Of a DNA stretch of 64,000 nucleotides, positions 1-64,000 are shown one piece after another; the first letter of the stretch is position 1; each line of letters starts with the position of its first letter. This DNA comes from Chloranthus sessilifolius. Taxonomy: Eukaryota; Streptophyta; Magnoliopsida; Chloranthales; Chloranthaceae. The notes beneath the pieces are model-generated. The model ran no database searches, was not told the DNA's origin, and saw only the letters and a program-made list of their open reading frames with translations. Position numbers and translations under genes: made by a program. The stretch spans positions 125,206,831 through 125,270,830 of the forward strand of contig CM037585.1 of NCBI GenBank assembly GCA_021018995.1, read 5' to 3'.

Positions 1-220
1 AGGGGCCATTGCTTGGTGGTCGTCATTTTCATTGTACCATTGCTTGGTGTGACGGTAAAACGCCGAGCACTGGTATTTACAACTTAAGATTTGGTCTCTG
101 CAACCAAGGGTTTCCACTGTTAAAAATATTGACTTCCTTGAATCAGATGATGGAGATTATTTTTTCATCCCAATCTTTCAGATCTGAAGATTATGAACAA
201 CCTATCAGATGGTTAGACGC

Positions 221-370
221 ATGGTATCAAAAATCGGCCGATACCGATATATATCGGCGATATGTATCAATTTTTCAGCAAACCGATACGTATCGGCGCC
301 GATATATATCGAGTATTCAGCTCGATATCGGTATCGGCCAATACGTATCAAGTATCGGCCGATACCTATA

Positions 371-422
<52 letters not shown>

Positions 423-498
423 GCCATTCCGTATTTGTATCGGCCGATTCGTATCGGTCCTCCAAGGACTGATACCCGATACCGAGTTTGTTACCTTG
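221..498. mobile_element. Word-MITE (ATCGGCCGAT type) nested in the M1 copy
   Basis: The ends are imperfect inverted repeats (ATGGTATCAAAAA on the left, CAAGGTAACAAAC in reverse complement on the right). They are flanked by GTTAGACGC (212-220) and GTCAGATGC (499-507), a 9-bp duplication with two mismatches, as expected for Mutator-like elements. The interior is dense in ATCGGCCGAT and ATACGTATCGG-type self-complementary words and holds an expanded (TA)n tract at about 375-420. A related copy lies at 46916-47180. Open frames crossing this region exist only because of the repeat and are not genes. Confidence 0.65.
375..420. repeat. (TA)n microsatellite
   Basis: About 23 uninterrupted TA units inside the nested word-MITE. 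The related copy near 47.07 kb has only a short TA run, so this is a local expansion. Confidence 0.95.
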
Positions 499-747
499 GT
501 CAGATGCATTCCACTTGGAACACATTCCCAAGAGTGACTGTGATCATGATGTATGATGAGAAGGGTTCTTGGGCCACTTTTGTGGATGTTCTTCACGTGG
601 TCTGATAGGTGGTGCATTATCCAAAGATCTATCTTGTGGAAGATTGAGATGAAAAATAATCTCCATCATCGATTCAAGGCAATCAATGCTTTTAACCGAG
701 GAAACCCGTAGTTGTAGAGACCAAATCTTTGATTGTAAATACCGGTA

Positions 748-1013
748 TCCGGAAGGCTTTAGGATGTAAAGTGTAAAAATGCAGGTTCAAATTTTTGTGC
801 CTAAAAGGCCTGAGGTTAGGTTTCTATCCATTCACCCCTCTCAGCACTCAGTACTTAGGGACCAGCACCATATGCTAGCCCTTTTTTGGCTAAGGATATG
901 CGTGTTTGTGGTTTGCCATTGTGTTCAATTCCTTATGATTTAAGAAAAAAAGTGGGAAAATTTCTAAAATCTCACCCCTTAAAGTTACTATTCTAAATTG
1001 TCCGCATATTCTT
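748..1013. repeat. SINE-like fragment and unassigned spacer
   Basis: At about 783 the phrase GCAGGTTCAAATTTTTG resembles an RNA polymerase III B box (GGTTCGANTCC). It is followed by the pyrimidine-rich text often seen in tRNA-derived SINEs. I see no convincing A box and no TSD, so this is at most a SINE fragment. The rest to 1013 has no recognisable feature. Confidence 0.25.
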
Positions 1014-1550
1014 TCAAGGGATAATGGTTCCTCACCGATTCTTAAACACCAAATGGTGTTTAAATGATCTTACACCACTAAAAATTCACTTTTTATCTCG
1101 CTGTACCATTGAAGTGTGATTTATCATTGTGTCATGTGGCATACATCTATGATCAATCTAAATTGCCCAAGTGGTAATCCATCATTGGAACATGTCCTAG
1201 CTAAAGAATTATGCTTCTAAGTGTATTGGAACATGTCCCAGCCAAAGGATCATGCTTCTAAGTGTATTGGAACATGTCCCAGCCAAAGGATCATGCTTCT
1301 AAGTGTATGTAAGCCATCTAATCAGTGAACTTTAATATCAGTCATCAAAATTAAGAACAACCGTTGGTATTAGAGTCCACAAATCGGATGGTTTGAATCT
1401 CTCAAAAAGTTCGATTTTTGAACTCATAGCCCTTCAATTGATGATATATCACTTTGACGGTATGAATTTCCAAGATTATAAGCTAGTAAATAGTGTAAGA
1501 TTGTTTAAACATGATTTGGCGATTAAATGACGGTCAGAAAAGCTGGTCCC
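1014..1550 (+). mobile_element. P-family MITE, copy 1
   Basis: Starts near GGATAATGG and carries CACCAAATGGTGTTTAAATG followed by TCTTACACCA. The right end contains the inverted counterpart (TAAGATTGTTTAAACATG followed by ATTAAATGACGG). A diverged copy lies in the opposite orientation at 7895-8345, with the same order of internal phrases (GTCATGTGG, GATCAATCTAA, AAGTGG, GGAACATGTC). It is non-coding. The inverted ends suggest a Mutator-like or hAT MITE; the superfamily is not resolved. Confidence 0.5.
1184..1306 (+). repeat. 41-bp tandem repeat, three units
   Basis: Units start at 1184, 1225 and 1266 with period 41. The first differs from the other two at several sites; the second and third look identical. 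The phrase GGAACATGTC is present once in the P-family copy near 8.2 kb, so the array is a local amplification inside this element. Confidence 0.9.
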
Positions 1551-1569
1551 TTCTTTTAAATATCTAATA

Positions 1570-1790
1570 AACCTATGTTTTGTGGTTTGTTACCAATAGG
1601 TCATGGGATCGAGTGTTGGCGTCTCCCTTCTGCGATAACACGATGCTCCGTAGAGTGTATAAATCGTGAAATACTCGTTACATGGTGGGGGCGAGGGTCT
1701 CCCTTAGGGGTTAGTCCAAGAGTAAGTTTGAAATTACCGTAAGTTATCAAAAAGAAAATAATAATAATAATTAAATATATAAATAAACCC
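1570..1790 (+). repeat. Possible tRNA-derived SINE
   Basis: GGGATCGAGTGTTGG near 1606 matches the shape of a pol III B box. The segment ends in an A/T-rich tail with (AAT)n at about 1757-1772. No clear A box or TSD is visible. Classification is tentative. Confidence 0.3.
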
Positions 1791-2165
1791 ATCTACTTAA
1801 AGCTTAGAAAGCCCCCCCATAACTATAAATATTCACCTTAATATTTACATTTTAAATGCAAATTTTACTATTTTTCTTGAGATTAAAAAATATTTATTTA
1901 TTTTACATATTTTACATATTTTATTCTTTTTTTTTTCTCGCAAAAAAATATGATTTTTACTTTTTTTTAATATAACTTTTACTAGCCTATTGGCCCATCT
2001 GACCAAACCATTTTGAAGAACATAAATATAATTTTAGTATTAAGATGAATATTTATGGTTGGGGGTATAGAAGTTTATTAAATATTTACAAAAATATGGT
2101 GAGGATTTAAAAAAGTAACTTTAAACACGTCTTCAATCAAATGTGACCACATAGTTTTCCTCCTT
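1791..2165. other. AT-rich spacer, no feature seen
   Basis: Long T and A runs with no frame, inverted ends or promoter-like arrangement I can support. Confidence 0.5.
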
Positions 2166-2597
2166 GTGGCTGTTGTGGGTAAGGAAGATAACCAATTCTC
2201 CGCAGAAATCAAGGTGTTTGATCTCAGTGAGAAGCATGTCCTTCTTCCTAACGTAGTTCTGAAAGAGGATTTATTCCAACCATTGAAAGTTTTTCACAGC
2301 CTTCAACCTCCACATGAAAATCTGATAGAACTCGAAGAAGATTTTTTTTGTTTTTTTTTTTTTATAATTAAAGCTGAGGGATAAGGGACCTCACCCTACC
2401 ATTAAAGATTAATGCCAAATCACATACAAAAATAAGGAAAACCACTAAGATGCTAAGAGAGCTTTGGCAAGATAGATTTGATATTATCAAATCTCGAAGA
2501 AGATTTGATAGTCTTGAAAACCCTAACATCCATAAATTGCATTAAAAGGGTTTGGGTTTCGATTAGCTTTCCAAGCACACATTATCAACATGAAATA
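2166..2597 (+). pseudogene. Possible host exon split by a LINE tail
   Basis: From 2166 an open stretch encodes about 58 residues of protein-like composition (for example the segment KVFDLSEKHVLLPN) up to the run of T at 2346. Skipping the insertion at 2345-2492, the frame stays open for about 30 more codons to a stop near 2597, where GTGAGG follows. The composition, and the fact that the frame survives on both sides of the insertion, suggest a piece of host coding sequence. I do not recognise the family. It may equally be a captured fragment. No start, promoter or second exon could be identified. Confidence 0.25.
2345..2492 (-). mobile_element. 5'-truncated LINE tail with 14-bp TSD
   Basis: CTCGAAGAAGATTT occurs at 2331-2344 and again at 2493-2506. 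Between them, on the minus strand, lies about 147 bp ending in a poly(A)-like run (seen as T-rich sequence at 2345-2363). A variable-length duplication plus terminal A run is the signature of target-primed reverse transcription. The body is too short to assign to a LINE clade; a SINE is possible. Confidence 0.6.
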
Positions 2598-2732
2598 GGT
2601 GAGGCGACTTGAAGTCGTTGCAAATGGAATTCCAATCCGAGGTGCAATAAAAACGGTCCAACTGCAACAAAAAGGAATTCTTCTGGAAACTAGACCAACT
2701 GATACAAACCCTGCAGATGGCGACGTCCTTAA

Positions 2733-3087
2733 GAGCATTTCCATAAGCTTATGTAAATTTGGTTATGTAAAGGACAGGTTACATATTACATAATATTTTT
2801 TTGTAAAATGCTCTAACATTATTATGTATTTTAGGGAATCATACATTAAAGTATTATTTTCTTTGGAAAAATAAAGCCCTTGTAGAGAAGAGAGAGAGGA
2901 GAAAAAATTCCCCAAAAAAATAATTTTTTATTTTTACATAATGCTTGTTGTTTATGTATAAATAGGGAATACTTTAGTAGATTATATAGTTTAAGACTTT
3001 TACATAAGTTTTTTAAGAGTGGTTTTGTGAAAAATATTATGTAAAATAGGAAATATGAGACTTTTCCACAAGCTGTTGTAGATGCTC
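2733..3087. mobile_element. PIF/Harbinger-type MITE (Tourist-like)
   Basis: Starts GAGCATTTCCATAAGCTTATG and ends, in reverse complement, GAGCATCTACAACAGCTTGT. It is flanked by the trinucleotide TAA on both sides (2730-2732 and 3088-3090). A 3-bp TSD with GAGCATC-type ends fits PIF/Harbinger MITEs. The 355-bp interior is AT-rich and non-coding. A partial second copy lies just downstream (about 3150-3400). Confidence 0.75.
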
Positions 3088-3149
3088 TAAGAAGGTTATG
3101 CATCACAAAATCTGCAAAATCGCACATAAACAAAGCAATCTTAGTCCCT

Positions 3150-3560
3150 TAATTTCTTTCTTGCAAAATAGAGAATATCATAGTAGGTTATCACTACAAA
3201 AAATAAAACTATTAGCGGCGCAAAAAACTGCCGCTATTAACAAAAAAAAAACATACTAAAGACTATTAAAATTATCAGCGACAGTTTTTTGTTAATAGCG
3301 ATAGTTTTTGATTGCCGCTAATAGTCTTATTTTTTTGTAATGTATGTAGTTTAAGACTTTTGACATAAGCGGTTGGAGAGTAGTTTTGTGAAAATCTCTT
3401 AAAAGAGCTGGCTTAAATTACTCATTTAAAGAAACCAAAATTCAGCTCTTTCACTATTCAAAAGAGCTACGAGCACTTACAACCAAACACAGTCTCATAC
3501 TAAAGTATTCTGCACTAGAATAGAGAGCTGCTTTTTGCCTCCAAAGAGCAATCCCAAACA
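3150..3560. mobile_element. Partial second PIF-like copy and a degraded MITE
   Basis: Text around 3160-3190 and 3343-3400 (ATAGTAGGTTA, then GTAGTTTAAGACTTTTGACA, then AGTAGTTTTGTGAAAA) matches 2955-3050 of the PIF-type MITE. The CACTA element sits between the two pieces. From about 3405 to 3560 the phrases AAAGAGCTGGC, CAGCTCTTTCAC and CCCAAACACAACCTAA resemble the Tourist-like MITE at 44770-44984, but the 5' end is not intact. Confidence 0.5.
3192..3342. mobile_element. CACTA-type MITE
   Basis: Begins CACTACAAAAAATAAAACTA and ends TCTTATTTTTTTGTAATG. It is flanked by TAT on both sides (3189-3191, 3343-3345), the 3-bp duplication expected for CACTA elements. GCGGC / GCCGC sub-terminal words face each other (TTAGCGGCG on the left, GCCGCTAATAG on the right). 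It is 151 bp and non-coding. The end is TAATG rather than the canonical TAGTG. Confidence 0.75.
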
Positions 3561-4374
3561 CAACCTAAATTTCTCGGGTCCTTTTTTATGTTTCATTGTG
3601 AGTACTTTGATCTCCTTCAGTCATTGCTTCTTATAAATCTCTTCCTATTTATAGAAGGGTAGGGGTCCCTACAACTGCTTGTTTACCGAGAAATAAAAAT
3701 GATATGGTACACATGGCTATAGCTTAAGATTAAATTCAACTGAAAGATTTGGCCGTTGATCTCCATTGCTTACAAGAGCTATCAAATATCGATAATACCC
3801 ATTGGGTTGACCTAATACCCGACCTGGGATTTTTTTTTGAGTTGGGCATGAAGCAATCGACCGATAAAAATTGAGTCAGGTCTGGTCAAATTATATATAA
3901 ACACAAGAAAAATACGAGGTTGTCGGGTCAGTTTTTCAGTTCGGCTTGCGTATATACCCTTGCCCCTCAGGTCGGGTCCGGCATATGCCCTTTCCCTATT
4001 GGGTAGCCAAAAATTTTACCCTACCCTGATTAATATTTGGGGTCAATACTTTAACTCATCTTTGATATGTTATTTAATCAAATAATTTAAAAATTATCAT
4101 TAAAGCACATAATGTTGTTTGATAAAATGGTTAAAAATTCTCATGTTGATGAACTTTGGGCTGTCTCATGTGCACGTTGGCGGCTACCTAGACATGTTAA
4201 TTAGCCAACTAGGTGCGCCAAGGTATTACAAAATGGATGGACCCAGTGAAGAACATCTAATGCAGGACTCATGAGCCTTTATACAAACTCATTATGAGTT
4301 TGTATGAGGTGCACAGGCCATGCACTAGAGTGGTGCACTGGTCAATTGGATACAATTATTCTCAGTTTCTCACC
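3561..4374. repeat. Spacer with GGGTCGGG-word repeat
   Basis: From about 3790 to 4040 the sequence repeats words such as GGGTCGGG, CATATACCC and GGGTAGCC, the same text seen at 8590-8815 and in the hAT-like element at 41882-42728. It is a diverged dispersed repeat, probably a hAT-type MITE, but I could not place its ends. No gene is visible in the remainder. Confidence 0.4.
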
Positions 4375-4735
4375 CGTTTTTGACTGATTTGAAGATAAAG
4401 ATTATTTATTATTCCAATCTTTTTCAAGGTACATCTCACTATGGCGCGCCTATCAAACGGTCAGATGTTGATTCCGCATAACACACATTCACAAAGGTGA
4501 TTTAGATTATGGTCTAAAGGATTGACCACCGATCAGATGTTGATTTCACATAGCACACATCTACAAAAGAGATCTAGATTATGGTCTAAGGGGTTGACCT
4601 TTGTGCCATGTAGAATCGGCATTGTACGATGTGACAGATGCGCCATGATCTTGAGATCTATCGTGGGAAAAATTAGAACAAAAAATAATCTCCATCTTCT
4701 TATTCAAATGAGACAATAATTTTCATCCGTACAAA
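4375..4735. mobile_element. M1 MITE, copy 2
   Basis: Left arm GACTGATTTGAAGATAAAG...ATTCCAATC and right arm AATAATCTCCATCTTC...TTCAAATGAG are inverted counterparts of the M1 ends. The core has CCTATCAAACGGTCAGATG and the phrase GGTCTAAAGG twice (near 4515 and 4586), showing an internal duplication of about 65-70 bp. Confidence 0.55.
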
Positions 4736-5210
4736 GTTGTGGTCCTTAGGGGTGAGCATAGCCGTGCCCAGGCTGGTCAAACTTTGGGGTAATCAAATAT
4801 TTTGACCTGTGAATTCACACTTTTGATCTTTTTGGCATAGTGAGATTGAAGAAAAACAAAGGAGCCCTTACTAGGCAAACAATTTAAAAGAAATATTTAA
4901 TAGCTAAACAACTAAACATCGTCTAAGTCGTCTGATTTGAAAGTCATGATCTACGAACCTTTAATATAATAGATTCACAGATTTCAAAGCAATCAAAGGA
5001 GAAATTATAGACAAGGGCCAACTTTGTGCGGGCAAGAAATAGCTCCCGAAAAACAATGGCAAACAAAACAAAACGAGGTACAAAAGCTAATCTTAGAAAC
5101 TCATTCATGCAAAACGCTCTCAATATAAGTGGTACAAAATTATTTACATGCACAGCTTGAGAAGATGCACGGAGGTGATGAAGATCTAGATGTCTTCTAC
5201 GGTGGAGATG
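4736..5210. other. Spacer, no supported feature
   Basis: About 475 bp without a recognisable repeat or gene. Short frames on the minus strand (4944-5153) have no family resemblance and could be chance. Confidence 0.4.
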
Positions 5211-5521
5211 TTACCTTGATGGGGAGGATTTAGGGGTATGGTGGTCACATATTTCGTGTACGTAGGTAGGATCATAGAGTAGCTTACCAAAACACGAACA
5301 CTTGTGGGGCGGAGCATGCAACTCGTCCGGCACAGGCACGTGCACGTGGGTGCGGCTAGTGAGGTAGAGCCTGAATATAAGGAAGAAGAGGAAGAAAGCA
5401 TAGAAGATGACCACTATAATCATCATGATTTCGCCATTTGTCCCGAATTGCTTCTCGCTGAAGATGAGAAGCTCTTCTTGTTGATGATCAGGAGAAATTG
5501 CAGGTGACATGAAACCCCTTC

Positions 5522-5525
<4 letters not shown>
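5211..5525 (-). CDS. Small ORF with one membrane segment, host-like
   Basis: The 104-codon minus-strand frame starts at an ATG whose complement ends at 5525, directly beside a (CT)n/(GA)n tract of the kind common in plant 5' leaders. Residues about 34-53 (IMMIIVVIFYAFFLFFLIFR) form one hydrophobic helix followed by a basic, His/Cys-containing tail. The arrangement recalls the N-terminus of ATL-type RING-H2 ligases, but no RING cysteine/histidine pattern follows, so I do not name it. A GTAAGC donor-like site (around 5282-5287 on the minus strand) could end an exon after the CSCFG residues, in which case the last 24 residues are not coding. It could be a real first exon, a gene fragment or chance. 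Confidence 0.3.

Positions 5526-5564
<39 letters not shown>
5525..5564. repeat. (CT)n microsatellite
   Basis: About 20 CT units immediately upstream, in minus-strand sense, of the small membrane-segment ORF. Confidence 0.95.
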
Positions 5565-5570
<6 letters not shown>

Positions 5571-5744
5571 GTTTACGAGAAAGGAAAGAGAACGTTCGTG
5601 GAACCTTCGTTCTCTTTACTCTTTTTGTCCAATCTAATTTTTAATAAAAAGAATTTGGCTGCCTTAAATAGGGTGGCATTATTTGCACCGATTTTTTCTC
5701 TCAAGAGCACTCTCTGCCACCATGAAAAAACAGCACACTCTCTG

Positions 5745-6060
5745 CCACCATCAAAAATATTTGACTACCTTAAATCAGATGATAGAGATCTCTTGAAGAA
5801 ATACTTTTTTCTCCCAATATTGAAGACAATAAATCTTGAGATCATGGGACACCTATCAGACGGTCACGTGCACATCCCAAAATTAATCGTCTGATAGGTA
5901 TGACAATAATCAGGGTCACTTTTATGGATGTGTGCCACACAAAATTAACATATAACTGTCTGATAGGTGTGCCATGAATGATATCAAAATCTATTGGGAT
6001 GAAAAAGGATCTCCATCACCTGATTAAAGGCAGTCAACAATTTTTTAAGATGAGAGAGGG
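5745..6060. mobile_element. M1 MITE, copy 3
   Basis: Left arm TTGACTACCTTAAATCAGATG and right arm CATCACCTGATTAAAGGCAGTCAA pair as inverted repeats. The core carries GATCATGGGACACCTATCAG, and CTGATAGGT twice more, in both orientations. Non-coding. Confidence 0.6.
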
Positions 6061-6229
6061 TGTGCTCTTTCCTGAAAATAGGGCTTCTATAAGCATACAA
6101 TGGTTTTTATTCCACAAACTCAACGCATGCCCTAATATTTTCTTTTTCTTTTTCTTTGTGGCTCATAAATTTTTTTTATACTTTTTTTCTAAGAACGGGT
6201 ATCCGGCTTCTTAGAGCACCTGACGAAGT

Positions 6230-6405
6230 CTCCCGATATGCACAACACTCGCACATCACACGTACCAGTCGGTAGGGACTAAGGATAAATCTCTGCGAGT
6301 GGCTTAAAGGAGCAACATTTTTTCTATATAATTATAACAAGGGGCGAAATTCAAACTTGTAACCTCCGCTTTGCGTGGTCCTAGCCACTCTCCCATAGTG
6401 GCTCA
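6230..6405 (-). repeat. Possible tRNA-derived SINE
   Basis: On the minus strand the text runs GAGAGTGGCTAGGACCACGC (A-box-like region) and, about 20 bases later, GGTTACAAGTTTGAATTTC (B-box-like). It then becomes an AT-rich body. The spacing fits a tRNA-derived head. There is no clear poly(A) tail or TSD. Confidence 0.4.
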
Positions 6406-6742
6406 TAAACATCTAAAATAGGGCAATGGTCAGATTCAATTGGTTGAACCGAAATGTAGTGCTCAACTAGGTTTGCAGCCATTTGTTAGAGTCATCCTAT
6501 AAAAATGGAAATTGGGGAAGTCAAGATTCTCCTCTATCCATTGATTGTAAGTTTGGTTGACCATTGTATTCGGTTCAACCAGTTGAACCTAATCATTGCC
6601 CTCTAAAATATATATCAATCCGAAAAACAAAGTGTACTCTATTGTCCATTTTTGTTCTCCTCCTTGCCATTAAAAGTTCTCATCAACCTAAACATCCTGT
6701 TAGACCGAGTCTCATCAGCATTTCCTTGAGAACATTGAGGGC

Positions 6743-6912
6743 GAGGATCAAAATGTCAGATTTTGTTTCGGTTTGGACCGAAACCGAAACTGAAATCCAA
6801 AATTTCGGCCAAAATTTTGATTCCCATACAGAATTCCCCAAAATTTTGAGTTTTCGTTCTTGTTTCGGTCCCTACCGAAACCTTCATATATCCGCCGAAA
6901 TTTTGAACCATG
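6743..6912. mobile_element. Word-MITE (TTTCGGCCGAAA type), copy at 6.8 kb
   Basis: Flanked by ATTGAGGGC (6734-6742) and ATTGAGGGT (6913-6921), a 9-bp duplication with one mismatch. Ends are inverted: AGGATCAAAAT on the left and CATGGTTCAAAAT in reverse complement on the right. The interior is packed with TTTCGG / CCGAAA words, several in the palindromic form TTTCGGNCNAAA. It shares chassis with the copies at 221, 42031, 45922 and 46916. Non-coding. Confidence 0.7.
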
Positions 6913-6921
6913 ATTGAGGGT

Positions 6922-7894
6922 ATCATCTTCTCTGTCATTAAACCGTCAACAGATATCATCCCATATTCACAAAGTCGGGCTCGGCAATAAGGTTAAAATT
7001 CGGAAAAGTCTTGGGAAGTTTGGGAAAAAATGAAGACTACACTAGAGAAAAAAGAGTTAAAAAAAATAAGTTACGATGTAGAAAAATTTTAGGAGAAAGG
7101 TAAGAAAATGCGCCCCATTTATATTTTTATTATAAAAATGGTTGAATTTTTTTTTAAATTATGAAAATGTGCCCCATACGGGCCAATATTCATACGCATT
7201 CTCTGTGCACGTGTCAAATGCCTAATAAAAAAATGTTAAAAAAAATGATACTTTGTTGGCAAGGATAACATTGTAATTATTCATTAAAATTGATCATTAA
7301 CTTACGTGGGTTGATTATATGCTGCCTGTTTCATGTATGTGGGGGCGCTATATCAGAAGAAAAAAAGATGCTTTTGATTTTTTGGTGATAAAAAATGGCA
7401 TAAGGCACTGTCTTGTAAAAAGCCCAAATTTTAAATATATTGAAAACTCACAAATTATTCACTAATTAATCATTAGGCCAATCATTTTCTTTCGGATTCT
7501 TCTTCTTGCGTCAAAGATGTCATTATTTCACACCGAAGGGCCCAATCCTATAGAATCCAATGACAAACTTTGCACTCAAGGCTATGGAAGAAATCCCCAC
7601 CATTAATTTAGAAAAACATGAAGAAAAGATCAATCCTTGATTGAAGGCATGAAGTTGGAAATAAAAAAGATGATTCACGAGGAAGATCATACCATCAAAC
7701 GGCCAAAATATTGATCCTTTTTTCATGCCTTCAATCAAGGCTTGACTCATCAGTGTATCACAAGCAAATATACCAATATCTCATAGGCTTACTTAAACCT
7801 TGATACACATGTCAAAATAATAGATTTGCATATGACGCTTTCAAACTTGAATGAAGTCCCTGGAAACGTCATCTATATCGTCAAAATGGTTCAA
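6922..7894. other. Spacer with a 19-bp inverted repeat
   Basis: No gene is supported. The one clear structure is a perfect 19-bp inverted repeat (7635-7653 against 7722-7740), separated by 68 bp. Confidence 0.5.
7635..7740. repeat. Perfect 19-bp inverted repeat
   Basis: CCTTGATTGAAGGCATGAA at 7635-7653 is exactly complementary to 7722-7740, with a 68-bp loop. A transcript in either direction could form a stable stem. No flanking duplication is evident. Confidence 0.85.
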
Positions 7895-8345
7895 AGAAGG
7901 ATGAACAATTCTAAAGCCTTGACTCTCCGGTCCGTCATTTAAACACCAAATGGTGCTTAAATGATCTTCCACTATCAATAGTTTAAGATGTGGGTGATTT
8001 GTATTGTCAAACTGATAGATCATAGACCGACATGCTATAGCCCCAAAAATAGTGTTTTAGGGAGATTTAAATCATTCGATCTGCAGACTTTAAAATCAAC
8101 CTTTGTTTTTAGTTTTAGTGCCGAAATTGAAGCTCATCTATCATATGGTTCACATCCACGCAAAGGCAATTTTTTTGGGTTGAGACATGTTCCAATAATA
8201 GATTGCCACTTAGACAAGTTAGATTGATCACATATGTTCACCACATGACTTTATGATAGTCACACTTTAACGTGTAAAATTAAGTCATATATATGATCAT
8301 TAAACACCATTCTCGTGTGTAAATGTTGGTTTAGGAGCCATTATC
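7895..8345 (-). mobile_element. P-family MITE, copy 2
   Basis: Reverse-oriented relative of 1014-1550. It shows CATTTAAACACCAAATGGTG at 7936-7955 and ends near CATTATCC at 8339-8346, with the shared internal phrases in reverse order. It lacks the 41-bp tandem repeat of copy 1. Non-coding. Confidence 0.5.
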
Positions 8346-8559
8346 CTACAAATCTAACATGCAATGGGTGCTCGAATGGGACCACAAGAGTGCGAAGATC
8401 CTAGTGAAACATTGTGAGCTTTCTAAAATTTGAACCTTGTGAACAAGGCTGATTTCAAGGAAGGTGGAATGATACAATCGATATTTGCAGCGTACCACCT
8501 CGAATGTCCATGGTTTACGTGGGATGCTTCCTCTCTTGCTATTTCGTGTAACGATCCTA

Positions 8560-8830
8560 CGATTGTAGAACGTTATAGACGTTTGTATGTGTATGTGTGG
8601 TACACATTTTCTTTTGGGTTGGGCATCAGGTTGGGTTTTTGGGTTCGGCATCGGGTCAGGTCAGTTCTTTGTGTTGGGTCGGGCATATACCCTTGCTCTT
8701 CGGGTCATTCTTTGGGTTGGGTCGAGCATATACCTTTTTCCCACTGAGTCGGGTTGGGCTGCCCTTTACCTGTCAGATAGCCAAAAAAATTTGCCCGACT
8801 TGATCCATTGACCACCCTATCCATGTGGCA
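8560..8830. repeat. GGGTCGGG-word dispersed repeat
   Basis: Repeated GGGTTGGG, GGGTCGGGCATATACCC and CGGGTC words, matching the segment near 3.8-4.0 kb. Several overlapping frames stay open because of the repeated low-stop text and are not genes. A hAT-type MITE is likely, but the ends are not resolved. Confidence 0.5.
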
Positions 8831-9182
8831 CTAAAAGGGTAATATTTTTTGTCACAAGTAATATATAATTTATAATTATTAATATTTTAAATTTTTTGAA
8901 AATTTCTCATATTTTTCCGAAATTGCCAGAATTTACTATTTTTTCCGTAGACTTGGTCACTAATGATTATTCCTACAAAGAGTAGAATTGTGACACTCTT
9001 AGCCACCTAATCTCATAATATGCACAAACAACAATTACAGCTATTATCTTCTTTGAACTTGGGAGAGGTTGGTGCTGAACATAAATGAGTGGAAAATATA
9101 ACTGGCAAAGCTGACACCAAATGGATGGGATAATTTGGGTTATGAGTTTGTCTAATTATAACACCAAACTAAGTATATAATA
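8831..9182. other. AT-rich spacer
   Basis: Nothing recognisable. Confidence 0.4.
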
Positions 9183-9310
9183 TATAACCAATAATCCTCT
9201 GGGCGTGTGGACTGCTTTGAATTTAGCTGAGATTTGATGGAGAATATATAACCAATAATCCTCTGGGCGTCTGGACTGCTTTGAATTTAGCTGAGATTTG
9301 ATGGAGAATC
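9183..9310. repeat. 64-bp tandem duplication
   Basis: The segment containing AACCAATAATCCTCTGGGCG occurs twice with period 64 (AACC at 9186 and 9250). The two copies differ at only one or two sites, so the duplication is recent. Confidence 0.9.
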
Positions 9311-9534
9311 TTAAGATGGAGGTCCCCAACAGAGCCAGAGCAACACAACGTTTGGATTCCGGAATTGAATATAAACGTCTCTCTGATTCGTGCATCCAGA
9401 AATCTGAGTACCAAATGGAAACCCCCTGATTTCGGTTTCAAAATAAATGTTGCTACAACTCGAGCATCAGTGGAGTTCTGCAAGACAGCAACCGCTATAT
9501 CTGGTCCTCCTACAGCAAGCCAACGAATAATCAA
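9223..9534 (-). CDS. Unrecognised minus-strand ORF over the 64-bp duplication
   Basis: A 103-codon frame of ordinary protein composition with no recognised domain. Its C-terminal part lies in the duplicated 64-bp unit, and a second overlapping frame (9156-9395) reads the same unit. Either this is an exon of an unidentified host gene whose end was duplicated, or it is a chance open frame. A minus-strand pyrimidine-rich stretch ending in AG upstream (about 9590-9560) is weak support for an exon. I do not assign a function. Confidence 0.2.
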   Translation of the reverse strand: MIIRWLAVGGPDIAVAVLQNSTDARVVATFILKPKSGGFHLVLRFLDARIRETFIFNSGIQTLCCSGSVGDLHLKILHQISAKFKAVQTPRGLLVIYSPSNLS

Positions 9535-9559
9535 ACTGAGGTTAATGCCATGCTAAGAA

Positions 9560-10035
9560 TGCTGAGAAAGATGCTCATCTGTTTAATTGAAATTGAATCA
9601 GAATCACTCACAGTTAGTTGACCAAGCTTTTTTTGGGCCACTATTATCGTAGGAAGTTGAAGCTCAGAATGCAGTGGAGCATTGTAGAGAAGCTACCTGG
9701 ATGGCAAAGTACCCATCAATAGTCACCATTTTGAGAAATATGTGACATCTAAGTCGTACAAATAAAGAGATCTATTCATTGATAAGAAAAAAAAAAACGT
9801 GAAAGGTGATTCTGCGCTTGCAAACTTGACAATTCAAACATTATTGCAGCTAGCTTAACCTGAAAATTCAAACATTATTGCAGCTAGCTTTTATTTTTTA
9901 GATTGTATTTCGGCTGTTTTTGCACAATTACAAGTTTGGCCTCCTAAATTTCAGACTTGTTACAGTATGACCCCTCTTGTTGGTAATTGTAACACTCTTA
10001 ATAATGGTATCTTGCTCAATTTATTAAAAATAAAA
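9560..10035. other. Spacer, no supported feature
   Basis: Contains a short direct repeat of AATTCAAACATTATTGCAGC (9831 and 9866) and nothing else I can support. Confidence 0.4.
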
Positions 10036-10601
10036 GGGCAAATTACCCAGGAGGGGTCAAAACTTTCGCTTTTTACCTGACAGGGTCTGAACTATCACTA
10101 ATGACCCAGCAAGGTCCATCCCCTAAAACTATGCTTTCGTGTTTACCTAATAGGGTTCAAAAAAATTTACGTGCTTAAATTTGGATTTAGTGACAAATGA
10201 TTTAGGTGAAAATACCCTTAGGTCCCATACGAGACCGATCAACTAATCTCATATGAGACCGATCAGTCCACTATAAGACCGATCAATCGGTCTCATATGA
10301 GACCGATCGGTCCCATATGAGATCAATCACTCTCATCTAAAGACCGACCGATCGGTCTCATATGAGACCGATTGATTGGTCCCATATGGGACCTAAGGGT
10401 ATTTTCATCTAACTCATTTTTCACTTAATCCAAATTTAAGCACATGTCAAAAAAAAATTAAAGATAGCATTAGTGCATATGTTTCTTTAACACCTAAGAA
10501 CTGAAAACTACGAGGTCTCAGACCCTACTGGGTCATTACCGATCTTTCAGACCGTGTTAAGTAAATACCTTTTAGCTTGGCACCCTGTCAGGTAAAAAAT
10601 C
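10036..10601. mobile_element. Long foldback MITE with GACCGATCGGTC centre
   Basis: The outer arms pair over more than 100 bp. TTTTTACCTGACAGGGT, then AATGACCCAG, then GTGCTTAAATTTGG on the left recur in inverted form on the right. The very outer left end (GGGCAAATTACCCAGGAGGGG) has no visible right partner, so the right end is truncated or eroded. The centre (10215-10390) holds about seven GACCGATC / GATCGGTC words interleaved with CATATGAG. Non-coding. Superfamily inferred as Mutator-like from the long arms. Confidence 0.65.
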
Positions 10602-12326
10602 CAAAATAAAATATAAATAATCCCCATATATAGCATGCTCAAGATAACTAAAACAACAATCATGGCGACTAAGATTAACTAATTATAATGATAAAAAACA
10701 ATCAAATGATAACAAATATACAAGCCATCACATGATCACGAATGCCCAACATCAAGATAGTATCCAAATTCCAAAGTGAACAATAACCTTTAAAAAGTAA
10801 ATCCAAAAAGACCGTAGAAAATTCAAACATGTATGCCCTGTGAATTCATAAAACACATCATCTTATTTTCATCCTTCAGAGCATATGTTGCCTTTATAAC
10901 TCCCTTCTTCTTTCAAACCTTCTAACTTGATTAATTCATCTATGCATAGAAGAGTAAGGATCATGGAATGTGGAGGTTTGTACGAGCTGATTGGTAGTAG
11001 ACTTTTTTAGGTAAATATTTAACTTTTCCAATGGTGATATCAATGTCGATTCAACACTTCCGCGTTTTCTTTTCTCATAGTTGGACGATGATGAAGCCAG
11101 CCTACACATACTTTGAGTTGATTTTCTGAGTGAGTTTCATCTTCGTAACGCAGGACATGATTCTTGTCTATATCCAAGTCAATAACTTTCTCAATATTAC
11201 GACACGAGTTTGGTGTGATTGGTATTTCATTTGTTTCTTCAGCATGTAGCTTCTTGCAAACAGTAAATAGGAGTTTTTTTTTTAATTACTTTTTTTAATA
11301 GGTAAGCTAGGATTGAACCTGCAAAATGGGAGTCTCTTCCTTCAGTTTGTGTACCTGTAGAAATCAGAGAAAAACTTTAACGACTAAATTTAATATCATG
11401 CAAGTAAGAATGAAATGATATATTTACCACTAATATGACAAGTCAGTGATAAAGAGAAAAATTCATTTTTCTAAATGGTTTCGCCTCTGGGTGTGTCTAT
11501 ATGTGAAATTATCATCTTCAAATCATTCAGTAAAAGAAATCATTTAAAGATATATTTAAAAGAAAGGATGAACTTACACTAAGATACGCATCCTACTCGG
11601 CATCTTTGGCAATCGGGGGTAACCATCTTGGAATAATCGTCCCAACAAAATCCCCTTTGACTAATGAGAGGATTTTAAATATTTGACATCCAGGTATTTT
11701 AAATCCAGGATTTTAAATATTTGGATTACAAATCTCGTATTAGGATTTTTAGGCAGTATATTTGGATTTTGCCCGAGGATATGTAAATGCTTCGTTTTGC
11801 TAGTTAAAAAATGGATTTAGATTTCGTATACGCAACTTTTATATATGGTGACACTGGCACATAGCATGCGAATCATCGAATCATGGACCTAAGATGAACA
11901 CGAATTACAGGCCAGTGTATTCGCAAACCATAAATCATAAAAGAGTTATCACTTACCAAACCCATAAAATCTACCAACTTCAGACATAAAAAAACTACCT
12001 ACTTTATATGAAAAATCGTATACAATTTCTAACACATAAAAGTACAAATCACTGATCAACAACAAAATCATAAAAAAGCATACATGTACGTGCAAAGCAT
12101 AAATCGTAGAAAGAGTTATTGTACCCATAAAAATTTACCAACTTCAAACCCATATAAGAGTTATCAAACCCATAAAAAAACTACCTACTTCGTATAATAG
12201 ATCATATACAACTTCAAACACATAAAAATTAACCACTGCAAACCATCAATCAACTAAACAAACTCATAAAAAGTTACGAAACCTTTAATCTTCTCATATA
12301 CTATTAATCCAAACAAACAAAAAGTG
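10602..12326. other. AT-rich spacer, no gene seen
   Basis: About 1.7 kb of AT-rich DNA. Around 11650-11830 there are repeated ATTTTAAAT and GGATTTGGATT-like words that recall 26570-26760, possibly a further MITE whose ends I cannot fix. Phrases near 11940-12200 repeat loosely (CCCATAAAA, CTACCTACTT), showing local duplication. Confidence 0.4.
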
Positions 12327-12810
12327 TTACCATAATAAAATGATCGAAAAGTTTAAACAAGTGGATGAGAGGAGTAATTGTATCCACTTCTTCTTTCTAT
12401 CATTGCTAAAAGTGGACAACATCTCGATAGTCCCGGGTTTAGCACTTAGTAGCCTTTGGTGTGCTTTGAACACCTCATCTTTAGACAGGCCTGGCACCGT
12501 TGAGATCCAATTGAACACTTGGATTGGGGTAGGTTGTTTGGCTGGTTTCCTTGCTGCCAAGAATTCTTTGATTGAACAAGACACCTCGTAAATTGCATTA
12601 GCCACTTTATCTTCCTCACCCTTTTTTTGGGTCGGGGTAGGTCGTTTGGCCGGTTCCTTAAAGCATGTACCATGCTCCTATGGCCGCTATAAGGAAACCT
12701 ACGAGAGTCACAATAATCTCAGTTTCCTCTTCTTCGCGCCTCTCCTCTCCCTCTCTTGCACGCTTCCGCTGTAATCGCAAATTAGTCTCGTTACTACCCA
12801 TTTCTGTTTG
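12327..12810 (-). pseudogene. Fragment resembling Myb/SANT-like (PIF/Harbinger-associated) protein
   Basis: The minus-strand frame 12605-12327 (92 codons) has the look of the C-terminal helical part of plant Myb/SANT-like proteins, which are related to PIF/Harbinger ORF1 products: an alternating hydrophobic segment (VFNWISTVPGLSKDEVFKAH) followed by a basic FSNDRKKKWIQLLL stretch. Just upstream, in another frame, 12800-12660 encodes MGSNETNLRLQRKRAREG followed by an acidic run and a hydrophobic segment ending at a stop. The two pieces are out of frame, and the phrase TTGGGGTAGGT / TCGGGGTAGGT is duplicated (12524, 12634). I infer a broken gene or element ORF; confidence in the family is modest. 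Confidence 0.35.
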
Positions 12811-12915
12811 AAGGAACCTGATATGAAATGAATCAGTCAAGTTTTTTATAAAGAACATGATAGGAATTTTTAGTAAAATTTGATTAATCCATACACTACA
12901 TGTGAGGTTAAACAC

Positions 12916-13461
12916 CAGATTTTTAAGGTTATTCTATCAAGCACCAGATGGGAATATTGAACCTAAGTTACTCTTCAACAACACTCTAAAAATTCGTACT
13001 GTGAGGCAAATTCAACAATAACTCACCAATCTTCAAATTAAAATCAGAACTTCAAAACAGCTAGGTAACAAAGACAGTGCATGCAATAAATTAGATTTCA
13101 AACAAGTTCAATTTTTTGCAACTATATTCAGTATTGGGTACAAATGCATGCCAATTGCATTTGGGAGAAAAATCCACTACAAGGTATAGATGTGAGTACA
13201 AATGTATTTGGGTAAAATTGGTGAGAAAACCAATTATTGTGTACAATTGTGAGAAATGAACTACTAGAAGCATAATCATCTGTGAGAAAAGGTCAAACAC
13301 TAAGAGAGCCCACTATTTTACTGAATATCCTTTGAGAAAAATCATTTGCATTCTTCAAGGTTTGCAAATCTAGAGTTCAACTCGACCATTTCACATTGTC
13401 TGACAGTCATCTGAACAGTGAAAATCAAAAGGCTAGATATATTAGGTTCTTGCTAGCAAAC
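12916..13461. other. Left flank of the Tekay insertion
   Basis: AT-rich and non-coding. The Tekay-type element is inserted at 13461/13462. The sequence resumes at 25960 after one copy of the CAAAC duplication, so 12.9-13.46 and 25.96-26.5 kb were once contiguous. Confidence 0.5.
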
Positions 13462-13673
13462 TGTAATATCCAGAAAATTGAGCGTTGAACTTTGACCTCG
13501 GGATCTGTGCCCGACTGGTCGTAGGGTTGACCAAGTGATGGTCAAACAATGAACTCATGGAGTGATGAGCTGACATAGTATAAATGTGACTTAAGCGTGG
13601 CGCATAGTGTGAGTTAGTGGTCACGTATACCTATCTCTGGTGTATGTGTTTAACACACAAGCAGGAGAGAGGA

Positions 13674-13680
13674 TATAAGG
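13674..13680 (+). promoter_or_regulatory. Candidate TATA box of the Tekay 5' LTR
   Basis: TATAAGG about 212 bp into the LTR, with a (GA)-rich tract some 50 bp downstream. No other TATA-like motif upstream of the word cluster is as good. The start site is not determined. Confidence 0.4.
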
Positions 13681-14059
13681 GTTTTAATAACCCTAGAAAT
13701 CCTTTTGTTTTGTTTGGTCAAGGAATTAAGAAGAGAGAGAGAGAGAGGGAGAAAACAAGAGGAGTTATTGAGGCTGGAAGTTAATGCAAATAAAGAGGAG
13801 ATTAGAGCATTGAATGTTGATTCAACGCTTGAGGAGCCGTTGAAGCGAAAACATGGAACCCTAGCCATCAAACCCAACAAATCAACCCTTTAAAGGATTT
13901 ATTGAGGTATGTTGTATTAGATTTCAATACCTAGAGAATTGATGAGTTAAATTCAGTCTAGCATAGTTAATATGATAGATTAAAGACTTAGAAAAAGAAG
14001 GAAAAAGAAAAAGAATGAGTTTTGGAAGAACAGCCCGAAAGGGGGCTGAATCTGGCCAA

Positions 14060-14430
14060 ATCGATTAATCGAAATCAAGGTTCGATTAATCGATTTTGGC
14101 CCAGAAGTTGAAAAGTCAAGGATGCCCGATTTCGATTAATCGATTTGAATTTCGATTAATCGAATTGGAAGGTCGATTAATCGATTTGGGAATCGACTAA
14201 TCGACTAGGTACCTCCAGTGGCTGGAGAAACAAGACCTGGGGAAATTGACTAATCGAGTTGGGAAATCGATTAATCGATTTTGGATTTCGATTAATCGAT
14301 TTGGGATCGACTAATCGATTTCGGACTTTCGACTACTCGATTTGAGAATCGACTTTACAATGCTAGGGATTTCGATTAATCGATTTGGGTTTCGATTAAT
14401 CGATTTTGGTAATCGATTAATCGACTTTGG
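14060..14430 (+). repeat. TCGATTAATCGA word cluster, 5' LTR
   Basis: About ten perfect or near-perfect copies of the 12-bp palindrome TCGATTAATCGA, plus variants such as TCGACTAATCGA, spaced irregularly in otherwise unremarkable text. The 3' LTR keeps the cluster at 24069-24420 with several point changes and one word-containing deletion. A related cluster precedes the extra ORF (21250-21525). Confidence 0.9.
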
Positions 14431-15943
14431 CAGATTTACTTGACTTTCTAGTTTGACTTTGAGATTCATGGAGGGTCTAGGACCTTCTCTATTGCATCTT
14501 TAGTAATGTGTTACATGTGTTGTAATGTACCATAGGTGGTACGTGTGAAAGCGAGCACAAGGAGCCGCGTGGGACCTTGATGCTTGGACCATCTGAGACC
14601 TGAGGTAGGGAACACCTTGAACATGTACTTTAATTGCAAGAGCATGTATGTAGTGATATAGATATAAATTTGAAAATGTTTTAACTGTGAAAAGCTTTGT
14701 GAAAATGGGTGTGTGTGTGACACTAAGAAAATGATAAAGGCATCAGTGTGATGCGAATAACTGAGACAAGTAAGTTAATGAAAATGAGACATCTCCAGGG
14801 GATGAGAAAGTGATAAGGGCATCAAGGTGATGCGAGTAATTTAGACATCCCAGGGATGTAAACAAGATTGAATAACTACTGTTGAGGCCTAACTGATATA
14901 AGATAGCACTTTACACGGTGAATAACTATATGTAAAGCACATGTTATTTTTGTTATTTGATGTTTGATTAGGATACCCACAACTGACGTGGAAGGATATC
15001 TATAACCGATACGGCGGCCAATCCGTACACCTGTGCGGAGGTCTATCCGTACACAGTAAGCACATCCCAGGGAAATTGAGTTGAGATTTAACCCCGCCGC
15101 CTATTGAGAAAGGGGCTTGGGTAGTATTCCCAGGGAATACATATAACAACTGTCTATTTAGGCGACGATGGTGGGTATTCCATCGGGGCTCGATGCTATA
15201 TTGCTCGGGGATTACTTAAGTTGAAGATTTAAGTTTTGCTTTAGGCCTGTTCAGTGTCATTCATGATAAATCAACAGTAAAGTAAGACATGCAAATTACC
15301 AGTAAACTTGAATGCAAATCATTATCTTTTAAACTGTTTTTCTAGCAAATGCATAGACACATCATGCTTAGAATATCATGGAATATATGTGAGATTTTGA
15401 TTTATATGGTCATTGTGTTGTTCCTTATTGAGCTAGGATGTAGCTCACCCTTTAGACTATACGTCGCAGGTCCATTGTTAGTAGCGACCGAGGCTTCGGG
15501 AGACGTAGATCCGAGTGATTCGGATTACGTGCCTAGGGACGAGTTGGAGCCTCCTCCCGAGGACTTCTTCTAGGAGACTCTGCTGTGTACTTTGATAGAG
15601 AGTCAGTTTTGAGAGCAGATTGTACGGCTTGGTATGTCAAGCCTTTATTTTTGTCAAACAATGTAATTAGATAGATATAATTCTTTTGGGCGAACCATCT
15701 GGGGTGATCTGTTTATCACCGATGGTTCGGATCGGTTCTCTGTTCATGTAGTGGCATGAAAGTAGAACCGTCTTTTGAATATGAAAGATGAGCATATTGA
15801 TTTTTCCGCCTTATGCAGTTAATTGCTTTATCTTGTTAATTGTTGCTTGTTATACCATTGTTCCGTGCATAGTTTTGGGGCACGGTCTGGAGGCTCGTGC
15901 TGATGGCACGGGATTCGGGGTGCCGAAATTCGGGCTGTCACAG

Positions 15944-15956
15944 TTGGTATCAAAGC
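15944..15956 (+). other. Primer-binding site (initiator Met tRNA type)
   Basis: TTGGTATCAAAGC begins one base after the 5' LTR. It matches the plant initiator methionine tRNA 3' end except at one or two positions (the perfect form elsewhere in the window is TGGTATCAGAGCC). Confidence 0.8.
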
Positions 15957-16033
15957 ATTTTCTTTTAGAAATTCTGACAATCATTCTTTTGTCAGAGCAT
16001 AGGGATTTCTGTTAATGAAAACTTTGTTTTCAC

Positions 16034-17429
16034 GTGCAGACTGTTATGTTTCCTAGAAGAAGAGGCCAACCCAAGGGCGGTCATCATAGAAATTTGCGTA
16101 GTCGAGATGATCTCATTTCGGATACCAATAGAGTACCTTTGGGACACGGAGGTGCTTCAGGTAGTGGCAGTCAAGAGGGCCACGATCAAGGAGAGAACCA
16201 AGATCAAGATCAGAGAGAACAGGAAAGAGTTAGAGAAAGGAATGAGGATAGAGAAGAACGTCAGAGGATGATGCACACCATGGAGACCATGGCGGCTGCT
16301 ATGGCCCAACAGGCAGCATCCTTGGCAGCTCATACTGCCCACGAGCAGCATCAGCCACCGACACCTCCAGTGGCTCCGACACCGCCAGTGTTTTCTGCTT
16401 TCACTGAGTTTAGGAGGATGAGACCTCCTAGCTTTTCGGGGCAGGCAGAGCCCATGGCAACCGAGAACTGGCTGAGTGAGATGGAGAAGGTGTTCAGTGT
16501 GCTCACTTGTACAGAGGACGAGAGAGTCCGTTGGGCAGCTTACATGTTAGACTGGGAGGCTGGGCCTTGGTGGAAGTCCGTTTCACGGACTAGGGCTCAG
16601 GAGACTCCAGATTTGCCCTGGACTTGGGATGAGTTCGTTGAGGAATTTAATAAACAGTACTTCCCATAAGTGGTGAGGAACCAGATGGAGATTCAATTTC
16701 TACAGCTTACTCAAGGGAAGATGACTGTTAGAGAGTATGGAGTGGAGTTCATGCGACTCGCTCGCTTCGAGCCCGACTACGTCATCACAGAGATGATGAG
16801 AGCGAAGAGGTTTCAACAAGGATTGAGACCGGACGTGAGGGGAGGAGTAGCACTATTCCAGTTGAGGACCTATGGGGAGGTCATGAGCAAAGCGCTCGTA
16901 GTGGAGGAAGAAAATAATAACAAATACCACCAGAGGGAACAACAAGGAAGGTGGAATACAGACCAAAGTAGAACAGGGAACTATGAGCCGGTGAATAAAA
17001 AGTCGAGATTCGTAGCAGGCAATCAGAAACCACCGCTCCAAGGAGGTTATGGGAGACCGGCGCAGCAGACCAACCAGCAGAAATTCTCATTGCTTGCGTC
17101 GGGGAGGCCGATGAGATACGAGAGCCCTGCTATTACTACCGGAGCTACAGTTACTCAGGGGTTCTCGCGAGCAGCTTCTTCCACGCCAAGGGAGACTTGT
17201 GCCAAGTGTGGCAAGTCTCATAGAACGGCTGACTGTAGGCAGGGAACTCGGGGCTGCTTTAGATGCGGCAATGTGGGCCACTTGATCAAGGAGTGTCCTG
17301 AGATGAACAAAGGGAAGACGGCTTCAGCTCCTGTGCCACGACCTATACAAGCAAAGAAGTCGATCATCCAAGGGAGAGCCTACGCAGTCACAGCTCAAGA
17401 GGCTCAAAATACAAATGATGTGATTGAAG
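16034..17429 (+). pseudogene. gag: gag of the Tekay-type element, one in-frame stop
   Basis: The frame begins at an ATG at 16034 (a second ATG at 16046 opens MFPRRRGQP). It runs through an acidic/Gln-rich region and then the gag core (ENWLSEMEKVFSVL, WWKSVSRTRA). A TAA at 16667-16669 follows FNKQYFP. The same frame then continues through the second half of the core (MTVREYGVEFMRLARFEPDY) to two zinc knuckles, CAKCGKSHRTADC and CFRCGNVGHLIKEC. The product would package element RNA in cytoplasmic particles. The frame is interrupted at 17430 by an intron-like segment. The stop makes this copy non-functional unless read through. Confidence 0.9.
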
Positions 17430-17572
17430 GTGAGTTTTCTTTTAAACAAAGAATTTCAATTCTAAAAATTTTAGATAGAGAAGGTGCATCCATATAGAAA
17501 ATATAAGAGAACTTGCATGTAATAAATTTTAGTATGATGATAGACATTATGTATATGTGTATTTATGATTAG
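17430..17572 (+). other. Intron-like segment between gag and protease
   Basis: 143 bp, markedly AT-richer than its neighbours. It starts GTGAGTTTTC and ends TTTATGATTAG. Removing it joins the gag frame to the protease frame exactly at the codon level: the flanking residues become DVIEG then TLQIYKKG, the same junction that is continuous in ordinary Tekay/Del polyproteins. The length is not a multiple of three, so unspliced RNA would end gag soon after the zinc knuckles, while spliced RNA would make gag-pol. An insertion or captured intron is the alternative. Confidence 0.6.
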
Positions 17573-20500
17573 GTACATTACAAATTTATAAGAAGGGAAG
17601 CGACGTGACATACGAAGCTCGAGTGTTGATAGACCCGGGGTCTACCCACTCATTTGTTACCCCTCGCTTCACAAAGAGGATGGAAGTCGACCCAGAGGAG
17701 TTAGACTTTGTGTTAACCGTGACCGCTCCTACTGGGAAATCGGTTGATACCGAAAAGGGTTGCAACTCCGTGATCGTGAGGGTCATGGATGGAGACGTCT
17801 TTGAGCTACCGGCGAACCTAATTCTGTTAGACATGCAAGGATTCGACATGATCCTTGGCATGGATTGGTTGTCAACTCACTGTGCGACGGTAGATTGCAA
17901 GAATAAGGTCGTCATCTTCAGACCCAACACGAGGAGATCGTTTAAATTTCGAGGAGAGAGGTCGACGCATATGCCACTTATCTCGGCAGTCAGAGCCGAG
18001 CGTTTGATTAGAAAAGGGTGTAGTGGATACTTGACATTCTTGAAGGAGCATAAAAAAGAGAAGAATGTTATCTCTGAGATAGCAGTTGTGCGAGACTTCC
18101 CCGATGTATTTCCGGAGGAGTTACCCGGATTACCTCCAGAGAGAAGTAGAATTCGCCATCGACTTAGCACCAGGAACGGAGCCTGTTTCTGAAGCACCAT
18201 ACAGAATGGCTCCTGCTGAGTTGAAGGAATTGAAGGAGCAGTTACAAGAGCTAATGGACAAGGGATTCGTTAGACCGAGCGTGTCTCCATGGGGAGCACC
18301 GGTCTTGTTTGTAAAGAAGAAAGATGGGTCAATGCATCTGTGCATTGACTGTCGACAATTGAACAAACTTACCATCAAGAATCGATACCCTTTGCCTAGG
18401 ATAGATGACCTGCTTGATCAACTACAAGGAGCAAGGTATTTCTCCAAGATCGATCTAAAATCGAGATACCATCAGTTGAGAGTCAAGGCAGAGGATATTC
18501 AGAAGACTGCATTCAAGACTCGGTACAGACACTATGAATTCCTGGTGATGTCGTTTGGGTTGACAAATGCCCCGATGTCATTCATGGATCTGATAAATAG
18601 GGTGTTTAAACAACACCTGGACTCTTGTGTCGTAGTGTTTGTTGACGACATCCTGATCTATTCAAAATCAGAAGAAGAGCATGAGAAGCACTTAAGAATA
18701 GCCCTACAAACTCTATGTGAACACAACTGTATGCTAAGCTAAGCAAATGCGAGTTTTGGTTAGAAGTTAGCTTTTTGGGACACGTTGTCTCAAAGCATGG
18801 TGTCACTGTAGATCCAGTAAAGATCGAAGTAGTAGTAAATTGGGAGCAACCAAAGACCGTGACCGACATCTGCAGTTTCCTTGGATTAGCGGGATACTAT
18901 CGACGTTTCGTTGAGGGTTTTTCAAAGATATCGGGACCACTCACGAGACTCACACGGAAAGACACAAGGTTCGAATGGAGTGGGGCATGCGAGAAGAGTT
19001 TTCAAGAACTCAAGAAGAGACTCACTTCAGCTCCAGTATTAGCGATTCCTTCAGGCAGTGGAGGGTTCGCAGTGTATAGCGATGCTTCGTATACTGGTTT
19101 GGGCTATGTGCTTAATCAACATAGAAAGGTGATAGCGTATGGGTCGAGACAGTTGAAAGGGCATGAGAAGAATTATCCGACACATGACCTGGAATTAGCA
19201 GCGATCATTTTTGCGCTCAAGATTTGGAGACATTACTTGTACAGTGAGACCTTTGAGATCTTCACCGATCATAAGAGTCTCAGATATCTGTTTAAACAGA
19301 ATGAACTAAATATGAGGTAGCGCAAATGGATGGAGTTTTTCAAGGACTATGACTGTTCCATACAGTACCATCCAAGCAAGGCTAATGTAGTAGCCGATGC
19401 CTTGAGTCGGAAGGGTTCAGTTCAATTGGCCAATTTAATTTTGGGAATGCATAAATGGAAGTTGTTTGAGGATCTGGCGCTGTATGATGCGAACATCGAG
19501 TCGCAAGCTACAGGAGCCTTTTTGGCTAATATATCAGTGAGACCGGTGATATTTGAGCATATCCACGAGTTATAGATGAAAGTCCCGGCGCTAACAAAGA
19601 TTCGTCAAGATGTAACTGAAGGCATTGGATCTGAGTTCTCGATCAAGGAGGATGGTTCCTTATTGTTCAAGGGCCGTCTTTGCAATCCGGACAATGCCGA
19701 CCTGAGGCGAACAATTCTTGATGAATCTCACAAATCCAATTATGCAATTCACCCGGGTAGCACAAAGATGTATCAAGACTTGAAAAGAATTACTGGTGGA
19801 GAGGTTTGAAACAAGACGTGGCAGAATACGTGTCGCGGTGTTTGACGTGCCAACAAGTGAAGATCGATCATAGACACCCTGCGAGATTATTGCAGCCTCT
19901 ACCTATATCGGAATGGAAGTGGGAATCGATCTCTATGGATTTCATTGTTGGGCTCCCGCGTACTGCAAAGAAGTACAATGCCATTTGGGTAGTGGTCGAT
20001 CGACTGACCAAGTCAGCGCACTTCTTGCCTTACAACACGATGTACACGGCGGAAAGACTGGCAGAGTTGTATATGAAAGAGTTTGTCCATTTGCATGGGA
20101 TTCCGACTAGCATTGTTTCAGACCGTGACCCATTGTATACATCAAAGTTTTGGAAGAAATTTCAAGAAGGAATGAGAACGCGACTAGATTTCAGTACGAC
20201 ATTCTATCCACAAACCGACGAACAGACTAAGAGGGTCAATCAGATCATCGAGGACATGCTTAGGGCATGTACGTTAGAATTGCAAGGATCGTGGGATCAA
20301 CACCTACCGTTGATTGAGTTTGCATATAAAAACAGCTTTCAGACGAGCATTGGGATGGCACCATATGAAGCACTTTATGGACGGCGATGTAGATCGCCCA
20401 TCAATTGGGAGGAAACGGGTGAGAAATTTGTTTTGGGACCCGAAATACTTGAAGATAATGCCACCTATGTTCGTATGATAAGGGCAAAACTCAAAGCGGC

Positions 20501-21041
20501 TCAGAGCAGATAGAAAAGTTACGCCGAGATCAAGCGGACGAGTGTAGACTTCAATGTGGGTGAACACGTGTTCGTGAAAGTGTCACCTATGAAGGGGGTG
20601 ATGAGATTTGGAAAAAGAGGGAAGTTAAGTCCCCGCTATCTTGGACTATTTGAGGTTCTGGGTCGAGTAGGGGAAGTTGCTTACCGCATTGGATTACCAC
20701 CATTATTTGATCAAGTACACAATGTGTTTCACGTATCTATGCTCAGGAAATATCTTAATGACCCTGATCACATGTTGAGCGGTCAATCATTTGAGATGCA
20801 TGAGGATATGACCATGATCGAAGAGCCGGCGGAGATTTTGGATCGAAAGGAACAAGTGTTGCGAACAAAAGTGATTCCATTAGTACTTGTTCGATGGAAG
20901 TATCATCCGGTCGAAGAAGCTACGTGGGAACGAGAGGCCGACGTGAAAGAACAGTATCTAGACTTGTTTACGCTTGAGAGAAAAAAAATAAAAAATTTAT
21001 ATCACCGCAAGCATGGTTGTGGATGTAACCATATGTTGTAA
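17573..21041 (+). pseudogene. pol: pol (PR-RT-RH-INT-chromodomain) of the Tekay-type element
   Basis: Protease: active site VLIDPGSTHSF near 17626 (usual form DSGAT/S). Reverse transcriptase: [11 protein letters not shown] and the catalytic FVDDILIYS at 18638. RNase [12 protein letters not shown] near 19072. Integrase: CLTCQQVK zinc half-site, SMDFIVGLP and VSDRDPLYTSKFW acidic residues, then the E-containing helix. Chromodomain: VRWKYHPVEEATWEREADV near 20892-20950. Lesions: a frameshift near 18145 in a GA-run, a frameshift near 18727, TAG at 19318 and 19573, a frameshift near 19800 inside the integrase zinc site, and TAG at 20511. All catalytic motifs survive, so decay is by scattered point lesions. 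The chromodomain would steer integration to marked chromatin. Confidence 0.92.
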
Positions 21042-21249
21042 TCCAATGTCGATCTTTTGATCAATGTATTCAATAGAAACAATTTTAATCCGCATAATGT
21101 TACTAATATGTCGAATGCGTACTTAGAATTCAACATAGCCATGACATAGCCGTGATGACGTATTTCGCAGAACCAATGACCAACTGGTCATGTTTTACCA
21201 AGGAACCAAAAGAGACAGAAAATTTTAAAATCTGAAGAGTTTGATCAAA

Positions 21250-21525
21250 ACCGATTAATCGATTTGGAAATTCGATTAATCGATTTTGGTCGATTAGTCG
21301 ACTGGCATGCGCTAGTGATTTGAAGAACTTCACGATTTCGATTAATCGAAGTGAAATTCGATTAGTCGACTGGCTCACGCCAGTGAGCTCGAAAAGTTGA
21401 AATTTTAAATGACCACGATTTCGATTAATCAATTTTGTGTTTCGATTAATCGATTTTGGAAATCGATTTCGCGCGGCTGAACCTAGTTTTGAAACTTGAT
21501 TAATCGATTTTAGAAATCGATTAAT
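21250..21525 (+). repeat. TCGATTAATCGA word cluster upstream of the extra ORF
   Basis: About six CGATTAATCGATTT-type words and several variants, in the same style as the LTR cluster but in different surrounding text. It ends about 15 bp before a strong TATA box, so here the words sit in a promoter-proximal position. Confidence 0.85.
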
Positions 21526-21537
21526 CGAACCAGGGCC

Positions 21538-21548
21538 TATATATATAA
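21538..21548 (+). promoter_or_regulatory. TATA box for the extra ORF
   Basis: CTATATATATAAATC gives a strong plant TATA. A start some 30 bases on would leave a leader of about 200 bp, containing TCTAGGG / CCCTAG (telo-box-like) words, before the ATG at 21776. This makes the extra ORF look like an independent transcription unit inside the retrotransposon. Confidence 0.55.
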
Positions 21549-21775
21549 ATCGAGGGGGATTTCTCCCCATTCAAAATCAAATTGATTTTTGGCTTTTGCG
21601 CGCCTTGCTATTTTCTTCTTCGAGCGACTTGGAGACCTAGGGTTTTCGCGGTTTGGGTTCGATATCGGATTGAAATCACTGACATTGGATCAAACGCCTA
21701 AGGTAAAACCCTAGATTTCGTTCTTCTTTCCGTTTCAAGCTACAAAAACCCTAGTTTTGCTATTTTATTTTCAAG

Positions 21776-23205
21776 ATGCCGCCTAAAACCCGGTTGTCTT
21801 CGAAGAAGGTAACGTCTAAGCTCCCTGTCCGACGTAAGAACGCCGCACCGCCACCACCTACCCCATCGCCCGTAAGAACACCATCACCGTCGGAATCGGA
21901 TACCACATCCGGTTCGACGAGCGCGTCTTCGCGCGAATCTTCACCAATTCCACCACCACCCGAAAATGTCACCCAACCAAATGAATGGTGGGCGGCTAAG
22001 ACCATTGAAGATGAGTTTATCTTCGATGTGGAGCTGTTTACAAACCCCGACGTGGCGGGCGAGATCCAATGGGCTCGAAACTACCTAGTAAAGGCCGGCC
22101 TCGGCAACCTTTTAAAACCACTACGCAGATCCTACTACCCTAGATTGGTTTGCCTATTTTACCAAGGGTTAAAGGAGGGGCCTACCGACGACGTTGTCAC
22201 GACCACCATTGAGGGTCGCGACTATACCTTCACTCGTCGCCACATCCACGAAGTCCTAGAATGCTATTTGGACTTTGTGCCCGAGACCACCCTTTTTGCG
22301 GAAGAGGTGAAATTTGAAGAAATTATAACCTGAATGACCAAGGGGAAAAAGGGGTCGGGATCGTCAATTAGGAGGGCCGATCTCCCCCATTACATGTGGA
22401 TGCTTGATTCCATAATCAAGTGCAACCTCTATCCGATGCGCCACGACACCGAGCGGGTGGAGTTAGTGCAGCAGGCACTGTACGCGGCCTTCTGTGGCCG
22501 TTGGTTTGACGCTACAAAGATCATCCTCGAGGGGATGGTCTACATAAAGGGGAAGTTGATGAAGGGCAACTTGAGGCCCAAAGAAAAGATGACGTATGCT
22601 CGCCTCATTTCGAGCATGCTGGAGTGTTACTCAGACGCTCCAGGGTACGCCATCTCGCCCCATGAGGAGAGGGCTACGGATCGCGTAAAACATTTCTCCA
22701 TTGCTTCATGGAGCGTAGCTACTGCTTTACCACTCAGGCCCAGAAGAGAGCATAGCACCACCACCACCACATCAGACCCACCGTGGGGGAGCACACCCAT
22801 TGATCCACCAAATGAGGGGCACCTCATGGCAATCAAGATCGCCACGCCACGCGTCAGTACGCCACGCATCGATTTCTTCATCCGCCAATGAATGGCTCGC
22901 CGACGCCCACGATAGAGGATGTGTTGGCCAGGATGGAGGCCAACAACGAGAGGATGAACCGACGGGTGGACTTCGATGTACCACACCCTACTGTACATCT
23001 ATCCGCTGACTACTCAAGCCGCTACGAGGCGAGTGTGCAGGTGATCGCTTTCCACACGTGCCGCTTTTCACGCCGACTACATCATTCGATGACTCTCGAC
23101 ACCCCAAGAGTCAGAAAGCCCGCCACGACGCACTCCAAACACCACCAGAGCCGCCAGTCTGTCAGAGCCAAAGAACGGATCAGCCAGAGAGGGGACTATT
23201 TGTGA
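21776..23205 (+). pseudogene. Extra sense ORF of the Tekay-type element
   Basis: ATG at 21776 (MPPKTRLSSKKV) opens a basic, Pro/Ser-rich N-terminus. A compact domain follows (WARNYLVKAGLGNLL, SYYPRLVCLFYQGLKEG, YTFTRRHIHEVLECYL). After a TGA at 22331-22333 the same frame runs on to 22891 (RADLPHYMWMLDSIIKCN and on). The likely C-terminus, with a helical IEDVLARMEANNERMNRRVD, is in another frame from 22888. The middle domain has the pattern I associate with the plant-specific retrotransposon domain called putative plant transposon protein (PF20167); that assignment is from memory. Function is unknown. It lies between pol and the polypurine tract, in the sense direction, with its own TATA. Confidence 0.65.
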
Positions 23206-23459
23206 CCACTTTTTGCATATATTGTACTGTTGTATTCAAATTCCAAATTGTAATTATCGACCACAGTTAAAGAGACTTGTAAATGTTGAAAAAATTCAAT
23301 AATGAAATACAGATCAACTTTTTGTAGATGTACTTGCATTATTTTTGTTTCTCGCACTGTGTGATGTGTAATTCATTTTTGTGAGTGGATACGTGACACC
23401 GCTGTGTGTGGGGTACCACACTAGAGCACCTTTGGGTTATTTTCGAGGACGAAAATTCC
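23206..23459 (+). other. Untranslated region before the polypurine tract
   Basis: AATAATGAAATAC near 23299 could serve as a weak polyadenylation signal for the extra ORF. No coding is evident. Confidence 0.4.
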
Positions 23460-23473
23460 CAAGGTGGGGAGAA
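23460..23473 (+). other. Polypurine tract
   Basis: AAGGTGGGGAGAA directly precedes the 3' LTR, as needed to prime plus-strand DNA synthesis. Confidence 0.85.
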
Positions 23474-25954
23474 TGTAATATCTCAAAAAATTGAGCGTTG
23501 AACTTTGACCTAGGGATCCGTGCCCGACTAGTCGTAGGGTTGACCAAGTGATGGTCAAACAATGAACTCATGGAGTGATGAGCTGACATAGTACAAATGT
23601 GACCTAAGCGTGGTGCATAGTGTGAGTTAGTGGTCACGTACACCTATCTCTGGTGTATGTGTTTAACACACAAGCAGGAGAGAAGATAAAAGGGTTTTAA
23701 TAACCCTAGAAATCCTTTTGTTTTGTTTGGTCAAGGAATTAAGAAGAGAGAGAGAGAGGGAGAAAACAAGAGGAGTTATTGAGGCTAGAAGTTAATGCAA
23801 ATCAAGAGGAGATTAGAGCATTTAATGCTGATTCAACGCTTGAGGAGCCGTTGAAGCGAAAACATGGAACCCTAGCCATCAAACCCAACAAATCAACCCT
23901 TTAAAGGATTTATTGAGGTATGTTGTATTAGATTTCAATACCTAGAGAATTGATAAGTTAAATTCAGTCTAGCATAGTTAATATGATAGATTAAAGACTT
24001 AGAAAAAGAAGGAAAAAGAAAAAGAACGAGTTTTGGAAGAACAGCCCGAAAGGGGGCTGAATCTGGCCCAATCGTTTAATCGAAATCGATGTTCGATTAA
24101 TCGATTTTGGCCCAGAAGTTGAAAAGTCAAGGATGCCCGATTTCGATTAATCGATTTGAAAGGTTGATTAATCGATTTGGGAATCGACTAATCGACTGGG
24201 TACCTCCAGTGGCTGGAGAAACAAGACCTGGGGAAATCGACTAATCGAGTTGGGAAATCGATTAATCGATTTTGGATTTCGATTAATTGATTTGGGATCG
24301 ACTAATCGATTTCGGACTTTCGACTACTCGATTTGAGAATCGACTTTACAATGCTAGGGATTTCAATTAATCGATTTTGGATTTCGATTAATCGATTTTG
24401 GGAATCGATTAATCGACTTTGGCAGATTTACTTGACTTTCTAGTTTGACTTTGAGATTCATGGAGGGTCTAGGACCTTCTCTATTGCATCTTTAGTGATG
24501 TGTTACATGTGTTGTAATGTACCATAAGTGGTACGTGTGAAAGCGAGCACAAGGAGCCGCGTGGGACCTTAATGCTTGGACCATCTGAGACTTGAGGTAG
24601 GGAACACCTTGAACATGTACTTTAATTGCAAGAGCATGTATGCAGTGATATAGATATCAATTTGAAAATGTTTTAACTGTGAAAAGCTTTGTGAAAATGG
24701 GTGTGTGTGTGACACTAAGAAAATGATAAAGGCATCAGTGTGATGCGAATAACTGAGACAAGTAAGTTAATGAAAATGAGACATCTCCAGGGGATGAGAA
24801 AGTGATAAGGGCATCAAGGTGATGCGAGTAATTTAGACATCCCAGGGATGTAAACAAGATTGAATAACTACTGTTGAGGCCTAACTGATATAAGATAGCA
24901 CTTTACACGGTGAATAACTATATGTAAAGCACATATTATTTTTGTTATTTGAGGTTTGATTAGGATACCCCACCGACGTGGCGGGATACCCACGACTGAC
25001 GTGGTAGGATATCCATGGCCGGTACGGCGGCCAATCCGTACACCTGTGCGGAGGTCTATCCGTACACAGTAAGCACATCCCAGGGATGTTGAGTTGAGAT
25101 TTAACCCCGCCGCCTATTGAGAAAGGGGTTGGGTAGTATTCCCAGGGAATACATATAACAACTGTCTATTTAAGCGATGATGGTGGGTATTCCATCGGGG
25201 CTCAATGCTTTATTGCTCGAGGATTACTTAAGTTGAAGATTTAAGTTTTGCTTTAGGCCTGTTCAGTGTCATTCATGATAAATCAACAGTAAAGTAAGGC
25301 ATGCAAATTACCAGTAAACTTGAATGCAAATCATTATCTTTTAAACTGTTTTTCTAGCAAATGCATAGACACATCATGCTTAGAATATCATGGAATATAT
25401 GTGAGATTTTGATTTATATGTTCATTATGTTGTTCCCTATTGAGCTAGGATGTAGCTCACCCTTTAGACTATACGTCGCAGGTTCATTGTTAGCAGTGGC
25501 CGAGGCTTCGGGAGACGTAGATCCGGGTGATTCGGATTACGTGCCTGGGGACAAGTTTGAGCCTCCTCCCGAAGACTTCTTCTAGGAGACTCTGCTGTGT
25601 ACTTTGATAGAGAGTCAGTTTTGAGAGCAGATTGTACGACTTGGTATGTCAAGCCTTTATTTTTGTCAAACAATGTAATTAGATAGATATGATTCTTTTG
25701 GGCGAACCATCTGGGGTGATCTGTTTATCACCGATGGTTCGCATCAGTTCTCTGTTCATGCAGTGGCATGAAAGTAGAACCGTCTTTTGAATATGCCAGA
25801 TGGGCATATTGATTTTTCCTCCTTATGCAGTTAATTGCTTTATCTTGTTAATTGTTGCTTGTTATACCATGGTTCCTTGCATAGTTTTGGGGTACGGTCT
25901 GGAGGATCGTGCTGATGGCACGGGTTTCGGGGTGCCGAAATCCGGGCTGTCACA
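23474..25954 (+). repeat. 3' LTR of the Tekay-type element
   Basis: Starts TGTAATATCT and ends GGGCTGTCACA. It is near-identical to 13462-15942. Differences visible by eye include loss of one word-containing segment near 24160, an extra GACGTGGCGGGATACC-type segment near 24975, and a changed TATA region. The total length is again 2481 bp because the indels balance. Confidence 0.95.
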
Positions 25955-25959
25955 CAAAC

Positions 25960-28039
25960 TTAACCCCATAAAGAAACCCAAACAATCACAACCATATACA
26001 ATCAAATCTATAATCCATCTCTTGTTCAATTACAACTGAAACCTAATATTCATAAACAGCCAAAACAAGGATGAGTTTGAGCATTCATACCATGACTGCC
26101 CACTGGAAGCTAGGGCAGCTGATAAGGTAGGCTTCTGATTCATGAGGGGTTCTTCACTGCTTCCATGGCAGAAAACATGGAGACGAAGGTTGGGTTTCAA
26201 TGTAGCTAAGCAACTAAAATTGTGTTTGTGTTTTTACAAACCTTGAATAATATTGACTCTTAAAATCAAAATATAGCTGTCAATCGAGAGAAAGAACAGA
26301 AGAAAATATGTCAAACTGTGAAGATCTGGATCCATAAAAATCGTTTCCTCCATGATCTCCCTTAAAAATTAATAACCATACCTGAAAAGGGAGACACATT
26401 CATTTTGGCCGGTGGTGCACAATGTCACAGGTAGCGTAGCGATGTCACCAGTGATAGCAGTTGTGAAAAAATATGGTTGGTGATGATAAGAATAGAAGAG
26501 AAAGGAGACGATTGGTTTTTCTATTGTGTGCGTTGGGAGAAGTGTTATCTACAAGCAACTCAAATGACTTGGATTTGGATTTGAAATAACCCCTCTTGGG
26601 CAGATTTTTACCCTAGTGGGTGGAATCTCCAAATAACTTGGATTTGGTCAAATCCAAATCTAATGCTCCAAATAAGTGACTGAAAAGATGCATTTGGATT
26701 TGAGTTGGCCAAATCGAAATCAAACCGACCAAGTGCTCGTTCCCAAATGCACCCTAAAACACTTTCAATCTAACCTTTTGAATTTCTGAACCATGCATGG
26801 ATGATACGTATTGAAAGGCCTAGATTTTAAACCATGTACTATCCCTACATTTCTTTGGATATCATGTTTAATGCTTCTTATTGGTGGTCAATGTAACCAA
26901 AGAATTGTACGAAACATGGTGAATGAATTCGCTCTCCAATTTCAATAGATGATATGAATCTTTGGTAAAATAGAAGAGGAATGTCCATGACAAAAGGTTC
27001 AAGACCACAAATGCTCTTAAATAATCAAAAGAAGGCACATATTGAGAGCTGAACAGAGAGACATGAACAAGGACCAGATGGTTTATGACACAGAATTTAC
27101 CCCATAAGTAAGAGTTGAATGTGTAACAAAGAATTGCATTCAACAATACAGACACAGACCGAAACATAACATCCTACGCTACGAACTGTGATTTCCAGCA
27201 GTTAGATCTCATCTGGGTCTAACAAGTTGTAGGCTTTAGCCAGACTGAACCTCTTCATGGTTAGGGGATCTTGCCTTCTTTTAATAGTAAAAATAGCTAC
27301 AACATGTCCATTTGATGAGAAACACACATTCTAAGATTCCCAATTAGAGAAAATGTGGAAGTAAAGAATGCTCATCTGTGTGTTGGTATCTTGATACTTT
27401 GATGTAATGATGGTATTGTCCCAGTTTAGTAAAGAATGATCTGATCATTTATTTACAAAGGCCGCTAACAATATTTCGTAATGACCTCAAGATATCTACA
27501 TTTTTCTATGATTTAAATGAAACTCATTGGCAGGAGCAAGGTAACCTAATTGGCTCTACACTAGAAGTTTCTGATTTCTCTTCATTCTCAACAGCCCAAT
27601 TGTCAGGAGAATTCATGGACAATCCGTCTTATAGCATCATTCATCGCCCAACCTACTTTTTAAACCATCTAATCTACTTATTTTCCTCTGCAAAACCTTA
27701 CAGATAATGGCCGAGGAGAATTTTCATTAAAAAAAGAAATGATGCGCATAAGAGATCTTCAAGCAAAGGGCCCACTTCAAAAGTAAAATCAATATGAACC
27801 TCTAATGATGCAGGACCACACTCTAAAGCCCTAATATGCAATGTTGCTGAAATTAAAGTGTAATTAAAAGAGCAATAATAAAACAAATTCAAATTGGATT
27901 CACCTTGGATATTCACGGAATTCAATTAAGGAGAATCATAATGTCCACAACAAAGTCCGGAATGATAGTCCCTACAACATTCGATCGTGGATTCTCAAGA
28001 TAGAACTTGACTTCCCTCTAGCCAACGACATCAAACAAC
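25960..28039. other. Right flank of the Tekay insertion; no gene supported
   Basis: Non-coding by eye. 26040-26530 has the look of a host promoter/leader on the minus strand (a short ATG frame near 26165 and a GGTATGAATG donor-like site near 26088), possibly belonging with the Myb/SANT-like fragment at 12.3-12.8 kb. 26570-26760 repeats ATTTGGATTTG words and may be a MITE. 26.8-28.0 kb shows nothing I can name. Confidence 0.35.
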
Positions 28040-28849
28040 TAACCATGATGGCATCTTTCAATTCCATTCTAGGATTTCAAAGAAATAAGGCGGAAATAAA
28101 GGTGTAAAATTAAAGAGAATATTTTATGGTTTTTCGAAGAATTTTCAACAACCATACAATACTAGACTTTAATTAACTAAATACCTTTGCACCGAAGATT
28201 AAGAAGATAGAAGATTCGAAGATAGAAGGAACAATCACCGAAATTTCACCAGCGAAAATATTGGCCTCACACCAAACCCTAAACTCGGGGAAGAAGAAAA
28301 CTCTCAGTGAATTCTCAAAGATAGCACAAAGCAATCAAGTTTTAATAACATATAATTAAAATTGTCTTTACAAGCCCTTTATATAGGCTAAAACCCTAAT
28401 CAAACTAAAACAATCACAATTAGAAAGTCCTAAACCAACTAAAACTCTAAAAAGGTAACTTTGCCTCAAAATTTCTGTGTGGCTGCCAAAGATTGGCCCA
28501 CTTCGGTGTGCGAACTCACTCGAGCGAATTGGAAACTCGCTCGGGCGAGAAAAATCGTCGTCCTCTCTCCGGCGAGATATTCATCCGCAAAATGCGTTGC
28601 AAAATGGATAGAGAGCTCAAATCTGTCTTTTCCTCTCTTTCTTTTCCTTTCTTCTTCCTTTATTCTTCCTTTCCTTCCTTTTCTTCCATCTCTATGTGCA
28701 CGTCTCCCAAGGTTTGGGGTCTTCACGTGCGTGCCCAAGTGCACATAGATCTTCAATCGTCTATCCACAAAATCATTTGAGGCATTTTCAATCACTTCTT
28801 GCACCTCCTATACACCTTTTGTAATCGTGTGGATGCGATGTCACCATCA
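28040..28849 (-). mobile_element. Probable solo LTR (relative of the 37.3-kb LTR)
   Basis: Ends GATGTCACCATCA, matching the LTR end GATGTCCCCATCA at 41043. It shares, in order, GCGGAAAT, CTCTAGGG-like / CACAAAGC, ATATAGG, AATTAGAAAGTCC and AACTAAAACTC with the LTRs at 37264 and 40021. In minus sense a TATATAAAG box lies at about 28378-28385. CTCGAGCGA / CTCGCTCGGGCGAG words sit upstream of it at 28518-28553. The start near 28040 is uncertain and I found no clean TSD. Confidence 0.5.
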
Positions 28850-29302
28850 TCTAACTAACCAACTCGCATGATATAGTAAGAAATCAACAGCATATCAGGA
28901 ATCAGAACTCCTCTTTTAATTATGAAAACACTAAATTGAAAATGCAGCAACCAAAAATCGAATGTATCCTCGTAACCCTTGGATATGATCAATTTTCCCC
29001 CCTTATGAACAAAAACCAGTAAGTAATTTAAAAAAAAAAAAGAAGCTAATAGGATATGTGAAAAGCCAAAGGTTCCCCAAACAAGATAAATCAAGGAACT
29101 GTCACCCTCAAATGACCTAGTCTGAACCAGATTTAACATGGTCATAATAGGTAGCAAAACGACATTACAAAATCAAATTGCTACAGGGTGCAACTTTTGC
29201 ATTAGTTCAGTAAACAGGTAAACAGACATTTTATATAAAAAAAGTAACTAATTCATTAAATAAATGCCCATGGTTGCTTGAAAAAGAAGAAGTTGATTTT
29301 TG
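28850..29302. other. Spacer before the copia element
   Basis: AT-rich, with no feature supported. Confidence 0.4.
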
Positions 29303-29516
29303 TGTAGAGATTAGGGAAAGAAGATTAGGGTTAGGGTTAGGGTTAGGTAGAAGGAAGAAGAAGAGGAAGAAGAGAGGGAGTTACAGAAACAAATCTAGCA
29401 ACGTTTGGAGTCCCTACAGGCCTTTCTATTAAACCACAAAGGCTAAAAATTCCTTACATTATACATACACCCAATACTATGTTTAACACACCACTAAGCT
29501 ACATAAATACACACCA
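29303..29516 (-). repeat. 3' LTR of the copia element
   Basis: About 214 bp, preceded in minus sense by the polypurine tract. It holds three TTAGGG units (29326-29345) and a GAAGAAGAAG run. Exact ends may be off by up to 20 bp. Confidence 0.7.
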
Positions 29517-29559
29517 TACATATTTCTAAATACTCCCCCCAAGCTAGTGCATCGATATT

Positions 29560-29890
29560 TATCATGCCCAGCTTGACAAGAATATTCTGAAGTTATGAGG
29601 GACGAAGCGCCTTAGCGAAATATTTTACAACTGTTTTACGGAGGAAACTTTATGAGTATCAATGATGCCGACTTGAATCTTCTCATGAGTGGAGTGAATG
29701 TCTACTTCAATATGCATCATTCCTCATGAAGAACAGAATCTGCAACGATATCAATAGCCGCCTGATTATCACAATATAAGGTTATAGGAAAATATGGAGG
29801 AGATCCAAGCTTAGTGAGAAGAGAAGAAACCATAAGAGCTCACAGGTGTCATGTGCCATAGCTCTATTCCGATTCTGTGCTAGATTTCGA
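29560..29890 (-). pseudogene. copia RNase H fragment
   Basis: In minus sense the text carries the copia RNase H order: a RAMAHDTCELLW-like segment near 29850, IVIIRRLLI (a frame-shifted form of the usual DNQAAI region), then HIEVD/HEKI-like coding and a QAD..TKAL-like tail. It is broken by frameshifts and stops. It is cut on its left part from the rest of pol by an inserted GGGC-rich repeat at about 29890-30280. Confidence 0.65.
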
Positions 29891-30280
29891 GAATTATGGC
29901 TGTCAACAGGCCCGCCCTAGGGGCCAAGGCTGAGCCCTAGCCTGATCCTAACTTGGGCGGGCTTTGGTATGGTCAGCCCTAGCCCTAACTTAGACGGGTG
30001 GGGCAGGCTCAGGTCAAACATCGGAACTTGTTTTTTATTGTTATTTTTTCTGTAGTTCTAGTAAAAAAAAATTTTTGTTGAATACGAGGAGAGACATTTC
30101 TAATGAGGGTAAAGAAAACCTTAAGATCTCTCTTTAGAGATATTTAAATTGCCAAAATATCCTTACAATTATCCTTTTGATGAAGCTAATGGAAATATGA
30201 AGTGCTAGTTTTGATCATTTGATTATTAAAACTATATTATATATTATACCTATATTAACCTATTGATAACCTTACAGAGA
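29890..30280. mobile_element. GGGCGGGC-type repeat inserted in copia pol
   Basis: Copia similarity stops near 29890 and resumes near 30280. The insert begins with GGCCCGCCCTAGGGGCC-like text rich in GGGC words, similar in style to the hAT-like element at 41882-42728, then becomes AT-rich. Ends and TSD are not resolved. Confidence 0.4.
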
Positions 30281-30930
30281 CTACATCCTACTTCACACCA
30301 CGAAGTTACCTCCAAAGAAAGCACACAATACTCGAAGGTGGAACGACGATCAGTAGGGACCCCAACATAATCAACATCACTGTAGTAGATGATGGATAAA
30401 TGTTCAACATCTAAATAGAATCGTCCTCTTCCAAGGGAAGAATTAATTTAACGTAATATGTGATGCACTGCCTACATATTTGGCTCCCATGGTGCATGCA
30501 TGAATTGAGCAATAACAGAGACAACAAATGTAATGTCCAACCAAGTATTAGTGAGGTAGATAAGGTGACCAACAAGTTAATGATATTCATATGGATCAGA
30601 AAGAGGATCTACAATGTTAGTGCGAAGATGAAGTATAGGATCCATAGGGGACTTGATAAGTCTACATCCCAGCATACCAGTAGCCCATAGAAAATAAATA
30701 ACATATTATCTTTGTGAGAGGGATATCCCTCTAGAGGATCTAGCAATCTCTATCAAGGAAAAATCCGAGGCGACCCAAGTCTTTCACCTCAACGGCTCGA
30801 CTTAATTCTGCTTTAACATGAGTGATAAAGGCAGAATCATCAAAATGGCTATAATATCATCAACTTACCTAATAGAATAGTCCTCAAACCTCTAGATCCA
30901 GTATGAATGAAGCATGTGTAATTTGAGTGG
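30280..30930 (-). pseudogene. copia reverse transcriptase, C-terminal part
   Basis: Minus-strand translation, across several frames, shows the copia order: VDDII, a VKDLG-like segment, a LSQ..Y-like segment, PMDP, YEYHxLVGHLIYLTNT and AQFMHAPWEP. Many stops are present. The N-terminal part lies beyond the LINE at 31975-32560. Confidence 0.75.
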
Positions 30931-31974
30931 CATCAAATGAATCCCACAGTAAGAAAAACCTTTGGAACGACGCTCTGGGAGACTGCTTTAGCCCATAAAG
31001 TGATTAATAATTTTGGCCAATGTATCGATGGAAACTGGGTGTGGAATATTAGACTAAGAAGGCAGTTAAGGGATTGGGAGAGGGGGAGATATCAGGATCT
31101 CCTAAGAGCTATCAGGGAGATTTCACCCAACTCCGAAAATAGAGATAGGAGACTTTAGAAGTATACTCCTAAAGGAATCTTCATAGTTAAGTCCTTGTAT
31201 AATCAGCTGCTGATGCAGGAAAGAAGGCTCTCGCATACCCAAAGATAGTCTGGTTTTTGGAATGTCAAGATGCCGCCTAAAATAAAAATTTTCACCTGGT
31301 TGGTTAATCGGGGAAAAATTCTCACCTGAGATCAATTGATACAAAGAAACATCCCTATTATTAACCAGTGCCTTCTATATATGAGACGAAGGGAATCGGT
31401 TGCTCACATTTTACTACACTGTACTTTCGCGCATAACATATGGCACAAGATCTTCCGTATTTTTAATGTCCAATGGGTAATCCCTTTTTGGCCAGCAACC
31501 ATGATGGAAATGTGGAAGGTCATGGAAGTGGAGGATCATAGGAAGGAGTTATGGCCGGTTACGATTTACGCGGTCTTTTGGGCTATCTAGAGGGAAAGAA
31601 ACAATAGAGTCTTCACGCGTAAGGCAAAACCGTTTTCTTTAGTTATTCGGGAAATCAGAGATCTGGTGGTTTCGTGGAACGCTAGTAAGATAGAGGTTTT
31701 CAAGGAGGGATTAGTGCAATTCATGCTGATTTGGGAGGACTGCTGCTCCTAACTGTGACCGGTGTCCTCTGCTTGTGATGGGGGGGACCCTCTCTTTTGT
31801 TTTGTTTGGAGTTTTAGGCCGCATCCAGTTCCAGGGGTTAGTCTTTTTGGAGATTTTTCTTCTTTGCGGGTAGCTCCTTACTACCCGCCAAGGTATGTAA
31901 CCCTGCTCCTTTTTTTTTTTTCCTTGCAATATAATCTTCTGTTACCGTTTCAAAATAAATAAATAAAAAATAAG
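30931..31974 (+). mobile_element. 5'-truncated L1-type LINE inserted in copia
   Basis: Plus-strand frames 30937-31158 and 31336-31590, with the text between them, match the C-terminus of plant L1 ORF2: DGNWVWNIRLRRQLRDWE, then the zf-RVT-like region (KMPPKIKIFTWL, INQCLLYMRRRESVAHILLHC, W..IFRIFNVQWV, and a final RERNNRVF). At least four in-frame stops occur. The 3' end is a T-rich UTR followed by AAATAAATAAATAAAAAATAAG. Copia coding is interrupted exactly here. The duplication is short or eroded (TAAG on both sides). Confidence 0.85.
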
Positions 31975-32880
31975 GCGATTTTTAAAGGCGAGAAACATTC
32001 CTAGAATACTTGCCCTGAAGTTGAAAGCTAGGTGGGAGGTCCATGTAGATCTCCCCAACTTTGAATAACTCATGCAAAAAATGCATTCTTAACATCCAGC
32101 TGATACAAGGGCCAATGATGATGAGCTGCTAAAGAGATAATAACCCGAACGAATGAAAGCTCAACAACTGGAGGAAATGTTGAAGTAAAATCTAAGCCAG
32201 ACATCTGAGTAAAACCATTGGCCACAAGACATCTTGATAGCGCTCTACAGTTCTATCCTCTCTATATTTAATTGCAAACACCCATCTAAAATCAACTATG
32301 CGTTTTTCTGAAGGAAGATCAAACAAGCTCCCATATCTGATGTTTCTCAAGATCCTTCATTTCTTCATGCATGGCAATTGACCAATAGGGATGCCGAAGA
32401 GCCTCACCAACTGAACGGAAATAGAAACTGTACAAGCTCTAGCCAGGGATGCACAATATGCAGGAGATAAGAGCTGGTAAAAAATATAATGGGTAGTAAG
32501 ACAACTCCTTTGACCTTTTCGAAAGGCAATAGGTAACTAGAGGTACTCAATAGCGAAAAAAGGAATAGTAATGGGAGAAGCTAAAGGAGTGTGGTGGCAT
32601 AGTAGTGTGAGTGGGAGGCATTGGGTTGCTTTGACGTTGATAGGTCTGCTTAAGGACAAGATGACCACATGTAGATGGAGGAGCTAGAGAAACATCTGCA
32701 AGAAGAGATGACACGAGAAGATGAAGAACTATAGATTTGTCTTTTTGAGAAGAGGATGGAATTGTTGCATACAAAACTCATTAAGGAAACATGGAGCATC
32801 CTAAAAAAATATAACATCCATTTAAACAAACATCCGCCTGGTCTTAGGATCATAACACCGATCTCCTTTGGACATACCAG
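31975..32880 (-). pseudogene. copia integrase-RT linker and RT N-terminal part
   Basis: In minus sense: a KGDRCYDPKTRRMFV-like segment near 32860 (integrase C-terminal region), a Ser/Pro-rich linker, then the RT start with YWSIAMHEEMKDLEKHQIWE, RWVFAIKYREDRTVERYQ and LYQLDVKNAF (about 32420-32070). Frameshifts and stops are frequent. Coding breaks off at the LINE. Confidence 0.8.
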
Positions 32881-32882
32881 AG

Positions 32883-33783
32883 CACTGTTCTAAAGTCGCC
32901 AGGGGTGGCCGCCCAGGCGGTTCGGGCGCCCCAAGGTGGACCAGATTTGGGTCGCTCGCCCCGCCCCAGTCCCCAATTTTTTATTTTTGTTTAATTTTTT
33001 TTCTTCTTCTTGAGAGTCATTACTTGGCAAATTTTGAAAGGGCCCTTGCACTCGGAAAGTTGGCCCTTGCACCGACTTTAAAGAGAGAGTTGGTATTTTA
33101 GGGACATGAGAAGACCATTGATAGCATCAGATCAGATGACGGAGGTTGTGTTTCACCCTGATATTCCACACAATAGATCTTGAGATCATGGTACATCTAT
33201 CAGACGTTCAGTTTTTTATTCCATGTGCCACAGATCCCCAGAATATGACCCTAAATTTACGTAATCACGTTTGAGCGTGATGTGTGTCATATGATTTAAG
33301 GGCTATTTTTTGGGAATCTTTGACACATGGAATCAAGCACTAACCGTATGATTGGTGCGCCATGATCTCAAGATCTAGTGTGTGGGAGATTGGGCTGAAA
33401 CAATATCACCATCATCTGATTCAAAGTAATCAATGGTTTTCAAGGTGCCTCTAACGTGGGCACAAACAGAGGTACGTAAGAAAACTGTGGGTGTTCTTGG
33501 GTGCAATTAATGCTACCCTAAGTTAGAAATCGGGGCAAATAAGCAAATAACCCTTCTTAGTGCAATTAACACACCCCTAAGTTATAAACAGAGGTACCTA
33601 TGTTCTAGGGTGCAAATAACTTCACAAGAAAAAGGGGTGCAAATAATATATATATATACATACATTTGTGATGAAATAAAAAATATATGTATATATATAC
33701 ATAGCGGCCACCCGAAATTTGATGATTTCGGCCCGAACATCCCCTCGACCGCTCAAACCCGCCAAACGATTTTAAGAACACTG
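32883..33783. mobile_element. hAT-type non-autonomous element
   Basis: Flanked by TACCAGAG at 32875-32882 and 33784-33791, a perfect 8-bp duplication. Ends are inverted: CACTGTTCTAAAG on the left and CAGTGTTCTTAAAA in reverse complement on the right. The sub-terminal regions are rich in CGCC / GGCGG words (GGCCGCCCAGGCGG). An M1 MITE copy lies inside. Non-coding. Confidence 0.85.
33105..33450. mobile_element. M1 MITE, copy 4 (nested in the hAT element)
   Basis: ATCAGATCAGATGACGGAGG on the left and CACCATCATCTGATTCAAAG on the right are inverted. GATCTTGAGATCATGG and CCATGATCTCAAGATC face each other. The CTATCAGACG word is present. Confidence 0.6.
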
Positions 33784-33893
33784 TACCAGAGTAGCCAAGA
33801 AAAATGCAACGAATGACTTTATCATCAAGTTTATGCCTTTGGAGGGAACATCGGGATGAAACAAGTACACCTAAAGACTTGGGGCTCAGTATC
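33784..33893 (-). pseudogene. copia integrase C-terminal fragment
   Basis: Minus-strand residues RHKLDDKVIRCIFLGYS (33840-33790) are the copia integrase/RT junction motif. The hAT element cut it right after GYS; a 2.6-kb Mutator-like insertion separates it from the integrase core at 36480. Confidence 0.8.
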
Positions 33894-34552
33894 AAATAGA
33901 ATCAAGGTAGTTAAGGCGGTGTGGCGAGGTCATAGCGAAGAGGCTCGTCGTGCCATGGCGAGGCCATTTACAATTTGTTTAATTTTTTTTTTAATAATTT
34001 TTTTTAAATTTATTAATCATTAATATTTATTTTTTATTTAGTTTTTAACTATTTTTTAATTCATATATTTTTTCTAGAGGATGAAAAAAATTCAACTAAT
34101 TAATCAGGCATAAACAAATATCAATAAATAGAGAGTTTCAAAAAATGATCTTTGTTGTCCCTTCAAAGCAATCAACGGGTTTCAGTTGTACTTAGTTTCA
34201 AGCCCGGACAAAAAAAAAGATTTAAAAAAGCAGAAAAAAACAATATAAAAATAGAAAATAGATAGAAAAAAACCATACCTTCGCGGCTGAGCTTGTTGAT
34301 TGATTGTCGATTGAAGCGCTTGATTGCGAAGGCGATTGATAGTAGATAGCTTGTGAAAGCGCAAAGGCGATTCGTCACCGATTGATCGTCAATTGAGCTT
34401 GCGAAGGTGCAAATATATAAAAAAAAAATTAGCCGAGGGAAAAGAATAAAAAATAAAAATAGGTAGCTAAGAGAGAAAGAGACCAGAGAGAAAAGGGAGA
34501 GAAAGGGAGGCGAGAGAGAGAGAGAGAGACGAGAGAGAAGAAAGGGTTGTGC

Positions 34553-35981
34553 TGTTGATTTTAATGTGTTACTCGCTAATGTACAAATCAGAATATACCA
34601 ATTGGAACGAAGTGCGAGGTCAATCCCACAAGGATTGAAACTAGATTTTAAACAAGGAAATAACAATCAATCATAAGATTTCCCATAGATCTATCACAAT
34701 ATTAACCTAGTTTACCAGATATGAGTGATATGGACGAAAGAAATATTGAAAATAAAATAAACTTAAATGCGAGAGAAAAAGGCGAGGTTTAGGATGGTAA
34801 ATCCTCCCATCATCAGTTTATCATTTACAACTATAGATCTAACTGGTTGGAAGTTTTTAAAGATGCAAACTCACAAAAGCATCGAAACCAATCAATGATT
34901 CATGGAAGATAAGACATTATTTCCTCAAAATAAATCTAAATTATGTTCTTCTAAGACTGTAAAAGAGAAGAGGCAAAGCATTCATCGTATTAAAGAATTC
35001 TTTAATCACGATGAATAAATGCCTCAAATATTAGCAATGGAAAACACGGTGTGAATTCCAGATCACAGATCTGAGATCTTGGGAAAAGCATGACTAGTTC
35101 CCCTATCTTAGAATGATGATCGGTATTCACGATAATCGGCAAGAACAAATAGTCATTAAAATCCCAAAGCATCAAAAGAAAGCATCCCAACAACAGATCT
35201 ATAACTATAACTGAAAACCTCATATGGGATTCATTAGATCCCAACCCTCAAAGATACACAACATAATTGAAATATAACTTGAATATGAAATTAAGTACCG
35301 TAAAAAAGCTTGATCAATCCAATGTTTGCTTGAATACAATAGCCACAATCCTTCTCCAAGGTACAAAATGAAAGTAATCTATATTCTAAAGCTAAGAAAT
35401 TAAGGAAAAAGGCTTGGAAAATGAAGAACGCTAAAGAAAACCTAAAAACGGCTAAGGAAAATGAAAGATATCTAAACCTAACTCCAACTTTCACTTAAAT
35501 AGGGTTCTTGGTCGAAAACCTAAAATTCAAAATCGATCGATCGGCCGAAAATCAATCAATCGGCTTTGAATTTTAAATTTACTGCGTCTCAAATAATTTG
35601 AAATCAATCGATCGGTCCAATAGGCCAATCGATCGAATCTGGACAAAACAGAGAGCAGAGTTATATATAATTTATATATATAATTCCGATCGATCGATAG
35701 ACAAGGTCGATCGATCGATTCTGTTATGCGGATTATTCTTCTCAGCTTTGGATTATTCGTCTAAGCTTTGATCGATCGACCAAAGGTTCGATCGATCGAT
35801 CCTTCACGAATTTCTGAGCCTAACAGTTCCTTGGTTCAATGTTCTAGTGTTGGTTGTTTTTATGCTCTTTTATGCCATCGAATGTATCTAACGGTCAGAT
35901 TTTCCTGAAACCATCAAAACTCCACAAAACTGTCAAATTGCTCTCATCGGATGGCTAAATGTACGTTTTAGGGTGTGAAAT
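34553..35981 (-). mobile_element. Probable solo LTR inside the Mutator-like element
   Basis: TG...CA ends (TGTTGATTTTAATGTG at the left, ATATTTCAACA at the right). The phrase CGAGGTCAATCCCACAAGGATTG-like near 34615 is characteristic of plant gypsy LTRs. ATCGATCGATC words cluster at 35530-35810; in minus sense they lie upstream of a TATTTAAG box at about 35497-35503. I found no matching 5-bp TSD; GAGAGAAGAAAGGG occurs on both sides. Confidence 0.5.
35530..35810. repeat. ATCGATCGAT word cluster
   Basis: About eight words of the form AATCGATCGATCGG or TCGATCGATCGAT in 280 bp, in a gypsy-type solo LTR. Confidence 0.85.
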
Positions 35982-36479
35982 ATGATCATATTTCAACACT
36001 CATAAGGCTGCGTGCCTGCGAGGCTGTGAGAGAAGAAAGGGAGGCGAGAGAGAAAGACGAGAGAGAGAGAGAGAAAAAAAAAAAAATTGCATACCTTTTT
36101 TCGTTGGGGGGACCGAGAGAAATGCGAGACAAATCAGGAGATGAGTTGCAAGAGCTGAGGAGAGACGAGATTTGAAGAGTTGCGAGAGTTGTCCAAACCC
36201 TAGATTCGCCTTATATATATATAACTATAAGTTATAACTTATAATTATATAGCTTATAATTACTGATAAGTTATATATATCATTCATAATATATAGCTTA
36301 TAAGTATTATAGCTTATAATTATATAACTTATTAAAATATAAGTGGTATATATAACTTTATATATTGCGAATATAGCGGCACCATGGCACCATACCGCTA
36401 TGGCGACGCCATGCCGTTAGTGCATATGGCGAAATCTGTCGCCATGGCGATGCCTTGACTACCATGAATAAAATAGAAT

Positions 36480-36990
36480 TGGGCTTAAGAATTTGGAAAG
36501 AAGTCATGTCATTCAAAAGTCGACTAGGAGTACAACTAATGAGATGAGTAGCAGTAAGTACGCATGAGATTGATAAAATTGGAGAACATGCAACCCATGA
36601 AGGAGAGGTCTAACAACCATGATATGTCTGTTCTTACGCTCCGCAACACCATTTTGTTGTGAAATGTAAGGACAAGAAAGTTGATGCATGATGCCCATCT
36701 TCTCAAGATAAGACCGAAGAGCAATAGAAGTTACTCTCCACTATTATTAAATCGAAGAGCCTTAAACTGAGCTTGGACCATAGTGGTAAAATTGATAAAG
36801 ATGGAAAGCACCTCCTCTCTAGTCTTAAGAAAAATACATTAAAGTACAACAAGAGTGATCATCAACAAATGGGACAAAATATCAAAATCCATCAATAGAA
36901 TTGATATGGGCAGACCCCAAACATCACTATACACAAGATCAAATAGACAATCACTACAACGCGTATGAGGTGTTGAAAATTAGCATATCC
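36480..36990 (-). pseudogene. copia integrase core
   Basis: The minus strand encodes, in broken frames, FDLVYSDVWG, a KTREEVLSIFINF-like segment, and HQLSCPYISQQNGVAERKNR (36690-36630). These are the first, second and third acidic regions of the copia integrase. It would have inserted element cDNA. Stops and frameshifts make it dead. Confidence 0.85.
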
Positions 36991-37252
36991 AGGACGAGAA
37001 TGGAACAAACTCAAGGTATATTTAGGTTAAAGGTACTGTGACTAGATGAGGGTAAAACATGAATACGTGAAGCAAGAGCAGAGATCCTATCAACCTCAAA
37101 ATAGTAAAGGTCATCCCTCTCATATCCTTTGTTAATAACCTTCTTAGTCTTAAGGTCTTGAGGAATGGAGTGAGAAGAGAAAAATGTTATTGAACAATTT
37201 AAAGATTTGGTTAAATGATGGACAAATAAAATATTGACATGGAGATGTGGAC
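36991..37252 (-). pseudogene. copia protease C-terminal / pre-integrase fragment
   Basis: In minus sense HLTKSLNCSITFF and INKGYERDDLYYFEVD, the copia region between protease and integrase. It is continuous with 41151-41400 once the SINE and the pol-less chromovirus are removed. Confidence 0.7.
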
Positions 37253-37263
37253 ATGAAGAATAT
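37253..37263. other. SINE target duplication, left copy
   Basis: ATGAAGAATAT here and at 41140-41150. Its last five bases (AATAT) also serve as the chromovirus TSD, repeated at 41044-41048. Confidence 0.85.
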
Positions 37264-38307
37264 AGATGCAGGACAAATTCTAAAACCCTAATTACGCGAA
37301 TTTGGGATTAATTTGAAATTAAATTGAATAGCGGAAATGTTCAAAATTATCCAACCACATAAAATTGTACAACCGATTCAATTAAAGCAATTAGATTAAT
37401 TCAATATTAGCGTTTGTCTGCACTTGAAGTTTCCCGATCTAGAAAAGCGGCTTCGATAAGGGAACTCAAGTTTCGATCTAGTCTAGGGCACCAAGCGACA
37501 ATTTCGGTATCGTCACTTGACTCCTCAAGAGTGTGAAAGATTTAAATCCCACAGGGTTTAAATGGTTCAAAGGGAAAATCAAAGGATGTATCAAATAAGA
37601 AGCTATCAACAAAGATTTCAGTAACTAATCAACTAGGAATTTTGGATTTTTTACCAAAAGAAATAATTTACCTAACAATAATATGGAAATAAGAATAATA
37701 AAGATAAGGATTCCAAGGCTTCATGCTAAGGAGGTATGACGGCTTTACACAAATCCGCACGATAAAACGAAGATGCGCTCTCCACGTTTGAAAGAATCTC
37801 TCTTTCGGATGAAAACTCTTCAAAGTTCTCTAGGGTTTGCACAAAGTAAGCTCTAAATTCACTAATCAATCAACTAACTAAAATTGTTCTTTTCAAAACC
37901 TTATATAGGAAAATAAAAACCCTCACTAAGTATAGAAACAAAATTAGAAAGTCCAATTTAACTAAAACTCAAAAGTTAAACTTTGTCTAAAAATTTGGAC
38001 CCAAACTAAATCTTTCATTTAAATTTGGTCGGTCGACTAGATCGATCAACCACGGTGATCGTAAGAAAGGTTCCTCTGGTCCAACTCGATCAATCGTGAG
38101 ATTGAGATTTGATTAATTGAATATGGACAAAACTTTATCATGTCTTTGAGTGCCTTTTGCGCCTCCTTTCTTCTAGCCTTCTCCTTGGTCTCTTCCCCAC
38201 GCATATATTGATCATCACACTCTCCTTGACATGTTAAATTGGGCTTCGAAGCTTTGGCTCTCCACGCACGCTTGCCAACTGTCTTGTACCGCAAGATGTC
38301 CCTATCA
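37264..38307 (-). repeat. 3' LTR of the pol-less chromovirus
   Basis: AGATGCAGGAC at the left and GATGTCCCTATCA at the right. A TTATATAGG box at about 37901-37909 and GGTCGGTCGAC / TCGATCAATC words at 38026-38110 upstream of it in minus sense. Confidence 0.8.
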
Positions 38308-38714
38308 ATTCTCCTCGGGTGGGAGAAACTCGTCCCTGATGAGTTGATCAACCTGTCCATCTCCTCCGTAGGATGCTCCATCCTTGGCTTACCCTTCCAC
38401 CAGACAAGATATTCATGGTTCTGGCCAATATTGGTAGTGAGGTTTGGAAACTCTATAATTTCCTTAGCCAACCTTCTCCCAAATTGCATAGGTAGGGAAT
38501 TCGGTATTATTTGGTTGAAAGGGCTTGGTTTGGGTGCTTGGGCATCAAGGAATGGGTCAAAGGACATAGTTGTTGGACCTAGAATATGTATAAGATCCTC
38601 CACCGCAATTGTCGAATGGTTGCCCTTGTCTAGAGGAAAATTTAGACCATCATCATTACCTCCTTTAAAGTTCGGAGAAGGTTCCACATGCTCGGGGCTA
38701 TTTTGGACTAACAC
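38046..38714 (-). pseudogene. Chromodomain-bearing ORF of the pol-less chromovirus
   Basis: 222 codons open. Residues 102-122 (YLVWWKGKPRMEHPTEEMDRL) fit the chromodomain pattern of gypsy integrase C-termini, with the aromatic WWKG core. Residues after about 136 read into the LTR. The N-terminal hundred residues are polar and Pro-rich with no integrase core. In minus order it follows gag directly. A plausible role is chromatin targeting of borrowed integrase. It may be a remnant rather than a working ORF. Confidence 0.6.
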
Positions 38715-38799
38715 AAAATTACCGTTATTAAACTAATTAAACAAATTTAATGTGCTAGAAAATTTACGCATATTTCCATTGTTCAACAAAATCCGATTA

Positions 38800-39900
38800 T
38801 TAATCTCATGTAAGTTAGAATGATGATATGCTCCTACCGACACTAATGACTCACGTGGAACGGACACACTATCAACCTCCTCTTTGGGAAAAAAACTATC
38901 CTAACACAATCTAAGGATTTCACAACTATTTCCTCGTCCTCATCACTTGGAATCGTATCTAGTTCATAAACTTTTTCAAATTCGTCTTGTTCCTTATCAT
39001 GTTCCTCTTTCGTGGGACATTGAGCGGCAAAGTGCTTGAATCCTTGACACTTATAACACCTATTTTGACCAGTAATTTTTAATCTCTCAAGTAACTTTCC
39101 CTTCCCTTATCGATCTAGGAACTCAAAGGTTTGGACGAAATAAATTTCTGATTGTTCACCCCTTCCGTAGAGATGACCTTGGATTCAACATTGTAAGAAT
39201 TGGGTCGCCCACTGATAGGTGTTTCAACATATTTTCCCAACTCTTGTACCATGGCATAACAATCCTCTAACGTATCAACGTTGTAGGGAATTAACTCCTT
39301 TTGTAATTCGGGATGAAAACTTGTCCTAAACCTAGAAAGCGTGACTTGGCTCGGTTCAGACACATTAGCTCGCATCACAAACTCCTCAAATTTGGCAATA
39401 TAATCGGTAACAGACATATTCCCTTGGCAGAGATTTTGCCATTGGTCTAGGAGGCGTCGTGTGTAAGATGAAGGGACATTTTTCATGGAGCTTGTCTTTC
39501 ATGTCCACCCATGTATTAAAGGGTTCGTAGTTGAGCATCGCCCATCGGTCTAATTTCATCTTCGCCTATCTCACCTTTCTCTCCTTCGTCATATCATACC
39601 AATCGAAATAGTGCTCAATATCTGAAAACCAATCAAAAGTTGGAGCCTCGATCTGAATGGTTTTGACAAACTTCTCATCCGGATCACTCAACGGTTCACG
39701 ACGTTCAAACCTTCTTCTCGGGGGTGTCCTGCATGCCTAGTGTTAAACCGTCTATCCATGGTTCTCCTAGGTGGTGTTCTATTGGATATCTCATTCAGGA
39801 CATCTTGAAATTGTCCCATACGGGCTTCCACATGAGTTTCCATTTGTGCAAATTGTCATAAGAAATCGGATAGATGCGGCAAGATCATCAGAAGCCATCG
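38800..39900 (-). pseudogene. gag: gag of the pol-less chromovirus
   Basis: The minus-strand frame 39486-39115 is open for 123 codons with gag-core text (MSVTDYIAKFEEFVMRANV, FRTSFHPELQKEL). Just upstream in broken frames are IEAPTFDWFSDIEHYFDWYD and AKMKLDRWA, the first half of the gag core. A CCHC knuckle, CYKCQGFKHFAAQC, lies at about 39017-39058 in another frame. It continues into an acidic stretch near 38950. It would form particles; the frame breaks show it is dead. Confidence 0.8.
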
Positions 39901-40020
39901 ATGATTAATAAAATTGAATACGCTATATGTTACCCAAGGTCAATCTAGAATGCAAGGACAATTTTTAGAAATAAAATCCTCATGCAACGTCCTAAACTAG
40001 ACTGCGCTTTGATACTAATT

Positions 40021-41043
40021 TGATGCAAGACAAACGCTAAAACCCTAATTACGCAAATTTGAGATTAAATTCAATAACGGAAATATTCAAAATTATCCTA
40101 TCACATAAAATTGTTCAACAAATTCAATTAAAGCAATTAGATTAATTCAATACTAGCATTCGTTTGCACTTCCCAATCTAGAAAAACAGTTTTGATGAGG
40201 GAACTCGAGTTTTGATCAAGTATAGGGCACCAAGCAACAATTTCGATATTGTCTCTTGACTCCTCTAGGGTTTGAAGGATTTAAATCCCAGAGGGGTTAT
40301 AAATGGTTCAAAGGGAAAGTAAAAGGATGTATCAAATAAGAAGATACGAATAAAGATTCTAGCAACTAATCAGCTAGAGATTTTGGTTTTTTTATTAAAA
40401 GAAATAAAAAATAATTTACCTGGCAAGAATAAGCAAAATAGAATAAGAAAGAAAAGGGTTCCAAAGCTTCACACCAAGGAGGTATGTTGGCTTCACACCA
40501 ATCCGCAAAATAAACGAAAATTCACTGTTCGAGCTTGAAAAAATTTCTCTTTCGGGTGAAAACTCTTCACAAGTTCTCTAGGTTTGCACAAAGCAAGCTC
40601 TCAATTCATTAATAATCAACTAACTTAAATTATTCTTTTCAAAGTGTTATATAGGAAAATAAAAATCCCTAAGTAAATAAATGAAATTAGAAAGTCCAAT
40701 TTAACTAAAACTCAAATTTTCGTCCAAAATTTTGACCCAAACCTAAATCTTTCTGTCGAATTCGATTGATTGACACTAAGTCTCAGTCGATCGACCACAG
40801 TGATCGTAAGAAAGGTTCTCTGGTCCAACTCGATTGATCGAGATTGAGATTCGATCGAGAGAATATGGACAAAGTCTATCTTTGTGTGCCTTTTGTGCCT
40901 CCTTTCTTCTAGCCTTCCCCTTGCTCTTTTCCCCACATATATATTGATCATCACACTCTCCTTGACACGCTAAATTGGGCTTCGAAGCTTTGGCTCTCCA
41001 CATGCGCTTGCCATCCGTCTTGTACCGTGAGATGTCCCCATCA
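40021..41043 (-). repeat. 5' LTR of the pol-less chromovirus
   Basis: TGATGCAAGAC at the left and GATGTCCCCATCA at the right. Clearly diverged from the partner at 37264 by many substitutions and small indels. It has the same TATATAGG box (about 40649-40656) and fewer TCGATCGA words (40785-40860). Confidence 0.8.
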
Positions 41044-41048
41044 AATAT

Positions 41049-41139
41049 CCATGAAGCTTGGGCCTGTAGCACAATGGAAGTTGGACAATATTGCAACCTC
41101 AAGATCGTAAGTTCAAGTCCAACTTACCTATCGAAAAAA
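41049..41139 (+). mobile_element. tRNA-derived SINE or tRNA retropseudogene
   Basis: 91 bp with an A-box-like CTGTAGCACAATGG and a B-box-like AAGTTCAAGTCC at tRNA-like spacing, ending in CGAAAAAAA. It is flanked by perfect 11-bp copies of ATGAAGAATAT (37253-37263, interrupted by the chromovirus, and 41140-41150). The 11-bp duplication plus A-tail show LINE-mediated retroposition into copia. The body after the B box is short, so a tRNA retropseudogene is possible. Confidence 0.75.
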
Positions 41140-41150
41140 ATGAAGAATAT

Positions 41151-41400
41151 CAGTGAATGACAGGTCAACAGTTAAGGGAATATTACCCATATTAGAAACA
41201 GGGGTGTAAGAGTTGTCAACCAAGCATACATGCCTGGATAATGAGTGAGATGCAGGCAATGGAAATAAGTGAGGCTCACCGGTGTTATGATATGTGGAAC
41301 CCAAGTCTATAATCCAAGTAGAAGCATAAGGATGATTTAGAACAGAGGATGCGAAGGCACACTAGCAGAAGTAGACTGAGGAGAAATAAATCGTAAGTCA
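41151..41400 (-). pseudogene. copia protease fragment
   Basis: Minus-strand text WIIDLGSTYHNTGEPHLF (41342-41289) is the copia protease active-site region with DLGS in place of the usual DSGA. It is followed by the usual hydrophobic blocks. It lies about 110 bp from the primer site, leaving no room for gag. Confidence 0.75.
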
Positions 41401-41456
41401 TGATAACATCAGTAGGGTGATGATGACGTTAGTAAGGGTCTATGTCAGGAACAGTT

Positions 41457-41469
41457 GGCTCTGATACCA
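41457..41469 (-). other. copia primer-binding site
   Basis: Minus-strand TGGTATCAGAGCC, perfect for the plant initiator methionine tRNA, next to the right LTR. Confidence 0.85.
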
Positions 41470-41481
41470 ACCTGATTTTAG

Positions 41482-41684
41482 TGCAGAGATTAGGGTTAGG
41501 GTTAGGTAGAAGGAAGAAGAATAGGAAGAGAGAGAGAGAGAGAGAGAGAAACAAATGACCCAGCAAGGGTTGGTGTCCCTATTGGCCTCTATATTAAACC
41601 ACAAAGACTAAAAAACCCTTACATTATAGTACACACATTCAATACTATGTTTAACACTTCACTAAGCTACATAAATATATGTCA
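41482..41684 (-). repeat. 5' LTR of the copia element
   Basis: About 203 bp. It has two TTAGGG units and a (GA)n tract expanded relative to the left LTR. Confidence 0.7.
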
Positions 41685-41881
41685 ATATACTTGATTTACT
41701 TATGGCCTGTTTAGATGCATCAATACGACACTTTCTACTTTTATTTCAAGTAGTTTAGAAGTTTCATTATTAATGCATTAAACTGTTTGGCTTGCCTGAC
41801 TAAATTATAGTTTGATGCAATTAAGTTTCTTGAGTCTATTTGGTTAACCATTTAAAATATGGTTGAGAAGACTATTTCCAT

Positions 41882-42728
41882 TAGGGGTGGCAAAGGGATG
41901 GGTAGCCTGCCCGACCCATTACGGCCAACCTTTTTAAAGAGGCTTTCGGCTTGATCATAAAGCCTGTGGGCCGGGCTTAGGCTAGCACTTTAATCCCAAC
42001 ATTTAAATGGGATGGACTCGGGACCAACCCATGGGTTAAAATGCCGGAAAACCGGTACGTATCGTCCGGTCAAAAAACTGGTACGTACTGGATGATACGT
42101 ACCGGAACAGTAATGTACTGGACGATACATTGAATGTATTGTCCGGTATTTGCATATATATGAAACGATGTGGTACATTTATGTACTGTATCGTTAGGGT
42201 CCGATACCGATACGTATCGGTATCGGACGATTTTTTTATCCATGAACCAACCCCTAAGCCTGTCGGGCTCTTATATTTGTTAGGTTAATGATATATTGCA
42301 AACCTAGTCACTGCCTATCTGCTCCATTAGGCAAACAATAAATGCATAAATCAGATAGTATTTAAATAGCTTCAAGGCATATCAAAACACTTTTCAAGAA
42401 GACATGACAACACACCAACCGATAAATGCATGCATCAAATAGTATGCAAAATAGCTCCAAGGCATTTCAATTATCATTTATCAACACACTTTTCAAGAAG
42501 GCATGACAACACACTCCTCGGTTTCAAATGCATTTCAATTCAAAATAAAAGCCCGGGAAAAATCTCGCTATAAAAATAGCTCATTTATATTAAACGGGTT
42601 GAGTCCGGCCAAGCTTGGTTTTTGAAAGTTCGTTGTGGGTCGGGCTTAGGCTTAGCCATGTTCAAATTCGTCAGGCCGAGCTTGGTAACACTCAAGCCCA
42701 TCCCGAACTTGGCCCATTGCCACCCCTA
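41882..42728. mobile_element. hAT-type MITE with GGGC words
   Basis: Ends TAGGGGTGGCAA and, in reverse complement, TAGGGGTGGCAATGGG. Flanked by ATTTCCAT and ATTGGCAT, an 8-bp duplication with two mismatches. It contains a word-MITE at 42031-42243 and an internal duplication of about 115 bp near 42345-42515 (TTTTCAAGAAGACATGACAA and TTTTCAAGAAGGCATGACAA). Confidence 0.7.
42031..42243. mobile_element. Word-MITE (GTACCGGTAC type) nested in the hAT MITE
   Basis: Flanked by GGACCAACCC (42021-42030) and GAACCAACCC (42244-42253). Ends ATGGGTTAAAATG and ATGGATAAAAAAATC are inverted. The interior is rich in GTACGTATCG, CCGGTACG and GGTATCGGAC words. Same chassis as the copies at 6743 and 45922. Confidence 0.7.
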
Positions 42729-42736
42729 ATTGGCAT

Positions 42737-43115
42737 GAGTGGCAAAAAAATAGTCCATTTTACCGTATTAGTATTAGGTAAGCAGCCAAATGACTTGATA
42801 CTAAGTCACTTTTTGGGATGTTTGCCACATGGAATTATCGTGTCGGTTAATAGTTGCACCATGATCTAAAGATCTTAGGTACAAAAAACTGGGACAAAAA
42901 GGATCTCCACTATCTAAGTCAAATCCATCAAACTTCATCTAATATTAATAGCTACCATGTAAAATTCAATAACCATTAATTTTAGATAGCCTTTGACCAT
43001 TTTGAATCAGGCAATGGAAATCATCTTTCGACCCAATCTTTTGCACCATAGATCTTGTGATATCAAATCACACAGAACAGATGGTGGTTCCACATGGTGC
43101 ATCCCAAAAAGTGAC
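42737..43115. mobile_element. M1 MITE, copy 5 (two fragments)
   Basis: GACTTGATACTAAGTCACTTTTTGGGATG, CCACATGGAATTATCG, CACCATGATCTAAAGATCTT and GGATCTCCACTATCT match M1 text. A second piece from about 42990 has TTTGAATCAGGCAATGGAAATCATC and CACATGGTGCATCCCAAAA. Rearranged copy. Confidence 0.45.
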
Positions 43116-44769
43116 ACAAGTACCAAGAACATCAGTGCTCGGGTCGAGCATCTAATAATACCAATTTTTTATTAATACCTCCTAACAAGAGTATACATAC
43201 CCCAGCAGATACAAAGCTAATATCACACTTGCACATTCAACCAAGTATCACACTTGCACATTCATTCCCGCCCACCCTTTTCGATTTATACACTCAAAAT
43301 TCACAAAACCATCTCACAAGTTCTCTGTTTTTCTTTTTTAAAACTCAGTTTCAGCCGTTCTTTCCGGCCACAAAACCTTATTGGTCTTGTAAAAACCAGC
43401 TGTAAATGAGATTTCTTTCACAAAAAACCATCAAAAGCCTATCTCGTTATTTACTATTCCTACCATAGACCTCAAAACCAAATGCCAAAACTCCACTTGT
43501 CGAAGAAATCATGGTTTTCCAACTAAATTCATGACTAGATTGGAAACTAAAGTTGTGAATTTTTTAATCTTTGTCCCAGCAAAAGTAAGAAATCTATGAC
43601 TGCAAATCCATTTGGTTATGGCAAGAAGAATATTGAGCCTAATGGTAATGTGGGCTGAATATTGTCTCCTCAAATCAATCCTATCATCCTATGTTCATTT
43701 CTTAGAGATCATTGGAAATTTGTAGAGAAAATCCAGATATTGTTTGTGAGAATTGTAAATTATGCAATGTTTTTCATGTGAATTGTAAATTTATGTAATA
43801 TTTTCATGTGGGTATGATCTGATAAGAACAAGGAACTTGGTTTTATAACTCTTTGTTTTTGGTGGATTTGTTGCAGTTGTGTTGTGAATGATTACATATC
43901 AGCTGTAAGGAAATTAACTTGTGAAATACTTGAACAGAAACTCTGATCAACATGGAAAGACGGCATTGGACAGTACATCAACCTTCTTTGATGGTGTTCA
44001 GCTAGCTAAAAAGAAAATCAAAATGCAAAAATGGGAAATATGAGCACACATGCTAGTAAAACTGGTACTAAAAAGAAGAAGGCTTCTAATTTTTCGGTGA
44101 TGTTGCCCATGTCGAAGCACTCTTGAGTGCTTGAGAGAGAGAGAGAGAGAGAGAGGTTATATAGATAAATACAAAGAAGAAGGCTGAAGAGAATGAGAAA
44201 CGAGATAGAGAAGGAGAGCAAGAGACTTATCATAAGAAGAGCGAACCTGGATCACCCACCCACGCCCCAACTTTTTCTAACGAATTAAATTTTATGTGAG
44301 TTTCATTCTACATTTCTTTACAAAGAATCTCACTTTAGATTTCCCGCATGAAACATGATTATCTTAAATACGCAAGTCTTACGTTTCTGTCTGACGAACT
44401 TGCCAAACACGTAAACAAGAGTAAGGTTCCAAATTTGGTTAAGTTACAATTTAAAGTCTAAATTTATGATGTCCTAATGCCCCCTTAGTCACCCCAAGAA
44501 CAGATAAAACTAAAGAATGCTGCTTGAGATGGTTTGGGCATGCTCAATGGTGACCTGAAAAAGCCCTTGTACCAAGGATTGAAATGTTGAAAGCACAAGA
44601 AAGAAGGAGAAGAAGTATTAATAAACGAAATGAAGGATTGTGGAGTAAGAGAGAGTTTAGCCTGAACAGATTTGAGTAGAGAAATAAGATTTGCAACAGC
44701 AACCCAAAATAGATGAGCCAAGGTCATGTTGACGATGGATGGTGATAGCTGATGATGATAAATGCTTTA
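43116..44769. other. Spacer, no supported gene
   Basis: Non-coding by eye, with a (GA)n tract at 44133-44154. Open frames around it owe their length to the repeat. ACTTGCACATTC is duplicated near 43228 and 43251. Confidence 0.4.
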
Positions 44770-44984
44770 GGCTGCGTTTGGGTTAGCTCTTTTGGGGCAA
44801 AGAGCAGCTCTTTCACTTTTTGGCTATGGCGGAGAACTACTTTTAGATTTGGTAACACAGCTCCTTGACTCATTTGCTCTAGCGAGGAGCTGTTTTAAGT
44901 GATAAAACTGCTCTATGCCTGCTCTATCCCTGACCAGGCAAAGAGCTGCGTCTGCTCTTATAAGAGCCAACCCAAACACAGCCT
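44770..44984. mobile_element. PIF/Harbinger-type MITE (GGCTGCGTTTGG ends)
   Basis: GGCTGCGTTTGGGTTAGCTC at the left and, in reverse complement, GGCTGTGTTTGGGTTGGCTC at the right. Perfect TTA duplication at 44767-44769 and 44985-44987. 215 bp, with AGAGCAGCTCTTT words inside. Non-coding. Confidence 0.85.
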
Positions 44985-45628
44985 TAGCATTATTATATTA
45001 TATTAAAACATATAGCAACTTGCCAAAATAATGCACCACTAAGCACGTTCTTCTAAACACATATGCTACTTTGGGTATTGGCTTTTTATCATTAATGAAT
45101 TTCTGTGAGGAATTTCATCAAACAGTTTATATGTAGCACCAAAACAGATTATAGAATATCCAGTAAAATTATTTCTAACCTTTGTAATCAAACTGAAGAG
45201 TGATCCAATGCAACGAAGAACTATCTAGAGGTGAACTGCAGATTAAAAGCATAAAATGACCTCAATAGATGAAAGAAAGTAAACCATTAAAGCATTCAGG
45301 AAAAAAAGAGGGTTAAATGTTTGATTTGAACTCATAAACATATGATTGCTAAGAAGATCATCCCTCAGTAGTAAATATCTATAAAAAAAAATGGAAGTCA
45401 AAAAGTATCAGGAGCTACTTTGGGGATCAAAGAACAAACAAATAGCTTTAATTTAGGGAGAACATTAATGCAGAGATGTTTATACAGATTAAATCACCGA
45501 TTTTGTTAGGAAAAGTTATTAGAAACGAATGGAGAGGAAGAACAGACCGAAAAGGGAATCGAAAGCGGAATGGAATATAGCTAGATAATTTAATCGCCCA
45601 TGTTCTGAAATCTCTCTATACCCATCTC

Positions 45629-45666
<38 letters not shown>

Positions 45667-45912
45667 CTGCCTGTGTGTAGACACCATCTTAAGTAAGACA
45701 TGGCAATTCTGAAAACTATTTTCTGCATATGATAGCATTTTTTTTTGGAAAACATCATATGTGAAATAAAATATGGCATACCTCTTTAGAGTAAAATTAC
45801 TTTTTTTAAAACGTTTGCGAAACAGTGGTGAAACCAGAGTTGTTTGTTTTTCTTTGGATTCCGATGGAATCCATTCTATCTTCTCACTTGTCCAAGTGAC
45901 ATATTAGTAAAG
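44985..45912. other. Spacer with (GA)n microsatellite
   Basis: (GA)n at about 45631-45663. No gene; nothing else recognised. Confidence 0.5.
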
Positions 45913-45921
45913 GTTACCATC

Positions 45922-46098
45922 ATGGTTCAAAATTACGGCTGAAATGCTTCTGTTTGGGTCCCCACCGAAACCAAACCAGTAACACATATTATCGGGTTTT
46001 TTTTGTACTGGGTTGAAGATTTCAGCCGAAATTTAAAATTCCAGCGAAAATTTCAGTTCTGATCCCGACCGAAATGAAATCCAATTTTTTTATCCTTG
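45922..46098. mobile_element. Word-MITE (TTTCGG/CCGAAA type)
   Basis: Flanked by GTTACCATC (45913-45921) and GTTACTATC (46099-46107), 9 bp with one mismatch. Ends ATGGTTCAAAATTACGG and CAAGGATAAAAAAATTGG are inverted. The interior has CCCACCGAAACC, TTTCAGCCGAAATT and CCGACCGAAATG words. Confidence 0.75.
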
Positions 46099-46619
46099 GT
46101 TACTATCATTTACATCCCGTCCAACATAATCACACCCATAGTGCGAAATCTCGGATTTCCTAGTTTCCTTGAACATCTTCAAGACCGGGACACATCGTGA
46201 AATGAAATAGCCTTTTAAATGATCTAACACCATTAAAATAGGTGATTAAGTTTACACTATTAAAGAATATTTGACTATTATTACACGCTAAATAGTATAA
46301 GTGATTGTTCATGATTGGAAGATATCTCAATTAAATAATCACACTTAAAATCAATTGTATACCATTTGATCAATGATCTCCAATGTTAGCCGCTAAAAAT
46401 AAAAATAATAGCATATAATAGAGTTCACAGATTTAGACACACCATGATAGTTGTTCACGAGATCATCACTTAGACTACAAAAGGTAATTAAAAATAGTGC
46501 CAAGTACATTAAAATGATGGGTGATACACTATTATTGGAGTACTACCTTAACATGCTATATAAACTAACAACTGAAAAGTACAATTTATCTACAGCGTCT
46601 CAGTGGGAAACCAACATCA

Positions 46620-46890
46620 ATCTGGTCTCTTCAAGTATCAAAATTTCGGTATTCATTTCGGTCTTACCTGAAACCAAGATTTTGGTGCTTTTAAAAAAAT
46701 ATAAAATAATAATTCAAATAGCAAAATATCAGCCAAAAATTTAAAATTATCGGCCAATATTTTGCTAATCATTATCGGCCGATAATTTCAAAATTTCGGC
46801 CGATAATTTGCTACTTCTGCAATTTCAGCGAAATATTGAAGATTTCGTTTCGGCCTCCACCGAAACCGATAAGTTTCGGCCCCTGGCGAC
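46620..46890. repeat. Further TTTCGG-word segment
   Basis: Dense TTTCGG, CGGCCGATAATTT and CCGAAACC words from AAGTATCAAAATTTCGG to AGTTTCGGCCCC. Clearly the same family as 45922-46098, but I could not find a convincing TSD. 46109-46619 between them shows only a P-family-like phrase (CTTTTAAATGATCTAACACC). Confidence 0.5.
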
Positions 46891-46915
46891 ATGAGACGTA
46901 AAACATAATCATACC

Positions 46916-47180
46916 CAAGGTATCAAATATTGGCCGATATCGATATGTATCGGTTTTTCGGCAAACCGATACATATCGGTATCCAACTCGGTATCAATAT
47001 TGGTTGATACGGGCACGTATTGGCCGATACGTATAGCGCGTATCAGCCGATATGTATCCGGTATCGACTGATACCTATATATATTAATTTTAAAATAGGC
47101 TGATATGTATTGGTATCGGCCAATTCGTATCTATCCTCTAAGGACTGATACCTGATATCGATACCAATTTTGTTACTTTG
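46916..47180. mobile_element. Word-MITE (ATCGGCCGAT type), second copy
   Basis: CAAGGTATCAAATATTGG at the left and CAAAGTAACAAAATTGG in reverse complement at the right. The interior is closely parallel to 221-498, including TTTTTCGGCAAACCGATAC. The flanks AATCATACC / ATTGCACCA match only partly. Confidence 0.6.
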
Positions 47181-48107
47181 ATTGCACCAATTAGTAAAAA
47201 GATCCGACGCTCCTTATTGTCATTTAAACACCAAAAAGGTGTGTAAATGACCTTACACCATCAATAGTTTAAGATTGGGTGCGTACGATGAAAAGATAGA
47301 TTGTAGGGGTTAAAAGCACAAACCTAACTCGTAGTCGATGCTTTTAGAGTTTTGATGTGTTCAAATAGGGCAAGGCTTTCCATTTTTGAGCTGTTAGGAA
47401 TCTCAGTTACTAGCCATACGAGGGATTCCTTGTAATTTCTGGTTGACTTGGAAACCAAAAGTGTTTGGTTGAAATATGGAAAGCATGGTTGCCTAGGAAA
47501 CCATGCCTTTTTGTTGTTTGATTTGCAACTAGGAATCTATTTAAGTCAACAGGTCGTGATCACAGCCTTATCGTTTCTATTTGGAGTTGGCTGTGAGTCC
47601 TATTTCTCCACTCGTTTATGTTTAGCGTTAAGTTCTTTGTAACTCCGCAATCTTTAATATCCGTCTCACTACTTCCCTCTAGATTTTCATAGGCCTTACT
47701 CTTCTCTTACTTTCTTATGGTTGTAGCGTCTCAACCATTCATACAAGGTATATTTTGTGCAATGAACATGTCTGAATCATCTCAAACGACATTCTATAAT
47801 TTTTTCCTTTTATAATAGGTGTCACTCTCAAGTTTTCTTTATTTATATACAAGGAATCCCTTTAAATATTGTTGCTTATGAATATGATCACTTGCCAATA
47901 TGTTAGCACCTAGGATCGGGCATTAGAAGTTAGTCAAATTGGGACCGAAATTTTCGTGTGAGCAATCCACGTGAAGGGGATTGACCACAAAAATTATATG
48001 ACTTAGTGTGATAGGGTCCTTAATTTATTTTAACTTAGCAACTTTAACTCAATTGGTTATATTATTGTTTGTCATTACTCGCTCAAGAGTTCATTCATTT
48101 GTAATCG
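47181..48107. other. Spacer; P-family fragment and possible LTR
   Basis: 47215-47300 carries the P-family phrase CATTTAAACACCAAAAAGGTG followed by CCTTACACCATCAATAG. From TGTTAGGAATCTCAG at 47391 to about 47750 the text (TATTTAAG box near 47538, pyrimidine-rich tail) could be a short solo LTR, but I found no TSD. Confidence 0.3.
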
Positions 48108-48116
48108 TTTAAATTA

Positions 48117-48580
48117 AGAAAAATTTTAAAATAATCCTTGAACTTTCACCCTATTATCAATAATGCATCTAAATTATTGATAATATCATATAGACACTCA
48201 AAGTACACTTAAGTTCATCAACTAAACCCTTATCGTCACCTTCCGTAAATGGATGAACAGAAAACGTTGAGTTGACATACAACTCAGCAAAATAACATGT
48301 GTGGCACCAAACGGTGTTTTATTAATGATAGGGTAAAAGTTCAGGGGTTATTTTGAAATTTTTTCAAAATCAAGTCCTGATTACGTTGGGTGCCACGCAT
48401 GTTATTTTGTTGAGTTGTATGCCAATTCAGCATTTTCTGTTTAGCCATTAACGAAAAGTGATGGTAGGGATTTAGTTGATGAACTTAAGTATACGTTGAG
48501 TGCCTATTTGATATTATCAATAGTTTAGGTGTGTTATTGATGACGGGGTATAAGTTCAGGGGTTATTTTAAAAATTTTCC
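48117..48580. mobile_element. Foldback Mutator-like MITE with 9-bp TSD, intact copy
   Basis: Perfect 9-bp duplication TTTAAATTA at 48108-48116 and 48581-48589. The arms pair over about 200 bp (AATTTTAAAATAATCC... against ...GGTTATTTTAAAAATT). A related copy was split by the 49.7-60.2 kb insertions. Confidence 0.85.
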
Positions 48581-48892
48581 TTTAAATTACTACTATTGAC
48601 ATTCAATTTGCATTCATTCTCAAAAATATGAATCTATCAACGTAAATAGAATCCATCACATTAGAAAAAGAGTCATTAGCTGAAGAATAATTCATCATAA
48701 AATTAAAAAAGAAAATAATAGTCATTAACTATTGATGAATGAAATATCCAACCAACAATATAGGTCTGAATATCAACTTGTTAAGTAAATAGAAAATCAT
48801 GCAAAGATAAATAGTTATCTTTATTAATACAAAAAAATTACTCTACCAACTTTAATGAGACTATTGTCTCAAACTGTAACTAAGATCAGTCA

Positions 48893-49008
48893 TTACTGTA
48901 CTTCAGTGTTTACAACATCTTCAACCTCTTGACTTCTTAAAATTTGACCTTCTTCATAAGCTTCTACTCTATCATTTGAAGTGCACTTATCTATGGGTTC
49001 CAATTGAT
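48893..49008 (-). CDS. Possible terminal exon of an unidentified host gene
   Basis: On the minus strand a pyrimidine-rich run (CTCTTTTTTTCTG) ends in CTATCAG at 49009. It is followed by 38 open codons, charged and hydrophilic (DQLEPIDKCTSNDRVEAYEEG and on), to a TAA at 48893-48895. The acceptor plus coherent composition suggests a last exon. Upstream exons would lie at higher coordinates, where I see no partner, perhaps because repeats fill the intron. It could be chance. Confidence 0.25.
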
Positions 49009-49016
49009 CTGATAGA

Positions 49017-49735
49017 ACAGAAAAAAAGAGTGGGTAAGTTATGTCAACAATTTAGAGGACAACTAAAGGATCCCTACCAAGCTAACACAGGTGTCATGTG
49101 TGATCGAATAGAAGAATAAATAGTAAACAATAATATTTCCTTAGCTTGAAACTCGCGTTGGCTGAAGGTGTTGAGACACATTAACGGTGTGAGACACAAC
49201 TTTTATGGTTAAACCTTTAACAATGTCAAGTCGGCCTTCAATAATGTCTTGTTTTAATTCATCTTATTTTATCTTGCTCATATTTACCATCTTTTTTCTT
49301 ATCCTACGTATCAAACATATCTTATAACACATACTTATATGTGACTTATGACTTAATTATTCAGTCATCCAGTTAAGAATAATATTTTAATAATCATTCC
49401 TCCCAGATAAAATGGTGAACTGAAGATAAGGCTAACAATTTTACTAATAGAGATTTCTAGCAATATGTGCATAAGCATCAAAATAAGTGATCCACACTCC
49501 TTTGTCAAAAGCCCCTGGCTTCTAATTATTGGCGGAAGCACACATAAGATTTGGGGTGAGGGCACAAAAGTGATCCTCACTCTTTTGTCAAAAGCCCCTC
49601 CCTCCTCCCAAACTTCGAGAAAGCCATTAAATGGCCTATGGGAACATCCTTCAATCTCAATCTCTCTCGCTCTCTCTCTCTCCAGTGCTCGACTCCACCG
49701 CCACCCTCTATCGTTGCTCCACTGTTGGCTGCTAC
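49017..49735. other. Left flank of the pararetrovirus locus
   Basis: No gene supported. CTCACTCTTTTGTCAAAAGCCCC occurs in two versions (49492 and 49575). Open frames near 49465-49836 cross this duplication and a (TC)n tract. Confidence 0.4.
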
Positions 49736-50292
49736 AACTCCAAGCCCTAATCAACTGGATCACATCAGCACCTCTGGCAGACATCAACCATCGCCCTCAT
49801 AAGGAAACTCTCTCTCTCACGAATAGCTTGCAATAGGACAGTGGTGTTAGTGCAGTACCTCCCTCACGCCTATACGCATGACACAACATGTCACACACAC
49901 ACACTCTCTCTGTCTCTCTGTCTCTCTGTCTCTCTCTCTCTCTATAGGAAAAATTTCAAAATAATCCCTGAACTTACATTTCGTCATCAATAACAAACCT
50001 AAACTATTGATGTGATGACCCGACTTTTCCAATCCTCTCGGTATAGGAAAGGCCGGTTTGCCAACTTATTGATTTCTCAATAAGTCGCATAACAAACAAA
50101 AGCTGGCAGCATAATGTAGATCTAAACAGAATAAAAAAAAATAAATAGAAACAAAGGTTAAACAAAATATATCACCCAGAGGAACCAGGAAGAACCACCG
50201 GTGATGGCCAATCTGATCACCTAAACAATGGTTCCTAATGATGGTTGTTCCTCAAGTGATATCAAAATATGCAAAACAAGGCCTCGGGCCCA
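49736..50292 (+). repeat. Duplicated host block, left copy
   Basis: Matches 57226-57795 along its whole length in the same orientation, with scattered substitutions and microsatellite length changes. It contains a (TC)n tract, the left arm of a split MITE (49949-50010) and the first 280 bp of a minus-oriented gypsy LTR (from 50011). Because it contains host and transposon text, it is pre-insertion DNA copied when the viral segment integrated. Confidence 0.9.
49949..50010 (+). mobile_element. Left arm of the split foldback MITE
   Basis: GGAAAAATTTCAAAATAATCC through CTAAACTATTGA is the arm seen intact at 48117. It ends in ATTGA, the LTR duplication. The rest of the MITE resumes at 59715. A second copy of this arm is in the duplicated block at about 57455-57518. 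Confidence 0.85.
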
Positions 50293-50547
50293 CGCTACCA
50301 CAACATAGTAGTAAATCTAAACAGATCATTATAAGTCATCCATAAAAACCGCTGAAGAAGACGATGAAGTAGTTCATACGCCCATGATTAGCCACCCTAA
50401 TCACGACTCACTACCCCTCAAGATTCCAACGCTAGCCACCCGCCATATGTAATTATCACGGGCTTAGCCGGACATGGCTCTGATACCAAACTCAGAGTAG
50501 GGGGAAGACGTGATTGCGGAAGAGAAGATGAGCTAAATAAAGAAACT
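50289..50547 (-). repeat. Viral terminal repeat, low-coordinate copy
   Basis: Matches 56969-57229 with a few substitutions and a 2-base indel. Contains the primer-binding site. Joined to host DNA at 50289-50292 through the shared tetranucleotide CCCA. Confidence 0.9.
50476..50488 (-). other. Viral primer-binding site, low-coordinate copy
   Basis: Minus-strand TGGTATCAGAGCC, complementary to the 3' end of plant initiator methionine tRNA, the standard caulimovirid primer. Confidence 0.9.
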
Positions 50548-50794
50548 TTAATTCATAAACAAAAGCCTAATAAAGCAAACTTATATTAAACAACTCAAAA
50601 CATATAGAATCTTACCACTATACACACACTATGCAGCTACTATGCATGCATTAAATATATACAAAGTTAAGAGAAGGCTTACCGATACGTTGCACTTCTC
50701 CGATACAAACTAGAAAGAAAACAAAGAAAGAACAAGAGAGAAAGGGAAAGAAGTAGGTGAGAATTTTTTCGGTGTCCTGGACAAGCCCCAGGCT
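50548..50794 (-). other. Leader region between promoter and primer site
   Basis: About 300 bases separate the predicted start from the primer site, the same order as in CaMV (promoter upstream of the primer site, with a long leader continuing to ORF 1 on the circle). Plain minus-strand AATAAA is not visible here. Confidence 0.5.
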
Positions 50795-50798
50795 AACC

Positions 50799-50926
50799 TT
50801 TTTATAGATGAATGCGGATTTGAAGTGGTTTGAAATCTGCCGCTGAGTGGGACACGTGTGCTGAGTGGATTGGTTGCAGTCGCTTCGTCCCTTGATAATT
50901 GTGTTCTGACGTAAGGGCATGCGTCA
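50799..50926 (-). promoter_or_regulatory. Viral full-length-transcript promoter with as-1-like element
   Basis: In minus sense: TATAAAAA at 50806-50799, CACGTG (G-box) at 50853-50858, CCAAT at 50869-50873, and an as-1-like pair of TGACG/CGTCA motifs at 50907-50926 (plus-strand TGACGTAAGGGCATGCGTCA). The as-1 element is the TGA-factor site known from the CaMV 35S promoter; spacing to TATA is about 100 bp, larger than in CaMV. In this linear copy the promoter lies at the 3' end, pointing out into the host block rather than into the viral ORFs. Confidence 0.7.
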
Positions 50927-51064
50927 GTGCTTCATAATTGGAATGATGACTTCATGGGTTGCGTTATGGACAGCTGGTGAGGCTATTGGCCGACAATAAT
51001 CAGTAAGATTCTTGGATGATTAAAAAATTGCTTTATTGACTGGTTTGGCTTTTGTGGCTAATCT

Positions 51065-52456
51065 TCATGGTTCTCTGCGATTGTCCAGATTCTGGTAAAA
51101 TATTGAATCGCTAGATAGGGAGCTATCCGAATCAGATAAGTTGAGAAGCTGGTCTTCTTCTTGGATAGATGCTTCAATTTCTAAATTAGCAGGCAGGTGG
51201 AGACTATTTCTGCTGATCATCTGTTGGAGAAAATTTTCTACTTCTTCTTCTTGTTGAGGAGTCGTCATATATTCCATAGGGAAATTAGTGAGGAAAATTC
51301 GTCGACCATCAGAAATTTTGAAAGCATAATGGTCCTTAGAAATTTCTCTGGCCTTTTGAGAAAATTGTATTAGGGAATGAATCCAATAGGATTTGGGAGA
51401 GATTGACAGGGCACTAGACTGTGCTAAAGGATCTGCTTGGTTGATATATTCCATCTCATATATCTGTGTTTTGCGAAAAATCTAAATTTGATATGGTTGG
51501 AAGAATTGTTTTCTAGATCGCCATCCAAGAGTGCTGGTGATCATAAAAGTAAGATAAATGTCTTTGCGTAAACATTTGGAGGCATGAAAAACCATGGATT
51601 TAATTATTCAGGGAAAGTTTGGAATATTGGAAAGTGGAAAAATAATTTGGTTGATCAATCCCCAATCAAGACCTTGGAAAAGATTATGAGGATAATCAGG
51701 AGTGAACAAATAAATTTTTGGGAGATAGTAACCCTGAAGATGGTTGATAAATTGATAATTCTGCAATAAGATTTGTTTGATCTGAGTAGCCGAATCCTCA
51801 ATTTGAGATACAATATTTTGGGAAATGTCAATTGGAAGGACATGTTTGGCCTTTTCAAACATGCAGATTCTTTTAAGGCGATGCAGAATTGGATCATTTT
51901 GTTTCACCAATTCAATGAGGTTGAGGAAATAGGAAATTTTCTCAATGGAAAAGGTTTCTTCTTCCCAATTAACATTCTTGAGTAATGAGGTTAGGCCTTC
52001 ATAAAGTTGTTGGGTGTGGGTTTCTTGAGCCTGAATTTTGGATTCCAGAATGCTCAAATGTTGTCTGACTTTTCTTTTATTATTGACAAGATTTTTTCAT
52101 ACTCCATTAATTTCTTGGTACATGGATGAATCAATGCGTGGGCTGATAAAATTGGATATATGGCTAATGTTAAAATTTTTGGATTTGGAGTATTCTTTGA
52201 CTTCCATAATAGGAGATTGGGCGAGGAGATGCATGGTTTGATAGGTTTGAAAAGCAGATTTGCCTTCTCTGATGGAATTATACATTTGGTATAATGGGCT
52301 AGGAAAATTATAAATTTGGCTATGGCAGGATTGCCATGAAATGTATATTCCTAGTTGGTGTCCTTTAAGGACAACATAAACTTTTCTTTGTGGCGAAAAA
52401 TTATCTTCTGTTGAATTGGCTGCATTGGCAGAAGAGCTTCCTGCAAGACTAGTCAT
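51065..52456 (-). pseudogene. Caulimovirid viroplasmin/transactivator-like ORF
   Basis: ATG at 52456-52454, overlapping the previous ORF's stop by 8 bases. Residues about 25-60 (KVYVVLKGHQLGIYISW, then FPSPLYQMYNS) match the viroplasmin (Cauli_VI, RNase H1 N-terminal-like) fold. The rest is helical and ends in an acidic Ser/Asp-rich tail. About 460 codons in one frame, interrupted by TGA at 52097, a stop at 51608 and TAG at 51482. CaMV P6 (about 520 residues) forms inclusion bodies and drives reinitiation; the same role is inferred. That all three lesions are point stops with the frame preserved suggests decay after integration. Confidence 0.75.
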
Positions 52457-55400
52457 CCTCTGCACAAAAGGTAGTAGTGAGCTGGTGATTTCCTATTGTA
52501 GGATCACCGCATAAATATAAGACCGCTGGATTGGTGGTATGCAAATGGGAATAACCAATTCGATTAGTGTGAGTAGTGTGATTGTAGTGATGATCCCCCC
52601 AGAATTGGGTATTACTGGTAAGGGAGACACAACAAAGATGAGGAAAGGAGTCCTCAGAAGGAGAGGAGAGAAAGTGGAATCGAAGGGGATGACCCTGAAA
52701 TTGGACAGAAATGCCGTGAAAATCAACTCGAGTAAAGGGAAAGATGGAAGAAATAAAAGGAATCCCTAAGATAAGGGTTTGAGTGATATTTGGGAGAATC
52801 ACAAAGGAAGTGGGAATGGAAATATTATGATGCTGGATAGCAGCATGGTTAAGTTTGTGGAGGATAGGTATGGGATATCCACTAGCATTGGTGAGACTCT
52901 GATGAGCGGAGGTCAAATAGAAGGAAGGGACTAATCCCTCTTGAAGACAATTCATGTCAGCACCACTGTCAATAAGGGCGATGATGTCATAAATTGTATA
53001 ATTGGAATTAATAAATAAATTGACCTTGATGTATCATTTTGGGGAGGATACCTGTTGGAGAGTGTTCAGGTAAGAATGTGATGTGGAACTAGAAGAGACT
53101 TCTTTGTTTTCCAAATGATTGAAGCGATTATTAATGGTGGAAATTTCTTTAGCAAAATGTTGCTTTAGAATAATTAATTCATTGTTGAGAGATTCTATTT
53201 GTTGTTGGAAATTGGCAACCATAGAAGAATTATGGGTAGCTTGGTCATCTGGTTAGAAGAATTATGGGATTCTAGCCGATGAAAGAGTTCTCTAATAGAG
53301 TAAGGATTTTCTACTATTAGAGACTTTTTAGTTTCTTTTTGAGCTGTAGATATACATGCTTCAATTAATTTGGATTTCATTATTGGATCTTCAGTTTTAT
53401 CAACTAAGTCCAATAACGATTGTTGGGATTCGGAAAGAACATTGATACTGAGATTGTTCATGGCAGCAAATGCTTGCCAAGAATCATTTGAAGTATGAAT
53501 ATGATTACATTTGCAATTTGCAGGGTGGTCATCTGCAGAGGAGGAAGATGACGAAGTGGAATGAATTTCATTATCAGACTCAGAAAATTCTGAATAATCA
53601 GGACTAGAATCTAAACAAATTTTTGAAAGGGTTAATTTCAGACCTTCATCATGAATTTGATTTATTCTTTGTTCAGTTGTGCATTTATTGGCATAATGAC
53701 CAAATCGATGACATTTGTAACATTTAATCTCTCTTTAGGGTCGATTTGTTGATTTTCTTCTTTTCTCACGATATTTGCGTGAAAAAGAAGGATTCCTGGG
53801 TTCTCGATGTTGTCGAGTAGAATTTCTATTTTCGCGATGTTGTTGATAAGAAGAAGGATTGTTGGTTTGTTTGAAAATATGATGACATCGTTCAGAGGGA
53901 TGATGATAATTAGAGATTTCTCTATTATCTCGTCCTTTTGAAGGATAATTGATTTTTGTGTCATAAGCAAATTGATCACAAAATTCTCCCAATTCCTTAC
54001 GACCAGTAAGTTGTTGCTGTTTTAATTGTTGGTGTAATTTTAAGTCATTACACAATGTTAATCCTTCACGCACAATGCTACTTTGGAGTTGTCCATAAGT
54101 ATATTGATTGTAAGTGATACTTTGATCATCAGGATTACGGAGTTTATTACGGACCTTCTCAGCAAATAAGCTGGGAAGCCCATCAATGAATTTGACTTTC
54201 CAATATTCAGTATTGGCATCACTTCGTTACATGACTTTTGTCATAAACACATCTTTATACCATCTGAAATGGGTTAAAGATGGGCAACGGAGATTTTGAA
54301 GTAGTTCTCTACTTCTTTCATATTGAAGATTCCAAGAACCAACAAAATGAAAAATGATGGTTTGGGTTAATGTATAAACTGCATCTTCCCTAGTTTCCAT
54401 TAGGCCAGTAAGATCATTTTTGACTGGTTTAGTTGAAGTTAAGATTTCTTCACGTTGAGTGGCTGTGAGAACATTATCCCACCATCCTTTCAACATACCG
54501 TGAAAATCCGAGTAATATATCGAGCAATTGTTTGATCAGAATTTTGATGTTGTTTTAAGATGGTGCTGTACATAAAAATTTTATGTAGAACAGCAAAAAT
54601 TCCATATTCGGATTTACCATCAATGTTCCATTCATAAATGGATCGATAATCATAAGAATTTTGAATATCAATATGATCTTCTTCATAAAGAAGATCCTGG
54701 GGTGTAGGTCTATGGTAGTAATATCGAGTATTACCACCATCCCAATTATACTGGAGTTTATTAAGCTCCATGCTATTTTATAAGGATTCGAAATTATTTT
54801 GAATTTCTTGTATTTATGCTAAATTGGCATTTTCTCTATCAGTCAATACATTGATTTGAAAATTATTATTTTTCTTTTCTGGATTAAGTGATAAAGCGTG
54901 TAACCTGGAGGTTAGTTTATCAATAAATTCCTCTTGTTTTATCATATAAGATTTTGATGACAGATTTAGTCCAAAAATTTCTAGGGGAGGTTTTATGTTT
55001 GGTTGTTCGACCTTTAAGGTTGATGTTTTGTTTATTGGTGGAGAAGAAAGAATATTTTCAATCCTATTTAATTGCATACTAATTGTTTGTAAATTTAAAT
55101 TAGTAAAATTATTTTGTTTATACAGATGTGATAAATCAACTTTTGTTGAATGAGGGATAGGTTCAACAGGTTTTATGAAAGCAGTGGCTTCCAAAGTAGC
55201 TGTTGAATTAGGTTGAGTAAGTTTGAGGGCTTCAACAGGAGGATGAATCGACTGAACGATTGAACCATCAAGCTTCTGCCATTCCTTTTTAAAATCTTCA
55301 AGAAGAAATATTTTCCTTTCTTCTTGGTTCATTTCAAGATATTTTGTTGCTTTGAACCAAGTAACAAATGGAATTACTTGATAAAAAGTTTCAATATATT

Positions 55401-55548
55401 GATAAAATTGTTCTTTGAATTCTTGCAATTCTGATGCAGAAATTTTTTTAAAATACCATTCACGGAATGGTGCATATTTATCTTGCTGAAATTCAGCATT
55501 AATTTCTTGTCTATTAATAACAAAGTTTTCAGGTTTTATAAAAGCCAT
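52449..55548 (-). pseudogene. Caulimovirid coat protein-protease ORF
   Basis: ATG at 55548, 28 bases after the movement protein stop. Order: a charged N-terminal region (55548-54817); coat protein core (LKGWWDN near 54490, YWKVKFIDGLP near 54205, ELGEFC near 53985); CCHC knuckle CYKCHRFGHYANKC at 53722-53681; Ser-rich acidic linker; coiled coil (53222-53100); aspartic protease with IDSGAD near 52975 and ILGIPF near 52770. It then ends at TAG 52449 without any reverse transcriptase. Lesions: in-frame stops at 54814, 54778, 54227, 53735 and 53034, and frameshifts near 54510 and 53230. Capsid assembly and polyprotein cleavage are the inferred roles. Confidence 0.85.
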
Positions 55549-55576
55549 AAAAAACTTTATTAATGAATTGAGAAAT

Positions 55577-56623
55577 TCATCTCGCTAGCAGTGGGAGATT
55601 CCCTTGCTGTTGGGTATATATCCCATGAGGAATCTGTTGTTCAGAAACTTGGATTCCTTCCAGATTGGGTTGATTAAATTCAGAAGAAACAAATGAGCTA
55701 GCTTCTGAATAAGATGATCGAGCAGTTGAGGGTATAGAAACTCTATAAGAACCTCGAGACCTCGAATCAGAATAAGAACTCCTATAAGAAGTTATGTGAG
55801 ATGTAGATCTATCAAATTTTAAGATTACATCTCCCTGGGCATTTTGAACAATTTGTTCAATTTCTTGGTTTAAAATCGGTTTAGGAGAGGCAGCTTGAGG
55901 TATACGCCAAGCGTAAGGAAAAGTAATATTTTTTCATTCACATAGTTTTTGTGTAGCAACATTAGTGGTTGCACTATTAGTCTCAATTAAGACTGTTCTT
56001 CCTGGTTCATTTTGATAATTAATTTTAGGAACCAGAGAAGTCATCACCTTATAATGAAGGTGATAGATCAGAGCAATGGTCTTTGATCCAGGCATAAAGT
56101 TGTATCCCTCAATTTGGAGATTAAGGGTACAAGCATGTAAAATATTTTTATCTGTCAAAGATAAAGTTAAATTTGGGAAAACATTGTAGTATACTGGACC
56201 AAGGCATAAGCTGGTCTCAATAGCGGCCATCAGAGAGGATCGCCAATCAAGGCATCTAGCATCTCTGAGAGTGCTAAGTATACTAGTATTTTCCAGACCC
56301 AATAAGGTCAAAGGTTTGAAGGCAACCTGAATACATCCTAAATGTAGGAAATTGAATTTGTGAAGGTCATGCAGAAGATCTTCATTTGAAAGCAATTGAA
56401 AACCTTCATTTTGACTTTCTTCATTTATACTGAGAGTTTGCTCAGTAGTCTTGATTAACATGTCGGTGGTCCAATCTTTCCATCCATATTGGTAGATTGT
56501 TTTAGGATTGATGGAAGGAATTGTCCATCGATTCAATTGACTTTGTTGGTCATCAATTTTAGACCATTTGTCTAATTGTTTATTTTTAATTGATTTTTTG
56601 ATTGGAAAGTTGAAAAGAGACAT
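55577..56623 (-). pseudogene. Caulimovirid movement protein (30K superfamily)
   Basis: ATG at 56623 follows a 23-base A run. Residues 96-105 (GCIQVAFKPL), 119-123 (LRDAR), 142-150 (GPVYYNVFP) and 155-160 (SLTDKN) mark the conserved core of caulimovirid movement proteins, which carry virus through plasmodesmata. A TGA at 55934 interrupts the frame. It then stays open (IPQAASPKP, a Ser/Arg-rich tail) to a TGA at 55577. Total about 348 codons, in the usual range. It is a separate ORF, not fused to the coat protein. Confidence 0.85.
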
Positions 56624-56633
56624 TTACAAAAAC

Positions 56634-56656
56634 TTTTTTTTTTTTTTTTTTTTTTC
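56634..56656 (-). repeat. 23-base A run before the movement protein start
   Basis: Minus-strand poly(A), ending 11 bases before the ATG at 56623. It could be an expansion after integration or a captured RNA tail. Confidence 0.9.
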
Positions 56657-56968
56657 AAACAGTAAAAACAAGAAAGGGTAAAAGAGCTTTTGGTAAAATC
56701 AATAAGACTGTAATTACATATGGGAATAGTAATGTTGGAATAGTTTTACTATAGTGAATAGTGATTCGGAATACTATTCATCAGCATAGTAAATTACTAT
56801 TTACCTTATTCTCCATAAATTTCCATGGACTTCTTACAGAAATTCATTTAGATTTACTACTAGATTGCTGTTGCAAAACTGCGTCCGTCTATGATAACTT
56901 TTACGGGGAATCAACCGGCAACAACGCAATCCTTGCTACAATGCCATCAAGTCATCCCAACGCGACTT
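56657..56968 (-). other. Viral leader
   Basis: About 310 bp between the terminal repeat and the A run, with no long ORF. Caulimovirid leaders normally carry small ORFs and structure; GTGAATAGTGATTCGGAATAC / GTAATAGTAATG-like words repeat here. Confidence 0.5.
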
Positions 56969-57229
56969 CCCACGCTACCACAACATAGTAGTAAATCTAA
57001 GCAGACCATTATAAGTCATCCATAAAAATCGCTGAAGAAGACGATGAACAGTAGTTCATACGCCCATGATTAGCCACCCTAATCACGACTCACTACCTCT
57101 CAATATTCTAACACTAGCCACCCGCCATATGTAATTACCACGGGCTTAGCCGGACATGGCTCTGATACCAAACTCAGAGTAGGGGGAAGACGTGGTTGCG
57201 GAAGAGAAGAGGAGCTAAATAAAGAAACT
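56969..57229 (-). repeat. Viral terminal repeat, high-coordinate copy
   Basis: Direct repeat of 50289-50547. Joined to the host block at 57226-57229 through the shared tetranucleotide AACT. Confidence 0.9.
57158..57170 (-). other. Viral primer-binding site, high-coordinate copy
   Basis: Minus-strand TGGTATCAGAGCC. It lies about 535 bases upstream of the movement protein ATG, the normal position at the start of the genome. Confidence 0.9.
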
Positions 57230-57413
57230 CCAAGCCCTAATCAACTGGATCACATCAGCACCTCTGGCAGACATCAACCATTGCCCTCATCAGGAAACTC
57301 TCTCTCCCTCTCTCTCTCTCTCACGAATAGCTTGCAATAGGACAGTGGTGTTAGTGCAGTACCTCCCTCACGCCTATACACATGACAAAACATGTCACAC
57401 ACACACACACACA

Positions 57414-57454
<41 letters not shown>

Positions 57455-57795
57455 GGAAAAATTTCAAAATAATCCCTGAACTTACATTTCGTCATCAATA
57501 ACAAACCTAAACTATTGATGTGATGACCTGACTTTTCCAATCCTCTCGGTATAGGAAAGGCCGGTTTGCCAACTTATTGATTTCTCAATAAGTCGCCTAA
57601 CAAACAAAAGCTGGCAGCATAATGTAGATCTAAACAGAATAAAAAAAAAAAAAGGAACAAAGGTTAAACAAAACATATCACCCAGAGGAACCAGGAAGAA
57701 CCACCGGTGATGGCCAATTTGATCACTTAAACAATGGTTCCTAATGATGGTTCCTCAAGTGATATCAAAATATGCAAAACAAGGCCTCGGGCCCA
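57226..57795 (+). repeat. Duplicated host block, right copy
   Basis: Second copy of 49736-50292. It is 13 bp longer because (TC)n and (CA)n/(TA)n tracts differ. It continues at 57796 into the remainder of the LTR, whereas the left copy breaks at CCCA into viral DNA. Confidence 0.9.
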
Positions 57796-59714
57796 TAATT
57801 CCAAAATAATTCTAACTCAAAAAGTATCAAAAAGACAAAATCGGGTCACGGAAAGAACTCCTCCACTGGTGTCTCAAGCTCGTCCTCAGGGATATAATCA
57901 GAGTCCTCTAGATCGAGATCATTTGAGCCTAAGTCAGTCCCAACACCTGTGACGTATAGTAGGGATGAGCTAACATTGAAGCTCAATAGAGGAAACTTAT
58001 CTAAATTATATTTTATCATAAGTAAAGGTTTTCAAAGACAAAAATCGGATCAAATATGATTTTTCAAAAGATTCATCATAGACTAAATTCCAATTCTAAA
58101 CAGTAAAACAAAAGAGAAATTATCATGTCTAAAGTTCTGATCTAATGCATGCATCTTGTCTTAAAATTATAACTTAATTGTATCTCTCAAATTGCATACT
58201 AGCATGAGAGCACGAGTATCACCGATGGAAAATCCTACTAACCATCGTCATTCATGAACCCTTTTTTGGAAAATGTAATAAGCCCCTACGTAATGAGCAA
58301 AACTTGTGCAAGGCTAAAATATTGTCAACATGATTAACAAAATCTAGGGTTTTGTTCTAATGAACCTCAAATCAAATGCGGATGCTAAACATATCGGATT
58401 TTATGTATATAATACATATTCGGATTTTCTGAGTTCTAATACAAATTTCACATTCAAAGGTGAGGTTCAGAATTTCCAAATTTCTGAGTTTCTTATTGAT
58501 ATCACAGTTCAAAGTTCTTAATCATGTTGCCTTAACAGAAAAAAAAAATTCAGAATTTATGCTTGAACAAAAATAACCAAATACATAGAATAAAATGCAA
58601 CTAAGTCTTAGGGTTTCCCTACCTCAACTTGACTTGAATTGGTCAAAAACACATCAAGAGATCCCCACAGTGGATACAAATTAACACCTACAAGTATTAA
58701 CCCCACAACAGTGTCAAAAAGTCAATCGATCCAAACAAAAACTAACATGACCTCTCTAAGACATTTTCAAAAACCAGAAAAACAGGACAGAATTCGATCA
58801 TCGAATTCCAAATTCGATGGTCGAATTTGAATTCGATGCTTGAATTTGAATTCGAGCATTGAATTCACCCAAAAGTGCATCAGTCATAATTTTCCAAATT
58901 CGATCAACGAATTCAAATTCGATGGTCGAATTTAATTTCGACCCTCGAATTTGTCCAGGTTTGTGTTTCTCAAATTGTCTCCAGTCATTCAATTTTTTTC
59001 ATCCAAAACACTAATCTGTTATCTTTTCTATATGCACCACCTATCTAAACTATTCTAAGCAAAAATAACTTTAATCAAAGGTGTTTAAAAGCCTACCTCT
59101 TGAAGTTAAATCCTTTGGCTCCAGTTGCTCCAAATTCAAGCACCGGAACAAGCAATAAGTTCCAATTGGACTCCAAAAATCAGTCCATCTCCAACCTTGC
59201 TATCAGGGCAAATGTTAGCCCAGAACATTCACCAAAAGAATGGTTCACTCTCCCCTAGCCTTCCTTCTCAATATCTTAAACAAATCAGAAGCAAGGCACA
59301 AGGCTTATCAATGGCTGAGATGGGGAGAGGGATTAAGATCACAAGGTTCTAAACAAAAGAAGTAAAGGGTTGCAAAGGCTTCAAATTTGATTCTCACGAG
59401 AGGGAGGAAGGATGCAACTTCTCCTCCACTCTTCCCTCTTATAAAACAATAAGCAAATAAAAAAATCTAGATCTTTGTGTTTACAATTCTATCCACTTAA
59501 CTTGCAATTATTTCTAGTGTTAAGCGCAAACACACAACCTAGCGTATAAGTCACAAAAAAATTGACTTCTACAAGTCCAAACTAAAAAAAATCCTTTAAC
59601 CACAATTCTCATCATACCTTAACCTATTCAAATCAACCTGATTTGTCTCGTAACTTTTTTGGGCACGGTTATCAAGGTAATCAAAATCAGGTAAAAAATA
59701 TTCAGGATATTACA
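57519..59714 (-). mobile_element. Solo LTR of a gypsy element, minus orientation (host of the virus insertion)
   Basis: Plus-strand TGTGATGACC... to ...GGATATTACA. In reverse complement it starts TGTAATATCC and ends GGGTCATCACA, the same termini style as the Tekay LTR here. ATTGA flanks it: 50006-50010 (also 57514-57518) and 59715-59719. No internal region is seen, so it is a solo LTR of about 2.2 kb before the virus arrived. TTCGATGGTCGAA-type words cluster at 58795-58955. A TATAAGAGGG box (minus) lies near 59433-59442. Confidence 0.8.
58795..58955. repeat. AATTCGA/TCGAATT word cluster
   Basis: About eight ATTCGA or TCGAAT words, many in facing pairs such as ATTCGATGGTCGAAT, in 160 bp of the solo LTR. 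Confidence 0.85.
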
Positions 59715-60214
59715 ATTGATAATATCAAATAAGCACCCAAAGTACACTTAAGTTCATCAACTAAACCCCTACTGTCACCTTCCGTTAATGGCTGAACGGA
59801 AAATGCTGAGTTGGCATATAACTCAGTAGAATAGTGTGCGTGACACCCAACATTTAGGTGCGTTATTGATGACAGGGTGAAAGTTCAGGGGTTATTTTGA
59901 AATTTTTTCAAAGCAAAGTCCACGCTGAGTTGGCATACAACTCAGCAAAATAGTGTGCGTGACACCCAACATTTAGGTGCGTTATTGATGACAGGGTGAA
60001 AGTTTAGGGGTTATTTTGAAAATTTTCCAAAGCCAAGTCCTCACCATGTTGGGTGTCATGCATGCTATTTTGTTGAGTTGTATGTCAACTCAACGTTTTC
60101 CGTTCAATCATTAACGGAAGGTGACGGTAGGGTGTCTATTTGATATTATCAATAGTTTAGGTGCGTTATTGATAATGGGGCGAAAGTTCAGGGAATATTT
60201 TAAAAATTTCCCAT
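59715..60214 (+). mobile_element. Right part of the split foldback MITE
   Basis: Continues the MITE arm interrupted at 50010. It ends TATTTTAAAAATTTCCC next to a (TA)n tract. It contains a 119-bp tandem duplication (GCTGAGTTGGCAT at 59805 and 59924) that the intact copy at 48117 lacks. Confidence 0.85.
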
Positions 60215-60238
60215 ATATATATATATATATATATATAT

Positions 60239-62485
60239 TGTAATAGCCCTAAAATCTTGAAAATCGTGTAAGTCAGATAATATGTGTGTGTGAATGTGTT
60301 GTGTGTGGTTCACAAGGGAACCCATGTAATTTTACACACTTTGGTGTGTATGTGTTTCACACCAAGGGAGTTAGTGGATAGGTGTAACACAAAACAAATG
60401 TGTTTGTGCTTTGCACACCACATTCACTTGCTATGTTAGGGGGGGGACCTCACACGTGAGACCCATTTGTTGGGTTTTGAGAGTTGTAAGCTTAGAGAGA
60501 AAGGAAGAAAGAAAGGGTTTGAGAGAAGAGAAGGGATTTTCCTTGAATCCGTTTGTTAGATTCACTACATCGTAATGAGGTTTATGCAAAGTGTATGTGT
60601 GTGTGAAGGATCGCTTATGATTATGTTGGCTAGGTCGTGAACGAGGAGCTCGGTGAGATCGGGTGGGTTTTGGAAACCTTTATTCTAGCAACGAGGAAGG
60701 TGATCCGATCTACGAGTGAATAGTCATGATAAAGGTGAGAAATCGACACCAAATGTGTTTAAAGTTTATTATTAAATGTTTGATGTAATGTGTATGATGT
60801 ATGGAGGAGATTTGGTGAAGATTGAGTTGAGAAAAAACTCGGATCTGAAACATCTCTGATTCTTGCGCGCACTAGCTCTCGAGCTCGCTCACGCGAGAAA
60901 CCTTCATAAGGAATAAGAAAGCCCATGGGGCCCTGTGAGTTGCTCGCGTGAGGACTTAAGTGACTTGAGGCTCGCTTGTGCGAGGCCTCGCATGACCATC
61001 AGTAGCCGACCAAATTCCAGTCGGTCGAGTGAGAATTGTTGTGTTGTTTGCTTTGATGAGAATTCTTTGAAAATATATATCTTTAGGTTTCCTTATGCAT
61101 TCCTAAGGGGTATTTTGGACACTTTGAATGTAGGATTAAAGTGTCGAGCGTGCGTGTGAATTCTCAGGAAAGCGATGCGTGGAATGTGATGAGCATGATT
61201 TGAGGTAGGGGAACTTCATTTCAAATTTACATGCTTGACTTTAATTCATAGTTCTTTGATATGAATGAATTGGTTAAATGAAAAATGAGTGTGTTACTTG
61301 AATATGAGGAAACTACAATGCCGATTTCATTTTGATAATTTGATCCGTACGATGATAGTTAAATTTTGAACTCGTATGGACGACTTTGACCACATTAGAA
61401 AGATATGAATTATTGATGCTTAGAAAGGTTGATTAACTCGGCATTTGGACTTTGACGTGAAACTTGCATTGTGCATTGTGAATCCTTTGGATTCTTTGAC
61501 TTCATCCCTTGGAGTCGGGACGGAGGCATAATCTGTGCATGCATTCATACATACGCTGCATATGCATCCATTGGAAACATTATTCATCCCTTGGAAATTA
61601 TACATCCCTTGGACAATCACTAATAGCTTGGACACCCTTGGATGCATTGCATCCCTTGGACAAAGATTGAACCTTGGACACCCTTAGAAATATTGTAACA
61701 CATTGGACACATTGGACACATTGAGACACCCTTGGAAACATTGAGACACCCTTAGAAATATTGTAACACATTGGACACATTGGACACATTGAGACACCCT
61801 TGGAAACATTGAGACACCCTTGGATATATTGGGACACCCTTGTACAGTTTTGGTTGTAAATTCGACATTGTTTGTAAATATGCTTGAAACTTGGACACCC
61901 TTGGATAATTCTGACTATTTTAAAATATGCATTTGCACCTAATATTTGATGAAACTCTGTTTTGAAAAGTATATGCTTTGAAAGTTTGTTTTGAAATGAA
62001 AGAAAATGATAAATGCTTTGAAAAATCAGTTTTGAAAGATGGTTTAATTTCTATCATAGAATCTATGTTTTCTTATGATAAAATACAAATTGATATTGAA
62101 TGTCCTCTACTGAGCTTAATTGTTAGGTCACCCCGATTATATGTCACAAGTATATGTCACAAGTATAACTTTATCAGGATACAGGACTTGTGAATTGAGG
62201 ACTTGAGGGTGGTAAGATTTCCGGGATCGTAGATTGAGTACACTGTGGAGTTTGGTAAGTTCGGACTTGGTACCTTGTACTCGTATGTACCTTTTGTATA
62301 CCACTTTTTGGTGATGGTTGGTCATCACCGATGGATTGTCTTAGTTACTGTTCTTATTGTATGTTAGAACCGAAGGTTTTAATTATGCCATATGTTTGTA
62401 TCAAGTATTTCTGTATCAGATTGTGATCTACGATCTGGTGATCTGGGTTTTTCCATTGATTTGTATGTTGAGAAAATTTGGGCTG

Positions 62486-62492
<7 letters not shown>
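60239..62492 (+). mobile_element. Solo LTR of a third Tekay-like gypsy family
   Basis: Starts TGTAATAGCCC and ends GGGCTGCCTCACA. Near its end it shares the Tekay LTR landmarks (TGAGCTT...GTCACCC, GGTGATGG...CATCACCGATGG, GTTAGAACCG). CTCGCTCACGCGAG-type words lie at 60870-61000. There is no internal region, so it is solo. It sits between (TA)n and (CA)n(TA)n tracts, so the TSD is unreadable. Confidence 0.75.
61600..61910 (+). repeat. CACCCTTGGA minisatellite with 68-bp higher-order unit
   Basis: Words such as GACACCCTTGGA and ACATTGGACAC repeat throughout. A 68-bp unit starting at 61678 is repeated at 61746 without visible change. Confidence 0.85.
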
Positions 62493-62523
<31 letters not shown>

Positions 62524-62524
62524 G

Positions 62525-62594
<70 letters not shown>
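62489..62594. repeat. (CA)n(TA)n compound microsatellite
   Basis: (CA) about 30 units with a few CG interruptions, then (TA) about 23 units, starting at the LTR terminus. Confidence 0.95.
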
Positions 62595-62596
<2 letters not shown>

Positions 62597-62744
62597 TTTC
62601 TAATTCTCTCATCGTCTCACAGCAATGCCGCCTCAATAGACCACGACTCCAACTCCTCCACCGCTCCACTCACAACATCATCTTCATCTCCATTATTAAT
62701 TTTATTTTTATTATTTTTTTAAATATAAAATCATTAATCCTAAT

Positions 62745-62985
62745 TTCCTATACCCTAAATCCTTAATTTTTCGTAACTCTAAATCCCTAAGTTCCCTAAA
62801 CTAAATCCTAAATCCTTAACTCCTAATTTCTCTAAACCCTCATTTCCCTAAATCTTAATTTTCATAAACCTTCTCTAATTTTCCTAAACCCTAAATTCTT
62901 AAATCCTTCTTTCCTAAATCCTAATTTCCCTAAACTTTAATTACTCTTAATCCTAATTTTCCTAAATCTTAATTTCCATTGATGC
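62745..62985. repeat. Degenerate telomere-like CCCTAAA tracts
   Basis: Frequent CCTAAATCC, CCCTAAA and TTTCCTAAACCC words without regular period, resembling decayed plant telomeric repeats (CCCTAAA). It could be an interstitial relic or a simple-sequence leader. Confidence 0.55.
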
Positions 62986-63475
62986 CATAACTTCCAATCA
63001 TTTCCAATTTTTAATGATTTTTAGTAAAGGAGAAACTCTAACTAGGAGTCATAACTAGAGGAGAGACATCATACTTAGGAAATTTGATAAATCTATTCAC
63101 CAAGTACCTAGAGAATTTTGTTAGGTAGATGCATGTCATATTCATTTAAGAATCTATTTCAAAATAATTTCAATGAAAAATAGAGAAGAGGGTACTCCTC
63201 AATTTATTCTATATTTTCTGCTCATACACTTCTCTCTTCCATTCTAAATTGTAATTTCAGTAATTTTCTCTGATTTTTCAGCTATCACATAATTTTATGG
63301 GTTTATAGGCACACTAACTCCGCTTTCAAGTTGAGTAACATGGAAATATCTTTACAATAATTTATCCACATCCTTTGGAGACTTTTAAAGAGTACTCTTG
63401 ATAGGGATTAACTCCACAAACTAGACAGTATCATAATCAAGCTATTGGTGTAACTCAACTTAGCTCACTAACTTT
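62986..63475. other. AT-rich spacer
   Basis: No feature recognised. Confidence 0.4.
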
Positions 63476-63487
63476 GGTTAGTCCACA

Positions 63488-63893
63488 TTAAATCAAGTTA
63501 ATCATCTAACAATTATTAGCATGAGTGAACAAATCAAAATAAGAAATGTGACCCAAAGGAACATAATTATATCCCAAGTGTTTGCCATCTTTATTAGAAT
63601 TGTTTGACTTTTTCATATTTTGTGATGTTAAAAGGAAAAAATTCATATTTTCTCTATGTAAAAAGAGTATTACAGTATATCGACTATCAGGTGTCCCCAT
63701 TAAATCAAGTTAATCATCTAATAATGGTTAGCATGGGCTAACAAATCAAAATAAGAAATGCTTATATCCAAAGTGTTTGTCATCTTTATTAGAGTTGTTT
63801 GACTTTTTTGTATTTTGTGAGTTTTAAAAGAAAAAAATCCTATTTTTTTCTATCTAAAAAAATTATTACAGTATATCGGCAATCAGGTGTCCC
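63488..63893. repeat. About 210-bp tandem duplication
   Basis: CATTAAATCAAGTTAATCATC begins both halves (63487 and 63697), and each ends in ATCAGGTGTCCC. The two copies differ by several substitutions and a deletion near 63755. Confidence 0.85.
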
Positions 63894-64000
63894 TTTCAAG
63901 AAAATCTTGCATCTGCAACTGCCTCTAATGACTTTTAATTTCTTTTTAAAAATTCACTTACATCCTATTGGTTTTGAATCCGGGGATTAATACTCAAGTG

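What the first reader, a model, noticed from the sequence alone, without database searches (positions are those of the whole stretch)
50289..57229. A caulimovirid genome unit with no reverse transcriptase and a clean ORF junction in its place
Seen: movement protein, coat protein, zinc knuckle, coiled coil, aspartic protease and viroplasmin-domain ORFs are all present in minus order. The protease frame ends in TAG only about 170 codons after IDSGAD, and the next ATG overlaps that stop by 8 bases (52456-52449). No RT or RNase H text exists in the 6.7-kb unit. A random post-integration deletion would rarely leave such a tidy overlapping junction. Known: caulimovirids place RT-RNase H right after protease; from memory, published work on florendoviruses proposed bipartite genomes. 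Inference: this may be one component of a bipartite genome, or a defective satellite-like circle replicated in trans.
Basis: partly seen in the sequence, partly recalled or inferred. Interest (0 to 1): 0.88.

Follow-up and report, generated by a model that had tools for sequence, protein, structure and literature searches.

The report
RT-less half of a split virus
This stretch of plant DNA is an old captured copy of a virus segment that makes the coat but not the copying enzyme, and the same plant genome also holds many copies of a matching segment that makes the enzyme but not the main part of the coat, so the virus most likely had its genome split in two.

Summary
50289-57229 is an endogenous caulimovirid insert with 0.26-kb terminal redundancy, implying a 6,680-bp circle. 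It encodes movement protein, coat, zinc knuckle, protease and a viroplasmin-domain ORF, and no reverse transcriptase (RT) was found. The RT-less junction is matched end to end at 39 of 40 scored places, the window included. The overlap ATGACTAG is present in 10 of 10 copies inspected. An RT-bearing partner exists: it shares intergenic region, primer site, leader and movement protein, then carries protease, RT-RNase H and another ORF, and lacks the coat core. Of 150 movement-protein places, 20 lead to RT, 18 to the RT-less junction, none to both; 112 stay unassigned. The two kinds intermix in a tree of leader plus movement protein, lie head to tail in five places, and show purifying selection. 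This is most likely component B of a bipartite caulimovirid, a kind published for florendoviruses. The viroplasmin domain on B, without detectable similarity to A's second ORF, is a variant. Genus, host and trans-complementation stay unproven.

The parts
50289..57229 (-). whole RT-less viral insert (one 6,680-bp circle plus 0.26 kb of terminal redundancy); viral sense is the minus strand
50289..50547 (-). terminal redundancy, copy at the 3' end of the insert in viral sense; holds a primer site
   Evidence: 249/261 identical to 56969-57229
56969..57229 (-). terminal redundancy, copy at the 5' end in viral sense; holds a primer site
50477..50488 (-). initiator-tRNA(Met) primer binding site, 12 bases
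   Evidence: same motif quoted for another caulimovirid in PMC4411674
57159..57170 (-). second copy of the primer binding site
56624..56968 (-). leader, shared with the RT-bearing partner (mean A-B distance 0.063)
55934..56623 (-). movement protein (30K family), shared with the partner (mean A-B distance 0.054)
54814..55933 (-). region after the movement protein, with DUF7588; first 772 bases shared with the partner at nucleotide level, the rest B-specific
53735..54813 (-). coat core (DUF7746, weak Caulimovir_coat); found in 0 of 10 class-A loci
53195..53734 (-). zinc knuckle and acidic tail of the coat region
52449..53033 (-). aspartic protease frame including its C-terminal tail
52449..52679 (-). 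76-codon tail after the protease; coding-like in the protease frame; no match to RNase H or to component A
52449..52456 (-). ATGACTAG overlap of protease stop and viroplasmin-ORF start; present in 10 of 10 B copies inspected
52097..52456 (-). viroplasmin-domain ORF, first piece (Cauli_VI / RNase H1 N-terminal domain)
   Evidence: dN/dS 0.20
51608..52096 (-). continuation of the viroplasmin ORF after an in-frame stop
   Evidence: dN/dS 0.22
51065..51481 (-). last reading-frame piece of component B, no known domain
   Evidence: dN/dS 0.36
50548..51064 (-). intergenic / promoter region (TATAAA at 50806 in viral sense), shared with the partner
49736..50292 (.). host DNA, left copy of the duplicated target
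57226..57795 (.). host DNA, right copy of the duplicated target

Best explanation
The unit is an integrated copy of component B of a bipartite caulimovirid. B encodes movement protein, coat, protease and a viroplasmin-domain protein. Component A has the same intergenic region, primer site, leader and movement protein, and encodes protease, RT-RNase H and a second ORF, but not the coat core. Inferred mechanism: both circles are transcribed; A's RT copies both pregenomic RNAs from the shared primer site; B's coat packages both; recombination or template switching in the shared block keeps that block alike in both. The circles were captured by end joining at chromosome breaks, singly or as head-to-tail chains. 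Shown: the two complementary architectures, the shared and homogenised block, the mixed chains, and selection on RT-less copies. Inferred: complementation in trans, co-packaging, and dependence of A on B.
For: (1) RT-less junction matched end to end at 39 of 40 scored places (window included; the 40th is partial but also spans the junction; 410 first-look candidates); overlap present in 10 of 10 copies inspected. (2) Partner: RVP 8.5e-8, RVT_1 5.8e-35, RNase H 3.6e-21 in L022; among the ten class-A loci the A protease and A RT regions are matched in 9 each (RT only in part in L028) and the coat core in 0. Its RT-RH is nearest among solved structures to 8r0s (4e-91), which I take from memory to be CaMV RT. 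(3) Of 150 MP places: 19 have RT 2.64-2.74 kb downstream, 1 at 5.4 kb (also class A, with an insert in RT), 18 have the junction 3.77-3.88 kb downstream, 0 both. (4) In the shared block the A-B mean distances lie within the span of the two within-class means; the proteases are only about 51% identical in protein. (5) A and B mixed in the primer-site+leader+MP tree (7 changes; one-clade AU p 6e-106) and the intergenic tree (5 changes; p 0.008). (6) Head-to-tail A-B in L034, L035 and B-A in L036, L037, L003. (7) dN/dS 0.20-0.40 in B ORFs outside the tail, 0.60-2.25 in wrong frames. (8) One-sided flanks: of 78 pairs only two show similarity, one being the window's own duplication.
Against: No episomal virus, transcript or particle was seen. 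Only five deeper RT lineages were looked at, and only three of them are whole enough to speak, so an unsegmented helper could be missed. The coat-start tree does not reject A as one clade (2 changes, p 0.38), so the mixing is confined to the block nearer the primer site. The A-B protease difference means that the two have not shared everything for a long time. The tail is only weakly constrained (dN/dS 0.57), and some wrong frames reach 0.60, so the codon test is noisy. Part of the copy number looks like local duplication (equal-scoring arrays at C11:97.33-97.39 Mb). One class-A locus (L017) rests on its breakpoint alone.
Confidence: 0.85

Rival explanations
1. RT-less non-autonomous satellite of an unsegmented helper virus; A is a second, coat-less defective derivative, and both depend on a complete virus not seen here.
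For: Such a pairing is proposed for eRTBVL2 with eRTBVL in rice (PMC5491270). Searches were capped, so an older or rarer helper may be missed.
Against: 0 of 150 scored coat-core places have RT inside the same unit; same-strand RT lies 7.06, 7.21 and 8.70 kb downstream where one is scored. The one MP place with RT at an odd distance has no coat core. Three diverged RT lineages that are whole enough show no coat core. A and B together cover the full gene set.
Confidence: 0.11
2. Post-integration deletion of RT at this locus or at one ancestral locus, later spread by duplication of chromosome segments.
For: Tandem arrays with equal match scores exist (C11:97.33-97.39 Mb).
Against: Junction at 39 scored places on 13 chromosomes, unrelated flanks in a sample, purifying selection in the RT-less ORFs, heterotypic A-B chains.
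Confidence: 0.02
3. The viroplasmin-domain ORF is a host RNase H1-type fragment captured in place of RT, with no viral role.
For: Cauli_VI is also the N-terminal domain of cellular RNase H1 (best match 1qhk, ribonuclease HI, 8.4e-6). The cited review recognises no TAV homolog in Petuvirus or Florendovirus (PMC5902531).
Against: dN/dS 0.20-0.22 across copies and a start codon overlap present in every inspected copy speak for a working viral protein; an origin by capture is not excluded.
Confidence: 0.12

Closest known systems
Component B of bipartite florendoviruses (VvinBV, VvinDV, OsatBV, SbicV; Geering et al. 2014, PMC4241990, passages read)
   Same: 5.5-6.9 kb; MP, CP and AP without RT; complementary component A with RT and a CP deletion; shared intergenic region and MP; compound insertions; many loci
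   Different: There B is one polyprotein, lacks only the N-terminal portion of RH1, and its C-terminal extension is homologous to A's ORF2. Here the downstream ORF is separate (8-base overlap), holds a viroplasmin domain, shows no similarity to A's ORF2, and no RH1 remnant is detectable
Non-autonomous pararetroviruses ePVCVL / ePVCVL2 and eRTBVL2 of grasses (Chen et al. 2017, PMC5491270, one section and passages read)
   Same: ePVCVL lacks RT/RH and shares with eRTBVL2 an 'SFKTE' domain, which in eRTBVL2 stands in place of RT/RH; ePVCVL2 has RT/RH without CP; intergenic and MP sequences homogenised by recombination
   Different: In the passages read the SFKTE domain is of unknown function, with no viroplasmin identity stated. 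Whether it equals the Cauli_VI domain here could not be compared (sequences not held)
TAV/viroplasmin of Caulimovirus, Cavemovirus, Solendovirus, Soymovirus
   Same: Cauli_VI domain in an ORF after the pol-side genes
   Different: Those genomes carry RT upstream on the same circle (recalled); here RT lies on the partner

Membership tests
Caulimoviridae | MP of the 30K family, aspartic protease, caulimovirid RT-RNase H (on A), tRNA-Met primer site | tested here: met
Caulimoviridae | no integrase | tested here: met
   no integrase family among matches of the ten A pieces given to Pfam or the B pieces
Bipartite caulimovirid (components A and B) | complementary gene sets, RT only on A, coat core only on B | tested here: met
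   on capped sets; A-specific matches in L009 and L018 lie outside the B unit
Bipartite caulimovirid (components A and B) | MP above 87% nt identity between components | tested here: met
   mean A-B distance 0.054, range 0.015-0.093
Bipartite caulimovirid (components A and B) | intergenic region above 90% nt identity between components | tested here: inconclusive
   primer-site block 0.055 and leader 0.063, but upstream intergenic part 0.161, range 0.039-0.263
Bipartite caulimovirid (components A and B) | many independent loci and compound A-B insertions | tested here: met
Bipartite caulimovirid (components A and B) | both components replicate and are packaged together | not testable with these tools
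   needs virus, RNA or particle data
Florendovirus component B, as published | C-terminal extension homologous to ORF2 of A | tested here: not met
   tblastn and hhalign without significant match
Florendovirus component B, as published | C-terminal portion of RH1 kept | tested here: not met
   tail matches no RNase H
genus Florendovirus | RT-RH1 groups with florendoviruses | not tested
   no florendovirus or petuvirus RT sequence was at hand; the 50 MP fold matches shown are at most 24% identical

The most novel reading that the evidence does not exclude
A bipartite reverse-transcribing virus in which the coat-bearing circle also carries a TAV-type (viroplasmin) factor, so that the RT circle depends on its partner both for the coat and possibly for polycistronic translation or suppression of host defence. 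That would be a fuller division of labour than in the published bipartite florendoviruses. The SFKTE domain of the grass viruses could prove to be a diverged form of the same domain.
Probability: 0.35. Interest if true: 0.68.

Novelty: new variant of a known kind. Interest (0 to 1): 0.55.

Why it matters
In the papers of which I read passages, split genomes among reverse-transcribing viruses are claimed only from plant fossils. One genome with tens of scored copies of each component, mixed head-to-tail chains and a homogenised shared block lets questions be tested directly: whether partition was stable, how often the components recombined, and whether an unsegmented helper was ever present. 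It also suggests that surveys based on RT alone overlook half of such a virus.

Tried and rejected
Rejected: single-locus deletion (with 58, 72). RT at the junction in some copies: L012 has a 2.64-kb insert there, but it has no RT match and its end matches 43 bases near 15.9 and 25.9 kb of the window, so it looks like transposon-derived DNA. An MP place with RT 5.4 kb downstream (C1) as a possible coat-plus-RT unit: it is class A without coat core, its RT interrupted by about 2.6 kb. RNase H remnant in the tail: none. Homology of B's downstream ORF with A's ORF2: none significant.

Led nowhere: MP and protease scans of viral contigs and an MP scan of genome contigs confirmed no relative. Protein searches gave 5 protease relatives, 0 for the viroplasmin piece and 24 for MP; they hold single pieces (one, P0027, joins MP and DUF7588) and do not show the architecture. 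The MP structure match did not resolve the genus.

Limits: the genome search scores only the best candidates (40, 94 or 150 here), so counts are lower bounds, and favours unbroken junctions. Class A was first called by the break behind the movement protein; L017 has no other mark, yet it was kept as A, where it sits beside other A copies. In one search the class-A reference copy was counted twice (as reference and as L022). Copies covering under 60% of a piece, 50% or 75% were dropped. In one search the 'flank' of L018 proved to be mostly a component-A fragment, so ten host flanks plus the window's two are informative.
Full report
What is there. On the minus strand of 50289-57229 lie, in order, a leader, a 30K-type movement protein (55934-56623), a region with DUF7588, a coat core with DUF7746, a zinc knuckle, an aspartic protease (to 52449), and an ORF with a viroplasmin (Cauli_VI) domain that starts inside the protease stop (ATGACTAG, 52456-52449), then a last ORF piece and an intergenic region with a tRNA-Met primer site. 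No RT or RNase H was found in the pieces scanned, and the gaps between the coding ORFs are too short for one. The insert carries 0.26 kb of terminal redundancy (95%), so one unit is 6,680 bp. It sits inside a duplicated host segment of about 0.56 kb with 4-base shared sequence at both joints, as expected of capture during break repair. Redundancy and host duplication differ by K2P 0.040 (10/259) and 0.022 (9/415, repeat-rich middle left out). At a recalled plant rate of 6.5e-9 per site and year this is roughly 2-3 million years.

Is the absence of RT real or local? The window lies in a 2.17-Gb assembly. The 501-base junction query matched end to end at 39 of 40 scored places (the window included; one of them lacks two end bases), 84-100% identical; the 40th is partial but also spans the junction. 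That list favours unbroken matches, so the fairer test is the set fetched by the movement protein: 0 of 11 B copies read through the junction, the window included, have RT there. One of them, L012, holds an insert at the junction without RT. In the 10 others the overlap ATGACTAG is unchanged. The tail between protease and stop is coding-like in the protease frame, at the level of the other ORFs.

The partner. Of 20 places fetched around movement-protein matches, 10 follow the window's order (one, L010, is cut short inside the protease) and 10 break off after base 749-772 of the region behind the movement protein. Of the latter ten, 9 match the class-A protease and 9 the class-A RT (L028 only in part), 0 match the coat core, and L017 matches neither. 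In five the stretch up to the shared intergenic region could be measured; it is about 4 kb and holds zinc knuckle, protease, RT-RNase H and a second ORF (Pfam was run on pieces of three, L014, L022 and L025). The RT-RNase H is nearest among solved structures to 8r0s, 'Enzymatic polyprotein', which I take from memory to be the cauliflower mosaic virus enzyme. RT matches number 94 scored places at 80-100% identity. Five places of 80-86% were looked at upstream of RT. Three (L029, L031, L032) go from the DUF7588 region to the zinc knuckle without a coat core. L030 and L033 are broken there. Movement protein is seen in four: inverted in L031, partial in L033, absent from L030.

Linkage. Of 28 same-strand spacings under 12 kb, 21 lie between 6.4 and 6.8 kb. 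Among 150 coat-core places, no RT lies in the same unit; same-strand RT places lie 7.06, 7.21 and 8.70 kb downstream. The junction follows 28 coat cores at 1.44-1.48 kb. In seven places coat core follows RT at 6.2-6.4 kb, the distance of an A-B chain.

Shared fate. Mean distances between A and B in the primer-site block, leader, movement protein, coat start and intergenic part are 0.055, 0.063, 0.054, 0.086, 0.161. They lie within the span of the within-class means (A-A 0.058, 0.073, 0.060, 0.090, 0.175; B-B 0.055, 0.049, 0.051, 0.061, 0.144), whereas the proteases are about 51% identical. A and B copies are mixed in the tree of primer site, leader and movement protein (7 changes; A as one clade rejected, AU p 6e-106) and in the intergenic tree (5 changes, p 0.008), but not significantly in the coat-start tree (2 changes, p 0.38). 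This is the pattern of recombination centred on the shared block that Chen et al. described for grass viruses (PMC5491270, passages and one section read). A and B follow one another head to tail in both orders: L034, L035 (A then B), L036, L037, L003 (B then A). In L018 a class-A fragment lies beside a B unit on the other strand, and L009 holds class-A RT and ORF2 matches besides its B unit.

Selection. Between B copies dN/dS is 0.20 and 0.22 in the two viroplasmin-ORF pieces, 0.26 in protease, 0.26-0.40 in movement protein and coat pieces, 0.36 in the last ORF and 0.57 in the tail. Component A RT gives 0.20. The wrong frames range from 0.60 to 2.25. So RT-less circles most likely went on replicating as coding entities. 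One-sided flanks of ten loci and the window's two flanks are unrelated, apart from the window's own duplication and one 378-base repeat at 78%.

What it is. The evidence fits component B of a bipartite caulimovirid. Geering et al. 2014 (PMC4241990, passages read) reported such pairs in grapevine, rice and sorghum, and the review PMC10377300 (passages read) adds sugar beet. Differences here: the downstream ORF of B is separate and carries a viroplasmin domain, it has no detectable similarity to the second ORF of A, and no RNase H remnant was found. A review states that no TAV homolog is recognised in Petuvirus or Florendovirus (PMC5902531, passages read). Genus membership could not be tested. 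I saw no published case with these features in the listings of eight searches or the passages read, but the library lacks most subscription papers and I read no paper whole.

How it probably works. A supplies RT-RNase H, B supplies coat and the viroplasmin-type factor, and both carry promoter, primer site and movement protein. Replication of B by A's enzyme and packaging of A by B's coat are inferred, not shown. The main rival is a satellite pair with an unseen complete helper (11%).

Noticed in passing
49736-50292 and 57226-57795: About 0.56 kb of host DNA is duplicated on both sides of the viral insert, with 4-base shared joints, far longer than a usual target-site duplication; it resembles repair of a widely staggered break.
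   Followed up: partly
about 15900-25954: ORFs that look like a retroelement pol (16019-21038), and 43 bases at the end of the L012 insert match near both 15.9 and 25.9 kb, which suggests a Ty3-type element with terminal repeats (no Pfam run on it).
   Followed up: no
48118-48580 and 59712-60212: Several inverted and direct repeat blocks of about 50-200 bases (mostly 80-88% alike) lie on both sides of the insert, probably small host transposons.
   Followed up: no
L022:4645-5957: Second ORF of component A has no Pfam match and no detectable relation to B's ORFs; a short tryptophan-rich motif resembles one in the coat core, but the profile comparison is not significant.
   Followed up: partly
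G000 C11:97.33-97.39 Mb; C2:91.37-91.63 Mb: An array of movement-protein units at mostly 6.4-6.7 kb spacing, some with equal scores, and a cluster of RT copies: probably local amplification of integrated units.
   Followed up: no
38927-39061: A zinc-knuckle-like match to the viral coat region (E 6e-4) outside the unit, probably of a retrotransposon gag.
   Followed up: no
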